Shown here piece after piece: positions 1-64,000 of a stretch of 64,000 nt of DNA; the first letter of the stretch is position 1, and each line of letters begins with the position of its first letter. The position numbers were made by a program, and so were the translations under genes. The notes beneath the pieces are model-generated. The model saw only the letters and a list, made by a program, of their open reading frames with translations. It was not told the DNA's origin and searched no databases. This stretch comes from Mesostigma viride (taxonomy: Eukaryota > Streptophyta > Mesostigmatophyceae > Mesostigmatales > Mesostigmataceae): NCBI GenBank assembly GCA_009746045.1, contig RPFO01000130.1, forward strand, positions 581,808 through 645,807, in the 5' to 3' direction.

Positions 1-760
1 CTGCTGCTGGAGCTGTGCTGCAACGGCGGAGGTGGTGGAGGTGGTGTGTTGCTTGAGCATGTCCGCCCAGGTCTGGGTGGGAGGAGCATCGCCACTGAGC
101 CGGGCCAGCGGGGGCTGGCTTGGCGGCAACGTCCTTTACCGCCTGGGCGGTGAGGCCTTCGGTGTTTTGCAGGCACTCGATGGCGATGGCGTTGTCCTTG
201 AGGCGCTGGTCGATGTCGCGGAGCGGCTGGGCGGTGATGGCGTCGGAGGTGGGGGTGGTCGGCCGTGGAGGAGGCGAGGAGGGTGGAGGTGGCGGTGGAG
301 ATGGTGGAGAGAAGGGGGAGCTCGGCAGCCAGCGTGCTGCCCATGGCTGCCACATCTGCAGCCAGGGGGGCCACGTGCTGCGCGAGGGCCTCCTGGGTTA
401 TGTAAGGAGTGAGCGGATCATGGAGGCCTTCGGTCAAGGTGGTGGTGAGGGGCTTGGGGGGCCAAAGCTCCTCGAGGGAGCGTCCAAGAAGGGAGAAGAG
501 GGGGACTGAATTGCTGAAGGTGGGGGATGGCGGCGCTGTGGAGGCTTGCTGCCGAACAGTGCATATGAAAAGAAGGCACTGCGGAGGCGGCCCTGGTGGC
601 GGAGCTGCATGCACAGCTCGATAAGTGAGTCCACTCGCGATCCAAAAAACACGTAGGCCAGGCTGCGGTCGTGGTTGAGCTGGTCAAAAAAGCCGGGCTG
701 GCTGGCGTCAAAGTCGAACGCTTCCCAGTTTGGCTTGGCAGGGCGACTGCGCTTGGGCTC
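1..760 (-). pseudogene. Unrecognised protein-coding remnant (minus strand)
   Basis: I do not recognise this protein. Read on the minus strand from about 740 to 1 there is coding-like sequence: first a stretch with SRVDSLIELCMQLRHQGR and FFSYALFGSKPPQRR (about 640-530), then a proline-rich linker, then helical, alanine-rich sequence (PYITQEALAQHVAPLAADV; then DIDQRLKDNAIAIECLQN; then TWADMLKQHTT). The last three blocks lie in different frames, so the copy carries frameshifts or unseen introns. It runs off the left edge of the window. The amphipathic helical character would fit an ORF1-type protein of a retroelement or an ordinary exon of a gene further left; neither is shown. Confidence 0.35.
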
Positions 761-2346
761 AGGCGACGCCTGCGGCCGGGCGAGGCGAGCCCAGGGGGCG
801 GGACAACCACTAGTGCTTGGCTAGTGGCGCCGCTGCCTACTGGGCCGGAGGGCGAAGCTGCATGCAGCCGGAGCTGCAGAATTATAAGTATTTTCAGGGC
901 TGAGCGCAGCCGCCAGGCTGCGTTGCGCGGACTGAGCGTTTGCTCGTCATATATTGCGTAATAGCTTCGGAAAATTATATCAGCGTGTGCGTCTTACAAA
1001 GACGAAGCGATTGTGATATTCACGGCCGAATTTGGTGCCCAAACGTGAAAGTTACGAGCTCCGCCGTCAGCCATGGCTACCTCGTGGCTCGTGGGGCAAC
1101 ACTCTTCGCAACGTGACCCCGGCCCAAGGAAAATGGGGTCACTTTGCAAAAAGTTTGGGCTCGTGGTTGGTGCGAGCTAAGTGGTTGGTGGACTGCTATG
1201 GTGGACTGCCGATGCAGAACAAGAAGAGGTGGCAGACGATTTTCCAGGCTCACACGCCAGCCCCTGTGGGCAAGCCCCCCCCCCCCCAGGAGGAAGGGGC
1301 GCTTTGCTGAGTAGCGTAGTTAGGATTTTCTAGATTAGCTTAGGGTTAGCTTAGTTAGGCTTTGCGGCTCCGCCCGGCCACCTTCATCCGCCCAGCAAGG
1401 AATACGTACGTGCTACATGATCGATCTCCCAACGGAGTCATGTTATAATTTAATTTTAAAATAATTTTTTTAACTCAAACAGCCTGTACCCGGTGACTCT
1501 CCCAACTGTGGAGGCACGGTGAATGAGTGCATGAAAAAATTGGGAAGCCTCTAGTATACTGCAAGTATACTATTATACCTATCGGCAACGACCTGTAATG
1601 TGTGCAGATCAGGCAATCATGCGCACACTAGAACAGTTGTGAACATCAATGAGACAACCAGCGCAGGCCAGAAATGCGAGAGAATCCGGACCATGGTAGC
1701 TCGAGCTAGCCTGCCGTTATCTTCTCCGCGTTTTCAAACTTGTCGTTCAGGATGATGAATATGAATGGAGATGGAAATCGGTGTAGCCTTGTTCATTGAA
1801 AGTATGGCTGGCTTCTGCTCTAGGAGCGATCCTAGATGACCTAGACGGTGGGGCCGGAAACATCCTACTTGATCAGGGCGTGTGTTTCGAGCCTAACTGG
1901 CCGGGAGTGTCTAGTGGTGAGCACCATTGCTGCGCGATCGCTCTCCCACCATTTACGAGGAAATACCCGCAAATGGAGAAAGGCCGAAAAGGTCTAGCTA
2001 GTCAGTCATTATGTTAGCCATTCAGTGTTTCCAGACGTCCAAGAACTGCACAAGGTGCTAATGCAAAATCCGTAGGACATCACTTTCAAATGTTCGGCGT
2101 GAACCAACCGCCCACGTATAAAAGCATCATGTATTCTGTAGCGACGCGACGGTGGGGACAACGAATCCAGTGCCAAGCTCGGAACGGCCGCAAAGGAGAT
2201 CTGGCATCACAGGGTTTAGATGCTCGGAGATACTACGCGATCCAGCGCTGGTCCACGACCTCAGTGCTGATAGAGCTTCGGGCAGCACCGAACAAACGTG
2301 GGTGACATTGCCAAAATCACCGGACTTGACGGAGCATAGTGTCTCG

Positions 2347-2735
2347 GTCATTAATTAATAAGCGTGACTGCGTCACGTGGGTGCCAATACAGAGTAAAGG
2401 AACCTTCAACCCTATATACACAGCGAGAAGGAGGGTCGAGGGCGCCCTGGCTTCTCTCACTGCCGCAAGTGGGCAGGCCACAGAGTGCTCTCTCCACAGC
2501 ATGGTGCATCATGCCGGGGCGCAACACTGTGGGTGCATACAACCAGTGCAATACCATAGGTAGGCTGACACATCTCGGTCATACACTTTTAATTTAATAA
2601 TTAACACGTAACAGCGTTACGTGAGCATAAGTCCTCAGTACAGTCGAGTTGGATTAGAATACATAAACACGTGACTGCGTCACGTGAGCATAAGTCCTCA
2701 GTGGGAGGGGAACATGGGATGGAATGGATGATGCT
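2347..2735 (-). mobile_element. Cluster of 3'-end fragments of non-LTR retrotransposon (minus orientation)
   Basis: Three partial 3' ends lie in minus orientation at about 2347-2385, 2588-2640 and 2664-2735. Each begins with an AT-rich TTAA/TAAT tail and is followed by a short hairpin (CACGTGAC, 3-nt loop, GTCACGTG) and, in the last two, GAGCATAAGTCCTCAGT. The same order is found at the 3' end of the better preserved copy at 23083-24070. The middle copy has CACGTAAC/GTTACGTG, a paired change that keeps the stem. No coding sequence of this element survives here except on the plus strand just downstream. Confidence 0.7.
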
Positions 2736-2754
2736 AGCTATCTACCTGGCTTCA

Positions 2755-3618
2755 TCCCCTTTGGTTTGCACATTAGCGTGACCTCTTCAAGGTCGTCATT
2801 CTGACGATCCTGACCTACAGCGCCGAGACCTGGACACTGACACAGGAGCTGGAGCAACGACTCGACGGCACCGTTGACCACCAAGATGCTGCGCAAGGCC
2901 CTTAACATCCCCTTTGGTTTGCACATTAATAATGAGGATTTGTACGCTGATTTGCCCTATGTTTCCCACATTTTTAGGCACCTGGCCCGCACAGATCAGG
3001 TAGATACATCAGATAGACTAGCGGGCACCAAGCCCGCCCAGCCTGGGCGATATGTCCTCACCTGGCGTGCCCCAGGCCGCGCGCGGCAGGGCCGCCACCC
3101 GTGGACTTTTCGTGATAGACTCGGCATGGACATGTGCTACCCTAGACGTGACGGGCTCACACCCGGGCAGCCTCCTGGTTTGTCTGTATAATATGGAGGC
3201 AGATGCATGGTACGCAAGGATAGATGGCAAGTAGTAATGAAGGAGACCACCCCCAAGTCTGTGGGGGCTCCGCGCGTGACCGCGTATGACATTCATAAGT
3301 AAGTAAGTAAGTAAGTACTTGCGTGTCATGCGCAAAGGCATGCCACGGAGTACTATGCTAATCTCATTAGAAAAATAATTACACAAAAGTTTAAACAAAT
3401 ATCGTCTGCATCATCCCCCAACCGTTAAGCACTAGTTGGGGATGTAATCCTCATCCGAGCTGTCCTCTACATTCATAGCGATTCGGGCCGCGGTGCCCAC
3501 ACCCCTGTAACTAGGACCTAGATAGCTTACACCATCCATTCCATCCCATGTTCCCCTCCCACTGAGGACTTATGCTCACGTGACGCAGTCACGTGTCTAT
3601 TCATTAATTAATTAATTA
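2755..3618 (+). mobile_element. 5'-truncated non-LTR retrotransposon, plus orientation, interrupted
   Basis: The plus strand from 2775 matches the reverse complement of the copy at 23083-24070: the post-reverse-transcriptase region (DLFKVVILTILTYSAETWTL, then KMLRKALNIPFGLH, LPYVSHI), followed by the 3' UTR hairpin near 3575-3595 and a TTAA tail to 3618. The reading frame is broken by small indels. A 22-bp stretch (CATCCCCTTTGGTTTGCACA and two more bases) occurs at 2754 and again at 2908, so the 5' junction is rearranged. The copy abuts an oppositely oriented 3' end at 2664-2735, which may be a 5' inversion made during integration. It is interrupted at 3298-3468 by another insertion. Confidence 0.75.
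3298..3468 (-). mobile_element. Short retroposon insertion with 9-bp target duplication and (TTAC)n tail
   Basis: The host retrotransposon sequence is interrupted between two copies of ACATTCATA (3289-3297 and 3469-3477). The uninterrupted sequence is present at 3700-3725, which shows the empty site. The inserted 171 bp begins on the plus strand with AGTA repeats, so in minus orientation it ends with a TTAC/TACT tail, as expected of a truncated non-LTR element or SINE. Its tail-proximal part (AGTACTTGCGTGTCATGCGC) recurs with one change at 63148-63180, so this is a dispersed family. Confidence 0.7.
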
Positions 3619-3873
3619 ATGGAGGCAGATGGTGCGCAAGGATAGATGGCAAGTAGTGATGAAGGAGACCACCCCCAAGTCTGTGGGGGCTCCGCGTGTG
3701 ACCGCGTATGGCATTCATAGCGATTCGGGCCGCGGTGCCCACACCCCTGTAACTAGGACCTAGATAGCTTACACCAATGATCCATTCCATCCCATGTTCC
3801 CCTCCCACTGAGGACTTATGCTCACGTGACGCCGTCAAGTGTCTATTAATTAATTAATTAATTAATTAATCTC
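3619..3873 (+). mobile_element. Severely 5'-truncated non-LTR retrotransposon copy
   Basis: This copy starts at GGAGGCAGATGG, directly after the TTAA tail of the preceding copy, and carries only the last codons and the 3' UTR of the same family (ACCACCCCCAAGTCTGTGGG, then TAGGACCTAGATAGCTTACA, then the hairpin region), ending in TAAT repeats at 3845-3873. It appears to have integrated into or next to the A+T tail of the older copy. The 3' hairpin is mutated here (GACGCCGTCAAGTG), so one arm no longer pairs fully. Confidence 0.75.
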
Positions 3874-3899
3874 GGTCATAGTCTTTGACAAACAAACGA

Positions 3900-4640
3900 T
3901 TCAAGAGTTCAACAAGAGTCTTAATGAAATTAACATGTTAAGAACAAAGACGGGAAAAACGATGCAACTAGCTAAGAAGAACACCACATTTCGCCGTGTG
4001 GTCCGAAAGGTGACTGTGAATATTGGGGTAGTGAATAAAAGGAATGTGCCGGTATTTAGGATCCTTGCGCTTATCATAGATAGCCCCACGCCAGCCCTTC
4101 TTGTTATGTGTAATGCTAAGATCGAGGTGATTGCAACTAGTATCCTCCAACGTGAGCTTTAATGTGAGGGACGCTTGCGGGTAGATGCCAGGCAGACCAG
4201 CTGTGATACTGTACAAATGGGTTGCAAAATCAGGGTTGTCGAAAGCAGTGACATCATCAATGTATCGACATGTGTGGATAAAACGCCTGATGAGAAAATC
4301 GTCATTTGAGGCAATGAGATTCTCCATGAATGCAAGTTGTGAACATTGCCATTGTTCCATGGATCAACAGCCCAGGTCGATAAGCAGTGACCATGGAAGT
4401 TTGGATCTCAAAGAAGTGGCTATGTTTTGTGGAGCTCCTCCCTCCAGTAGGCACAGTTTGTTGTGACGTTTGTCATCAGATGTGCAGATCTTGGAAAGGC
4501 CTGTCCAGCATATATTGACGAAATTTGAAAGGCAAGGCCGCGAGGGAACATAAGCCACTTGTTGTCAATAACGATAGAAGATGCATCAAATATCTTTTGG
4601 GGGCATAACAGGAGGTGCATGTGGAAATGCCGGTGTTAAC
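3900..4640 (-). pseudogene. Reverse transcriptase remnant with YIDD box
   Basis: On the minus strand, 4360-3968 is an open stretch with FLIRRFIHTCRYIDDV, the metal-binding box of a reverse transcriptase palm domain, followed by TLKLTLEDTSCNHLDLSI and, further on, YDKRKDPKYRHIPFIHYPNI and AKCGVLLS. The order and spacing fit a retroelement of a different lineage from the other non-LTR copies here (box YIDD rather than YADD; Penelope-like or a related type is possible but not established). Sequence on both sides (4364-4640 and 3900-3967) appears related but lies in other frames, so the copy is broken and probably dead. Confidence 0.6.
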
Positions 4641-5829
4641 TTTAATACAAGAATTGCTTTCGAAGCAGCAAGACATAAACAACCTCATGCTGTCAACCAA
4701 TGCCCAGAACTCATTAAACACTACTGCAAAACGTGATTCATCCATGATGCTATGCATGGAAATGGATATGCCAACCAATCACGTACAATTAGGGTGCATC
4801 ATAATCAGGGAGGATTTTACCAAGTTGCAAAGCGACCCAAAAACCCAGGGGTCCTCTCGCGAAGCATTGCGGTCTATGTTGGCTTGGCGCCAGAAGCATG
4901 CCGGCGACGGTATCCCATGGGAGCCGTCCTCGCGAAGCGTTGTACGTACACGACTAACAACAGGGACATGCACACAGAAAAGGCTACTGCGTTGCAACAA
5001 ACATTTACGCATACCGCGATGTAAGCCATCTCACCTTTACCCAGGCCTCAAACAAGGGGAGAACCAGGAACTGGAAAAACCCTGATTTGTGGCCATTGGA
5101 GATTGTGCAAACAGGCAGACGTTGAAAACATCTGTGAGGCAGAGGTGGGCACCCCCAGGTAAGAAAGCTGTTGTTGTTGACTATGTGTCAGTACCATGCC
5201 ACACAAGCAAGGCTCTGCTAGCCCAGAACTACTGCGCAGATGACACTTGCAGATAATCACAATAGAAGACAGCGCAAGTGAAATGCAAGCTCTGGAGGTG
5301 CCAACTATTTGTAAGGTGCGCCGGCACTGAAAAGGGTACGGTCAAACATTGGTCAGAAAGGTTGCCGAGTGGGCGTGCTCTTACTGGTGTCCACTTAACT
5401 GCAGCAATTGGACCATTTTAAAATGCACTGATGTCGTGCATGGCGCGGAGTCAACTTCTCGCTGCACTTGGAGCCTGTCAACCAATCCACGCCGCTGCCA
5501 CAAAAGCGTCCGGCGGATGCCAGTCTCCGGGGAAATGTGCACCATCGTGCGTAAAGCTCCAACCGCAGGGGACTCCTATGCCCCAAACCATGACTGCCTC
5601 CACAGGTGCTGGCTGAGTATCACTATTCTGAGGACTGGTGACGCAGGCATAGATTTATGTGCCACATAATTGTAATGAACTTTCCCTGTTTGTCTCATTC
5701 ACCCCGCCGTTTCCTCCCTCGTCCACCTCCGTCCCGGCACCTGCTTTTGCTACTCATTTGGTGTGTGGTGTTAGCAGGTGCACATGCATGCCCAGATGCA
5801 TGGGAGCGATACGCGCGTGCGCACCATTG
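4641..5829. other. No gene recognised
   Basis: Short open frames occur on both strands but none has recognisable motifs, consistent composition or plausible splice sites. The left part (to about 5260) may be further remnant of the retroelement at 3900-4640. The right part lies downstream of the phosphodiesterase stop codon and probably includes its 3' UTR. Confidence 0.4.
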
Positions 5830-8800
5830 TCATGTGCATACGTGCAAGTGCATGCGTTCTTGTCTGCGTGTGGCGACCCTAAGGCCTGTGCTTGCGCATC
5901 CAACTATTTGCCTTGTTTCTTGCCCAAGGCAACAAAGAGGTTGCGAAAGCCAGCGGTACGGCAGCGTGTCTGGCATTGTCTGAAGGTACGCTTCGACTGG
6001 AAGCGGCAATAAATGGGAAAAGGTAGAGGACCAGTTGAATGTACTGGTGGGAAGAGGACCAGTTGAATGTACTGGTGGGAAGAGGACCAGTTGAATGTAC
6101 TGGTGGGAAGAGGACCAGTTGAATGTACTGGTGGGAAGAGGACCAGTTGAATGTACTGGTGGGAAGAGGACCAAGTGAATGTACTGGTGGGAAGAGGACC
6201 AGGTCAATGTACTGGTGGGAAGAGGACCAGGTCAATGTACTGGTGGGACGAGCGGTGGATGGGGCCGACTGGGTCAGCCGGGGCGGGGAGGGTTGGCACT
6301 AGGGCATGCTGATCATGGTAGACCAAGGCTGGATGGAAATGCCAGGGCAGAGGTAAGTCCTGTCACGAGACAGCATTATCCTTTCATGCCAATGGATGCA
6401 TGTCAACAGGCGCTGACAAAATCTCACCGAGCTGCAGTTGGTAGACGGTAAGGTGCCAGGTAGGCCGCCAGAAGCACCACGCCAGCACATGCAATGTGAG
6501 GCATCCATTAGCGCCACCCATAAAGGGAACGTGGAGACATCCGGCACATCAATTTGAGGCATGCACGACACATGCTCGAGGCATGACAGTTAGAGTCGAC
6601 AGTGATAAGGGACACAGCGTTTTCTCGTGTTGCTACTGAACACACTTGAGGCAGCAGAGAAGACACATCAGGAAGACAATAAAAGGGAAGAATAGAAACC
6701 AAGTCAAGCAGCTCTAGCTCGATGTCAGTACGATGGCGATGACGACTCTGGCGATGATCTAGAGCTGGATTAAAGTTTGGGGCATGGATTAAAGTTTGGG
6801 GCATGGATTAAAGTTTGGGGCATGGATTAAAGTTTGGGGCATGGATGACTGGCGTTGGAATTGCACCTTGACAGTAACTGGCATTATTATGCAGGAGGTC
6901 CAGGCTGCAATGAGGGGGCCAACCCTTAGCCAATACGAGCCAGAAGCCCAGTTGCGAATGTAGAAAGTTGAAAAAGAAGCAGGAAACGGGTGCGCAGCAC
7001 CGCCTAGAAAGTTGAAAAAGAAGCAGGGAACGGGTGCGCAGTACCGCCCTACGATTACTTACTCTGGCTCCACAATCAAGCTCACCCAATCTTACGGCCA
7101 AGAGGATTCACAATCTTTCCTACTGCTTGATACGACTACGTAACCCACAAGATGCACACCTGTTGGACTAGAGAACTACATGGAAGCAGCACAGCCAGGG
7201 ATACGACGTCGTCTCTACGAGATGCGTCCTCTTCTCTGTCCCGATGCACACCTGTTGGACTAGAGAACTACATGGAAGCAGCACAGCCAGGGATACGACG
7301 TCGTCTCTACGAGATGCGTCCTCTTCTCTGTCTCGATGCATACCTGTTGGACTAGAGAACTACATGGAAGCAGCACAGCCAGGGATACGACGTCGTCTCT
7401 ACGAGATGCGTCCTCTTCTCTGTCTCGATGCATACCTGTTGGACTAGAGAACTACATGGAAGCAGCACAGCCAGGGATACGACGTCGTCTCTACGAGATG
7501 CGTCCTCTTCTCTGTCTCGATGCATACCTGTTGGACTAGAGAACTACATGGAAGCAGCACAGCCAGGGATACGGCGTCGTCTCTACGAGATGCGTCCTCT
7601 TCTCTGTCTCGATGCATACCTGTTGGACTAGAGAACTACATGGAAGCAGCACAGCCAGGGATACGACGTCGTCTCTACGAGATGCGTCCTCTTCTCTGTC
7701 TCGATGCATACCTGTTGGACTAGAGAACTACATGGAAGCAGCACAGCCAGGGATACGATGTCGTCTCTACGAGATGCGTCCTCTTCTCTGTCTCGATGCA
7801 TACCTGTTGGACTAGAGAACTAGATGGAAGCAGCACAGCCAGGGATACGATGTCGTCTCTACGAGATGCGTCCTCTTCTCTGTCTCGATGCATACCTGTT
7901 GGACTAGAGAACTACATGGAAGCAGCACAGCCAGGGATACGATGTCGTCTCTACGAGATGCGTCCTCTTCTCTGTCTCGATGCATACCTGTTGGACTAGA
8001 GAACTACATGGAAGCAGCACAGCCAGGGATACGATGTCGTCTCTACGAGATGCGTCCTCTTCTCTGTCTCGATGCATACCTGTTGGACTAGAGAACTACA
8101 TGGAAGCAGCACAGCCAGGATACGACGTCGTCTCTACGAGATGCGTCCTCTTCTCTGTCTCGATGCATACCTGTTGGACTAGAGAACTACATGGAAGCAG
8201 CACAGCCAGGGATACGATGTCGTCTCTACGAGATGCGTCCTCTTCTCTGTCTCGATGCACACCTGTTGGACTAGAGAACTAGATGGAAGCAGCACAGCCA
8301 GGGATACGATGTCGTCTCTACGAGATGCGTCCTCTTCTCTGTCTCGATGCATACCTGTTGGACTAGAGAACTACGTGGAAGCAGCACAGCCAGGGATACG
8401 ACGTCGTCTCTACGAGATGCGTCCTCTTCTCTGTCTCGATGCACACCTGTTGGACTAGAGAACTACATGGAAGCAGCACAGCCAGGGATACGACGTCGTC
8501 TCTACGAGATGCGTCCTCTTCTCTGTCTCGATGCATACCTGTTGGACTAGAGAACTACATGGAAGCAGCACAGCCAGGGATACGACGTCGTCTCTACGAG
8601 ATGCGTCCTCTTCTCTGTCTCGATGCACACCTGTTGGACTAGAGAACTACATGGAAGCAGCACAGCCAGGGATACGACGTCGTCTCTACGAGATGCGTCC
8701 TCTTCTCTGTCTCGATGCACACCTGTTGGACTAGAGAACTACGTGGAAGCAGCACAGCCAGGGATACGACGTCGTCTCTACGAGATGCGTCCTCTTCTCT

Positions 8801-9417
8801 GTCTCGATGCATACCTGTTGGACTAGAGAACTACATGGAAGCAGCACAGCCAGGGATACGACGTCGTCTCTACGAGATGCGTCCTCTTCTCTGTCTCGAT
8901 GCACACCTGTTGGACTAGAGAACTACATGGAAGCAGCACAGCCAGGGATACGACGTCGTCTCTACGAGATGCGTCCTCTTCTCTGTCTCGATGCACACCT
9001 GTTGGACTAGAGAACTACATGGAAGCAGCACAGCCAGGGATACGACGTCGTCTCTACGAGATGCGTCCTCTTCTCTGTCTCGATGCACACCTGTTGGACT
9101 AGAGAACTACATGGAAGCAGCACAGCCAGGGATACGACGTCGTCTCTACGAGATGCGTCCTCTTCTCTGTCTCGATGCATACCTGTTGGACTAGAGAACT
9201 ACGTGGAAGCAGCACAGCCAAGGATACGACGTCGTCTCTACGAGATGCGTCCTCTTCTGTGTCTCCTCTTGTTGCACCACACGGAGAAGATGCCGCGGAT
9301 ACCAGCATAGGTGAAGCGGGAATCCAAGCGCGGCTGCCCTGTGAAGTATTATCTGGCATCTTGCAAAGCTTTGAAACGAACAAAGGAATAAACCGAGCGA
9401 CTGATGGGGGAGGGGGG

Positions 9418-9452
<35 letters not shown>

Positions 9453-12400
9453 GAGGAGGAGGAGGAGGAGGAGGAGGAGGAGGAGGAGGAGGAGGAGGAG
9501 GAGGAGGAGGAGGAGGAGGAGGAGGAGGAGGAGGAGGAGGAGGAGGAGGAGGAGGAGGAGGAGGAGGAGGAGGAGGAGGAGGAGGAGGAGGAGGAGGAGA
9601 TCTTGTTGCTGTCAACCACTAAGCGCGCTTGCGTATGACCTGGGCACTTTATTGTCGGCGCATGCAGGGGATGCCAGCATGTCTGAAACAAATAGAGAAC
9701 AGCGCGGGGTGTACCTGTGACTTGGGCACGTTGTTGTCGATCCGGTCCATAAATGGAGAAATCTTTAGACCGGCTTTCCGCTCAGCATCTGGTTCCCAAA
9801 ATGCAGATCGAGGTAGCAAACATGTCACGCCATGAGGTATATTGGGTTAAGCAGGAAGTTGAATGGCAAAGGAGAAAGCAACAGGAAATCTTAGGCAAAG
9901 GAGGGCCTACCTTTCAAAGATGGACAGCCGTGCGAATGGTAAAAGACTGGGATCTGACTGAAGCCCACGGCAAAGGAGAGAGATGCAACCACTGCTGCTG
10001 TTGTTCAAGAAAGGGGCGGCAAGTAGAAATGAAAATTGCTCCCTCACGCCCCCAGTTGCAATATTATTCGATCATCCGGCGGGACCCAATAGCTGTAGCT
10101 CTCGAGAAAACGGTTCTGCCCCATGCAACCTGCATCCTCACCTCCCTGGTTGTAGAACTCTTCGATCACCTGCTGGGACCACAGTTGATGATGAGGTAAT
10201 GGCTTGGCCGCATGGCTGTAAGGAACAACCCGTGGAAACACAATGAGGGTGCCGTGCGGGATGCTCAGCGGATCCGACCTTGGGGTGATGAAAAAAATGC
10301 CACAGTCAAGCAAACGGTTGGCAAGTCTTCCTGTACACTCACAGATTTCAAGCATGGGCAACTCATGCCAAGTTACAAGGTGAACAGACCCAGGACGACA
10401 TCTGTTTCGTAAAAGAAAGCAGACATGTCAACACTATACAGTACATTGAAATGCATATATATAATATGCACGCTAAATGTCAAGCACATACATAGATGTG
10501 GACTTCACTGCCTTGACATGACAAACACAAGCAGGCCCCTGGCCCCTGGGCAAATTACGACGAACATGGCAAGCTGGGTATCCCATGGTTGCACCCTGGC
10601 TAGGCATCCTGTCAAAAGTCAGATCATAGCCAATTGCCATTAGTTGTCAAGCATTTTCATCCCATATGGTCGCCAGCACGTTTCGAGCACACGAACCGAC
10701 AACAGATGTTTCATCCCTGCAGAAGGTACACACGGTATCCTGATATCCTGAAGACTTGAAGTTATACTATGTTCCACGCAGACGAAAAACATCCGCCCCG
10801 CCCTCCCCAACATGACAGAAAGAAACTCTGCATCGTAACTTCCTACGAATGGGTGGAAATTATACACTTCGGTGTATACAGGTACCCAACTTCGGCCAGC
10901 AAAGGTGCCATCTGCAGCGCAAATGCATGACACCCATTCCACCTACTGACTTGCTATCGGCCAACATGTCTGTCGCACACACCCGATGTCCGCCACCTTG
11001 AGCGCGACCTGCAGCAGCAAAGTGCGGTCAGACTCCTTGGTCGGGTCCCAGGGCACGTCCTGGGACGCCCTGGTCTTGAACTGGTCAAGGATGCCAAAGT
11101 GGTGCTTTAGGTCGGTCGCGAGCACAACGTCGATCACCAGCCGACGCAGCTCGCAGAAATCTCGCTCACTCAGGCCCTGAAGCAGGGATCAGGCACGAGC
11201 CAGAAACAATCAGCCCTGAAGGGGGAATCGACCGCGACCGTGTGGTGGTGCCGTGATACCGAGATCACGTTGGGTGGATCCTTTCGAGGTGAACAAACGC
11301 GCTAACTCACGCCAGACGGTGCGAGAGGGGGCGGAGGGGTGGCAGAAGGAGATGCCAGGGTTATTCTCTGTGACTGGCTTCTTGCAAATCCTCTTGTTCC
11401 AAGCATGGGGACATATTAACGTGTGTGGGTAATGAGATGGTGTGCAGCATGCCTCAGGAGGAAACAGCAGAGAGGATTGGGAGTGACACACCGGATTGAC
11501 CCATGTGGTTGCAGGGATTGCAGATGTGATGCTTCTAACGACGTGGCACCATGCACAAGGACGCTGTAGTCATTTCCTGGGCAATGTAGTGCACACAGGG
11601 TTGAGCCTGTCTTGAGCGGGCATACCTCCCGCTGCTTGGCAGCGCTCGCTGCATAGCAGCAGCTGCGACACTTTGTTGCGTTGCAGCAGCTGCGACACTG
11701 CAGCAATACTTGAAACAGTTGGCGAGAGACCGGACTACGGTGGAAAAAAAGCACATTTTGGCGAATTAATTAATTTTTGGGGTTTCGAGTAACATATTTT
11801 GGTCCGTGCCGCTCGAATATGGACCATTCCTGGGATGTGACATGCAGATTCTGAGTGCCCTTATCAAGATCTATCGATTGCACAACTAAAACTTTTGTTT
11901 GGACCCCCCAACGAGCTACTTGGTCTGTCTTAGCTTTGGCCCATTTGATGCTTAAGTATCGGCTTACAGCAATTTTCACCTGTCTGGTAGGCCTACTATC
12001 GCTCAACTGAAAACGGACTTTCCGGAATCGAAGGTAAGATCCAGGATCCTCTCGCGGAGATCTGTCGATTGCGCTACTCCAAATAAAATTCGAACTTGAT
12101 TCTTGAGCCCCAGTCTACGATTGTAGTCCGGTCTCGAGGATCGCCAAGTGTTTCACTTGCAGTTGCTACCAAATGCTAGCAGGACACCCACCTCCAGAAA
12201 GTTGCAGTGCTCGTTGCAGTAGAGCAGCTGAAAGGCCTCCGCCAGGTGGAAGTTCTCCAGCGGTGACTCATCGTTGTAGATGGTCGCCAGCTCGTCTCTC
12301 GTGCGGCTCAGGAAGTCGTTGTTCACGCCTGCGCAGGACGATTGTAATTTGCGTGGATCATTGGCCCCGTGCCCATTAGAAAAGTCACAAGCTAAATTCA

Positions 12401-15400
12401 ACATGAGCTCATAACACTTGCCATTTCAAGAGACACTGGGCCATGGAGTACAATGGCGGGGGGGCAAGTGCGAGGGTGCAACCCACAGGCACTCTGGGGC
12501 ATATTAAGGACAAGACAGGCGAGCGGTGGGGTTAGGCTTCAGGGGTCCCCCATCAGTCAACCAGGTGGGTGGTGCACTGGTGAGTTGAAAGTCGAGCACC
12601 CCAAGCTTGAAAGCATCGGACTTTTACGTTACCGCCGTATCGTTGTAACAAGCTTTCTGAACCTATCAGCCACAGCGATCCATCGCATAATAAAGAGATT
12701 TCTCAGCAAGCCGCGGACAGCAAACCTTGTTCACGGTAGCTGGCGTAGTGGTCAACCACGGACCCTTCCCGTTCTGTGCCAAGGTCAGGAAACAAGAGCA
12801 ACAGGACCAATTCCCCAAGTTGCACCTCCCGTAGGCACCCCTACCAAATTGGGGCACCCAGAACTGTCCTTGCCCCAAACTAGACACCCACTTCAGTGGA
12901 CCTCGCATCCAGGCGGTCAGTAGTAGCAGTCATAATGCACCCAGAGCAAAACCAAGTGTGGGCAATGGACCACCCGATAGGGAGGTGTTTCGCCCCCAAC
13001 CTGATTTTATTCGACAAGCCTTCCAGCAGTGCCCAGGTCCGGGCCCAAACTTTGGTGAGCCCCCTGGGGAGCGACAGAACACAGCCTTGAGCTGCCGTGA
13101 CGGGACAACTCTTCTTGAGGTGAAGGAGCAATTGTTCTCTTCCAGCGTCCACCACAGCCACACCCCCAGCAAGAAGCCTGCAAGCAAACCCTGCCTGGCA
13201 CATTTGCTTGTCAACATGCCTGGGTGTTTGTAGTCATGCACCAGAGCCGCGCAGACCACCGCAAGCTTGTCAAGGGGCTGAAGGTAGCCGCCCACCCCGC
13301 TGTCCCTCAGCAGGTGGCACAGGCTGGCGCTGACGTCAGCGACGTGCGCCGCATTGTGGTAGGGCTGCGGCTGCATGCGGCTGGGGAGCCAGCAGGAAAA
13401 GGCAAGCGCATGTGCGGCAGGTTTTGTTATCAAGGACAAGATCTCTTTACGGCTGCACGCGGCAGATGCAATTGAAGTCCAGGTATGCCCCACACAGGAC
13501 AGGACGGACACGCAGTGGCAGGATGGACACCCATCGGTGGCTGCCATGCTGTATCTATGGGTTTTGGAGGTCCTTGGAAGAGGGGGGGGGCAAAGAGGGA
13601 GATGCCAGCATGAGGGGCAGGTGGCAACAAATGCAAGCACCCCATGCACAACGGTGGTATAACGGGCAGGTGGCAACAAATGCAAACACCCAACAACAAT
13701 TGTGACCAGGCAGGGTGAGAAGTGAGCTATCGTGCTAAGAACGGAACAGAGTAACAAGCGACAAGCGACCATTGACACCAGGGCGGAAGAGCGACCGAGG
13801 GTATTGTGCAGCAGAGCCAGGCATGTGCCGCATGACAAAGCGTAGAACGAGCCAGGCACGGATGAACTCTGTTTTCTAACCAAGCCATCGTAGCAGGGCG
13901 CCAACAAGAGCGGCATGACAGCGACAACGTGCGACACGGGGCATGGAACGCCCTCCAGGAAAACAGTCAGAGAGATTCCGGAGATGGAAACAAATCCAGT
14001 TCTCCGGAATCTATCAAGTATTCCCTGTAGTGTCCTGATATCATGTGCTGGCGGAAGGACGCGCACCTGCCGATTTCCTGGAGAAAATTTGCCAGCTTGC
14101 TCTTGTGAAGGCCAAACTCCTGGATCAGCCCCAACCGGGTGAACACCGTGAAGCCCACCAGCGGCACGGCGCGCGTGGGGGAGGCGTGCGCCAGCGCGAG
14201 CGTGTCAAAGTCCCAGTACCCGACCTTCCCCAACAGCGCCACCTGCTGCTGGAGTGGCTCACCCAACGCTGCCACCTGGCGGCAAACGGGGCAGTCACTA
14301 GTGCCCTCTACATCAGTGAGTTCCCCTGGCGAGGGTTCACGCCCCCCTCCCAGGAGATCCGTTGGGGACCGGCCAGCCTGAGCGGAGCAAGTATGTGTCA
14401 AGGAGGCATCCTGCAACCCCACAGCCTCGGCCGCCAATGCATCCCCAGGGGGCGCCGCCGCAGCCAGCGCAGCAACGGCGTGAAGCCTCTCCACCGCTCC
14501 ATAGTCCATACAGGGTGCGCCTTGCCGGCACAGCCGCACCGACGGCTTCGGCACACAAGCCTCCACGGACTGGCTCTTTCCCGCCAGTGAGGGCGACGCG
14601 GCCTGTGCCACCAGGGGCCCACGCGGGGTTGTCCAGGAGGAAGAGGTGGCCGGCGGACTTGTCAGGTGCCGGACCAGGGCCTTCTCGCTGTCTGCACGAT
14701 CACTGAGACGACCCCTCCCATCACTTTCACATATTCCCATATTTTCCATGCCCTCGCCGCTCCCCCCATCCGTGTCCTGGAGGGAACTCTCTACAGTGGC
14801 CGCCTCTTCTGACGATTCCACGCGAGGGGCCTTGCCACCGTGTACGCTCTGGCCGGCAGCCGCAGGGCCTGGCGGGGGATTTCGACGATAACGCCTCACG
14901 TCCAGGGACGGCCACCGCCCGGTCGCCAGCAGGCGGATCCAGCGGCTGGTTTCCCGGTCCACGCGGTGCCTGGGGGTGAAGCGCTTGTTATCGCTGCCGC
15001 CGCCGTCCGATGAGGCCATGTCCATGTCATCGAGGAAGTGCGGGCGGTGCAGGTCATCCGAGGTTACTAGGGCCAGCATGTGGTGCTGCTGGGGCAACGA
15101 CAAGACGTCCCCCGGCTTGAGGCATTTCATGATGGTTGTCAGCTTTTCCAGGGGGGTGCCCATGTCGACCTGGGGCCAGAGAAGGGACTCCTCGTGCGCC
15201 AGTGCGGCGAGTCGTATCTCCAGCGCCTGCAGGGGGGTGACCGTGTGGCCAGCACAGAAGAACTATACACGGGTTGGGCGACTTATGGATCCTGTCAACG
15301 ATAATGATACGGCTCAACGAGAAGATGGTTATAAAAGGCAAAATAAAAGAACGCAATGGGGGTACCCAGCTCATGCCAAACAACATGGCCAGGATGCCAC

Positions 15401-18400
15401 TATTTGCTGTCAGGTTTGAAGTCGACCCCCCATATCACTCATCAGATGCCCCTGCCGTCGCCCTCCAGGCCGCACACAGGCTCTGGGCGCTTGCACGCAC
15501 CCAGACATAGCCCCAGCCCCTCCTCCCACTCACTCCCTACCCCATGCACCCCCCCCACCCCACCCTTCACCCCCACCCCCACCCCCTACTCACCCCATCC
15601 AGTCCACTCCAGCCCCCCTCCCACCCACGAACCCCCCCCCCCCCCCAACCCCCCCCCCCAGCCCACCACCTGATCCCACTCCACCCCACACACAACACAC
15701 AGCGGTGGCTATGCTGATCAGGGGACATCTAGGACAATACCTAAGTAAGAGGAAGTGGCAACGGCAATAATTAAAAACACAGGTTAAAGAATGACACTAG
15801 CTAAGTAAGGGCGATTACCAAGTAACACTTCCATGGCGCGGAAGTATGCCAGTGGTCAGGCAAAACATCCAAAGTCACAATAGGGATCCACAGAGTGCGG
15901 GGCCCCCCACCTCATTAGCTGCAGATGCCTCGTCCAGCTGGATGCCTTTAGCGGTGAGCACACTACTCAGCCACAGGGTGGATAGGCACATGGCCAGCGC
16001 GCCCACGATGGCCATGACCACGCCCAGCCCCATGCAGAGGGCGAGGCCAAAGTCGCGCGAGTGCTCGATCCCCCCCCACATCTCTCGACGGGGCACGACG
16101 AGGAAAACTACCAGCTGCAGTCCCTGGTGCTGCAAGGGGACGCTGTTGATGTAGTGGGGGCCGCTCCCGCTGATGTGAACGACGGCCTTGATGGACTCGG
16201 TGTGCATGCGATCACCGTATGTGCAGTTTATGTATCTGCAGGGATGCCACAGAGGATGTCGGTTCAGGCAGTGGTTCGCTACACTGCAGGTTTACAATCT
16301 GTTGGAACGAATAGGTGTAATCCTGGATGGAGGTACACAAAAGCCATTGATTGCCCTGTGAAAGCAGACCCATGTGTGGGCATCGTGCTGAAACTCAAGC
16401 ACTTGAACACATAGGTACGGTTGAATAGCGATGTCTAAGCCATATTTAGGTCCAGGGCAAAAATGGAGCAGTGTAGAAAAGGTTAGAATTGCTATAGCCT
16501 CGATGACGGACATGGGGTGCGAAAGCAGATAGCAGGGGATGGTCTGTGACAAAGACCACCTCCGAGTCAACGGCGATGGGGGGGATACAACAGCATCTCT
16601 TAGAACCATAAGAGATGACGGCATTAACCTTGCAAATACGGCACGGCCTAGAAACCGAGCCCGGCCCCTGCATATATCCAAAAACAAGCAGTGGTAGTAT
16701 CAGCGATAAACCCACCCAGGGTACAAACATACAGGCGCTGTAAATATACACTACGACAACGATGGTATTGTCTGCAGCAAACCAGCCAAGGAGGGGCCAC
16801 ATGGTCGCTGCAAATACAGGATGAATCAGCCAAGGGAACGCACATGGACGCCTCGCGGATGACCAGGTCGGAGGAGTTGGTGGCTGGCACAAAACGTGGT
16901 GGGGCGGGGAATGGCATCGGCAGGAACAACGTTCCATTGGACGCGGTGACCATGTTCATGGCCCGGCCCAGCGTGATGAACATGCGGCCGCCGTAGTCGC
17001 GCACCAGCGTGGTCGACTGGGTCATGTTCTGCAGCTTGGACGAGATCGAGGTGACTGACATCACCGCGGAGGTGGCACCGCTCGTATCCTTGAGAGCTCC
17101 GGCCACGAACAGGTAGGGCTGGAAGCCGTTGTCTGGGAAGGGGGAGCAGAGAAGCCACGCAGCAATAACACGCAGCAATAATGTAGGGATGAGGGGCATA
17201 TTGGCCACAAACAGGTACTGTGGGGCTGGAGGCCGTTGTCTGCGTGGATCAAATGGCAAGGGGGGACATGACTAGCCATAAAAGACAGTTATAAATGCTA
17301 CGAGAGCCTGCAAAAGGGTAATGCGATTCACCAATCTATATTGAAATGTCTGTGCGGAAGGGCTGGTGTAAACCAGGAAATGGCCGCTATTTAGGCACGA
17401 AATGTTCCCATAAGGGGGAAGGAAACACAGCCGCTGTAGATGAGGTTATTAACAATAAGCAATGGATGCGAGTCTGGACGAAAACAGCAGCAGCTGAACT
17501 AATGATGAGTGGTAGCATGCAGCGGCGATAGCACTCAAAACGGCCTAAAAGCAGCATGGCAGGGGCCGAAAAAATTATGGTAGAAAAGTGTCGATATTTA
17601 TAATCAAGAACCCGCAAACAAGGCAGTGGCCGGGCGTGGGTAGCAAAGGAGCTCAAAAACCCTTCGTTGCAACACAACCACACTCTCGCTAGACCAATAC
17701 CACGAGTGAGCCCCGTGTGGTCCCACCACGGTTCCTCCCTTGCCACCATGTGCTGTGCATTACAACAGGACAAAACAGGGCACGGATACGCGGCCAACAA
17801 GAGAGGGAGACATGGACCCTGTGGGGTAATGAATGACCTCCCCACATACAGGAGCTGTTTAGCTGCCAACTAGCTGGCCGAGCACACATCAAGCGCCGAT
17901 CACACGCGCATCCAAGTGCCGCGCACGCGCGCATTTAAGTGCCGCAAACGCGCGCATCCAAGTGCCGAGCACGCCCGCATCCAAGCGCCGAGCACGCGCG
18001 CATCCAAGCGCCGAGCACGCGCGCATCCAAGCGCCGAGCACACGCGCGGGATCCTTTGTTCCACTTGCCAACCACGTACCGACGGCCACGCTCCAATAGA
18101 AGACGTTCTTGGGCATCCGGCGCCCCACCAGCCAGATCGGGTTGGTCAGCGTGGAGCCGATCCCTGGGAAGTACCCCGACCCCGCCCATGGGACGGGGCA
18201 ACGCTCCGCGCACACTTTGCCGGAGGGACCCTGGGTGAGTGGGTCCCCTGTGGCCGGGTCAGGTACATACATATACAGCACCGCGATGCTGTCGTTCTTG
18301 GGGGGCGGCAGCGCCACAGCTTCACTGCTGCGGAGCACGGCTTGCTCCGGGCCGTTGCGGCGGTAGCCCGCGTAGCAGCCCACGCCAGAGAGCACCATCA

Positions 18401-20638
18401 CCGTCGTCATGTCCTTGTACGTGTTGAACACGCCCCACAGGGGGGGCAGCACGGGCCCTGACATGGTCTCCCACGAGTAGTCGGTGTAGAGGCCCCCCAG
18501 GGACACATAAAGGGCGCTCGCGGCCACGGACATGCGGTCCAGGAGGTTCTGCGGACGCGAGTGATGCATGGGCAGGTCAGACCAAGGGGGGCGGGGGCGG
18601 CGCACCATGTGAGCAGGATTTGATCCAACCCTTGGAGGAGGGGGGGGCGGGGGAGGCGGCATAGTCAGCAGGATTCCATCCGGGCCCACAGTCAGCAGGC
18701 CTCCATCACCGTGGGGGAGCGGGGCGGAAGGCCAGCAAGGTACCATCACATCTTATCAATCAAATAATGCATATATGAGCGTGACCGAGAAGGATCATGG
18801 CGTAGCCTGCAGGGTGATGGGTGACAGTTGACGATGCTGTCGGTGAAATTTTGGAACCAACATCCAACGTTGCGGACTCCCCCCGCTGTGATCCTGCCGC
18901 AGTGATTGTGACCAACCGTTTAAATGATTGGCGGTAGACCGGATTACCTGATTAAAAAAGCACACTTTGCCAAATTAGTTATCTTTTAGCAGGGTGAAGA
19001 TCAGTTTTTGATCCCTGCCTTTTGGATTTGGACCTTTTCTGGCATGGAAACAGCAGATTCGGAGAGTGCTCATCGAGATCTATCGAATGCGCTACTTAAC
19101 GTTGGTGTTGGACCCCCCCGTGTCCTACTTGCCCGGTCTTAACTTTGGCCCATTTGCTATAGGGGCACAGCATGCAGCCAAATTCACCTGTCTTGCTTGT
19201 AGCCCTACTATATCACTAAACCGGAAACCGACTTTTGAGTGCCGAGGCAAGATCCACGATCGTCTCGCGGAGATCTGTCGATTGCAGCAGTCCAAATAAA
19301 GTTTGGGGGTGGTTCCCGAGGCCCAGATTACGGTGGTAGTCCGGATGACCGCCAATCGATTCAGTTGGCAACAGCAAACGCGCAGCCACAAATGGAAATA
19401 CCGTCCAACGCACCCGGCTCCCTGCCCGGTGCATGGCAGCCCCTGTCAGATGGACACTCCCTGTATAATGCACACAGTCTTCATGCACTGCCACATGTGA
19501 GGAAAACTGTCACATCGTATTGGGGTATGCAGTTCCTCTCACAAACACTGGCCGGCACTGTGGTCAATAAAATCACGCATCAAAGAGCAATATACTTTTT
19601 CATCGGAGCAGAACTGGCCGTCACTGGACGATCTGTCGAGCCAGGTCCCTTTACTGGCCAGGGAAGCCCCTCACCGTTTAGGATAAGCCCCTATACCATC
19701 ATTATTTATTTGCCTTTGAGTATGCGCATAGATAGGTCACCGTATCCTTCAATTCTGAGCAATCTTTGGCTCCCTGACCGGGTTGGGGCAAGCATGTAGT
19801 TACTAAAATTATACAAATACAGGTAGGGTAGTAGTAACTTGTAAGAAGAGACGGCTGAATACAGGGCAAACGGTCATAGGTGGCAAAATACTGTGTGATG
19901 CAGGTCATTTAGTTGAGGGCCACGTACTTGGGGCTGGCTTATCATAGATCAGAAAGCACAGCACAAGTCAATGTGGCCGTGTTGCAACTTTCATGGCTAT
20001 TGCAACTTCATGGCTGAAACATAAAGCCCACAGAGGCTGCACCCGTGAGGCCGTGACCAGGCACATATATTATTTCCATCCAGCATGATGCTGGAGCATA
20101 ATGGTTTACAATTCTCTGGAATTCACTAGTTAGCGTCTAGACTCACGTTGCCGATTGTTTTTCCATCTATGGTCTTGATTTCAAAATTTCAGAACCGGCA
20201 TTTTTGTCAGGCCTGTTTCAATCAATCAAAGGGCCATTCCCTATTTTAATAATAGTCGTGAGGAGTCTAAAGCTACTAAAGCTTACTGAATGTTTAAATT
20301 CCAAGAGTGCTCAGAAGTCACAAGAAGACAGCAGCTTACTAACACATGGCGCCACAGATGTCGTAACTGGAGGAGGATAGGAAGAATTGTCGTCAGCAGA
20401 GGTACGTTACCTTCAATTCTTTGACCGCTCCCACAGCTACGTCCTCGCGAAGCTGGGCCGACATTTTATCGAACGAGTCATCCGTGGCCTTCAACGATAT
20501 CTTCCACGTGGCACCAGCCGTCAGCAAGATGACAGCCGCAATCACTATTACAAGAACCAGGCGAGCTTTGAGCATGAAATTTCTGCGAAATGAGGGGTTT
20601 GACCCAAGCGAAAACAGGCGCGCCTGTAGGCGTTCCAT
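5830..20638 (-). CDS. Receptor-like class I 3',5'-cyclic-nucleotide phosphodiesterase (multi-exon)
   Basis: Predicted to hydrolyse cAMP and/or cGMP at a membrane. Phased minus-strand exons: 20638-20411, 18548-18080, 17132-16844, 16235-15911, 15226-14067, 13380-13220, 12328-12192, 11176-10983, 10215-10142, 9788-9715 (1037 codons). Exon 1 gives a short cytoplasmic start and a membrane segment (about residues 24-41, LVLVIVIAAVILL). Residues about 77-400 look like an extracytoplasmic sensor (Cache-like, inferred), followed by a second membrane segment (LGVVMAIVGALAMC). A long Ser/Gly-rich linker precedes the catalytic domain: PYHNAAHVADV, ALVHDYKHPG|VNNDFL, LSERDFCELRRLVID, KVADIG|HAAK, EEFYNQG|D, SPFMDR and the invariant Gln in KSQ. 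These supply the HNxxH, HD and D metal ligands. Exon 6 ends at a GC donor. The C-terminus is unsettled: a candidate last exon at 5996-5830 reads VEAYLQTMPDT and the 28-bp array between reads YIDLVLFPP, matching the family's usual end. Confidence 0.85.
6022..6250 (-). repeat. 28-bp tandem repeat, eight units, each with an AG acceptor and exon-like start
   Basis: Read on the minus strand each 28-bp unit is a pyrimidine-rich run CTCTTCCCACCAG followed by TACATTGACCTGG (early units) or TACATTCAACTGG (later units). The first two units read YIDLVLFPP, which fits the hydrophobic pattern of the segment that follows the invariant Gln in class I phosphodiesterases (FIDFIVxP). The array therefore looks like repeated copies of an acceptor site plus the start of a phosphodiesterase exon. 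It lies between the last secure exon (9788-9715) and the candidate last exon (5996-5830). Which unit is spliced cannot be decided from sequence. Confidence 0.65.
6766..6846. repeat. 19-bp tandem repeat (about four units)
   Basis: GGATTAAAGTTTGGGGCAT is repeated head to tail about four times inside the last large intron of the phosphodiesterase gene. The region 6955-7060 next to it holds a separate imperfect direct duplication of about 46 bp (GAAAGTTGAAAAAGAAGCAG). Confidence 0.85.
7150..9262. repeat. 92-bp tandem repeat, 23 units
   Basis: Twenty-three near-identical 92-bp units (one of 91 bp), e.g. units starting at 7152, 7244 and 7336, with a handful of recurring substitutions (CACACC/CATACC, TACATGG/TAGATGG/TACGTGG, CGACG/CGATG). 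It lies within the intron following the phosphodiesterase exon at 9788-9715. Overlapping 67-residue open frames starting with MHTCWTREL in each unit are by-products of the repeat. On the minus strand each unit contains AGTCCAACAG|GTGTGC, faintly like the upstream exon's end AAGTCACAG|GTACAC, which may hint at an origin from the donor junction. Confidence 0.95.
9405..9600. repeat. Poly-G tract and (GGA)n microsatellite
   Basis: About 20 G with one A (9405-9430) is followed by about 56 uninterrupted GGA triplets ending at 9599. It lies in a phosphodiesterase intron, on the non-transcribed strand, so the transcript carries (TCC)n. The long arginine, glycine, serine and proline runs that can be translated from it are artefacts. 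Confidence 0.97.
11719..12147. mobile_element. MITE-like element, copy 1 (about 430 bp)
   Basis: This segment shares its whole length with 18926-19357, in the same orientation. Its ends are inverted: GAGACCGGACTAC near 11725 and GTAGTCCGGTCTC near 12123-12135, with TTGGCG/CGCCAA at the outer edge. Shared internal blocks include AAAAAAGCACA near the left end, GATCTATCGA in the middle and CTCTCGCGGAGATCTGTCGA near the right. There is no coding capacity, so it is a non-autonomous DNA-transposon-like element. It lies in the intron between phosphodiesterase exons 12328-12192 and 11176-10983. Confidence 0.75.
17203..17239 (-). repeat. Decoy copy of a phosphodiesterase exon start with intact AG
   Basis: On the minus strand 17239-17203 repeats the beginning of the exon that starts at 17132: CGCAG|ACAACGGCCTCCAGCCC versus CCCAG|ACAACGGCTTCCAGCCC, continuing through ACCTGTTTGTGGCC versus ACCTGTTCGTGGCC. 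The copy differs by a few substitutions and a 4-bp insertion (ACAG). It sits about 70 bp inside the upstream intron and keeps an AG, so it is a potential alternative acceptor; using it would shift the frame. Confidence 0.85.
17890..18045. repeat. About 23-bp tandem repeat in a phosphodiesterase intron
   Basis: Roughly seven imperfect units of GCGCGCATCCAAGCGCCGAG with variable right halves. They start about 35 bp inside the intron that follows the exon ending at 18080. The more distant units are more diverged. Confidence 0.85.
18926..19357. mobile_element. MITE-like element, copy 2 (about 430 bp)
   Basis: Second copy of the element at 11719-12147. Its terminal inverted repeats are clearer: GATTGGCGGTAGACCGGATT at the left and, reversed, GATTGGCGGTCATCCGGACT at the right. 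It lies in the first intron of the phosphodiesterase gene, in the same orientation as copy 1. I cannot identify a target duplication with confidence, so the superfamily is left open. Confidence 0.75.
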
Positions 20639-23071
20639 TGCCGCTAGGTAGCATGCCGCGCACGCGCGCGCAGGTTCATAAGATTTTTCTTCGTCCGCGT
20701 CGAGGCATTATTCCTCACGACGTCCCTGCACGGCAGGCACTGCCTCAATTAGCATGACCAAAACGGTCCACTGTAGAATCTAAAATACTAAACGTAGCTT
20801 TTCAGTTGCATTCATGCGATCCTGCCTCGATCAGCAGCATCCCTACAAGCTAAGACATGCTGAGCACGTCCCGGCGCCGATTTGTAATAACCGGCAAATA
20901 TGGTAAGAAAAAGAGCAGGCCCGCGCGCGGCCGGGAAGCCCCGCAATTAGTTCCACTGCCAGAAATCAACGTGCACCACTCCCTCAATTCCCTAGCTAGC
21001 AGGGTAACTGAAACGTTAGCATATAGCTGCAGTAGTGAGATGGAAATAAGAGGAAATAAGTAATAAAATGGGATTCATACACGGATATCAGGGCCGGGCA
21101 AGCGAACAGCTTCAAACTGGGTGGGAGACGTGTCTGCATGCAATGAGCGACGATGACGGCGATCTACGTGGGCATACTACCTAACTATTGCCCAAAATTA
21201 TTAATCGCCCAAATTTATTGCCCAAAATTACAATGCAAATTCTCTCTGACCCCAAGCATGGTAGTCGGTAGACGGAGACGTTTGGTCGTCTCCTAATAAT
21301 TATTATGCATTGAAAAGGCGGGCAGGCGCTTCCTCAGCGTACATACCGATGAGCATCGTATTTTCGGCCGTGGCAGTTGCGAACCCCCTGAGTCCACGTT
21401 TAAGTTTCCCAGGTTTCAGATCTTGAGTCCCTTCAGGTTTCGAGAATAACGCGAATGCTAGGGATTTCCGTGATATTTTTAGCCAGGCGTCTTCAGCTAC
21501 ATGACGTGTACAGTTTATGTACAGTTTACCAGGTATGTACATGACGTGTACAATTGATTAAAAGTACAGGGAGTAATAAATGTACCCAACAGGCTGACCC
21601 AGCAGGCTGACCCAACAGGCTGACCCAACAGGCTGTACCCTTTTCTAAACGTGAATGTAAAATATTCCGGGTAAATGGGTATTTTTGATATTAACCAATA
21701 GGAATAGCGTTAGGTGAAGAGGTACCACGTATCGACCAGCTGGTTACCAACTGTGTGTAGTGTGATAGGCGATATGTTTAGAATGGAAAGTATTGACGTC
21801 CATGCAGGTTTGCGGCTATGGTGTTGCAGAAAACTGACTGGCGCAGGAGCATTGATGCATGGATTCGTTCCAAACTTTATAGGCACAATTTATACGTCAT
21901 AAAGATGCTATAGACCTAGCTACTGCGCAACCTCTAACGAGGCACGTTATTATATCGGGCTGGTTTTTATTGCGTCAACACGCGTTTACTACCACGGGGA
22001 TGCCGATGAAGCTAGCACTTGGTATTTGCCGTTGTATCATTGAATGTTTCGCAACGAGTAAGTTTATTATGATGTATATCTCATATTTCATCAGCGGTGT
22101 GTGCCAGGAAAGCCTCGGGGCATCGTTTCTGTCATGAGCTTGCTACCTGTCAGCCAGCCTTTTTTGCGGTAATTCGACCTGGCGCAGTTTGCTGTCGCTG
22201 GCGATGCCTTCAAGGAGGTTCAGTGGTTTCATCGTTCGGTCAGTAATCCCGGACTCATTATCGAGGTTTCGTGATCTTGAAGTTCCTTCCTTACTACTTT
22301 TTTGTAATGGTTTGTCGTGGTGGCTGCGTACAACCAATTCGCCCAGTTTTTCATCCGTTTTTTTCATGGTTAGCTGCGTCTGCACCCTATATACTTGAGT
22401 AGCGATCGATGTAATGTTTAAATATGTTGTGCATGGTATTGTGATGGGCTTTCTTGCCTAAATTCTTTTGGAAAGATGGTATCCTGGCCTGAGGTTTTTG
22501 TTAGCTTTTGCGGCTTTGTTAGTAGAGGACACCCCATAGCCAGTTAGCAGCTACTTTTGTTAGTAGAGTACACCCCATAGCCGGTTAGCAGCTAGTATGA
22601 TAAAGCCCAGCATACAGGGAGCACGAGAAAAAAGTGAGCATCATGTTTGGCTTGTGTGGTTTCAAGGGTGTGCCCTTACCATGCTATGATACGTACGAGT
22701 GTGACTGTGCATAGGCGTGGTTATCTATCTTTATGTGCTATGATGGATTTTCTTCAGCCTGGAATGGACGTAATTAGCATGTTTGATAATCCATGATCTT
22801 TTTTGTTGCTATGGGATAAGAATCTAGCTTTGTGATGCTAGCAGGCGTCACCAGCCAAACTGTCCGCTATTTGTAGAGGGGACTTATTTTTAGAGCTTGC
22901 AGCTGGGTCCCTGGGACACCCCATGATGTCAGTGTTCAGAGGCCCTTAATAGCTTCCCATTCAACTGCCTTGGCAAGACCAGGACCAACAAACATGATTT
23001 GACATCCAATATTGCATTATAGGTGTCTCTTGTCTCGCACCCTACGCACCCCCTGCCAGGGGGTGCTATAT
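20639..23071. other. Intergenic; possible single exon only
   Basis: Upstream of the phosphodiesterase start there is no recognisable gene. Small repeats occur: a 17-bp unit AACAGGCTGACCC at about 21588-21645 (four copies) and a direct duplication of about 45 bp (GTTAGTAGAGGACACCCCAT) at 22508-22595. A minus-strand open stretch at 22385-22143 (MKKTDEKLGELVVRSH, then ESGITDRTMKPLNLLEGIAS) ends at a good donor, CTGACAG|GTAGCA, and could be one exon of an unrecognised gene; support is weak. Confidence 0.4.
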
Positions 23072-23082
23072 TTAGCACCCAT

Positions 23083-24070
23083 TAATTAATTAATTAATAG
23101 ACACGTGACTGCGTCACGTGAGCATAAGTCCTCAGTGGGAGGGGAACATGGGATGGAATGGATGGTATATGCTATCATCTAGGTCCTAGTTACAGGGGTG
23201 TGGGCACCGCGGCCCGAATCGCTATGAATGCCATACTTGGTCACACGCGGAGCCCCCACAGGCTTGGGGGTGGTCTCCTTCATCACTACTTGCCATCTAT
23301 CCTTGCGCACCATCTGCCTCCATATTACAGACAAACCAGGAGGCTGCCCGGGGGTGAGCCCGTCACGTCTAGCGTAGCACATGTCCATGCCGAGTCTATC
23401 ACGAAAAGTCCACGGGTGGCGGCCCTGCCGCGCGCGGCCGGGGGCACGCCAGGTGAGGACATATCGCCCAGGCTGGGCGGGCTTGGTGCCAGCTAGTCTA
23501 TCTGATGTATCTACCTGATCTGTGCGGGCCAGGTGCCCGGCTAGGCCCAGGCGCCTGTGCCTAATAATGTGGGAAACATAGGGCAAATCAGCGTACAAAT
23601 CCTCATTACTAATGTGCAAACCAAAGGGGATGTTAAGGGCCTTGCGCAGCATCTTGGTGACGGCGCCGTCGAGTCGTTGCTCCAGCTCCTGCATCAGTGT
23701 CCACGTCTCGGCGCCGTAGGTCAGGATCGTCAGAATGACGACCTTGAAGAGGTCACGCTTGACGATCCGGGGTAGGGCGGGGTTGCTCCACCAGCGGCGG
23801 TGGTCATGGAGGTGCGCCCACGCCATGCCGATCCGTGTCGTCATATCGTCCTCGCAGTCGGGAAGCCAACTGCCGAGCAGCTTGAAGCGGCCTGAAGGAG
23901 GGTAGTTGACCTCGGCATCGTCTAAGAGGCGGAGTGTGGGTGGGGGCCCTGCCATGCCGAGGGCCAGGGCCTCCGTTTTGGGGCTGAGTTCTAGACCAAC
24001 CGCCCGAGCCTCGAGCGCCAGGCAGTCCAGCCAAAGTTGGGCAGACTCCGGCTTCTCGATGAGCGTGATG
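23083..24070 (-). mobile_element. Non-LTR retrotransposon, 5'-truncated, with 11-bp target duplication
   Basis: Minus-strand frame from 24070 to about 23180 encodes the end of a LINE-type reverse transcriptase: ITLIEKPESAQLWLD (immediately after where the YADD box would be), KVVILTILTYGAETWTL, LPYVSHIIRHRRLGLAGHLA and VIWRQMVRKDRW. The 3' UTR follows with the CACGTGAC-TGC-GTCACGTG hairpin at about 23101-23121 and a TTAA tail at 23083-23098. Both ends are flanked by TTAGCACCCAT (23072-23082 and 24071-24081), the expected target-site duplication, so truncation happened at integration. The frame is intact, so this is a fairly young insertion but lacks the active site. Confidence 0.9.
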
Positions 24071-24255
24071 TTAGCACCCATAGGACATTGCAACATGACC
24101 TAAGACATGACCCCCAAGGAGGTCCACATATGTGTGTGCTTTGGTCCTTAGTAGTATGGGCAGGCTGTAACCCGGTCGCTCTACGGCCGGCCCCAGTACT
24201 TGTCTACCAGGTTATTGCGTGCGACTAGGTGCGCACTAGACAGAGTTGTAATCTA

Positions 24256-27040
24256 CAGATTAATTAATTTATTGATTAATTAGACTCGTGCTCCCGTTGG
24301 GGAGTCACGGAGCATCAACCCCGATGGATGGATGGATGGGTGCAAACAGTCCTACCGGGCTAATCTATCTACATCAGCTACCTACAACATCTATCTAATA
24401 ATAACAGCATCACTAACTACAACATCTATCTAAACAGCAGCACGCTACCCTAGGGGAGCTGTCTGGCGTGCCTCCCGCGGGTTTGCACACGCGGGCGCTT
24501 CCCCACAGGGGGGGGCTCGTTGTCCTCTATGACCTGGGCCCACTTGGCCTTGTCCATCATCTTCTTCCAAATCACGGAGAGGCCTAGGCCCCCCATGTCC
24601 TCTACTAGCTGTTCTTTGAAGGTGCGGGCCTTGCGGCGTCTAACATCACGGGGCCCGGCCCACGTCAGGAGGTGCCGGCCAGGCTGAGCTGGTCGCAGTC
24701 CCGCGGGGGGGCCACGTGAGGTGTCTACCTGGTTGGTGCGAGCTAGGTGCCCTACTAGCTGCAGGCGCCGCTGCTTATGATGGTGCTGGTGATATATGGC
24801 ATGCCCTGGTACAGGTCCTCATTGCGGACATGAGCAGCATATCCTACTCTGAAAATGGATCGCAGCATGTTGGTGACCGCGCCGTCCAGCTTGCGGGCCA
24901 GGTCGGCAGTGAGGGTCCACGTCTCGGCCCCATACGTAAGAACAGGAAGGACGAGGGCCTTAAACAGGCCCCGTATCTCGATCTTGCCCAGGGGCTTGCG
25001 CCACAGGGCCCGGTACTGGCGTAAAGCGTGCCAGGCGAGGGAGATGCGGTGGTCCACATCAGCCTCACAGCTGGGAAGCAGGCTGCCCAGCAGCTTAACG
25101 CGGTCCCGATACAGGACTCGAGAGCCGTCGATCTAGGAGATAGAGGGGTGGCGGTGAGTGGGTGAGCCCAACCGCCAGGGCCTCTGTCTTCTTGCTGACC
25201 TCAAGCCCCACTGCACGGGCCTCGATAGCCAGGCAGTCAAGCCTGATGTCTGCACGTGCCCAGTGTCCTCCAAGAGGGTGGTGTCGTCTGCGTAGATGAT
25301 GTCCGCCAGCCGAATCTCCGTTTCCGCTCCGCCATGCCAGAAGTGGTTAGCAACCTGCACCCCTGGTTCCCTACCCACGATGCGGGCAAATCGCTTGCGC
25401 GCCTGAATCAAAAAATGTTACGTATTCGACCACAACAATGAACAGGTAGGGCGACAGCAAGCAGCCCTGCCACAGGAGGGGTGGCATGCCCGGGCAAAAT
25501 TTCCTGGAACCGCGGTACCAGAGAGGGTTGTCCCAGGGGCTGACGGTGGTGGATTTTCGCAGGGCCCATGGTTAACCGCGGGGTTTGAGGGTAAAAAACT
25601 TGCCGGTGGCGGTTCGTGGGCCCTGGGTGATCAGAACCGTGGTTTACTACATGCCAGTAGAAATCTGCCACGTGTAATATGTTAGACTAGGGCTGTACGT
25701 CACGCCGGGTTGGCTCAGGACCGTGGTAACCTATGGACCAGTAGAAGTATGCCACGTGGATAATGTTGTAGGTACTGTACCTGTGCCTGCCACGTGGCTT
25801 TTCCTGGCCGCCACGTGCGAAGTCACTTGAACCATCAGGCGCATGCCACGTCATCATGTGCATCATGTGTGCGTCAGGTGTGTGCATCATGTGGGTTTGT
25901 TTTGAGGGCTGTTGCCACGTGGCAGAATAATGGAGTACGGAGAGAGAAGAATAGTAGTAGAATGTTCAGTTTAGTGGGTAGTAGGGATAGTTACCGCAAA
26001 TAGGAGTCCGAGGGGGTAACCATGGTACCGGCTCTCGGGCTTGCCGGCGGCAGCCGGCGGGTACCATGGTCCTGGACGCTACCGTGGTACCAGCAGCGTT
26101 GAGTGCCGGTTGCGGTCCACGCGTCATGGTTGGACCGCGGGCCCGGCCGCCTTTTTTGTCCGGCGGTGGTGGTTTTTGTGACCGCGGACCCTTGGCTGGA
26201 TGCCACCCCTCCTCCTGCCACACACCCTTCTGTAAAGGGCATGGTGGCGTGGTCCCGTAAGAAGTGCGCACCGAAGTGGTGGACCCTTCATACAGGTTGC
26301 GGATGACAGCAATAAGGGGGCGGGGGATCCGGAACAGCTCGAGGATGTCCCAAAGCGCAGGCCAGAAAACCGAATCGAAGGCTTTGATGAAGTCCACCAG
26401 CACAAGGTGCAAAGGGGACTCACCAGGCTGAAGGCGTTGCAGTTCCTCCACCAGTCGACGTCGGCGAGTAGCGAAGAGCGCCTGTACTGTGTTGCGACCT
26501 GAACGGAAGCCGTGCTGAGTCTCGCTGAGGTGACCGTCCAGGGCCGTGCGCAGGCAGTTCAGCATGAGCAGCATAAGAAGCTTGAGGGGGGCACTTTGAA
26601 TGCACACCCCTCTGTAGTTACCGGGGTCGGCTGGCGACCCCTTGTTCTTGTACAGCATTGTGCGAAAACTGTGTTAATTGCCAGGCCGCTGGAGGCGGTT
26701 GCGACGACAGCAGAAGGCGGTTGCAGATGTCCCGGAAGAGCAGCATAACACCTGTGTCCTCGAATTCGGCTGCAAGTTTCACAACTGCGGCGGGAATCTC
26801 GCCGGAGCCGGTGGCTGCGTCATAACGCAGGCGCTGGACCGCCTCCGTGACCTCGCGAGAGGTGAAAGGAGGCATGTCGGACGGGTCGCCAAGTGGGCCG
26901 ATCAGCGGGGGGACTAGGTAGCTAGTCCGCCGCTGACCTAGGCGGGGCCGGGGGCCTAGCGGGGCCGGCCAGGGCGGCCGGGCGGGCGGCGCGGCTGGGA
27001 GCAGGGGCGGGGGCGGCGCAGCTGTCCCCACCACCTCGGC
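24256..27040 (-). mobile_element. Second non-LTR retrotransposon (LINE), degraded and interrupted
   Basis: Minus-strand blocks in order: PFTSREVTEAVQRLRYDAAT (near 26880), KNKGSPADPGNYRGVCIQ (26650), LSETQHGFRSGRNTVQALF (26520), LVDFIKAFDSVFWPALWDIL (26400), QKGV (26230), then after an inserted element QGCLLSPYLFIVV (25460), IIYADDTTLLED (25300), LTYGAETWTL (24910) and a C-terminal VIWKKMMDKAKW (24580). The YADD catalytic box is present. Frameshifts separate several blocks (e.g. at 26660 and around 25100), so it is inactive. The tail at 24256-24282 is A+T rich (TTAATTAATTTATTGATTAA). It is a relative of, but distinct from, the family at 23083-24070. The 5' end is not defined. Confidence 0.85.
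25474..26213. mobile_element. hAT-like non-autonomous DNA transposon nested in a LINE
   Basis: A 740-bp segment interrupts the reverse transcriptase between QKGV and QGCLLSP. It has perfect 14-bp terminal inverted repeats, AGGAGGGGTGGCAT at 25474-25487 and ATGCCACCCCTCCT at 26200-26213. It is flanked by identical 8-bp copies CCTGCCAC at 25466-25473 and 26214-26221. Removing the element and one copy leaves the flanking reverse transcriptase blocks in the same frame. Eight-bp duplications and short inverted repeats are typical of the hAT superfamily. No transposase is encoded; the interior has repeated GTGCATCATGTG-like and CCGCGG/GGTACC-rich stretches. Confidence 0.88.
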
Positions 27041-28123
27041 CGTGGCGCCGCGGCCCAGGTACGAAGCCGCTTGGCTGGGGCGCCAGGGACGTCGTGGCGG
27101 TGGGGCCGGCCGAGGCCGTCCGGGTGCCCGAGGCGCTTGTACCAGAATCTACAGATGTTGCTTGATTGTTCTAGAAATAAGTTGCATGCCCAAATATAAT
27201 TTCTGGCCTGCGCTGGTTGGACATCTCCTTGATAATCTCTCAGACAACTACCCTAGTCCTTCCACGGCGTTGGATCGCCATGCGTCCAGGCATAGTTGTC
27301 TCACTTCTAATATAATTTCCCCAAGCGCACGCAGGCGGCATACCCAACCCTGAAGATGTACCTGAAGACATGTTGGGGCAAGCCACGATACTCATTTGAC
27401 TCTCATGTCGCAAGGTACTTGGGAAAGCATGCACTCGAAGCATGCGCAGTGACTCGTTCTTTCTATCATTGAACTAGATCCTGATGAAATCTTCGCTTTA
27501 CTTTCCAAGCGCATTCTGCCGATGAATTCATGACAGTACTGGATTATCAACACAATGTGCACTATGTCACATCAAGGGCCGCCATTGCACGGGTGAATAT
27601 GGGCGGCCCTTTAACACAGCCAGCTATTACCTGCCACACGCCGGCGCTTTTGCCGCTAGCGCGGATTTTTAACTGTGCCGAAACCTCGTGAGCTCCCAAG
27701 GCAATATATGGTTTAAAAAAGGGGTGGGCAATATGACTTGAAGGGTCGATGTATGCGTGGTGGGTGCGCTGCTGTCATAGCCAAGGTGCTCCCCACGGCC
27801 CACGCCACCAACATGACGCAAGCCAGCAGTCAGGATGTCAATTACATAAGGGGAGCTTGTTAGCTACTTGAACCACAAGGACAGGGCCGCGGCTCCCTAG
27901 CCTGACTACTATGCCATCGACTGCAATTCCGCTTGGTACTTCCCTCTCTGGTTCCCGAGCTGTAGGAGTGTCTATGGCATTGTGTTGTTAATGGGACAAC
28001 CAGCACAGGCCTGACATCAGACTGCATCAAGCCGGCAACATCTAAAGTTTTTCCTGTCGATCACTGGTTCTGTATGGCCCAGGATGGCAAGTGATGCCAC
28101 TAAGATCATTCAGTGTACATTTG
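27041..28123. other. Intergenic, nothing recognised
   Basis: No coding, RNA or repeat feature could be supported. The right end lies downstream of the Rtf2-family stop codon at 28124 and should include its 3' UTR. Confidence 0.4.
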
Positions 28124-31100
28124 TCAGTTTGAAGAGTATGTATTGGGATCCACAGGCGGCGCAAGCATCTTCCCGGGGTTCTCTTTGTCAGTAGCTTTCC
28201 TTTTCTGTGTTACAGCACATTCCCAACGACAACCATTAGAAGGCCAAAGAAATAGAAGGCAGCAGGTGAGCCATGATGGACACAGCCCCAGGGGCGCATT
28301 CTATGGTGATTAAAACTGTCAATATCTTTTGTAGTTGTCTTGAGTTTAATCATTGGAAGGCCAACACATTTGAACACATAATATTACTACGTACAGAGGA
28401 ACTGACGAGAGAAACTTGCTATTGAATATTGGGCTTGTCTTCGTGCATCCTGCCTAGAAGGAACATGAAATCAATACAGGTGTTGTTACCAGGACTTCAC
28501 AACATGTAATGCGTGGCATTACACAAACAGTTTGGTAAGACAGTCACAAGGCTACAACAAGTGCCAAACTGCGAGCAGCCTGCTTCAAACCATGCAAAGT
28601 CTCGGACCTTCAAGCCTCAGGAGTTTGCCACTGGCTAGGATGACACTCAATCTCCTGTCCATCAGTCCATCCCTAACACCAAATTCCAAATCACTTCAGT
28701 GTCATTCTTTTTCCACCAGTGCAGTTCTGTCGCCCTGAATGCCAGCTGGCAATTACATTGCTACCACGCAGAGAGAAGGCACAGTTATATGCGGGAGCCG
28801 GCGTGAGCAACCTCCCAAGTCTATTTCACGATGGCCCAATGCTTGAGCTTCCGATGGTCTAGGCCATCGCTAGCCCATGCAAGCGAGGTAACTTGGCCCA
28901 TCACTACATGATAGGTGCATATCACTTAACAGTGTATCGAACGGAACAGCTTCAGCCTGCGATCACTGTCACGACGCATGCATGGGCCACAAGGGCACAA
29001 CGGCCATGCATGGGCACTTGGACACCCCCTATACAGTAAAGTACTTCCAAGTACAACAGTTAAGATTGATGACATGACTGCATTCGAGACTAAAGGCGTA
29101 AAGGCGTACACCTAACAAACAGCACACGTTCCCAGTTCGATCAGCGATATCTGTATTACGTTCTCACCTTATTCCTCCGCAGCGCTGCCTTGCGGTCTCC
29201 CAACAGCGCGCGCAGCTGGTCCACCTGCCCAGCATGCGCGCCAAGGCAGATATGGCGCATGCATGTCAACACGGACGCACGGGTGGAAATGCATGCGTGC
29301 CAACTCATGCATGTGGAGACCCATCGTGTCCCCAGGCCCTCAGTCTGTAGGCAACCCAGCCAATATCAGCCCCCGGTCACCGTTGCCATGCATGCACAAC
29401 GTGGGACCTCAGCCTTGCATGCACTCATACATCAAGGGTACGTGCATGCACTCATACATCGAGGGCGTGCGCATGCACTCATACATCGCGCGTGTGTGCG
29501 TGAAGCAGTGCAGCTGATGTACTGCATGATCTGATCACGATCGATCTACCAATTGGTATGAATGGAATTGATTGGCTACATCGAATGCGAATAATGGATT
29601 GGTGATGGTCCATGCTTGTCCGCCGCAAACGCCAAAACACGGGGGATCAAGACACATGCAGCTTTTACAAAGGAAAACCCAAGTAGATAACCCATACAGG
29701 TAACCCATATAGATAACCCATACTATAGATAACCTAGATAGATAACCCATACTATAGATAACCCATACATGATACATAACCCATGTAGATAACCCATACA
29801 GACAACCCATGTAGATAACCCATAATGATAACCCATATAGATAAACTAGATAGATAAACCATATAGATAACCCATATCCTACCCTATAAACCGAGCTTCT
29901 CAACGGTCATGGAAAATAATTACGTCGAAAAATTTCGTCGAAAAATTCGCCATTCGCACCTACTTAGTTCTCAGAGTTGGGATATGCAAAAGGTATTGTG
30001 ACGGGATCCAACTACAGCTGGGTCTATTTGACGGGAGCAACTTGACGTGTTTTACCTGACATGATCACGAGGATCGTGAGAGAGATTTGCTGAACTCCAC
30101 CGCTGGACAGGATTGACGGGATCGACGGGATTGACGGGATTGACAGGATTCAGTGATTGGCGACTGCTAGACGGAATACTGTTGACGGGATAAACTTGAC
30201 GGGATTCTACTCCACGGGATTCTTTTTCACGGGATTCTACTCGACGGGATCCGCATAGGGGGACTGGAAAGGTTGTAGAGGGCGGAAATGCGACCGGCGA
30301 CGTTTAGGTTGAGTTGAGTGGAGTTTCCCGCGCCGGTTGTCCGACAGGGTTATTAATAGTGGATCCAAAGACCGGCGACGTGGGAATGCGACCTCTTGAT
30401 AGCGCGTGGAAGTCATCTATGGCAGATCAAAGGGTTAAGGGTGGGAATAGCCTGGGCCAGTGGGGGTCGAATTTAGATAGGACCGACGTCTCACGTCTTG
30501 CAAAAAAGCGACCTTTTAATTAGGGGCGGAGCCCTACGGGATACACTTGTCATCTATAGATAACCCATAAAATAACCAACCCATAGTAGTATATAGATAA
30601 CCCATACAGAAAACCCATATAGATAACCCATAAAGATAACCCATAAAGATAACCCATATAGTGATAAATTAATAAACACGTAGACTGTATAGATAACCCA
30701 TATAGATATCCCATAAAGATAACTCATACAGAGAACACACCAAAGGGAAGCCAGCTACCATGTGACCCATATATATCCACAAAGAAAACTAATTTCTTCA
30801 CTTAATCTTATAGGGTATAACGCGAGCCAGATTGGCACTCTTAGCACTAATTGGAAATCTGGTCGAGGAACCAGCCAAGGCATTCAAGGCCTTCCGAGTT
30901 CCAAGTTGCCCACTGACGCCATCTCTGGCAGCCACTCGCCTGCTCGCTGGTGCCGTTGATGGGGATCACATCCGACGGTGCTGCTGTGCTGGCATACCGG
31001 GTGCCGCACGTCATGCACGCCCCATCGGTGACCGCCCGCAGCGCCCGGTCACTGAACAAGTGGCCGCAGGACGCGAGGGCAGAGAAGCTGCGCCGTTCGC

Positions 31101-33375
31101 AATGTGGCCGCAGGCAACCATGGAGCGATAGAAACAACGCCAGTGAGCAGTGCCATTAATGAGTTTCGGACAAGGAGAGCTATACATGACCCTCCTACCT
31201 TGTGTTTGCCTTTCAAAGGCACTCCCGGTTCGAGTAGTATGCGCCCTCATCTCACGCCACAAAGTGCGTTCACTCACGCTACAAAGAGCATTTCAACTGT
31301 CCCCCCCATGCGTGCACAAGGGCACCGTGCATCTTCCCCAGCGCACTTCTGCTGAGAAGCATGGGCGACAGACCAAACGCAAATGCGTGCTAGGATCATG
31401 TATTGCAGACTTGGGCTAGCCACAGTCGCGATGCACCCAATGCAAACGAGCGCTACAAAGCACGAGACCAGCAGGGAAGTTCCAACGCGTCGCCAGGGGT
31501 ATGCCATATGTACATGGACTAAGGCTGAGCACTCGAGCGTGCACGAGACGAGACAGGTCCCGTCACGACATGTCGGTCTCGTCACGACATGTGCTTAGAC
31601 AACTGTCACGACATGTGCTTTGACAACTGTCACGACATGTGCTTTGACAACTGTCATGACATGTGCTTTGACAACTGTCACGACATGTGCTTTGACAACT
31701 GTCACGACATGTGCTTTGACAATTGTCACGACATGGGCTTTGACATGTGTCAAAGCAAATTAGGCGCGGTCAAGCCCAGCAATGGGTCAGGCCCAGGGTG
31801 CACCAAGCCATCCAATTAATCACCCAATAGAGACACTCACCCATAGGCCCCCCCCGCCACCACCCCGGACACTGGGCAGATGATCTGCTGGCCGACAGCT
31901 GGCGTCGCCCCCTTCGTGCCAGCAGGCCCTTTGCTGCCCCTCGAACCCGACACACTGCTGGCCTCCGCACAGCTGGTCCCCCTGCCAGTCGCAAGCACGG
32001 CCGTGTCCGCAGCATCGACACCTGAGGACCCTGAAGAGGCGACACTAGTGGAGCCTTGGTTTGTCGCCAGTCGCGTGTCCTGGCTCGTGGCCGGTGGCAT
32101 ATCCTTGCCGTCGCGGGACCCGCTGGCTGCTGCCACGTCCTGGAACGTGGGCCGCACCACAAACACGTCCTGTGGCACCGCTCGGTGGCACACGGCGTGT
32201 GAAGACCAAACCCAAGTTCCTCACAGCAAATGAGCACGTGGCGGCATGCTCGGCAGGCTCGGCCGCAAGTTTCATAAACATAAGCATCAAAATGGTGCCA
32301 AGAGCAAGAAACTAGCTGGTAAGCCAAACCATGGAAGTACCGGAACCCCACTCATTGAATCCGGTCAAGATAAGCCCCAGCACACCCTGGCCACCCTGAC
32401 AGCATCACTACGAGCTGTAATTTCTGGTTGAAATGACAAGGCCCATCGTTTGCAGTTCGCTTGAGGGGGCCGGTCTGAAGCATGCCGTGGAAAGAAATTA
32501 TGGTGCGGGCAAAACAGACGGTGCCTCGATACACACATTAAAGGCGAACTGGGTCACATGACAAACCATCCTCAGAGATGCTACGTGCCACCTGCCCTTC
32601 ACAGCCGCCAGCACGCGCAGGCCACCAGCCACCAAGGTAACCCCACGGTTTACCTTCCAGGTAACTCCACGGTTTACCTTTAGGGAGTGGATGTGGCTGA
32701 ACTCGCCCGACTGCCTCCAGTTCTGGCATTTCCACTGCACAAGACAAATCAAAGTCAAGGGAAGGATGAAGCAGAAGAAAATGCAACAGAGTCCCAAGAA
32801 ATGAGTACAATGAGGCTCCCTCACGTTGAAATGATTTTTCTTGCCTCCCACCACGCCCTTTACCCCCTGCTGATCTGTCCAGCCTGCCAACATGAAACCA
32901 CCACAGGCAGGCCTTCACACGACCAACTGATTTTATGAATTAATACAATCCTCCACATAAGTGGCCAATATCTGGGTAACAGTCATAACACAGGTGGCAT
33001 GAACAGATGATGGCGCTCCCTGGCCAGCAGCTCATTTACCCTGGCCAGCGAAACAGGGCGCCGTTGTTCCACGCAAGCCCTCAAGGCACCGCTGTGAGCA
33101 GATGAGTTGCATTGGTAACAGCAACCAACAAAGCTATACACCACCCTCCCGTGCATCCACCCGGGTGGTGTCGTCCAGCTGTGCGCGCGCGTGGCATTAG
33201 TAGATGCGATGTATTAAGATAAACAGATTGTTATACCGCACTAGAATATCTTATAAGCACCCACCCGGGTGGCATCGTCCAGCTGTGCGCGCGCCAGCTC
33301 ATCGCGGTCCAGCAACGCCTCCAAAATTGCCTCGCGGTTGTAGCTGTGGCGCGCGCAACCCCACACGGGCGGCAG

Positions 33376-33435
<60 letters not shown>

Positions 33436-35783
33436 CGCGGTTGTAGCTGTCGCATATGCATCCACACATGGGCAACTGGCACAATCACACCGGCATGCCT
33501 CGCGGCTGTGGCTAACTAACCTGAGCCTATGCAACGACAGCAATAGCACATGGCAAGGAGCGGCGATGTTTGCATATTTGCAACTTTAGAGAAGAAAGGT
33601 CACGGATTATAGGACATTATGTTTCGCAGAGACCTGTACATACAGTGACCAAGCACCAAGACGTAGACCAGGAATGTAAATTGCCATGGGTGGGCTGCAT
33701 TAACCAGTTAACCAAGAAAGCCATGAAGACCGCCGCTGTCTTATACTTGAGCTAACTCAAGCAACAGCATATCCCCACATGGCGTGCTGTGATGCAGTCA
33801 CTGCAGTGGCATGCACAGCAAAGGGGGTGATGCGACAGTTGCTTCGAACATGCACAGCCAAAAGGCTGGCGAACGACACGGGCATCCAAAGCATGACAAG
33901 GACACCGGGCAGACCTTGATCCGGGAGTCCTAGTCAGGCGCACTATTCCTGCCAATGCCTGTGGATCGGGCAGCTCTGCTCCTAATCTTTGGCTTCTGCA
34001 CATGCAATTGTAAAGTTTACCCGCAGTTTGCATTTGTGGAAGTATCTGAAAGTATCTTAAAAAGGTGAGGTCATCGTCATGCCACACGCCCACGATCACG
34101 TCACCATGAGACAGGCACACCATTCAGGCAGGCATGCGCCTACTCACAGCCTCCCCAGGTAGCACGCCATGATAGGGTCCCTGCACAGGGAGGGGGCGGG
34201 CGGAGACATGGCGCACAAGCAGACAGGTTCCTGTCAATGCACCAGAAAAAAAGGAGGCAGGCAATAAAACTGATTGCTGGTCACGGTACCCTTGGTCACT
34301 GTACTCTTGGTCACTGTATGCTGTCACCAGCTACCCACACGTTGGTCCCCACGCGATGCGGTCTATGTGCTATTAATTAATGAATCCTCCCTTGCGTGAC
34401 ATGCTCCTCACCGCATGCACTGCTGGCTCATTCCTGACCTGTATATTCCTGATGCACGAGCTGAGCTTCCGAAAGTCGAGAGCCCCAACAATTCCATGGC
34501 AAAAGAGTGCCGGCTCCACGCATGTGCACGACGGCCGTTCTCCCCACCCTCCCCCCGCACCTACCAGCTGCTAGCGAGTGGGATAAAAAAAGAGCCTCCA
34601 GCTAAAACAAGCAAGCTCTTGCGGGAGGTGGGTACCTGAGCGGCTCGCCCGAGATGCTGCAGCTTTCCCAGCGCGCGTGGGATGCCAGCTGGCGCGCCAG
34701 CTTGTCCCGCCCCTGCTCCACCGGAGCAAAGTCATCCGCCACCTGCTCGCGCGCGCGCAGCCAGGTCAATGGGGGCGCCTTTTTCAAGGCTACTGCTATT
34801 GAATGACCAACGAGGCATAAGCTTCCGATCTCCAGCAGAGATGAGGCTTTCAGGGGACAAGTTGGGTGCAAGGCCTGCCTGTGACCAGACATAGGTTGGC
34901 CAGGGAGCCCATGGAGGATCGCTGACAGTATCAGGGAATGCCGTGTAGCCCGCAGGATGATGTCACATGCGCGCGGGGGGGGGGAGGGGAGGCGGGCGCG
35001 CACACCCCAAAGTCTCCTACTAGTACGCAAACAACGCGTGAATGAGGCGTGCACACCTAATGGTTTCATCCGTAAACAATCCGAGGATGCAGGCGTGAAG
35101 CGGAAACTAACATGCCCCTGGAAGAAGCCGAGCACGCTACCCAGTCAGTCTCCATCTCCCTTGTCTAACTTACCCCACCTTGGTAGGGTAAAGTGGGTAT
35201 CGGGTATGTGGGAAGGGGTGCGCCGATGCACGGACGGCCCGTGACATATACAGCCGCCCACGTATACGCCCCCCAACATAAACACACACACAAATGGAGA
35301 GGGAGGGAGGGAGGGAGGGAGGGAGGGAGGGAGGGAGGGAGGGAGGGGAGGGAGGGAGGGAGGGGGGGGAGGGAGGGAGGGAGGGAGGGAGGGAGGGAGG
35401 GAGGGGGAGGGAGGAGGGAGGGAGGGAGGGAGGGGGAGGGAGGGAGGAGGGAGGGAGGGAGGGAGGGAGGGAGGAGGGAGGGAGGGAGGGAGGGAGGGAG
35501 GGAGGGAGGGAGGGAGGGAGGGAGGGAGGGAGGGAGGGAGGGAAGGAGGGGCGGCACAGCCAGCGAGAGAGATTTGGGAAGGAAAGCAACGGGGGAATAA
35601 ATGGCCGTGCCGCGAAAAGCAAAAAGCAAAGTAAACGAGGACTAAGCCTCTCATAAAATTAGCCATGTCCATTACCTGTCCGCCCCGTGTCGACCGCATT
35701 CCACTGTTGGCATTGGCAAGTCGCCAAGACGTCCCGCGCAGTATGTCCGTCCTGGACATGATGGTCCCACCGTCAAGCCCCAT
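28124..35783 (-). CDS. RTF2: Rtf2-family C2HC2 zinc-finger protein (replication termination factor 2)
   Basis: Nine minus-strand exons with consistent phase encode 332 residues: 35783-35676, 34742-34636, 34180-34148, 33343-33265, 32734-32678, 32169-31841, 31087-30940, 29224-29168, 28204-28124. The start MGLDGGTIMSR is the family's conserved N-terminus. The first zinc-finger half reads WESCSISGEPL, R|DPIMACYLGRL|YN; then EAILEALL, FSHIHSLK|DV, and the second half IICPVSG, CGHLFSDRAL, CMTCG and VIPING, ending in a basic tail (RRNK|KRKATDKENPGK). Rtf2 proteins act at stalled replication forks and associate with splicing factors (family knowledge). Exon 6 carries a Ser/Gly/Thr-rich insert (about residues 140-225). 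Intron 7 uses a GC donor (CAG|GCGAGT at 30939). The start of exon 5 could instead be 32722. Confidence 0.9.
29680..30740. repeat. Interspersed short tandem repeats in Rtf2 intron 7
   Basis: Two blocks of a degenerate 10-14 bp unit (AGATAACCCATA and variants) at about 29685-29885 and 30552-30730 flank a block rich in TTGACGGGAT-type 9-10 bp units (about 30005-30260). All lie within the intron between exons 31087-30940 and 29224-29168. Confidence 0.85.
31568..31757. repeat. 24-bp tandem repeat, about seven units
   Basis: GTCACGACATGTGCTTTGAC plus four bases (AACT) is repeated with few changes in the Rtf2 intron between exons 32169-31841 and 31087-30940. A plus-strand frame reading CHDMCFDN per unit is a by-product: the unit length is a multiple of three and there is no gene context. 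Confidence 0.92.
32650..32678 (-). repeat. Duplicated donor junction after Rtf2 exon 5
   Basis: On the minus strand the exon end CTAAAG|GTAAACCGTGG is followed 24 bp later by TGGAAG|GTAAACCGTGG, with GTTACCT shared after each. The second is a potential alternative donor inside the intron. Confidence 0.75.
33153..33194 (-). repeat. Copy of the Rtf2 exon 4 end and its donor
   Basis: The plus-strand sequence CACCCGGGTGGTGTCGTCCA (33159) repeats CACCCGGGTGGCATCGTCCA (33263), continuing through GCTGTGCGCGCGC. Read on the minus strand this is the last part of exon 4 (about 30 nt) plus the donor, relocated about 100 bp into the following intron. Confidence 0.85.
33378..33514 (-). repeat. (CA)n microsatellite between copies of the Rtf2 exon 4 start
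   Basis: A (CA)n tract of about 56 bp (33378-33433) is directly followed by CCTCGCGGTTGTAGCTGT (33433-33450), an exact copy of the acceptor and first bases of exon 4 (33330-33347). A second, mutated copy CCTCGCGGCTGTGGCT lies at 33498-33513. On the minus strand each reads AG|CTACAACCGCGAGG or close to it, so the real acceptor is preceded by two decoys, and the dinucleotide run starts exactly where the first exon copy stops. Confidence 0.85.
35297..35543. repeat. (GGGA)n microsatellite
   Basis: About 60 tetranucleotide units with occasional interruptions, in the first intron of the Rtf2 gene. The Leu-Pro-Pro-Ser and Gly-Arg-Glu-Gly frames across it are artefacts. Confidence 0.97.
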
Positions 35784-37448
35784 GGTGTCCACGAGACGAA
35801 GAAGCCTTCTCTGGGTTGAAACTACCTAACTTGACAGCTCACGCGGTTCCGGGTACAAACTGCAGCAGCGAGCTTGCTAAATTCTGTTTAGAGACTTGCG
35901 AAATCCTCGTGCACAGCATGCCGCCCGGCAAGCGCGGATATCACTCCCCTACTCTTTTATCCTGACATGCCCATGCCAGTCTCTTCAATCGGGATTGCCG
36001 GTGTTTGTGGTCAGCATCCTTAACTCTGTGGCAGCTTTTGATCGAGTACCTTGGGCACGAGGCCATGCTTTGCATGCATGTTTGGTTTTTAGACTACAGT
36101 TATCGTGGAAGAGGACAATATGAATGCTAGTGGTTGTTGGCAAAGAAGTACAGGTTATTGCCGGTAACTAAGCAGCACTAGTGGGATTATCCAGGTGCCC
36201 ACTGAAACCTTCATGGATGTTTGTAAATTTGTGATCATCCACTCACTAATCAGGTCAATAGAAAATCATTTCATAGCACTTACTGCACTTATGATCGATA
36301 AAATAATAATTGACGATTTGACGTCGCAATATGATCGAGGACTCGCTACCTGCTAGTCGCTACGGTTTTAAAGGAGTCAAGGAAAAGCACCCCCTACAGT
36401 ATCACGTGCAAGGCTGTGCAAGGTGCCTAGATCGCGCACGTGGGACCTGGGAAACTGGAAACTATGGGCGCCCGGGTTATTCTAAACCTGCCGCACGTCT
36501 CAAACGCTACGGTTTGGCAAAGAGTTTGCGGTAGCAGCTGTTACCCATTCGCAGGAAGAGCTTTGCCATGTAACTCCAGGGTGGGTGGAACTACGGTAGA
36601 CGTAGCCGTTGACCAACGCGCCCACAAAATTTATCCACGTTCACGCAGGGTTCACGTGGATTTTCGCTGACAAAGCGCGTTTGTTGGTAAAATAATGGCG
36701 AACGTCATTATGATGATGGTACGCACATGCGCGATGTAGATGTCTCATGTGCAAAGGTAGTAAACCTGTTTTATTGCGACGTAAACACTATACAATAAAG
36801 CGAAATTCGCGATCGAGCCCCGTCTTGCTTAGGCCAGCCGCTCCTTGCGCTCGCAATTAGGTCACGGAATGCTAGCTAGCAACTGAGCGATTGAGGATAA
36901 CTGTGGCCTGCAGGCTTGACCCCGTCTACGGTAAGTGCTTCTTTTTTGCAGGAATCGGGAAATATTTGTGAACCCTGGCTGCTAGGCATGCATCAAGCGG
37001 CATCCCGTTGAGTGTATGTTTTCAATACTCTCAATACATGAACTAAGCTTGCTATTGTATCTTTTCCGCGTGAGCACTGGTCACATCGTACAGGACAATG
37101 AGGCCTGCTGAAATTTACTCTTGCATCCTTAAGCCAGTCTGGCGTCAGTTTCTCAATTATGCAGTGGATACATTCATGTCGTGTGGGTGCAACAGGTCCC
37201 AGTGTACCGTCGTTCTTCCGGCGCATGCCATGGTCTCCTCGACATTGTTGCGAGACAACTCCAAATTCACATTGGACAATGCCGGGACAGTTTGCACATA
37301 ATACAGTGCGGACCCGCTTTTGAAATGCAAGCCATGCGCATCTTATAGAAAATGATTGGCACCAGCATCTTGTGGTTGCTGCGTAAATTAAGTTCTTCAT
37401 CACTGGCAAGGGTTTCGCCAATATAATTGCAGAAGTCACGTCATCACC
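35784..37448. promoter_or_regulatory. Divergent intergenic region between Rtf2 and TTLL genes
   Basis: The two start codons (35783 minus, 37449 plus) face away from each other across 1.66 kb with no other recognisable gene, so both promoters should lie here. No clear core promoter element could be singled out. Confidence 0.45.
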
Positions 37449-40400
37449 ATGTCCGCTCCTGGGTCTCCCTTCGCGCAAAAAAGGTCCAGTTTCAAAGGAA
37501 CTACCACGGGTAATGTCTCTTCGCCAAAAGCTGACGTGGCACCCCGTGGAAGCTCTGGAGGCGGTGTCCGGCGCAACCCATCCACCTCCGCCGCCTCCCC
37601 GGCAGCTGTCGCCAGCAAGGCCCCTGGGAGGGGCAGCACGCCTGCCAAGGAGGAGAGGCCGGGCAGCGACACGGCGCGCGACCAAGACGGTTCCGATGAC
37701 GAAGCCGAGGGATCCACCCCCGCCCAGCCGGCGAAGAAGAAGTGGAAGAAAGTGCGCATCGCGGTCAACTTGTCTGCCTGCAAATACGACGTCTGTAAGT
37801 GATTCCTCACCACCCTATTGGTGCGCCCGCCACTCTATGGGTGCCCTCATTGCCTTTTATACTAGGGACTTCACACAGAGCATTTACCTTAAGGCTTACA
37901 GCATGTGTGTGAAGGCATCCAGCCTACCACGGCCTGGTACTGGTTTCATATGGCTGGCCAGTAGTGCTGACAGTCGTACAACCACCCTTTCACCTGCACT
38001 AGCCACCACCACCTGCTATTCATGCAGTGCAGCTCCGTACACTCCAGTAACCCAGCCATGTGACCACCACAGCAACCCGACCACCCGCCCGACCCTACCA
38101 CAATGCACCTTGACTTGGTCCCATCCTACACAAATGCACGGTGAGGTGCTTGTTTTGCCACATTTTTCTGTATCTATGCCGCCTGTCTTTCCCCCAATGA
38201 TGACCTAACTTACCACCAAACCATACCCAACCCAACCTATCTCTTGCTACCCAACCATAGGCTTATCCTGGCCCATGCCCCCCCATTCTCACCCTGTACC
38301 CACCCTATAAGCACACCCAGCACCCTGTGACCCACTCAAAAAACGTCCCTGTAGCCCTGATCGTTCCTACTACTGCACTGTGCACTAGGCTCGTAGAGCG
38401 AATGGGACGGTGCCTAGCAACCAGCCACCAACCCACCCACCCACCCACCCACCCACCCACCCACCCACCCACCCACCCACCCACCCACCCACCCACCCAC
38501 CCACCCACCCACCCACCCACCCACCCACCCACCCACCCACCCACCCACCCACCCACCCACCCACCCACCCACCCACCCACCCACCCGCCTGCCGACTTGC
38601 TTGCCAATAAGTTCCTTGTACCCTTAAGGCTTTTCTCCCCCTGTCGCATGCAGCACGCATCGTGCTGGCCGAGCTCATGCAAACGGGCCCATATCGCACA
38701 TGCTTCCCTTTTTTTCCCCTCACATGTCACATGCAGTGCGCATCGTGCTGGCCGAGCTCATGCAAACGGGCCCATATCGCACATGCTTCCCTTTTTTTCC
38801 CCTCACATGTCGCATGCAGTGCGCATCGTGCTGGCCGAGCTCATGCAAACGGGCCCATATCGCACATGCTTCCCTTTTTTTCCCCTCACATGTCGCATGC
38901 AGTGCGCATCGTGCTGGCCGAGCTCATGCAAACGGGCCCATATCGCACATGCTTCCCTTTTTTCCCCTCACATGTCACATGCAGCGCGCATCGTGCTGGC
39001 CGAGCTCATGCAAACGGGCCCATATCGCACATGCTTCCCTTTTTTTCCCTCACATGTCACATGCAGTGCGCATCGTGCTGGCCGAGCTCATGCAAACGGG
39101 CCCATATCGCACATGCTTCCCTTTTTTCCCCCTCACATGTCACATGCAGTGCGCATCGTGCTGGCCGAGCTCATGCAAACGGGCCCATATCGCACATGCT
39201 TCCCTTTTTTTCCCCTCACATGTCGCATGCAGTGCGCATCGTGCTGGCCGAGCTCATGCAAACGGGCCCATATCGCACATGCTTCCCTTTTTTCCCCCTC
39301 ACATGTCGCATGCAGTGCGCATCGTGCTGGCCGAGCTCATGCAAACGGGCCCATATCGCACATGCTTCCCTTTTTTCCCCTCACATGTCGCATGCAGCAC
39401 GCATCGTGCTGGCCGAGCTCATGCAAACGGGCCCATATCGCACATGCTTCCCTTTTTTCCCCTCACATGTCGCATGCAGTGCGCATCGTGCTGGCCGAGC
39501 TCATGCAAACGGGCCCATATCGCACATGCTTCCCTTTTTTCCCCCTCACATGTCACATGCAGCGCGCATCGTGCTGGCCGAGCTCATGCAAACGGGCCCA
39601 TATCGCACATGCTTCCCTTTTTTCCCCCTCACATGTCGCATGCAGCGCGCATCGTGCTGGCCGAGCTCATGCAAACGGGCCCATATCGCACATGCTTCCC
39701 TTTTTTCCCCCTCACATGTCGCATGCAGCGCGCATCGTGCTGGCCGAGCTCATGCAAACGGGCCCATATCGCACATGCTTCCCTTTTTTCCCCTCACATG
39801 TCACATGCAGCGCGCATCGTGCTGGCCGAGCTCATGCAAACGGGCCCATATCGCACATGCTTCCCTTTTTTCCCCTCACATGTCACATGCAGCGCGCATC
39901 GTGCTGGCCGAGCTCATGCAAACGGGCCCATATCGCACATGCTTCCCTTTTTTCCCCTCACATGTCACATGCAGCGCGCATCGTGCTGGCCGAGCTCATG
40001 CAAACGGGCCCATATCGCACATGCTTCCCTTTTTTCCCCTCACATGTCGCATGCAGCACGCATCGTGCTGGCCGAGCTCATGCAAACGGGCCCATATCGC
40101 ACATGCTTCCCTTTTTTCCCCTCACATGTCACATGCAGTGCGCATCGTGCTGGCCGAGCTCATGCAAACGGGCCCATATCGCACATGCTTCCCTTTTTTC
40201 CCCTCACATGTCGCATGCAGCACGCATCGTGCTGGCCGAGCTCATGCAAACGGGCCCATATCGCACATGCTTCCCTTTTTTCCCCTCACATGTCGCATGC
40301 AGTGCGCATCGTGCTGGCCGAGCTCATGCAAACGGGCCCATATCGCACATGCTTCCCTTTTTTCCCCCTCACATGTCACATGCAGCGCGCATCGTGCTGG

Positions 40401-43400
40401 CCGAGCTCATGCAAACGGGCCCATATCGCACATGCTTCCCTTTTTTCCCCCTCACATGTCGCATGCAGCGCGCATCGTGCTGGCCGAGCTCATGCAAACG
40501 GGCCCATATCGCACATGCTTCCCTTTTTTCCCCCTCACATGTCGCATGCAGCGCGCATCGTGCTGGCCGAGCTCATGCAAACGGGCCCATATCGCACATG
40601 CTTCCCTTTTTTCCCCTCACATGTCACATGCAGCGCGCATCGTGCTGGCCGAGCTCATGCAAACGGGCCCATATCGCACATGCTTCCCTTTTTTTCCCCT
40701 CACATGTCACATGCAGCGCGCATCGTGCTGGCCGAGCTCATGCAAACGGGCCCATATCGCACATGCTTCCCTTTTTTCCCCTCACATGTCACATGCAGTG
40801 CGCATCGTGCTGGCCGAGCTCATGCAAACGGGCCCATATCGCACATGCTTCCCTTTTTTTCCCCTCACATGTCACATGCAGCGCGCATCGTGCTGGCCGA
40901 GCTCATGCAAACGGGCCCATATCGCACATGCTTCCCTTTTTTTCCCCTCACATGTCACATGCAGCGCGCATCGTGCTGGCCGAGCTCATGCAAACGGGCC
41001 CATATCGCACATGCTTCCCTTTTTTTCCCCTCACATGTCACATGCAGTGCGCATCGTGCTGGCCGAGCTCATGCAAACGGGCCCATATCGCACATGCTTC
41101 CCTTTTTTTCCCCTCACATGTCGCATGCAGCGCGCATCGTGCTGGCCGAGCTCATGCAAACGGGCCCATATCGCACATGCTTCCCTTTTTTTCCCCTCAC
41201 ATGTCACATGCAGTGCGCATCGTGCTGGCCGAGCTCATGCAAACGGGCCCATATCGCACATGCTTCCCTTTTTTTCCCCTCACATGTCGCATGCAGTGCG
41301 CATCGTGCTGGCCGAGCTCAAGTGGAAGGAGGTGGGCGACGAGAGCGACTGGCACGTCTGCTGGATCGACACGTCCGTCTCCCTCGAGCGCGTCATGCGG
41401 CTCGCGCCCTACCAGGTACAACCGTATAGGACCACACAGGCTCACGAAGGGTAGGCTAGGGTAGGCTAGGGTAGGCTAGGGTAGGCTAGGCTAGGCTAGG
41501 CTAGGCTAGGCTAGGCTAGGCTAGGCTAGGCTAGGCTAGGCTAGGCTAGGCTAGGCTAGGCTAGGCTAGGGTAGGCGAGGCGAGGCGAGGCGAGGCGAGG
41601 CGAGGCGAGGCGAGGCGAGGCGAGGCGAGGCGAGGCGAGGCGAGGCGAGGCGAGGCGAGGCGAGGCGAGGCTAGGCTAGGGTAAGGTAGGGTAGGGTAGG
41701 GTAGGGTAGGGTAGGGTAGGGTAGGGTAGGGTAGGGTAGGGTAGGGTAGGGTAGGGTAGGGTAGGGTAGGGTAGGGTAGGGTAGGGTAGGGTAGGGTAGG
41801 GTAGGGTAGGGTAGGGTAGGGTAGGGTAGGGTAGGGTAGGGTAGGGTAGGGTAGGGTAGGGTAGGGTAGGGTACGGTAGGGTAGGGTACGGTAGGGTAGG
41901 GTAGGGTACGGTAGGGTAGGGACGCGAATGGTAAAGCAGGCGATGCGGGTAGACAGGCAATACAGGTGGATAGTCAACGAAGGTAGATAGGCAAAACATG
42001 GTAGATAGGCAACAAATGTGGATAGGCAACAAGGGTAGATAGGCAACTAGGGTATATAGGCAACAAAGGTGTATAGGCAACAAGGGTAGATAGGCAGCAA
42101 TGGTATATAGGCAGCAAAGGTGGATAGGCGACAAATATAGATAGGCAACAACACACTTGGTAGGCAACATAGAGGATAGGCAATGTGGCAGATAGGCAAC
42201 CCAGTAGAATGGCACAATAACTAGATAGGTAACACAAGCAGTTTAGTTAGGCTGCAACAGTACTTGAGCAAGGATTGTCTGGCGATGCAAGTGGGTGGGA
42301 GATGTAAGTAGATAGGCGAACACGTAGGGTAGCACAGACTTTGTAGGCTTCGTACGGACGGGCACGCTCTATATAGGCCATATACTTAGTAAAACAGGCA
42401 GCCTAGCAGAAAGTAATGCTTGTTGGGCCTGCGCCAATTCATGCCTCTCTATCTATGGGTTTAGTTGTTCTATCAGTAGTAAATAATTACTCACTGTTGG
42501 TATATAATTACTGACTGTTGGTGTATGATTACTCACTGTTGGTATATGATAACTCACTGTTGGGATATGACTACTCACTGTTGGTATATGATAACTCACT
42601 GTTGGGATATGATAACTCATTGTTGGGATGTGATAACTCACTGTTCGTATATGATAGCTCACTGTTGGGATATGATTACTCTCTGTTGGTATATGATAAC
42701 TCACTGTTGGCGCATCCGCCCCTACCATGGCATGCGCAGCATGGGATGATCGCGGCACGTTGTCGCCTTACTACCCCCCACGCGCGCCGACCTTGCTTCT
42801 CTTGGGGCACCGCATTCACCCCTCCCACGGCATGGTAGACATTCACATGGTGTTATTCTATGGTTATCCGATCGTGTTGTTGTGTTTGATCCGATCGTGT
42901 TGTTGTGTTTGATCCGATCGTGTTGTTGTGTTTGATCCGATCGTGTTGTTGTGTTTGATCCGATCATGTTGTTGTGTTTGATCCGATCGTGTTGTTGTGT
43001 TTGATCCGATCGTGTTGTGTTTGATCCGATCGTGTTGTTGCGTTTGATCCGATCGTGTTGTTGTGTTTGATCCGATCGTGTTGTTGTGTTTGTTCCGATC
43101 GTGTTGTGTTTGATCCGATCATGTTGTTGTGTTTGATCCGATCATGTTGTTGTGTTTGATCCGATCGTGTTGTGTTTGATCCGATCGTGTTGTTGTGTTT
43201 GATCCGATCGTGTTGTTGTGTTTGATCCGATCGTGTTGCTGTGTTTGTTCCGATCATGTTGTTGTGTTTGATCCGATCATGTTGTTGTGTTTGATCCGAT
43301 CGTGTTGTTGTGTTTGATCCGATCGTGTTGTTGTGTTTGATCCGATCGTGTTGTTGTGTTTGATCCGATCATGTTGTTGTGTTTGATCCGATCGTGTTGT

Positions 43401-46400
43401 GTTTGATCCGATCGTGTTGTTGTGTTTGATCCGATCGTGTTGTTGTGTTTGATCCGATCGTGTTGCTGTGTTTGTTCCGATCATGTTGTTGTGTTTGATC
43501 CGATCATGTTGTTGTGTTTGATCCGATCGTGTTGTTGTGTTTGATCCGATCGTGTTGTTGTGTTTGATCCGATCGTGTTGTTGTGTTTGATCCGATCGTG
43601 TTGCTGTGTTTGATCCGATCGTGTTGTTGTGTTTGATCCGATCGTGTTTTTGTGTTTGATCCGATCATGTCGTTGTCGTCGTTGTGTTTGTTTCCCTTTG
43701 GCACGTGGTATGCCCCTACCCCACACACAGCGGATGCACCATTCGCCGGGCATGCAGGACATGGGGATGACCTTTGTGTGCCGTTGCATGGACACTACAT
43801 CCCCCACGTGATGCTATTGGACATGTGTGCAGCGCATCAACCACTTCCACGGCATGCTGGACATCTGTCGCAAGAAGCCGCTCGCCCGCAACATCGGCCG
43901 CCTGCGCACGCTCTACCCGAACGATTATGGATACACGCCCCGCACGTTTGTACTGCCGGGAGAGTAAGTGACTCATCTCCTAAGCCAATAAGGCACTTGC
44001 ATGTAGCTTGGCCAGCGCATCGTTCACGCTAGGGTAAATAACCCGCGTTGAACTGAACACACGCTCGTGCTGCCGGGAGAGTAAGTGAACCCTTCTCCCC
44101 ACGACATCTAATCTTTTGAGCTGTACATGGGGATGCCGGATCTCGGAAATCCTATGGCTTGCTTGCTTGATGCTCACGCAGACTGATTGGGTGTCCCATG
44201 CAGGCTTGCTACCCAAACCCCTTAGCGTCGCGTGCTGCTCTGTGCGTGGCATGCCAGCCTCTGCCAGGCGTGCGAGGCTGCAGCAAGATGTGCCTACATC
44301 CTGTCGCCGTCTTTTGGTGTGCTGTCGCCGTCTTTTGGTGTGCTTGGTATGCCGCTATCCCATGGCTACACTTTCCAAGCAACATGCACTACTACTGCAT
44401 GCACTATGCACTGTACAGTGTACAGTGCACTGTAACATGTGCACGATACAGTGCGCTATAATATATGCACCATACAGCGATCCAACTACCTGGTACAGTT
44501 TCTGAAGGTCCAAGAGAGGCATGGGGGTGTTTGTCACGTTTGCAAGCATCCATGACATGCTCGTGGGGACTTTAAGAATTACAATATTCTCTGGATTTCC
44601 ACAAATGTCCGCGAAAGCGCGATGCCTTCGTCCACGTCGGTTACTGGTGTCCACCGTGTCGCCGCTCCCATTCTTGCACACGCCGTGCCTTCCTCGCACT
44701 CAAACACGCCGTGCCTTCCTCGCACTCAAACACAGCGTTCCTGTTTTCCCCCCTAACCCTTCCCGTCCCGCCTGCGTGACCCAGGATGCAAGAGTTCCTC
44801 GCTCAGTTCAACTCCAAGAAGACCAAGACGTACATCCTCAAGCCCGATGCAGGGTGCCAGGTATGCCCCCGTTGCTTGCAACCGCACGGGCCTTGGTTAG
44901 AAGCCAAAGTGCATGCCCAGAGCATGGGCCAGTTGCTCGGACAATGGCATGCTGTTGCTTATATTTACTACTCTGCTTTTTTTTTCTTGCCGGAGCATGA
45001 TGCACGGAGCCTGTTCGAAGGAGGCTACCAGCTACCTGCGTAGCACCCGCCGTCGCCCCGCTCGCCAACCCTGATGGTAGCACCCGCCGTCGTCCCGCTC
45101 GCCAACCCTGATGATAGCACCCGCCGTCGTCCCGCTCGCCAACCCTGATGGTAGCACTGGCAGTCGTCCCGCTCGCCAACCCTGATGGACAGTAGCATCC
45201 GCAGTAGTCCAGCTAGCCTACCCTAATGGACAGAGTTCCCGCGATGGTTCGATGTCCGACACTGTTTCCAGCAACCTCGTTCTTTGGCCCACCTGCGTTG
45301 CTTCCATTGTGCGTGCGTGTGTGTCTGTGTGTATTCGTGTGTATTCGTGTGTATTCGTGTGTTTTCGTGTCTATTCGTGTCTATTCGTGTGTATTCGTGT
45401 CTATTCGTGTCTATTCGTGTCTATTCGTGTCTATTCGTGTCTATTCGTGTCTATTCGTGTCTATTCGTGTCTATTCGTGTCTATTCGTGTCTATTCGTGT
45501 CTATTCGTGTCTATTCGTGTCTATTCGTGTGTGCACGTTTGTGCGTGGTGTGTGATTGTGTCCACGCGTGTGCGCGCATGTGCGTGCGCAGGGCAAGGGC
45601 ATCTCGCTGGCGCAAAGCGCGCAGGAGGTGATCCGCAACTTGGACGCGATCGGCACGCAGAACGTTGTGGCCCAGCGCTACCTGTCCAAGGTGAGAGCGC
45701 ATCATCCATGGAAGCCACAAGGTGAGGGGCGACGGCCCAAGATGAAAGCGCATGATCCGTGCTGGCCACCAGGTCAGGCGTGATGGCCCACAAGTCACCA
45801 TGGCTGCCAGTGAGCACCGGCCAGCTGCGCCCTCTGTGCTAGCCATGCCAGCCTGGCTGCCTGCTCACCCGCCCACTAGCCGACCAGCCCGCCCACCTGC
45901 TGGGTTACTGGACCCATACACCACCACCTCCCCCGCATCCACCACCTTGCAACCTGCCTGACTCGCCCGCGCTGGCAAGTGCTCGCGCGACCTGCCTGCC
46001 TTGCTCCAGCTGATTTTTCCCCGCTCTTTCCTCTTCACTTGCCCCCTACTTAATACCCCCCATCACCAATACCTCTGCTACCCCCCCCCCCCCCTTTCAG
46101 CCGCTGCTCATCAATGGCTTCAAGTTTGACATGCGCATCTACACGCTGACCACGAGCGTGGACCCGCTGCGCGTCTACGTCTACAAGGAGGGGCTCGCGC
46201 GGTTCTGCACGTCAAAATACATCAAGCCGAAACCCGACAACCTGGTGCGTGCTGCGTAGAGTCCATCACGCCGAAACCCGACAACCTGGTGCGTGCTGCG
46301 TAGAGTCCACCACGCCGAAACCCGACCACCTGGTGCTGCGTAGAGTCCATCACGCCGAAACCCGACAACCTGGTGCGTGCTGCGTAGAGTCCATCGCGCC

Positions 46401-49400
46401 GAAACCCGACAACCGTGTGCGTGCTGCGTAGAGTCCATCACGCCGAAACCCGACCACCTGGTGTGTGCTGCGTAGAGTCCATCACGCCGAAACCCGACAA
46501 CCTGGTGCGTGCTGCGTAGAGTCCATCACGCCGAAACCCGACCACCTGGTGCGTGCTGCGTAGAGTCCATCACGCCGAAACCCGACAACCTGGTGCGTGC
46601 TGCGTAGAGTCCACCACGCCGAAACCCGACAACCTGGTGTGTGCTGCATAGAGTCCATCACGCCGAAACCCGACAACCTGGTGCGTGCTGCGTAGAGTCC
46701 ATCACGCCGAAACCCGACAACCTGGTGCGTGCCGCGTAGAGTCCACCACGCCGAAACCCGACAACCTGGTGCGTGCTGCGTAGAGTCCACCACGCCGAAA
46801 CCCGACAACCTGGTGTGTGCTGCATAGAGTCCATCACGCCGAAACCCGACAACCTGGTGCGTGCTGCGTAGAGTCCATCACGCCGAAACCCGACAACCTG
46901 GTGCGTGCTGCGTAGAGTCCATCGCGCCGAAACCCGACAACCTGGTGTGTGCTGCATAGAGTCCATCACGCCGAAACCCGACAACCTGGTGCGTGCTGCG
47001 TAGAGTCCATCACGCCGAAACCCGGCAACCTGGTGCGTGCTGCGTAGAGTCCACCACGCCGAAACCCGACAACCTGGTGCGTGCTGCGTAGAGTCCACCA
47101 CGCCGAAACCCGACAACCTGGTGTGTGCTGCGTAGAGTCCATCGCGCCGAAACCCGACAACCTGGTGTGTGCTGCGTAGAGTCCATCACGCCGAAACCCG
47201 ACAACCTGGTGCGTGCTGCGTAGAGTCCACCACGCCGAAACCCGACAACCTGGTGCGTGCTGCGTAGAGTCCACCACGCCGAAACCCGACAACCTGGTGT
47301 GTGCTGCGTAGAGTCCATCACGCCGAAACCCGACAACCTGGTGCTGCGTAGAGTCCATCACGCCGAAACCCGACAACCTGGTGTGTGCTGCGTAGAGTCC
47401 ACCACGCCGAAACCCGACAACCTGGTGCTGCGTAGAGTCCACCACGCCGAAACCCGACAACCTGGTGTGTGCTGCGTAGAGTCCATCACGCCGAAACCCG
47501 ACAACCTGGTGCTGCGTAGAGTCCATCACGCCGAAACCCGACAACCTGGTGCGTGCTGCGTAGAGTCCATCACGCCGAAACCCGACAACCTGGTGCTGCG
47601 TAGAGTCCATCACGCCGAAACCCGACAACCTGGTGCTGCGTAGAGTCCACCACGCCGAAACCCGACAACCTGGTGTGTGCTGCGTAGAGTCCATCACGCC
47701 GAAACCCGACAACCTGGTGCTGCGTAGAGTCCATCACGCCGAAACCCGACAACCTGGTGTGTGCTGCGTAGAGTCCACCACGCCGAAACCCGACAACCTG
47801 GTGCTGCGTAGAGTCCACCACGCCGAAACCCGACAACCTGGTGTGTGCTGCGTAGAGTCCATCACGCCGAAACCCGACAACCTGGTGCTGCGTAGAGTCC
47901 ATCACGCCGAAACCCGACCACCTGGTGCGTGCTGCGTAGAGTCCATCACGCCGAAACCCGACAACCTGGTGCTGCGTAGAGTCCATCACGCCGAAACCCG
48001 ACAACCTGGTGCTGCGTAGAGTCCACCACGCCGAAACCCGACAACCTGGTGTGTGCTGCGTAGAGTCCATCACGCCGAAACCCGACAACCTGGTGCTGCG
48101 TAGAGTCCATCACGCCGAAACCCGACCACCTGGTGCGTGCTGCGTAGAGTCCATCACGCCGAAACCCGACAACCTGGTGCTGCGTAGAGTCCATCACGCC
48201 GAAACCCGACAACCTGGTGTGTGCTGCGTAGAGTCCATCACGCCGAAACCCGACAACCTGGTGCTGCGTAGAGTCCATCACGCCGAAACCCGACAACCTG
48301 GTGTGTGCTGCGTAGAGTCCATCACGCCGAAACCCGACAACCTGGTGCGTGCTGCGTAGAGTCCACCACGCCGAAACCCGACAACCTGGTGCGTGCTGCG
48401 TAGAGTCCATCGCGCCGAAACCCGACAACCTGGTGTGTGCTGCGTAGAGTCCATCACGCCGAAACCCGACAACCTGGTGCGTGCTGCGTAGAGTCCATCG
48501 CGCCGAAACCCGACAACCTGGTGTGTGCTGCGTAGAGTCCATCACGCCGAAACCCGACAACCTGGTGCGTGCTGCGTAGAGTCCATCGCGCCGAAACCCG
48601 ACAACCTGGTGCGTGCTGCGTAGAGTCCATCAGGCCGAAACCCGACAACCTGGTGTGTGCTGCGTAGAGTCCACCACGCCGAAACCCGACAACCTGGTGC
48701 GTGCTGCGTAGAGTCCACCACGCCGAAACCCGACAACCTGGTGCGTGCTGCGTAGAGTCCATCGCGCCGAAACCCGACAACCTGGTGCGTGCTGCGTAGA
48801 GTCCATCAGGCCGAAACCCGACAACCTGGTGCTGCGTAGAGTCCATCACGCCGAAACCCGACCACCTGGTGCGTGCTGCGTAGAGTCCATCACGCCGAAA
48901 CCCGACAACCTGGTGCTGCGTAGAGTCCATCACGCCGAAACCCGACAACCTGGTGCGTGCTGCGTAGAGTCCACCACGCCGAAACCCGACAACCTGGTGC
49001 GTGCTGCGTAGAGTCCATCGCGCCGAAACCCGACAACCTGGTGTGTGCTGCGTAGAGTCCATCACGCCGAAACCCGACAACCTGGTGCGTGCTGCGTAGA
49101 GTCCATCGCGCCGAAACCCGACAACCTGGTGCGTGCTGCGTAGAGTCCATCGCGCCGAAACCCGACAACCTGGTGCGTGCTGCGTAGAGTCCATCGCGCC
49201 GAAACCCGACAACCTGGTGTGTGCTGCGTAGAGTCCATCACGCCGAAACCCGACAACCTGGTGCGTGCTGCGTAGAGTCCATCGCGCCGAAACCCGACAA
49301 CCTGGTGTGTGCTGCGTAGAGTCCACCACACCGAAACCCGACAACCTGGTGTGTGCTGCGTAGAGTCCATCACGCCGAAACCCGACAACCGTGTGCGTGC

Positions 49401-52400
49401 TGCGTAGAGTCCATCGCGCCGAAACCCGACAACCTGGTGCGTGCTGCGTAGAGTCCATCAGGCCGAAACCCGACAACCTGGTGTGTGCTGCGTAGAGTCC
49501 ATCACGCCGAAACCCGACAACCGTGTGCGTGCTGCGTAGAGTCCATCGCGCCGAAACCCGACAACCTGGTGCGTGCTGCGTAGAGTCCATCGCGCCGAAA
49601 CCCGACAACCTGGTGCGTGCTGCGTAGAGTCCATCACGCCGAAACCCGACAACCTGGTGTGTGCTGCGTAGAGTCCATCACGCCGAAACCCGACAACCGT
49701 GTGCGTGCTGCGTAGAGTCCATCGCGCCGAAACCCGACAACCTGGTGCGTGCTGCGTAGAGTCCATCACGCCGAAACCCGACAACCTGGTGCGTGCTGCG
49801 TAGAGTCCACCACGCCGAAACCCGACAACCTGGTGCGTGCTGCGTAGAGTCCACCACGCCGAAACCCGACAACCGTGTGCGTGCTGCGTAGAGTCCATCA
49901 CGCCGAAACCCGACAACCTGGTGCGTGCTGCGTAGAGTCCACCACGCCGAAACCCGACCACCTGGTGTGTGCTGCGTAGAGTCCATCGCGCCGAAACCCG
50001 ACCACCTGGTGCGTGCTGCGTAGAGTCCACCACGCCGAAACCCGACAACCTGGTGCGTGCTGCGTAGAGTCCATCGCGCCGAAACCCGACCACCTGGTGC
50101 GTGCTGTGTAGAGTCCATCGCGCCGAAACCCGACAACCTGGTGCGTGCTGCGTAGAGTCCATCGCGCCGAAACCCGACAACCTGGTGCGTGCTGCGTAGA
50201 GTCCATCACGCCGAAACCCGACAACCTGGTGTGTGCTGCATAGAGTCCATCACGCCGAAACCCGACAACCTGGTGCGTGCTGCGTAGAGTCCATCACGCC
50301 GAAACCCGACCACCTGGTGCGTGCTGCGTAGAGTCCATCACGCCGAAACCCGACAACCGTGTGTGTGCTGCGTAGAGTCCATCACGCCGAAACCCGACAA
50401 CCTGGTGCGTGCTGCGTAGAGTCCATCCCGCCAAGGTCCCACAACCACCTGGTGCGCGCTGCATTGTAAGGTGCATCACGCCAACACCCGACCACCGTGT
50501 GTCAGCCTACATAAAGCGTTCTAAGGTGCATCAGCCCATGACCCGACAACGCGTGGGTGGCACAACCAGCACAGTCGTGGGTGGATGCATGGGCGGCCAT
50601 GGGTGGCACATGCCCCTGCATGCTCAGTGACCTGCACTCCTTTGTATATCGGCACGTAAACGGCACCGCATGCTCACTGACCTGCACTCCTTTGTATATC
50701 GGCACGTAAACGGCACCGCATGCTCACTGACCTGCACTCCTTTGTATACCGGCACGTAAACGGCACCGGGGTCTCTGCACGCTCCACTGTGCGCGTCGGG
50801 GTGGCGTCAGGGGTGGGTGCCTGGCTGCCTGCCCGAGTGCAAGTCACTGCTGCACCCTGGAGCTTCCCAGGGGTACTGCAGCTCAGAGGAGGTAGTGGCT
50901 CACATGGCTGGCAATTGGTTCGATACGACTCTGCAGATGGCTTATATCTATACTAGTCCAGATGTGGGATATGATGAGGTGCCGGTATGGCTGGCATACC
51001 GCTTGGCAGCATAGGGCTTTCCCCAACTGGCCGTGCACGAGTCATCTCACTGGCCATGGTGTTCCTGCACCTGCACCCAGCGTCGCTATAACATGTCCTT
51101 CCCTAACGATCACACCCACTGGACAAGGTGTTCATGCACCTGACCAACTGCGCCATGTGCTTGCATTCGCCTTTGTTACTCATTCCTTTAACGCCACACC
51201 CACAGGACAAGGTGTTCATGCACCTGACCAACTATGCCATCAACAAGCACAACGAGGAGTTCCACTTTGCGACGGGCGCGGAGAGCTCAGAGGACGACAG
51301 CAAGTGGTGGGTGAGGGGGCCATGAGATAAATGCAGTGTGAGATGAATGGATGGTGCGGGTGAGGGGTGAAAAGGGCAGGGGACATGTGCACCGGTGAGG
51401 GCAGGGGCATGAGTACCGATGAGGGCATTGGCATGAGTACCGGTGGGACCATGGGAGAGGCTGCAACTGTTACGATGGGCTTGTGGAAGGAGACTGCACT
51501 ACGAGAGGCAGCGGCCGGTGAAAAGTGTCTGGTCTTGAATGCCTGGGGCAAGAAAGCGCTTAGGAAGGCGCGGCAGATTGTCAGGTGGTCCCTGCCGGCG
51601 CTCCCCTCTCATCGCAGCAGGCATCCTTGTGTTGTCTTTTAATTGAGATTACCGCTGTGGCTTCCTTCTTGCGGATGAGTGATGACCCAGGCTTGTGTCG
51701 GCGCTGATGCTCGTGGCGGCGGGCGCCCCTGCCCTCACATCCGCGTATGCTAGGGATGCTAGGGATCGTTGACTTGGCCTACCCTTGCGCCCTCTGCGGT
51801 GGCGGGCGGCACCCACGTGCGTTTTCCTTACCCCTTGCCAGCCCGCCGGAGCATGACCAGCGGATGCAGCACCCGTCCTTGTCGCTGACGATGCAAGCCC
51901 GCGTGTGTGTTGTCCCTTCTGCTTGCGATGGGGGGGCGCAGGAGCATGACCAAGCTGATGCAGCACCTGCAGAAGACACAGGGCATCGATCCTGACGAGA
52001 TGTGGATGTCCATCGCGGTATGAGGGATTAGGGAAAGTGTGGTTATCACATTTGGCCTTCTGCTTAGGTTAACCTTTTCATGCATGCAGGTTGAGCGCAC
52101 GGTCTGGGATCACCGTCGCAGTCTCTGATCTAATAGGTTAGGATGATTAGCACATCAGCCGGGACCACTAGACATACCCAGCTGGCTGGTCTCTATACGT
52201 TTGTGATTGTGACCCCCCCACACTCTTGTATGATGTGCCACTGCAGCACCACATCATGATGGATCCCCACGCATCGCCGATGCTTATACCTCAATGTCTT
52301 CTCTGACGCGCGGCACATTGGAGGCCTGGTGGCCAAGGCCTTCATTAGTGCTGCAACCTATGTAATAGGACCTTTGGCTATTCTATCTGTGACTTGCGTA

Positions 52401-55400
52401 CACTATTCATTGCAGGACCTGGTGGTGAAGACCGTCATCATCGCCGTGCCTGATCCAACCTGACCCACTGGCTATTATGTATGGACTCATGTACCCTTGC
52501 ACCGTGGGCTCCAGGACCTGGTGGTGAAGACCATCATCATCGTCGTGCCCCAGCTCATCTTCAACTACCGCTCGAGTGGGGGCCACGAGGCCTCCTCCTC
52601 CGTCTACGGGTCTCAGTGCTTCGAGCTGCTGGGCTTCGACATCATGCTCGACGAGAAGCACCGGCCGTGGCTGATTGAGGTGGGTGCCGTTAGATAGGGT
52701 ACAGCTAGGTGTGCTATAGTATAGGTGCTATAGTATAGGTGCTACAGTAAAGGTATAGGATACAGCTAGTTGTGCTATAGTAAGCACCGTATAGCCTGGC
52801 GTGCATGTCTGCCACCTGCTGGGCTTCGGCCTCGTGATCGTTTGTTAGTTCCCAGAGGTGGACCATTCCCCGTCCCACATCGTCAAGGCCCTGCTTGGCC
52901 TATGCCCATCAGCCCGCCTTTCTCTCGTTCTGTTTCCAGCCCATTCACCAGGGCGCGCTCGGCCTCCCTCACCATGGACACGTTGCTGGACCTGGCGCCC
53001 AACGTCTGACCCTCCTTTCCTCAAAAGTGGCGACCGTGGGAAATGGTAGAAACGCACGCTGACACCCACTCAGTTACGCCGGGGTGGACCGCTCGCCCTC
53101 CACGGTGGACACCCCCCTGGACCTGGCCATCGATGCCTTTCCCACCCTTCCTCACTACCACACTTGTCCCCACACACCTGCTTGCCCCTGCACCCCCAAC
53201 CTCAGGTGAACCACTCACCTTCCTTCACGGTGGACACCCCACTAGACCTGGCCATCAAGCGTGCACTCATCAGCGACACGCTCAAGATGGTGATCGACAC
53301 CAAGGCGGTCGGCCGGCTCAAGAGCGAGGAGAAGGAGATGCTGGCCTCCCGGCTGTACGCGTCGCGCCAGATGAAGGGGGGGACGTCTGGCAGAGAGGTG
53401 AGCGCCGCAGTGCCTGACAAGCCATAGGGCAATAAGGAGGTGGGTCCATTGTGCATGCTATAGGGGACAGGTACATGCTAGGAGGAGGTGGGTCCATTGT
53501 CCATGCTATAGGGGACAGGTACATGCTAGGAGGAGGTGGGTCCATTGTGCATGCTATAGGGGACAGGTACATGCTAGGAGGAGGAGGGTCCATTGTGCAT
53601 GCTATAGGGGACAGGTACATGCTAGGAGGAGGAGGGTCCATTGTGCATGCTATAGGGGACAGGTACATGCTAGGAGGTGGGTCCATTGTGCATGCTATAG
53701 GGGACAGGTACATGCTAGGAGGAGGTGGGTCCATTGTGCATGCTTAGGGGACAGGTAGATGCTATGAGGAGGTGGGTCCATTGTGCATGCTATAGGGGAC
53801 AGGTACATGCTAGGAGGAGGTGGGTCCATTGTGCATGCTATAGGGGACAGGTAGATGCTATGAGGAGGTGGGTCCATTGTGCATGCTATGGGGGACAGGT
53901 CCATGCTAGGAGGAGGTGGGTCCATTGTGCATGCTATAGGGGACAGGTACATGCTAGGAGGAGGTGGGTCCATTGTGCATGCTATAGGGGACAGGTACAT
54001 GCTAGGAGGAGGTGGGTCCATTGTGCATGCTATAGGGGACAGGTACATGCTAGGAGGAGGTGGGTCCATTGTGCATGCTATAGGGGACAGGTACATGCTA
54101 GGAGGAGGTGAGTCCATTGTGCATGCTATGGGGGACAGGTACATGCTAGGAGGAGGAGGGTCCATTGTGCATGCTATAGGGGACAGGTACATGCTAGGAG
54201 GAGGTGGGTCCATTGTGCATGCTATAGGGGACAGGTACATGCTAGGAGGAGGTGGGTCCATTGTGCATGCTATAGGGGACAGGTACATGCTAGGAGGAGG
54301 TGGGTCCATTGTGCATGCTATAGGGGACAGGTACATGCTAGGAGGAGGTGGGTCCATTGTGCATGCTATAGGGGACAGGTACATGCTATGAGGAGGTGGG
54401 TCCATTGTGCATGCTATGGGGGACAGGTACATGCTAGGAGGAGGTGGGTCCATTGTGCATGCTATAGGGGACAGGTACATGCTAGGAGGAGGTGGGTCCA
54501 TTGTGCATGCTATAGGGGACAGGTCCATGCTAGGAGGAGGTGGGTCCATTGTGCATGCTATAGGGGACAGGTCCATGCTAGGAGGAGGTGGGTCCATTGT
54601 GCATGCTATAGGGGACAGGTACATGCCATGAGGAGGTGGGTCCAGTGTGCATCCTATAGTGGACAGGTACATGCTAGGAGGAGGTGGGTCCATTGTGCAT
54701 GCTATAGGGGACAGGTACATGCCATGAGGAGGTGGGTCCAGTGTGCATCCTATAGTGGACAGGTACATGCCATGAGGAGGTGGGTCCAGTGTGCATGCTA
54801 TAGGGGACAGGTACATGCTAGGAGGAGGTGGGTCCATTGTGCATGCTATAGGGGACAGGTACATGCTATAAGGAGGTGGGTCCATTGTGCATGCTATAGG
54901 GGACAGGTACATGCTTGGAGGTGGAGGTGGGTCCATTGTGCATGCTATAGGGGCTCTAGCCCTGCTACGAGGGGCTTATGTGCGACACCGGCCTGGCCTT
55001 TGCGTCACCTTCGCTCGCCCACTGGATTGGTGCCGTCCACAGGATTCGGATGCGCGCAGGCGGCTGTTTATGGTGTAGGGTTTGGGGCGTCAGGGGTCAG
55101 GGGGCAGGGGGCAGGGGGCAGGGGGCAGGGGGCAGGGGGCAGGGGCAGGGGGCAGGGGGCAGGGGGCAGGGGGCAGGGGGCAGGGGCAGGGGGCAGGGGG
55201 CAGGGGGCAGGGGGCAGGGGGCAGGGGGCAGGGGTTTAGGGGCTAGGGGCCAGGGGCCAGGGGCCAGGCGCCAGGCGCCAGGGGCTAGGGGCTAGGGGCT
55301 AGGGGCTAGGGGCTAGGGGCTAGGGGCTAGGGGCTAGGGGCTAGGGGCTAGGGGCTAGGGGCTAGGGGCTAGGGGCTAGGGGCTAGGGGCTAGGGGCTAG

Positions 55401-58400
55401 GGGCTAGGGGCTAGGGGCTAGGGGCTAGGGGCTAGGGGCTAGGGGCTAGGGGCTAGGGGCTAGGGGACCGGGGCTAGGGGCTAGGGGCTAGGGGCTAGGG
55501 GCTAGGGCTTAGGAGTTAGGTGCCACCCACAGCTCTGCTTACCCGGCTATGCCTCACGCTGCTGAGTTTTCTCTTTTTCCTGACTCGATGACGCCATCGA
55601 CTTTTGCCGCAGGACGAGGACGCGCGGGAGCGTGCGCGCGCCCAGAAGGAGGCGGTGCAGGCCAAGAGGGACAAGATGGAGCTCGCGAATCTGGTGGGTT
55701 ACATGGGCTGGATAGATGGACAAGGCGGTGCAGGCAAACTGGCAAAGAGGGACACGATGGAGCTCGCGATTCTGGTGGGTGTGCAGTCAGGCAAATTGTT
55801 GGGAATGGCTGGTGTATGGGTTTATGGATGTGTCAACGCAAGCCGAAGGGCGACAAGAGGGAGTGCGCCCATCTGGTCGGTTGAGTCACCTGAGTGGTTG
55901 CGATTCCTGGTAGGGGCGGTCTGTGGGTGAGGCGGCGTAAGCAGACGAGGGACAGAAACGGGGGTCGCAAACCTGGTGGGTTCCACGAGCTGGATAGGCA
56001 TCATCACTCAAGCGGTGGGTGGGCGGGTGGGCGGGTGGGTGGGTGGGCGGGTGGGTGGGTGGGCGGATGGGTGGGTGGGCGGGTGGGTGGGTGGGCGGGT
56101 GGGCGGGTGGGTGGGTGGGCGGGTTGGTGGGTGGGTGGGCGGGTGGGTGGGTGGGCGGGTGGGTGGGTGGGCGGGTGGGTGGGCGGGCGGGTGGGCGGGC
56201 AGGCGGGTGGGTGGTCGGGTGGGTGGGTGGGCGGGTGGGTGGGCGGGCGGGTGGGAGGGTGGGTGGGCGGGTGGGAGGGTGGGTGGGGGTGGGTGGTGGG
56301 TGGGTGGGTGGGTGGGTGGGTGGGTGGGTGGGTGGGTGGGTGGGTGGGTGGGTGGTGGGTGGGTGGGTGGGTGGGTGGGTGGGTGGGTGGGTGGGTGGGT
56401 GGGTGGGCGGGCGGCGGGCGGGCGGGCGGGCGCGGGGCGGGCGGGCGGGCGGGCGGGCGGCGGGCGGGCGGGCGGCGGGCGGGCGGGCGGGCGGGCGGGC
56501 GGCGGGCGGGCGGGCGGGCGGGCGGGCGGGCGGGCGGGCGGGCGGGCGGGGTGAGGTGACGAAAGCAGAATTGCGACGAAACGGAGTGTTGGCCCTCAAG
56601 CTTTGAAGTTGGAGTGGATGTCGGTGTGGCGGCACCTCGGAACGTGGCAGCACTGTGGATAGTTCAGCAGTGATAGATGGGAAGGTGAGAGGTCAGAGCA
56701 GCTATAGGTGAGAGGTCGGGGCTTGTCTGCATACCCTTGAAGCTTACCCATACAAATCGTTTGTGTATGAGATCGTCCCATGCCCAACAACGGGGCAGAG
56801 CTTTGCATTTCGATCCACAATAGCTTGTCTTGCTTTCTGGCGTATACTGCTACAGACAGCACCCTCGTCATCAACCACCAGGTTGTTCCACACCCAAATC
56901 TTACCCTCCCTTACTCTGTTCCTATCCTCACCTACTTAAGCACTGTGGCTTGTCGCTCGGCTCACACTTTAGATTGAATCCCGCAATCCCGATTCACGTA
57001 CACGAGCACCCTCGTACGTATCTCCCCCTCCCCGAATATACAGCGCGGTCGCCATCGAAGCCTGCGGATGCTTGCAGTACCTTTAGCTGTGAGTCCCCTG
57101 CCACCCCCTCAGGGCTAACTAGCCGCCCACGTACCCCCACGTCACGTGCTCTGTTTCCACGGGGTATCCCACACCGCCCATCCCCACCACCTCCCCGCCA
57201 CCAGGGCAACTACTTCCCCGCCTACCCCCTGCCCGACGAGAAGAAGATGGCCAAGTATGCGGAGCTGCTGGCAGCTGCCGAGAAGGTCTTCCACGGTGAG
57301 GGGTGGGGAGGGGAGCTGAGCGTGGGGGTGGCAACGTCTTCCACGGTGAGGGGAGGGGGGGGGGAGCTGAGCGTGGGGGTGGCAAGGTCTTCCACGGTGA
57401 GGGGAGGGGGGGGGAGCTGAGCGTGGGGGTGGCAAGGTCTTCCACGGTGAGGGGAGGGGGGGGGAGCTGAGGGGGGGGTTGGCAAGGTCTTCCACGGTGA
57501 GGGGTGGGGAGGGGAGCTGAGCGTGGGGGTGGCAACGTCTTCCACGGTGAGGGGTGGGGGGGAGGGAGGGTTGAGGGTGGGGTTGGCAAGGTCTTCCACT
57601 GTGAGGGGTGGGGTGGGGGGCTGAATCAGGGGGCTGAGTCAGCTCAGGGGTTCAGACGCTGGTAACAGACGCAAGCAGGTGGAACCATCCCAATATAGTG
57701 CTCAAGGCATGTGGAGCCATCCCAATATAGTGCTTAAGGCATGTGGAACCATCCCAATATAGTGCTTAAGGCATGTGGAACCATCCCAATATAGTGCTCA
57801 AGGCATGTGGAACCATCCCAATATAGTGCTTAAGGCATGTGGAACCATCCCAATATAGTGCTCAAGGCATGTGGAACCATCCCAATATAGTGCTTAAGGC
57901 AGGTGGAACCATCCCAATATAGTGCTCAAGGCAGGTGGAACCATCCCAATATAGTGCTCAAGGCATGTGGAGCCATCCCAATATAGTGCTCAAGGCATGT
58001 GGAACCATCCCAATATAGTGCTTAAGGCATGTGGAACCATCCCAATATAGTGCTCAAGGCATGTGGAACCATCCCAATATAGTGCTTAAGGCATGTGGAA
58101 CCATCCCAATATAGTGCTTAAGGCATGTGGAACCATCCCAATATAGTGCTTAAGGCATGTGGAACCATCCCAATATAGTGCTCAAGGCATGTGGAACCAT
58201 CCCAATATAGTGCTTAAGGCATGTGGAACCATCCCAATATAGTGCTTAAGGCATGTGGAACCATCCCAATATAGTGCTTAGTGCATGTGGAACCATCCCA
58301 ATATAGTGCTTAAGGCATGTGGAACCATCCCAATATAGTGCTCAAGGCATGTGGAACCATCCCAATATAGTGCTTAAGGCAGGTGGAACCATCCCAATAT

Positions 58401-61400
58401 AGTGCTCAAGGCAGGTGGAACCATCCCAATATAGTGCTCAAGGCATGTGGAACCATCCCAATATAGTGCTTAAGGCATGTGGAACCATCCCAATATAGTG
58501 CTTAAGGCATGTGGAACCATCCCAATATAGTGCTTAAGGCATGTGGAACCATCCCAATATAGTGCTCAAGGCAGGTGGAACCATCCCAATATAGTGCTTA
58601 AGGCATGTGGAACCATCCCAATATAGTGCTCAAGGCATGTGGAACCATCCCAATATAGTGCTTAAGGCATGTGGAACCATCCCAATATAGTGCTTAAGGC
58701 ATGTGGAACCATCCCAATATAGTGCTTAAGGCATGTGGAACCATCCCAATATAGTGCTTAAGGCATGTGGAACCATCCCAATATAGTGCTTAAGGCATGT
58801 GGAACCATCCCAATATAGTGCTTAAGGCATGTGGAACCATCCCAATATAGTGCTCAAGGCATGTGGAACCATCCCAATATAGTGCTTAAGGCATGTGGAA
58901 CCATCCCAATATAGTGCTTAAGGCATGTGGAACCATCCCAATATAGTGCTTAAGGCATGTGGAACCATCCCAATATAGTGCTTAAGGCATGTGGAACCAT
59001 CCCAATATAGTGCTTAAGGCATGTGGAACCATCCCAATATAGTGCTCAAGGCATGTGGAACCATCCCAATATAGTGCTTAAGGCATGTGGAACCATCCCA
59101 ATATAGTGCTTAAGGCATGTGGAACCATCCCAATATAGTGCTTAAGGCATGTGGAACCATCCCAATATAGTGCTTAAGGCATGTGGAACCATCCCAATAT
59201 AGTGCTTAAGGCATGTGGAACCATCCCAATATAGTGCTTAAGGCATGTGGAACCATCCCAATATAGTGCTTAAGGCATGTGGAACCATCCCAATATAGTG
59301 CTCAAGGCATGTGGAACCATCCCAATATAGTGCTTAAGGCATGTGGAACCATCCCAATATAGTGCTTAAGGCATGTGGAACCATCCCAATATAGTGCTTA
59401 AGGCATGTGGAACCATCCCAATATAGTGCTTAAGGCATGTGGAACCATCCCAATATAGTGCTTAAGGCATGTGGAACCATCCCAATATAGTGCTTAAGGC
59501 ATGTGGAACCATCCCAATATAGTGCTCAAGGCATGTGGAACCATCCCAATATAGTGCTTAAGGCATGTGGAACCATCCCAATATAGTGCTCAAGGCATGT
59601 GGAACCATCCCAATATAGTGCTTAAGGCATGTGGAACCATCCCAATATAGTGCTTAAGGCATGTGGAACCATCCCAATATAGTGCTTAAGGCATGTGGAA
59701 CCATCCCAATATAGTGCTCAAGGCATGTGGAACCATCCCAATATAGTGCTTAAGGCATGTGGAACCATCCCAATATAGTGCTTAAGGCATGTGGAACCAT
59801 CCCAATATAGTGCTTAAGGCATGTGGAACCATCCCAATATAGTGCTTAGTGCATGTGGAACCATCCCAATATAGTGCTTAAGGCATGTGGAACCATCCCA
59901 ATATAGTGCTCAAGGCATGTGGAACCATCCCAATATAGTGCTTAAGGCATGTGGAACCATCCCAATATAGTGCTTAAGGCATGTGGAACCATCCCAATAT
60001 AGTGCTTAAGGCATGTGGAACCATCCCAATATAGTGCTTAAGGCATGTGGAACCATCCCAATATAGTGCTTAGTGCATGTGGAACCATCCCAATATAGTG
60101 CTTAAGGCATGTGGAACCATCCCAATATAGTGCTCAAGGCATGTGGAACCATCCCAATATAGTGCTTAAGGCATGTGGAACCATCCCAATATAGTGCTTA
60201 AGGCATGTGGAACCATCCCAATATAGTGCTTAAGGCATGTGGAACCATCCCAATATAGTGCTCAAGGCATGTGGAACCATCCCAATATAGTGCTTAAGGC
60301 ATGTGGAACCATCCCAATATAGTGCTTAAGGCATGTGGAACCATCCCAATATAGTGCTTAAGGCATGTGGAACCATCCCAATATAGTGCTTAAGGCATGT
60401 GGAACCATCCCAATATAGTGCTTAAGGCATGTGGAACCATCCCAATATAGTGCTTAAGGCATGTGGAACCATCCCAATATAGTGCTTAAGGCATGTGGAA
60501 CCATCCCAATATAGTGCTTAAGGCATGTGGAACCATCCCAATATAGTGCTTAAGGCATGTGGAACCATCCCAATATAGTGCTTAAGGCATGTGGAACCAT
60601 CCCAATATAGTGCTTAGTGCAGTGGTGAGTTCGAGACACATAGGAGCCTCTCACTTCGTCTGCAAGCAGCTGCCTGCTGCCCCAAGTGCGCGGGGAGAAA
60701 TGTCGGACTAAACCCTAAACCCTAAACCCTAAACACGGGCGAACTAGGGCTGCCCCTAGTACGCGGGCAGAAATGTCGGACGTGTTGCCGGTGTGTTGCC
60801 GCAATGTCAGGCGTTGCCTGTCCAGTTGTCTCACCTTGTCAGCGTCGTGCCTGCTCAGGGCCTGGAGAGTACCTGGATGCCAAGTCGGTATCAGCCACTG
60901 CAAGGAGTGAAGATATCTAAAGCTGACCGTCTGTTCCTACAACCCATGCCCCACCCACCTGCACCAACCCCCTCCCCCCCGCCCCATCACTGGCAGACTA
61001 CTCATACCAGATGAAAGTGCGCAACACGCTGGACAAGACGCGGCAGCAGAGGGTGGAGATGGACAAGGCGCAGGACGAGAAACTCAAGGCTCGCGTGGCT
61101 GGAACCAAGGCCGCCGCTGCGGCCGCCGTGGCCGCGGCTGGGTCCGCCGCCCCCGCGTGGCTGCGACAGCCGTCAGGGGACCAGCAGCCACAGGCCACAA
61201 TGACGTCATTGAGCGCGCCCGTCCCCGCGGCCTCCGTCACTGCGGGCGTCGCGGCCATGAGCATGAACGACACCGACGATGACATCACGATGATGTCATC
61301 ACCGCAGGCCGCGGGGGGCGCAGCCAGGGATGCGCAGGCGGCAGCGGCAGCGGCACTTGTCAAGACCACAGGTGGGGCGGGGGCGGCGCGCGTGCACGTG

Positions 61401-62642
61401 CCGTCGCTTCACCTGCCGGACGCCACGGGCGGGCGGCCGGACGCATCAGCGGCGGCGGAGCAAGTTCTAGAGGACGTCGATGACGACAGGGAAGATGCCA
61501 GCATGAACGACAGCGACGAGGAGATAGGCAGGCAAGCGCAGGGGGGGATGTCGGCCAGGGGGGGCGGCGCGGTGGATGATGCAAGCAGTGTCCAGGGGGG
61601 ATCGGATGAGGACGTGGAGGGAGAGTATCACGACGACGATGACGGGTTGCGGTGGCACCCTGGCGCGTCCTTCCCAGGGGGGGCGCCGAGCTGGGGCCAC
61701 GGCGGTCGGCATGACCTGGAGGAGCTGGGTGAAGAAGAAGCGATGGAGGAGGAGGAGGAAGGGGAGGTGATTGATTCAAGGTTCACCGCGCCGCTGCAGC
61801 CGCACCAGCAGGAGGCGCTGCCGGTGCCAGAATCAGAGAGGCGGCGCGAGGGGCCACAAAAGGCGGACTCGGCGCCCAAGCCTCAAGCGGCTCAGTCAAG
61901 TGCAGAGGTGCTCAACATCCTCACGAGCATGCTGGTCGGGAACACCGCCGCCGCCGCCGCCGCCGCGACCAACACAAACAGCAATAACATCAACAATAGT
62001 GCTGGTAAGGGCATGCCCGGCAAGCCTCCCTCGGCCCCCTCGTCGCATCACCGAGGGGAGACCCCAGTGACCCACGTCGCCGTCGACTGCTCCCCCCAGC
62101 ACACCAGGGAGGGCGGGAGCGTGAGCTCGCGCCACAGGGGGGGCGGCCACCAGGCTTCCCCCGGCCACCACCACGCGGCGCTGCGAGGGAGCTCCTTCTC
62201 CGGAAGCAGCGGCGGCGTTGTGGCGGGAAGCAGCGTAGCCACAGCCGCTGGCCTCACAGGCAATGACCGGTATGGCCACGCGGGCGGCACGGACGCGAGC
62301 TCTAGTCCCATCAGGGCGCCACGGCCAGGGTCCTCCTCGGTGTACGGCGCGGCGCCAGGTGGCGACGGCCACGCGGACGCAAGCAGGAGGCCCTCGGTCG
62401 GTGCGCCCTTGGAGCCCGGCAGGAAGATGAGCGCGGAGCGAGGCAAGCCTCTCACCCCCACGCGGTCCACCAGCGGGAGCGCTGCATCGCCCTTCTCGGT
62501 CGCACCTATGCCCCAGCACCGGAGGCTCTCGCACACGGACGTGGGGGGGGAGCGCAGGGCGGAGGCGGGGGGGGGGGGACCGCGCACGCCACCGAGGAAC
62601 CCGAGTGGGAGCGGCGTGCTGTCGCTGCAGGCGGAGAGGTGA
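37449..62642 (+). CDS. TTLL: Tubulin tyrosine ligase-like protein, probable polyglutamylase (TTLL6/13/4-like)
   Basis: Adds glutamate side chains to tubulin, typically on axonemes (family knowledge). Thirteen phased exons, about 1088 residues: 37449-37794, 41297-41415, 43833-43963, 44785-44860, 45592-45690, 46101-46244, 51206-51306, 51942-52017, 52515-52679, 53206-53397, 55613-55693, 57205-57295, 60997-62642. After a basic, disordered N-terminus come [59 protein letters not shown] (ATP site), [72 protein letters not shown] (metal-binding Glu 419 and Asn 421) and a basic helix. Residues about 560-1088 are low-complexity, with acidic and Ala/Gly/Ser-rich parts. All catalytic landmarks are present. 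The TGA at 62640 overlaps a strong donor (AG|GTGAGT at 62639), so the gene may continue with more exons. Introns 1, 2, 6, 10, 11 and 12 are swollen by tandem repeats. Confidence 0.92.
38428..38587. repeat. (CCCA)n microsatellite in TTLL intron 1
   Basis: About 40 uninterrupted ACCC units, immediately upstream of the 83-bp acceptor array. Confidence 0.97.
38651..41296 (+). repeat. 83-bp tandem repeat, about 32 units, each carrying a copy of the exon 2 acceptor
   Basis: Every unit contains a pyrimidine tract, CTCACATGTCGCATGCAG (or CACATGCAG) and then TGCGCATCGTGCTGGCCGAG plus CTCA. This is the acceptor and first 24 bases of exon 2 (41297). Only at the real exon does CTCA continue as AGTGGAAG; in the decoys it continues TGCAAACGGG. 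Units are 82-84 bp and differ mainly in TTTTTT/TTTTTTT, GTCGC/GTCAC and CAGTGC/CAGCGC/CAGCAC. All three forward frames lack stops, which creates spurious frames of over 900 codons. The period is not a multiple of three and the protein has no family relation, so it is intronic. Confidence 0.95.
41449..41927. repeat. Compound pentanucleotide array in TTLL intron 2
   Basis: Three successive blocks of related 5-bp units: GCTAG/GGTAG (41449-41575), GGCGA (41575-41670) and GGGTA (41680-41927). The G-rich strand is the transcribed-sense strand. The GGGTA block could fold into G-quadruplexes. It is not the telomere repeat. Confidence 0.95.
41960..42235. repeat. Degenerate 15-18 bp repeat (GATAGGCAACA)
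   Basis: About 17 loosely conserved units built on GATAGGCAACAAAGGT, next to the pentanucleotide array in TTLL intron 2. Confidence 0.85.
42484..42712. repeat. 22-bp tandem repeat (ACTGTTGGTATATGATAACTCA)
   Basis: About ten units in TTLL intron 2 with GGTATATG/GGGATATG alternation. The last unit runs directly into a decayed copy of the exon 3 start at 42711. Confidence 0.88.
42711..42850 (+). repeat. Two decayed copies of the TTLL exon 3 start
   Basis: Exon 3 begins CGCATCAACCACTTCCACGG at 43833. Related sequence occurs at 42711 (CGCATCCGCCCCTACCATGG) and 42811 (CGCATTCACCCCTCCCACGG), each continuing into CATG and, for the second, GACAT. The second copy matches about 26 of 32 positions. Neither keeps an AG immediately before it. 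Confidence 0.75.
42868..43675. repeat. 23-bp tandem repeat (GATCCGATCGTGTTGTTGTGTTT)
   Basis: About 35 units in TTLL intron 2, some 20 bp (lacking one TTG). A larger period of about 227 bp is visible from the recurring variant CTGTGTTTGTTCCGATCATG at about 43231 and 43464, so units have been copied in blocks. Frames reading [14 protein letters not shown] are artefacts. Confidence 0.92.
43729..43762 (+). repeat. Third decayed copy of the TTLL exon 3 start, with intact AG
   Basis: CACACACAG|CGGATGCACCATTCGCCGGG resembles the true junction GTGTGCAG|CGCATCAACCACTTCCACGG and continues GCATGCAGGACAT versus GCATGCTGGACAT. It lies about 100 bp upstream of exon 3 (43833) and retains a usable AG. Confidence 0.75.
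44065..44097 (+). repeat. Copy of the TTLL exon 3 end and donor
   Basis: CTGCCGGGAGAGTAAGTGA occurs at the real exon 3 end (donor at 43964) and again at about 44070 (donor at 44081), and the following CTTCTCC is similar to CATCTCC. The second donor is intact, 117 bp into intron 3. Confidence 0.85.
45041..45225. repeat. About 40-bp tandem repeat in TTLL intron 4
   Basis: About five units of CCGTCGTCCCGCTCGCCAAC followed by CCTGATGGTAGCACCCG, increasingly diverged to the right. Confidence 0.88.
45326..45532. repeat. 10-bp tandem repeat (CTATTCGTGT)
   Basis: About 20 units in TTLL intron 4, ending about 60 bp before the acceptor of exon 5. Early units read GTATTCGTGT. The Val-Tyr-Ser-Cys-type frames over it are artefacts. 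Confidence 0.93.
45691..45790 (+). repeat. Decayed copy of the TTLL exon 5 donor
   Basis: The donor region AAGGTGAGAGCGCATCATCC (45688) is followed about 50 bp later by AAGATGAAAGCGCATGATCC (45740), with GCCACAAGGTGAGG matched by GCCACCAGGTCAGG. The copy has lost the GT (now AT), so it is a dead decoy. Confidence 0.75.
46230..50550 (+). repeat. 44/40-bp tandem repeat, about 95 units, each carrying a copy of the exon 6 donor
   Basis: Exon 6 ends AAGCCGAAACCCGACAACCTG|GTGCGTG at 46244. Almost every repeat unit contains CGCCGAAACCCGACAACCTG followed by GTGCGTGC or GTGTGTGC, then TGCGTAGAGTCCATCA. So each unit carries about the last 20 bases of exon 6 and a donor. Units are 44 bp, or 40 bp where one GTGY is missing. 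Some units have lost the donor context (AACCGTGTGCG). Between about 47257 and 48385 nine units (four of 44 and five of 40) form a 376-bp higher-order unit repeated three times. Units decay after about 50430. Read-through from exon 6 meets TAG after four codons. Confidence 0.95.
50615..50768. repeat. 50-bp tandem repeat, three units
   Basis: GCATGCTCACTGACCTGCAC and the following 30 bases are repeated three times with two or three differences, in TTLL intron 6. Confidence 0.93.
51050..51158 (+). repeat. Decayed copies of the TTLL exon 7 start
   Basis: The true junction is CACCCACAG|GACAAGGTGTTCATGCACCT (51206). A near-perfect copy of at least 30 bases lies at 51119 (GACAAGGTGTTCATGCACCT, then GACCAACTGCGCCAT), but is preceded by CACCCACTG, so its acceptor is broken. 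A poorer copy, GGTGTTCCTGCACCTG, lies at about 51058. Confidence 0.88.
51849..51880 (+). repeat. Decayed copy of the TTLL exon 8 start
   Basis: GAGCATGACCAGCGGATGCA followed by GCACCCG at about 51849 matches exon 8 GAGCATGACCAAGCTGATGC followed by AGCACCTGC (51942) with few changes. No AG directly precedes it (CCGCCG). Confidence 0.8.
52323..52452 (+). repeat. Copies of the TTLL exon 9 start, one with intact acceptor
   Basis: TTCATTGCAG|GACCTGGTGGTGAAGACCGT at 52416 matches the true GGCTCCAG|GACCTGGTGGTGAAGACCAT at 52515 and continues CATCATCGCCGTGCC versus CATCATCGTCGTGCC. It then diverges and would meet a stop within 16 codons. A weaker copy GGCCTGGTGGCCAAGGCC lies at about 52323. Confidence 0.88.
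52690..52790. repeat. Short direct repeats in TTLL intron 9
   Basis: GTGCTATAGTATAGGTGC and TACAGCTAGKTGTGCTATAG recur two to three times. Confidence 0.7.
52815..53143 (+). repeat. Three diverged copies of the TTLL exon 10 start
   Basis: True exon 10 begins GTGAACCACTCACCTTCCTT at 53206, with GTGGACACCCCACTAGACCT after. Copies: GTGGACCATTCCCCGTCCCA (about 52857), GCCTCCCTCACCATGGACAC then GTTGCTGGACCTGGC (about 52961), and GTGGACCGCTCGCCCTCCAC then GGTGGACACCCCCCTGGACC (53084). Divergence falls toward the true exon. Just before the first copy, CTGCTGGGCTTCGGCCTCGT (52817) resembles the end of exon 9 (CTGCTGGGCTTCGACATCAT), so that copy may span the exon 9-10 junction without the intron. Confidence 0.82.
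53437..54955. repeat. 48-bp tandem repeat, about 31 units, in TTLL intron 10
   Basis: Unit: GGTGGGTCCATTGTGCATGC, TATAGGGGACAGGTACATGC, TAGGAGGA. Most units carry GAG|GTGGGT, a good donor-like context, starting about 40 bp inside the intron. Unit length divisible by three gives long false open frames on both strands ([24 protein letters not shown]). Confidence 0.95.
55041..55070 (+). repeat. Possible decayed copy of the TTLL exon 11 start
   Basis: CCACAG|GATTCGGATGCGCGCAGGCG resembles CCGCAG|GACGAGGACGCGCGGGAGCG (55613). Translated, DSDARRR against DEDARER. The match is moderate, and the AG is intact. Confidence 0.5.
55080..55515. repeat. 7-bp G-rich arrays (GGGGGCA, then GGGGCTA)
   Basis: About 20 units of AGGGGGC, occasionally one G shorter, then about 37 units of TAGGGGC, in TTLL intron 10. 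The sense strand is G-rich and could form G-quadruplexes in the transcript. Confidence 0.95.
55694..56000 (+). repeat. Three copies of the TTLL exon 11 end and donor
   Basis: The exon ends GACAAGATGGAGCTCGCGAATCTG|GTGGGT at 55693. Copies: GACACGATGGAGCTCGCGAT then TCTG|GTGGGTG (donor at 55775), GACAAGAGGGAGTGCGCCCA then TCTG|GTCGGT (55875), and GGGGGTCGCAAACCTG|GTGGGT (55975) followed by a match to the intron's GAGCTGGATAG. Spacing is about 80-100 bp, so an original direct duplication of exon end plus intron start has been repeated. Confidence 0.88.
56010..56549. repeat. (GGGT/GGGC)n microsatellite in TTLL intron 11
   Basis: Mixed GGGT/GGGC units (56010-56290), mostly GGGT (56290-56405), then GGGC and GGC (56405-56549). 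G-rich on the sense strand. Confidence 0.96.
57285..57610 (+). repeat. About 50-bp tandem repeat: seven donors of TTLL exon 12
   Basis: Exon 12 ends AAGGTCTTCCACG|GTGAGG at 57295. The same AAGGTCTTCCACGGTGAGG (AACGTC in two) recurs six more times to about 57605, separated by GGGGAGCTGAGCGTGGGGGT-type sequence. The last is mutated at the junction (CCACT|GTGAGG). Every copy but the last keeps the exact exon-donor context. Confidence 0.93.
57680..60620. repeat. 32-bp tandem repeat, about 91 units, in TTLL intron 12
   Basis: Unit GCATGTGGAACCATCCCAAT, ATAGTGCTTAAG. Only a few variants (CTTAAG/CTCAAG, GCATG/GCAGG, TTAGTG, AGCC) occur, and blocks with the same variant order recur, so the array has been homogenised recently. 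It contains several stops and no open frame. Confidence 0.97.
60698..60781. repeat. Interstitial telomere-type tract flanked by direct repeats
   Basis: About three and a half CCCTAAA units (60714-60735) lie between GCGCGGGGAGAAATGTCGGA (60695) and ACGCGGGCAGAAATGTCGGA (60761), in TTLL intron 12 near exon 13. CCCTAAA/TTTAGGG is the telomere repeat of land plants and many algae. Confidence 0.8.
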
Positions 62643-62936
62643 GTGGCGGCTTGGCTAGGATATTAAAGAGAATGGCTGGCAAAGTTGTAGCAGCAGGGTG
62701 AGGGCATGCGGGTGGATATGGCGTGGGCCATCACTTTGCAAGGCACCTGCCGTGGACACCAAGCTTTTACAGCTAGCCTTACTATCGGGCACGAGGTAGT
62801 TTGTTTGTCACACGCATGGTGTAGGAGGGCATGGGAGTATTCCCTGTGCTTTCTTCAAGTAGTGGGCGCAGCATATTAGACGGGGCAGGTTCGTGGTCTT
62901 GTCCGTTGCTGGCCTGTTGAGCGGGTGACGTCGTGT

Positions 62937-62983
62937 GTGCGAAAGCCAACACGTGTCCGGTGACGTCGTGTTGGCTTTCGCAC
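62937..62983. other. Perfect 17-bp inverted repeat (hairpin)
   Basis: GTGCGAAAGCCAACACG (62937-62953) and CGTGTTGGCTTTCGCAC (62967-62983) pair perfectly across a 13-nt loop. A direct repeat GTGACGTCGTGT overlaps it (62925 and 62961). Confidence 0.9.
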
Positions 62984-63330
62984 TGACGTTTCATTCCTGA
63001 TTTCAACGTCGTGTGGCAGCGCTTGTGTTCGCAGGCATGCTGGGTAGATGGTTGATCGGGTCAGGCTGGTTGGCAGTCTTGGGACTGCTGTTTGGGGGTG
63101 TCAGAAGGGGTGGTTAAGCATGTGCCGCGTGGCAGGACCTGTTACTTAAGTAATTAAGTACTTGCATGTCATGCGCATGGGCATGCCTGTTTCTTAAGTG
63201 GCAGATCCAGCATTACAACAGCCATTCAACCCCACGCAGGCCATTTTCTGAGCCGTTCTTCCCTCTAGCACCCAGCATCGTGTTTGCTATCATGCAAAGG
63301 ACGGGATTGTATCGGCTATGCCCTGTCCTC

Positions 63331-63358
63331 ACGTGTCTATTAATTAATTAATTAATTA
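63331..63358 (+). mobile_element. 28-bp stub of the non-LTR retrotransposon with target duplication
   Basis: ACGTGTCTAT followed by TAAT repeats is the extreme 3' end of the family at 23083-24070 and 3573-3618. It is flanked by ATGCCCTGTCCTC at 63318-63330 and 63359-63371, so it is an insertion aborted after copying about ten bases plus the tail. Confidence 0.85.
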
Positions 63359-64000
63359 ATGCCCTGTCCTCGACATGCCCTGTCCTCGGCTATGCCCCGG
63401 GGGTCACCCTTGCGATGCGTTGGTGTAAAGCATCCAGCAGCCACTCCTTGGCTTCACCGCCGGAGCCAACATAAGGATCAGCAATTGAGCTAGTGAGATG
63501 TCATGATTGTCTTGGCGGCAATCTGCATTAATGTTCAGATTGACAGTGAAGTGCCACGTGGTCATCGTGTTTCCTGCCAGTGATTATCATGTTGGTACAT
63601 GGAGATGCCTGCTGATGATGATGGCTGCACCCTGCGGGTGGGCATTCTTTTCAGGGAAATCGGCTGGTTTGACAGGAGGCCTCGCTGGGGCGCACTTCAT
63701 AAGGGGATTCCATAGAGCAAATCACCCACCCATCTGCGTGTGTTCTCATGCATGGCCAGCATGGACGCGAGTGTGTAGGTTGGTCTCGATGTGGATTCTG
63801 GTTACTATAGCAGGGCATGAACTTTGGGCCGAAAAAGTGCTTACTGTTATGTGCTTCTCCGTGTCTTCATTTGCGCTGGTCTTTCGTCGTTGCCTATCCT
63901 GTGGGCAGGGTGCCGCTGAAAGTGCGGGCTCCAGGCCAAGGCCCCGCAGAGGGAGGCATATGATCCCATTACAAAACACCAGCCATGTGTAGTTTGCGTC

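Follow-up and report, generated by a model that had tools for sequence, protein, structure and literature searches.

Introns of the green alga Mesostigma viride contain copies of the edges of their own flanking exons, placed towards the exon from which they derive and often including the adjoining splice site, and most of this pattern is very probably explained by generic tandem duplication combined with purifying selection, with no need for a targeting of the junctions. The window analysed, a stretch of 64,000 nucleotides, was free of N and harboured a tubulin-tyrosine ligase-like (TTLL) gene whose exon joins yield one open frame:

37449..62640, + strand: TTLL gene, 13 exons as modelled

The modelled product was identical to the independently predicted protein P0001 (labelled jgi/Mesvir1) across the whole 606-aa query, with the last exon ending differently in P0001 and in the model, and P0001 matched the PF03133 TTL family (1.2e-78). 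Tandem arrays made up 70% of the length of the TTLL introns, and about 7.3 of the 15.4 kb of array, as summed from the array list, lay in junction-spanning arrays; intron growth is thus a matter of tandem arrays in general, not of junction arrays alone.

For each junction, the adjacent 60 exon bases were aligned to the whole of the own intron, and the alignment was controlled by 300 dinucleotide shuffles, by comparison with 27 non-cognate introns and by use of the reverse complement. A copy was classified as clear when none of the 300 shuffles scored as high, its score lay above those of all 27 non-cognate introns and the match reached the junction. Clear copies were detected at 10 of the 24 TTLL junctions, on the acceptor side of introns 1, 2, 6, 7, 8 and 9 and on the donor side of introns 3, 6, 11 and 12. 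At the 13 clear sites in the window, which fall in the TTLL, phosphodiesterase and Rtf2 genes, forward scores ranged from 26 to 60 and reverse-complement scores from 13 to 22, and chance similarity was rejected as the source of the copies on the basis of the shuffle and non-cognate controls. The TTLL features were as follows:

38642..41320, + strand: intron 1/exon 2 array, 83 bp x 32.4, acceptor and ~24 exon 2 bases per copy
42811..42842, + strand: intron 2, decayed copy of the exon 3 start, acceptor AG lost
44060..44080, + strand: intron 3, copy of the exon 3 end followed by an intact donor (gtaagt)
45686..45790, + strand: intron 5, 51-bp x 2.1 repeat with a 5-base overlap with the exon 5 end, marginal
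46220..50432, + strand: intron 6 array, 44 bp x 97.2, ~25 bases of the exon 6 end and a GT donor per unit
51122..51156, + strand: intron 6, copy of the exon 7 start, 33/35 identical, AG lost
51849..51873, + strand: intron 7, copy of the exon 8 start, 24/25 identical, AG lost
52416..52450, + strand: intron 8, copy of the exon 9 start, 33/35 identical, AG kept
52816..52840, + strand: intron 9, exon 9 copy that begins 29 bases inside the donor end (score 30, 0/300 shuffles)
53084..53131, + strand: intron 9, copy of the exon 10 start, 42/48 identical, AG lost
55723..55774, + strand: intron 11, copy of the exon 11 end, 42/44 aligned bases identical, gapped, donor kept
57283..57624, + strand: intron 12 array, 50 bp x 6.7, last exon 12 bases and a GT donor per unit

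The intron 1 array comprised 33 acceptor copies, all with AG (33/33), the last being the real junction (exon 2 starts at 41297). The intron 6 array held 97 donor copies with GT in 97/97, a count for which the search pattern itself required the G, and the 7 units of the intron 12 array again included the junction; in both, the first copy is the real site (exon 6 ends at 46244, exon 12 at 57295). More decayed exon 10 copies were seen by eye upstream in intron 9.

An earlier note on this DNA had reported such copies in up to 11 of the 12 TTLL introns. Nine of the 12 carried clear copies, intron 5 was marginal, its donor being rejected as an exon-edge copy with 203/300 shuffles as high, and intron 10 had none, since both its acceptor (score 18, 111/300 shuffles as high) and its donor (score 14, 287/300) were rejected. 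The shuffle-controlled alignment returned 10 of the 12 individual TTLL sites listed there as clear, and detected no exon-edge copy in intron 4, the one intron said to be without them. The long arrays, put at 32 and 95 units, were real, with 33 copies in intron 1 and a corrected 97 in intron 6. The same pattern, as had been claimed, was present in the other two genes, with clear copies at 1 of 18 phosphodiesterase junctions (intron 2 acceptor) and 2 of 14 Rtf2 junctions (intron 3 acceptor, intron 4 donor):

17203..17239, - strand: phosphodiesterase intron 2, copy of the exon 3 start, 30/32, AG kept
33433..33446, - strand: Rtf2 intron 3, copy of the exon 4 start, 14/14, AG kept
33161..33190, - strand: Rtf2 intron 4, copy of the exon 4 end, 28/30, donor kept

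At the phosphodiesterase intron 7 donor, a match with a score of 30 (0/300 shuffles) ended 12 bases before the junction. A search below position 9715 with one motif of the family gave no candidate for the next phosphodiesterase exon.

All clear TTLL copies (10/10) were located on their own exon's side of the intron, the nearest copy lying 44-122 bases from its junction except in intron 2, where the distance was 1,022 bases and an 811-bp array intervened. This placement bears on the proposal that tandem duplication of exonic AGGT segments gave rise to the introns, the copies being leftovers of that process. The formation of new introns by tandem duplication is described as accepted (PMC3443670), but such an origin would put the exon-edge copies at the opposite end of the intron, where none of the clear TTLL copies lay even though the whole intron was aligned, and many of the duplicated units already hold a splice site and intron sequence; it is exceedingly improbable. 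On the same count, intron gain in which the two intron ends are copies of one exonic segment was rejected.

It is also highly improbable that the arrays are products of the assembler or were distorted by it. Long arrays pose difficulties for assembly and copy numbers may be off; however, the window lacks N, the units of the TTLL arrays vary in sequence among themselves, and assembly errors would not be expected to leave single decayed relics. Moreover, the genome analysed (440 Mb, 2243 contigs) fits the NIES-296 assembly, which is described as based on PacBio, Illumina and optical map data (442 Mb, 2363 scaffolds, read N50 11.2 kb; PMC6947507) and whose reads could span the 4.2 kb array.

Duplication rates at exon edges were compared with those of intron tiles and exon middles in three gene sets, including a survey of the best 30 of 129 kinesin and best 30 of 58 chaperonin matches in the same genome, which were not picked for repeats (32 loci on the minus strand). 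Survey junctions were positioned from splice-site scores and profile hits instead of transcripts, and 89 were left after exclusion of those with a splice score <2, sides with a complete profile and exon edges that were exact repeats. In this sample, copies were obtained for 11/89 edges (12%), 0/68 exon middles (1/68 at score 27) and ~21% of intron tiles. Two of these 11 positives (L033, L062) are among the profile hits with stop codons (L015, L033, L038, L062, L067), whose exon limits are less sure, and two do not abut the junction (L032 donor, gap 35; L057 acceptor, gap 13); the copy at the L030 acceptor lies 1,065 bases away, and L040 and L041 represent one gene in two near-identical copies. 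The other two sets likewise gave no copied exon middles at score 30 (0/4 and 0/13; 0/85 in total). For TTLL, 50% of the intron tiles were copied at this score vs 9/24 edges (38%). Edge copies numbered 9/24, 3/32 and 11/89 in the three sets, with tile rates of 0.50, 0.11 and 0.21, respectively, and edge-to-tile ratios of 0.75, 0.84 and 0.58 at score 30 (0.38-0.95 over three score limits), such that tiles were copied more often than edges in every set and at every score limit. Intron duplication rates differed more than fourfold across the sets, and edge copies scaled with them; the prominence of TTLL reflects introns rich in repeats along their whole length. An overlap count for randomly placed units of 60-120 bp predicted an edge-to-tile ratio of 0.50-0.70, and the non-cognate background was 8/890 for edges and 16/534 for tiles. 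Across the window, the fraction of tiles with a copy at score 30 rose from exon interior (1/203) through exon edge (9/55) and intron at 45-150 bases (86/392) to deeper intron (1004/1744), with no peak at the junction, and reverse-complement tiles gave 8 intron matches (5 and 3).

These rates divide what the earlier note had proposed. Segments spanning junctions are indeed duplicated, and some are amplified, but the excess of tiles over edges does not support a junction-specific process. In the comparison preset there, exon-internal copies were nearly absent, as foreseen, whereas unrelated intron sequence was copied more than edges were. Its caveat about bias, that only exon-derived parts are recognisable and only duplications leaving an intact exon survive selection, is the key to the pattern.

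A process directed at junctions, such as transcription- or splicing-linked breakage, R-loops or RNA re-insertion, would place the boundaries of the copies at or near the junction. Beyond the exonic seed, homology was better than at least 95 of 100 shuffles in 19/24 cases, although in some it was confined to the splice-site consensus. Among copies selected by their exon edge, the exon side was better preserved than the intron side, with an intron identity <=0.72 in 17/22 vs ~10.5 expected (summed over bins of a simulation adjusted to the indel rate of this genome). This fading of homology just past the splice site speaks for targeting, as exemplified by phosphodiesterase intron 2, where only 3 intron bases match after 30/32 exonic ones, and Rtf2 intron 4, where 7/8 intron bases match past 28/30 exonic ones. 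Selection by the intron edge, however, produced the mirror image: 14/39 copies reached the junction, and exon-side identity was <=0.72 in 10/14 of these, so part of the asymmetry follows from the side used to find the copy. Junction-spanning arrays were also in excess in TTLL (4 vs 0.4 expected at random), a gene picked by the earlier note for them. In the survey (best 30 of 129 and best 30 of 58 matches), 3 such arrays were seen vs 2.0 expected at random, and 3/105 arrays touched a junction, all at donors; exon-internal arrays numbered 1 vs 11.4 expected. The exonic part of the junction arrays measured 24, 25, 13 and 5 bases in TTLL and 32, 24 and 16 bases in the survey. In a fresh duplication at a chaperonin donor, the 40-bp unit combined 31 bases of exon with 9 of intron (the exon call, at 23.6 bits, is under the family cut-off and continues the profile). 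Arrays and fresh case alike run across the junction and include 9-59 bases of intron, as obtained by subtracting the exonic part from the unit. Together with the tile rates, this makes junction targeting unlikely, and it was rejected as the main cause. Similarly doubtful is a second, junction-linked bias under generic duplication, by which exon edges and splice consensus would be preferentially copied or kept and homology would consequently fade at the splice site.

Very unlikely, too, is a role of the copies as functional alternative splice sites or exons under selection. The exonic part of the relics decays less than the intron part, and the splice dinucleotide is kept in 17/24 cases, two as GC donors, as well as in every unit counted in the two long arrays. 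Against this, the predicted protein P0001 uses exon-proximal splice sites only, the intron 8 copy runs into TGA after 15 codons in the exon 9 frame, and none of the 83-, 44- and 50-bp units is a multiple of three, so that decoy use would shift the frame.

Generic duplication was also visible in a comparison of contigs C1641 and C887, which carry near-identical versions of one region (98.3% identity over 11,598 columns, in seven collinear blocks of nine matches >200 bases). At this one locus pair, mid-sized indels were tandem copies: 10/16 indels of at least 6 bp were tandem, calls that at <10 bases may be chance, as were 3/3 of at least 20 bp, of which the 24-bp indel is a simple repeat. The contigs differed by a 43-bp tandem copy within an intron, away from junctions, and shared the junction duplication at this locus.

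Under generic duplication with purifying selection, Mesostigma introns would undergo frequent local tandem duplication of segments from tens of bases to slightly more than 100, some of which would later be amplified into minisatellites. Such events, presumably due to slippage, unequal exchange or repair, would hit genes more or less at random, and those inside exons would mostly be purged by selection. Duplications straddling a junction would survive because the exon-proximal splice site still yields an intact exon, the extra copies passing, probably neutrally, into the intron as decoy acceptors upstream of the real acceptor or decoy donors downstream of the real donor. Splicing would then pick the exon-proximal site, perhaps via exon definition.

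With 33 similar acceptors in one row and 97 similar donors in another, each row beside a single real site, the gene offers a natural experiment on spliceosome choice. As modelled, TTLL gives a conserved protein from the exon-proximal site only; if RNA agrees, choice across the exon would be favoured and simple scanning for the first AG disfavoured, and public M. viride long-read RNA (PRJNA509752, as given in PMC6947507) makes site choice testable. The case provides a measured example of introns growing longer through tandem duplication in a streptophyte alga of early divergence, and illustrates how a general process, seen at its visible margin, can pass for one specific to junctions. Splicing- or transcription-coupled repair copying exon ends into introns, if true, would represent a new way for introns to grow.

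Several known systems invite comparison. Introners likewise add intron sequence in many genes, but are described as transposable and dispersed (PMC9860276), whereas the Mesostigma units are local to their own junction; a dispersed origin was rejected for the one array examined, as 401 bases of the 83-bp array matched their own locus only (9 matches, all on C1513) in a search that skips very common words. Intron gain by tandem genomic duplication shares the generation of extra splice sites by duplication, but creates a new intron from exon sequence (PMC3443670), whereas in Mesostigma existing introns lengthen. In human segmental duplications, minisatellite expansion (mean unit ~30 bp) at exon-intron boundaries also changes introns; these internal tandem repeats differ in being variable between recent paralogues and in altering coding sequence or splicing (PMC2812944). 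Among the matches listed from the open-access literature, no report of junction-copying arrays in algae or plants was found. The closest counterpart is provided by the mirage minisatellites of amphioxus, described for Adh3 and the globin genes BflGb6 and BflGb9 (PMC3087553, citing Canestro et al. 2002), which occur at 5' and 3' boundaries with units of 10-160 bp and splice signals in many units. Judged by their sequence, the Mesostigma arrays appear to work like them: the unit joins an exon edge to adjoining intron (TTLL introns 1, 6 and 12 and three survey donors), copies occur on both acceptor and donor sides, and AG or GT is retained (33/33 and 97/97 units; 17/24 cases, two as GC). In amphioxus, normal splicing (by RT-PCR) and length instability were tested experimentally (PMC3087553), whereas the Mesostigma copies were analysed at the sequence level. 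They differ further in reaching 33 and 97 units, compared with 3 and 6 in the BflGb6 haplotypes (PMC3087553), in occurring in a green alga instead of a chordate, and in adding decayed single copies and rates with controls. The kind of array is thus one previously described in amphioxus; new are its occurrence in a green alga, the longer arrays and the measured controls.

For the tubulin-tyrosine ligase-like gene (TTLL; window 37449..62640, plus strand), a model built from the sequence has 13 exons separated by 12 introns, and its exons join in a single open frame. A protein-database search returned the predicted protein P0001 (jgi/Mesvir1; Pfam TTL, 1.2e-78), which is identical to the model across the entire 606-residue query. 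P0001 diverges from the model near the end of the last modelled exon (window 60997-62640), so that the prediction puts further introns there. On the minus strand, profiles PF04641 (1.8e-39) and PF00233 (9.4e-67) read across the exon joins of the Rtf2 model and of the phosphodiesterase model's catalytic region, respectively; phosphodiesterase intron 6 (window 13219) and Rtf2 intron 7 (30939) are GC-AG introns in these models. Downstream of exon 10 (window 9714-1, minus strand), a search with one family motif, the next expected in phosphodiesterases, found no exon carrying it; the gene may have been disrupted or have diverged, or it may extend past the window. Also on the minus strand, window 23179-26673 contains open frames of a retroelement, of which that at 25966-26673 matches reverse transcriptase (PF00078) at 5.9e-12.

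For each junction, 60 exon bases were aligned to the adjoining intron; the controls were 300 dinucleotide shuffles, 27 other introns and the reverse complement. Copies unequalled by any shuffle or any other intron and reaching the junction were scored as clear. In TTLL, such copies were obtained at 10 of 24 junctions, distributed over 9 of 12 introns:

Acceptor side, plus strand: introns 1, 2, 6, 7, 8 and 9
Donor side, plus strand: introns 3, 6, 11 and 12

The earlier note had claimed copies in up to 11 of the 12 introns, with intron 4 as the exception. Nine of these stand and the exception was borne out, but intron 10 likewise lacked exon-edge copies under the same alignment and controls, and intron 5 carries a tandem repeat reaching 5 bases into exon 5. 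The extension to phosphodiesterase and Rtf2 held, with clear copies at 1/18 and 2/14 junctions, respectively.

Tandem arrays make up 15.4 of the 21.9 kb of TTLL intron length, including:

Intron 1, acceptor side (window 38642-41320, plus strand): 83 bp x 32.4
Intron 6, donor side (plus strand): 44 bp x 97.2
Intron 12, donor side (plus strand): 50 bp x 6.7

Counting the real site, AG was kept in 33/33 acceptor copies of the 83-bp array and GT in 97/97 donor units of the 44-bp array, for which the search pattern required the G. The 83-bp unit lacks stop codons in any of the three forward frames, which leaves the array open in each. Intron 12 contains telomere-like CCCTAAA repeats (window 60708-60734) shortly past a 32-bp x 92 array. 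The phosphodiesterase gene has in its 3' region a 92-bp array (window 7151-9265, minus strand) with AG|GT at each of the 23 unit joins found; the array resembles a row of recursive splice points.

A tandem duplication straddling an acceptor would leave the exon intact only if the downstream acceptor were used, and one straddling a donor only if the upstream donor were used. The gene models place the intact exon at the exon-proximal end, in keeping with what selection requires. Judging from the conserved protein and the predicted P0001, the cell would choose the exon-proximal site, perhaps across the exon.

Window tiles of 30 bases were searched for a copy within 2 kb (score at least 30). Copies were found for 1/203 exon-interior tiles (at least 45 bases from a junction), 1/83 exon tiles at 15-45 bases and 9/55 exon-edge tiles (<15 bases); the intron tiles gave 4/56 at <15 bases, 17/112 at 15-45 bases, 86/392 at 45-150 bases and 1004/1744 deeper. 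Reverse-complement matches numbered 8, in introns only. At this score, the gradient has no peak of copied tiles at the junction.

The test was extended beyond TTLL to 60 loci of the same genome, each with 1.5 kb per side, comprising the best 30 of 129 kinesin (PF00225) and the best 30 of 58 chaperonin (PF00118) matches. Exon edges had a copy within the adjacent 1.4 kb at 11/89 junctions (reverse complement, 0/89), compared with 0/68 exon middles (1/68 at score 27), whereas intron tiles at six distances had copies in 21, 22, 20, 15, 13 and 22 of 89 each. Against unrelated introns, the background was 8/890 for edges and 16/534 for tiles. The edge-to-tile ratio was 0.75 in TTLL, 0.84 in phosphodiesterase and Rtf2 and 0.58 in the survey (tile rates 0.50, 0.11 and 0.21), ranging from 0.38 to 0.95 across three score limits; a simple overlap count predicts 0.50-0.70 for random placement of 60-120 bp units. 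Junction-spanning arrays numbered 3 in the survey (2.0 expected), 0 in phosphodiesterase and Rtf2 (0.5 expected) and 4 in TTLL (0.4 expected), the last having been selected for such arrays. Inside survey exons, 1 array was observed versus 11.4 expected. Together, the tile, ratio and array counts indicate that introns are duplicated generally, that exons are nearly clean, presumably kept so by selection, and that junction copies arise by overlap. Short segments spanning junctions were duplicated, as the earlier note proposed, but a process specific to junctions found no support: edges exceed exon interiors but are copied less than introns.

One asymmetry speaks for such a process. Among 145 junctions from window and survey, 22 measurable exon-edge copies reached the junction at score 27, and in most the 25 flanking intron bases were less similar than the exon bases. 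A simulation of duplications that span a junction, run with this genome's indel rate (92 gaps to 185 substitutions), accounts for much of the difference but yields about 10.5/22 copies (bins summed) with intron identity at most 0.72, versus 17/22 observed. When selection was made on the intron side, 14/39 intron-edge copies reached the junction and exon-side identity was at most 0.72 in 10/14; this mirror image attributes part of the asymmetry to how copies are found. The excess may reflect faster evolution of pyrimidine tracts, or breakpoints or retention favouring splice sites.

One region occurs in near-identical form on contigs C1641 and C887 (98.3% over 11,598 aligned columns). The alignment consists of seven collinear blocks with kilobase insertions in between, and the two copies may be alleles or a duplication. 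Loci L069, L071, L073 and L075 versus L070, L072, L074 and L076 are these copies; the block ends overlap over short stretches, resembling target-site duplications. In the kinesin search, C2 and C622 appear to form a second pair of this kind. Between C1641 and C887, tandem copies account for 10/16 indels of at least 6 bp and 3/3 of at least 20 bp (24, 49 and 43 bp, of which the first is a simple repeat). Both contigs share a 40-bp tandem duplication at a chaperonin exon donor (31 exonic and 9 intronic bases), with units 97-100% alike. This exon aligns with PF00118 positions 148-202 (23.6 bits, under the family cut-off), and the profile carries on into the next listed exon (200-251). Young duplications thus do cross junctions, with varying breakpoints.

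Among the open-access papers listed, none reports junction-spanning arrays in algae or plants, which leaves their absence from the literature unproven. Human tandem repeats at exon-intron boundaries are described in segmental duplications (PMC2812944), and amphioxus mirages as tandem repeats that span exon-intron boundaries of either kind; many of their units hold splice signals, and by RT-PCR they leave regular splicing undisturbed (PMC3087553). The Mesostigma arrays are like mirages in spanning boundaries on acceptor and donor sides. Boundary-spanning repeats are thus already known from amphioxus and human; what is new is their occurrence in a green alga, as much longer arrays and with controls included.
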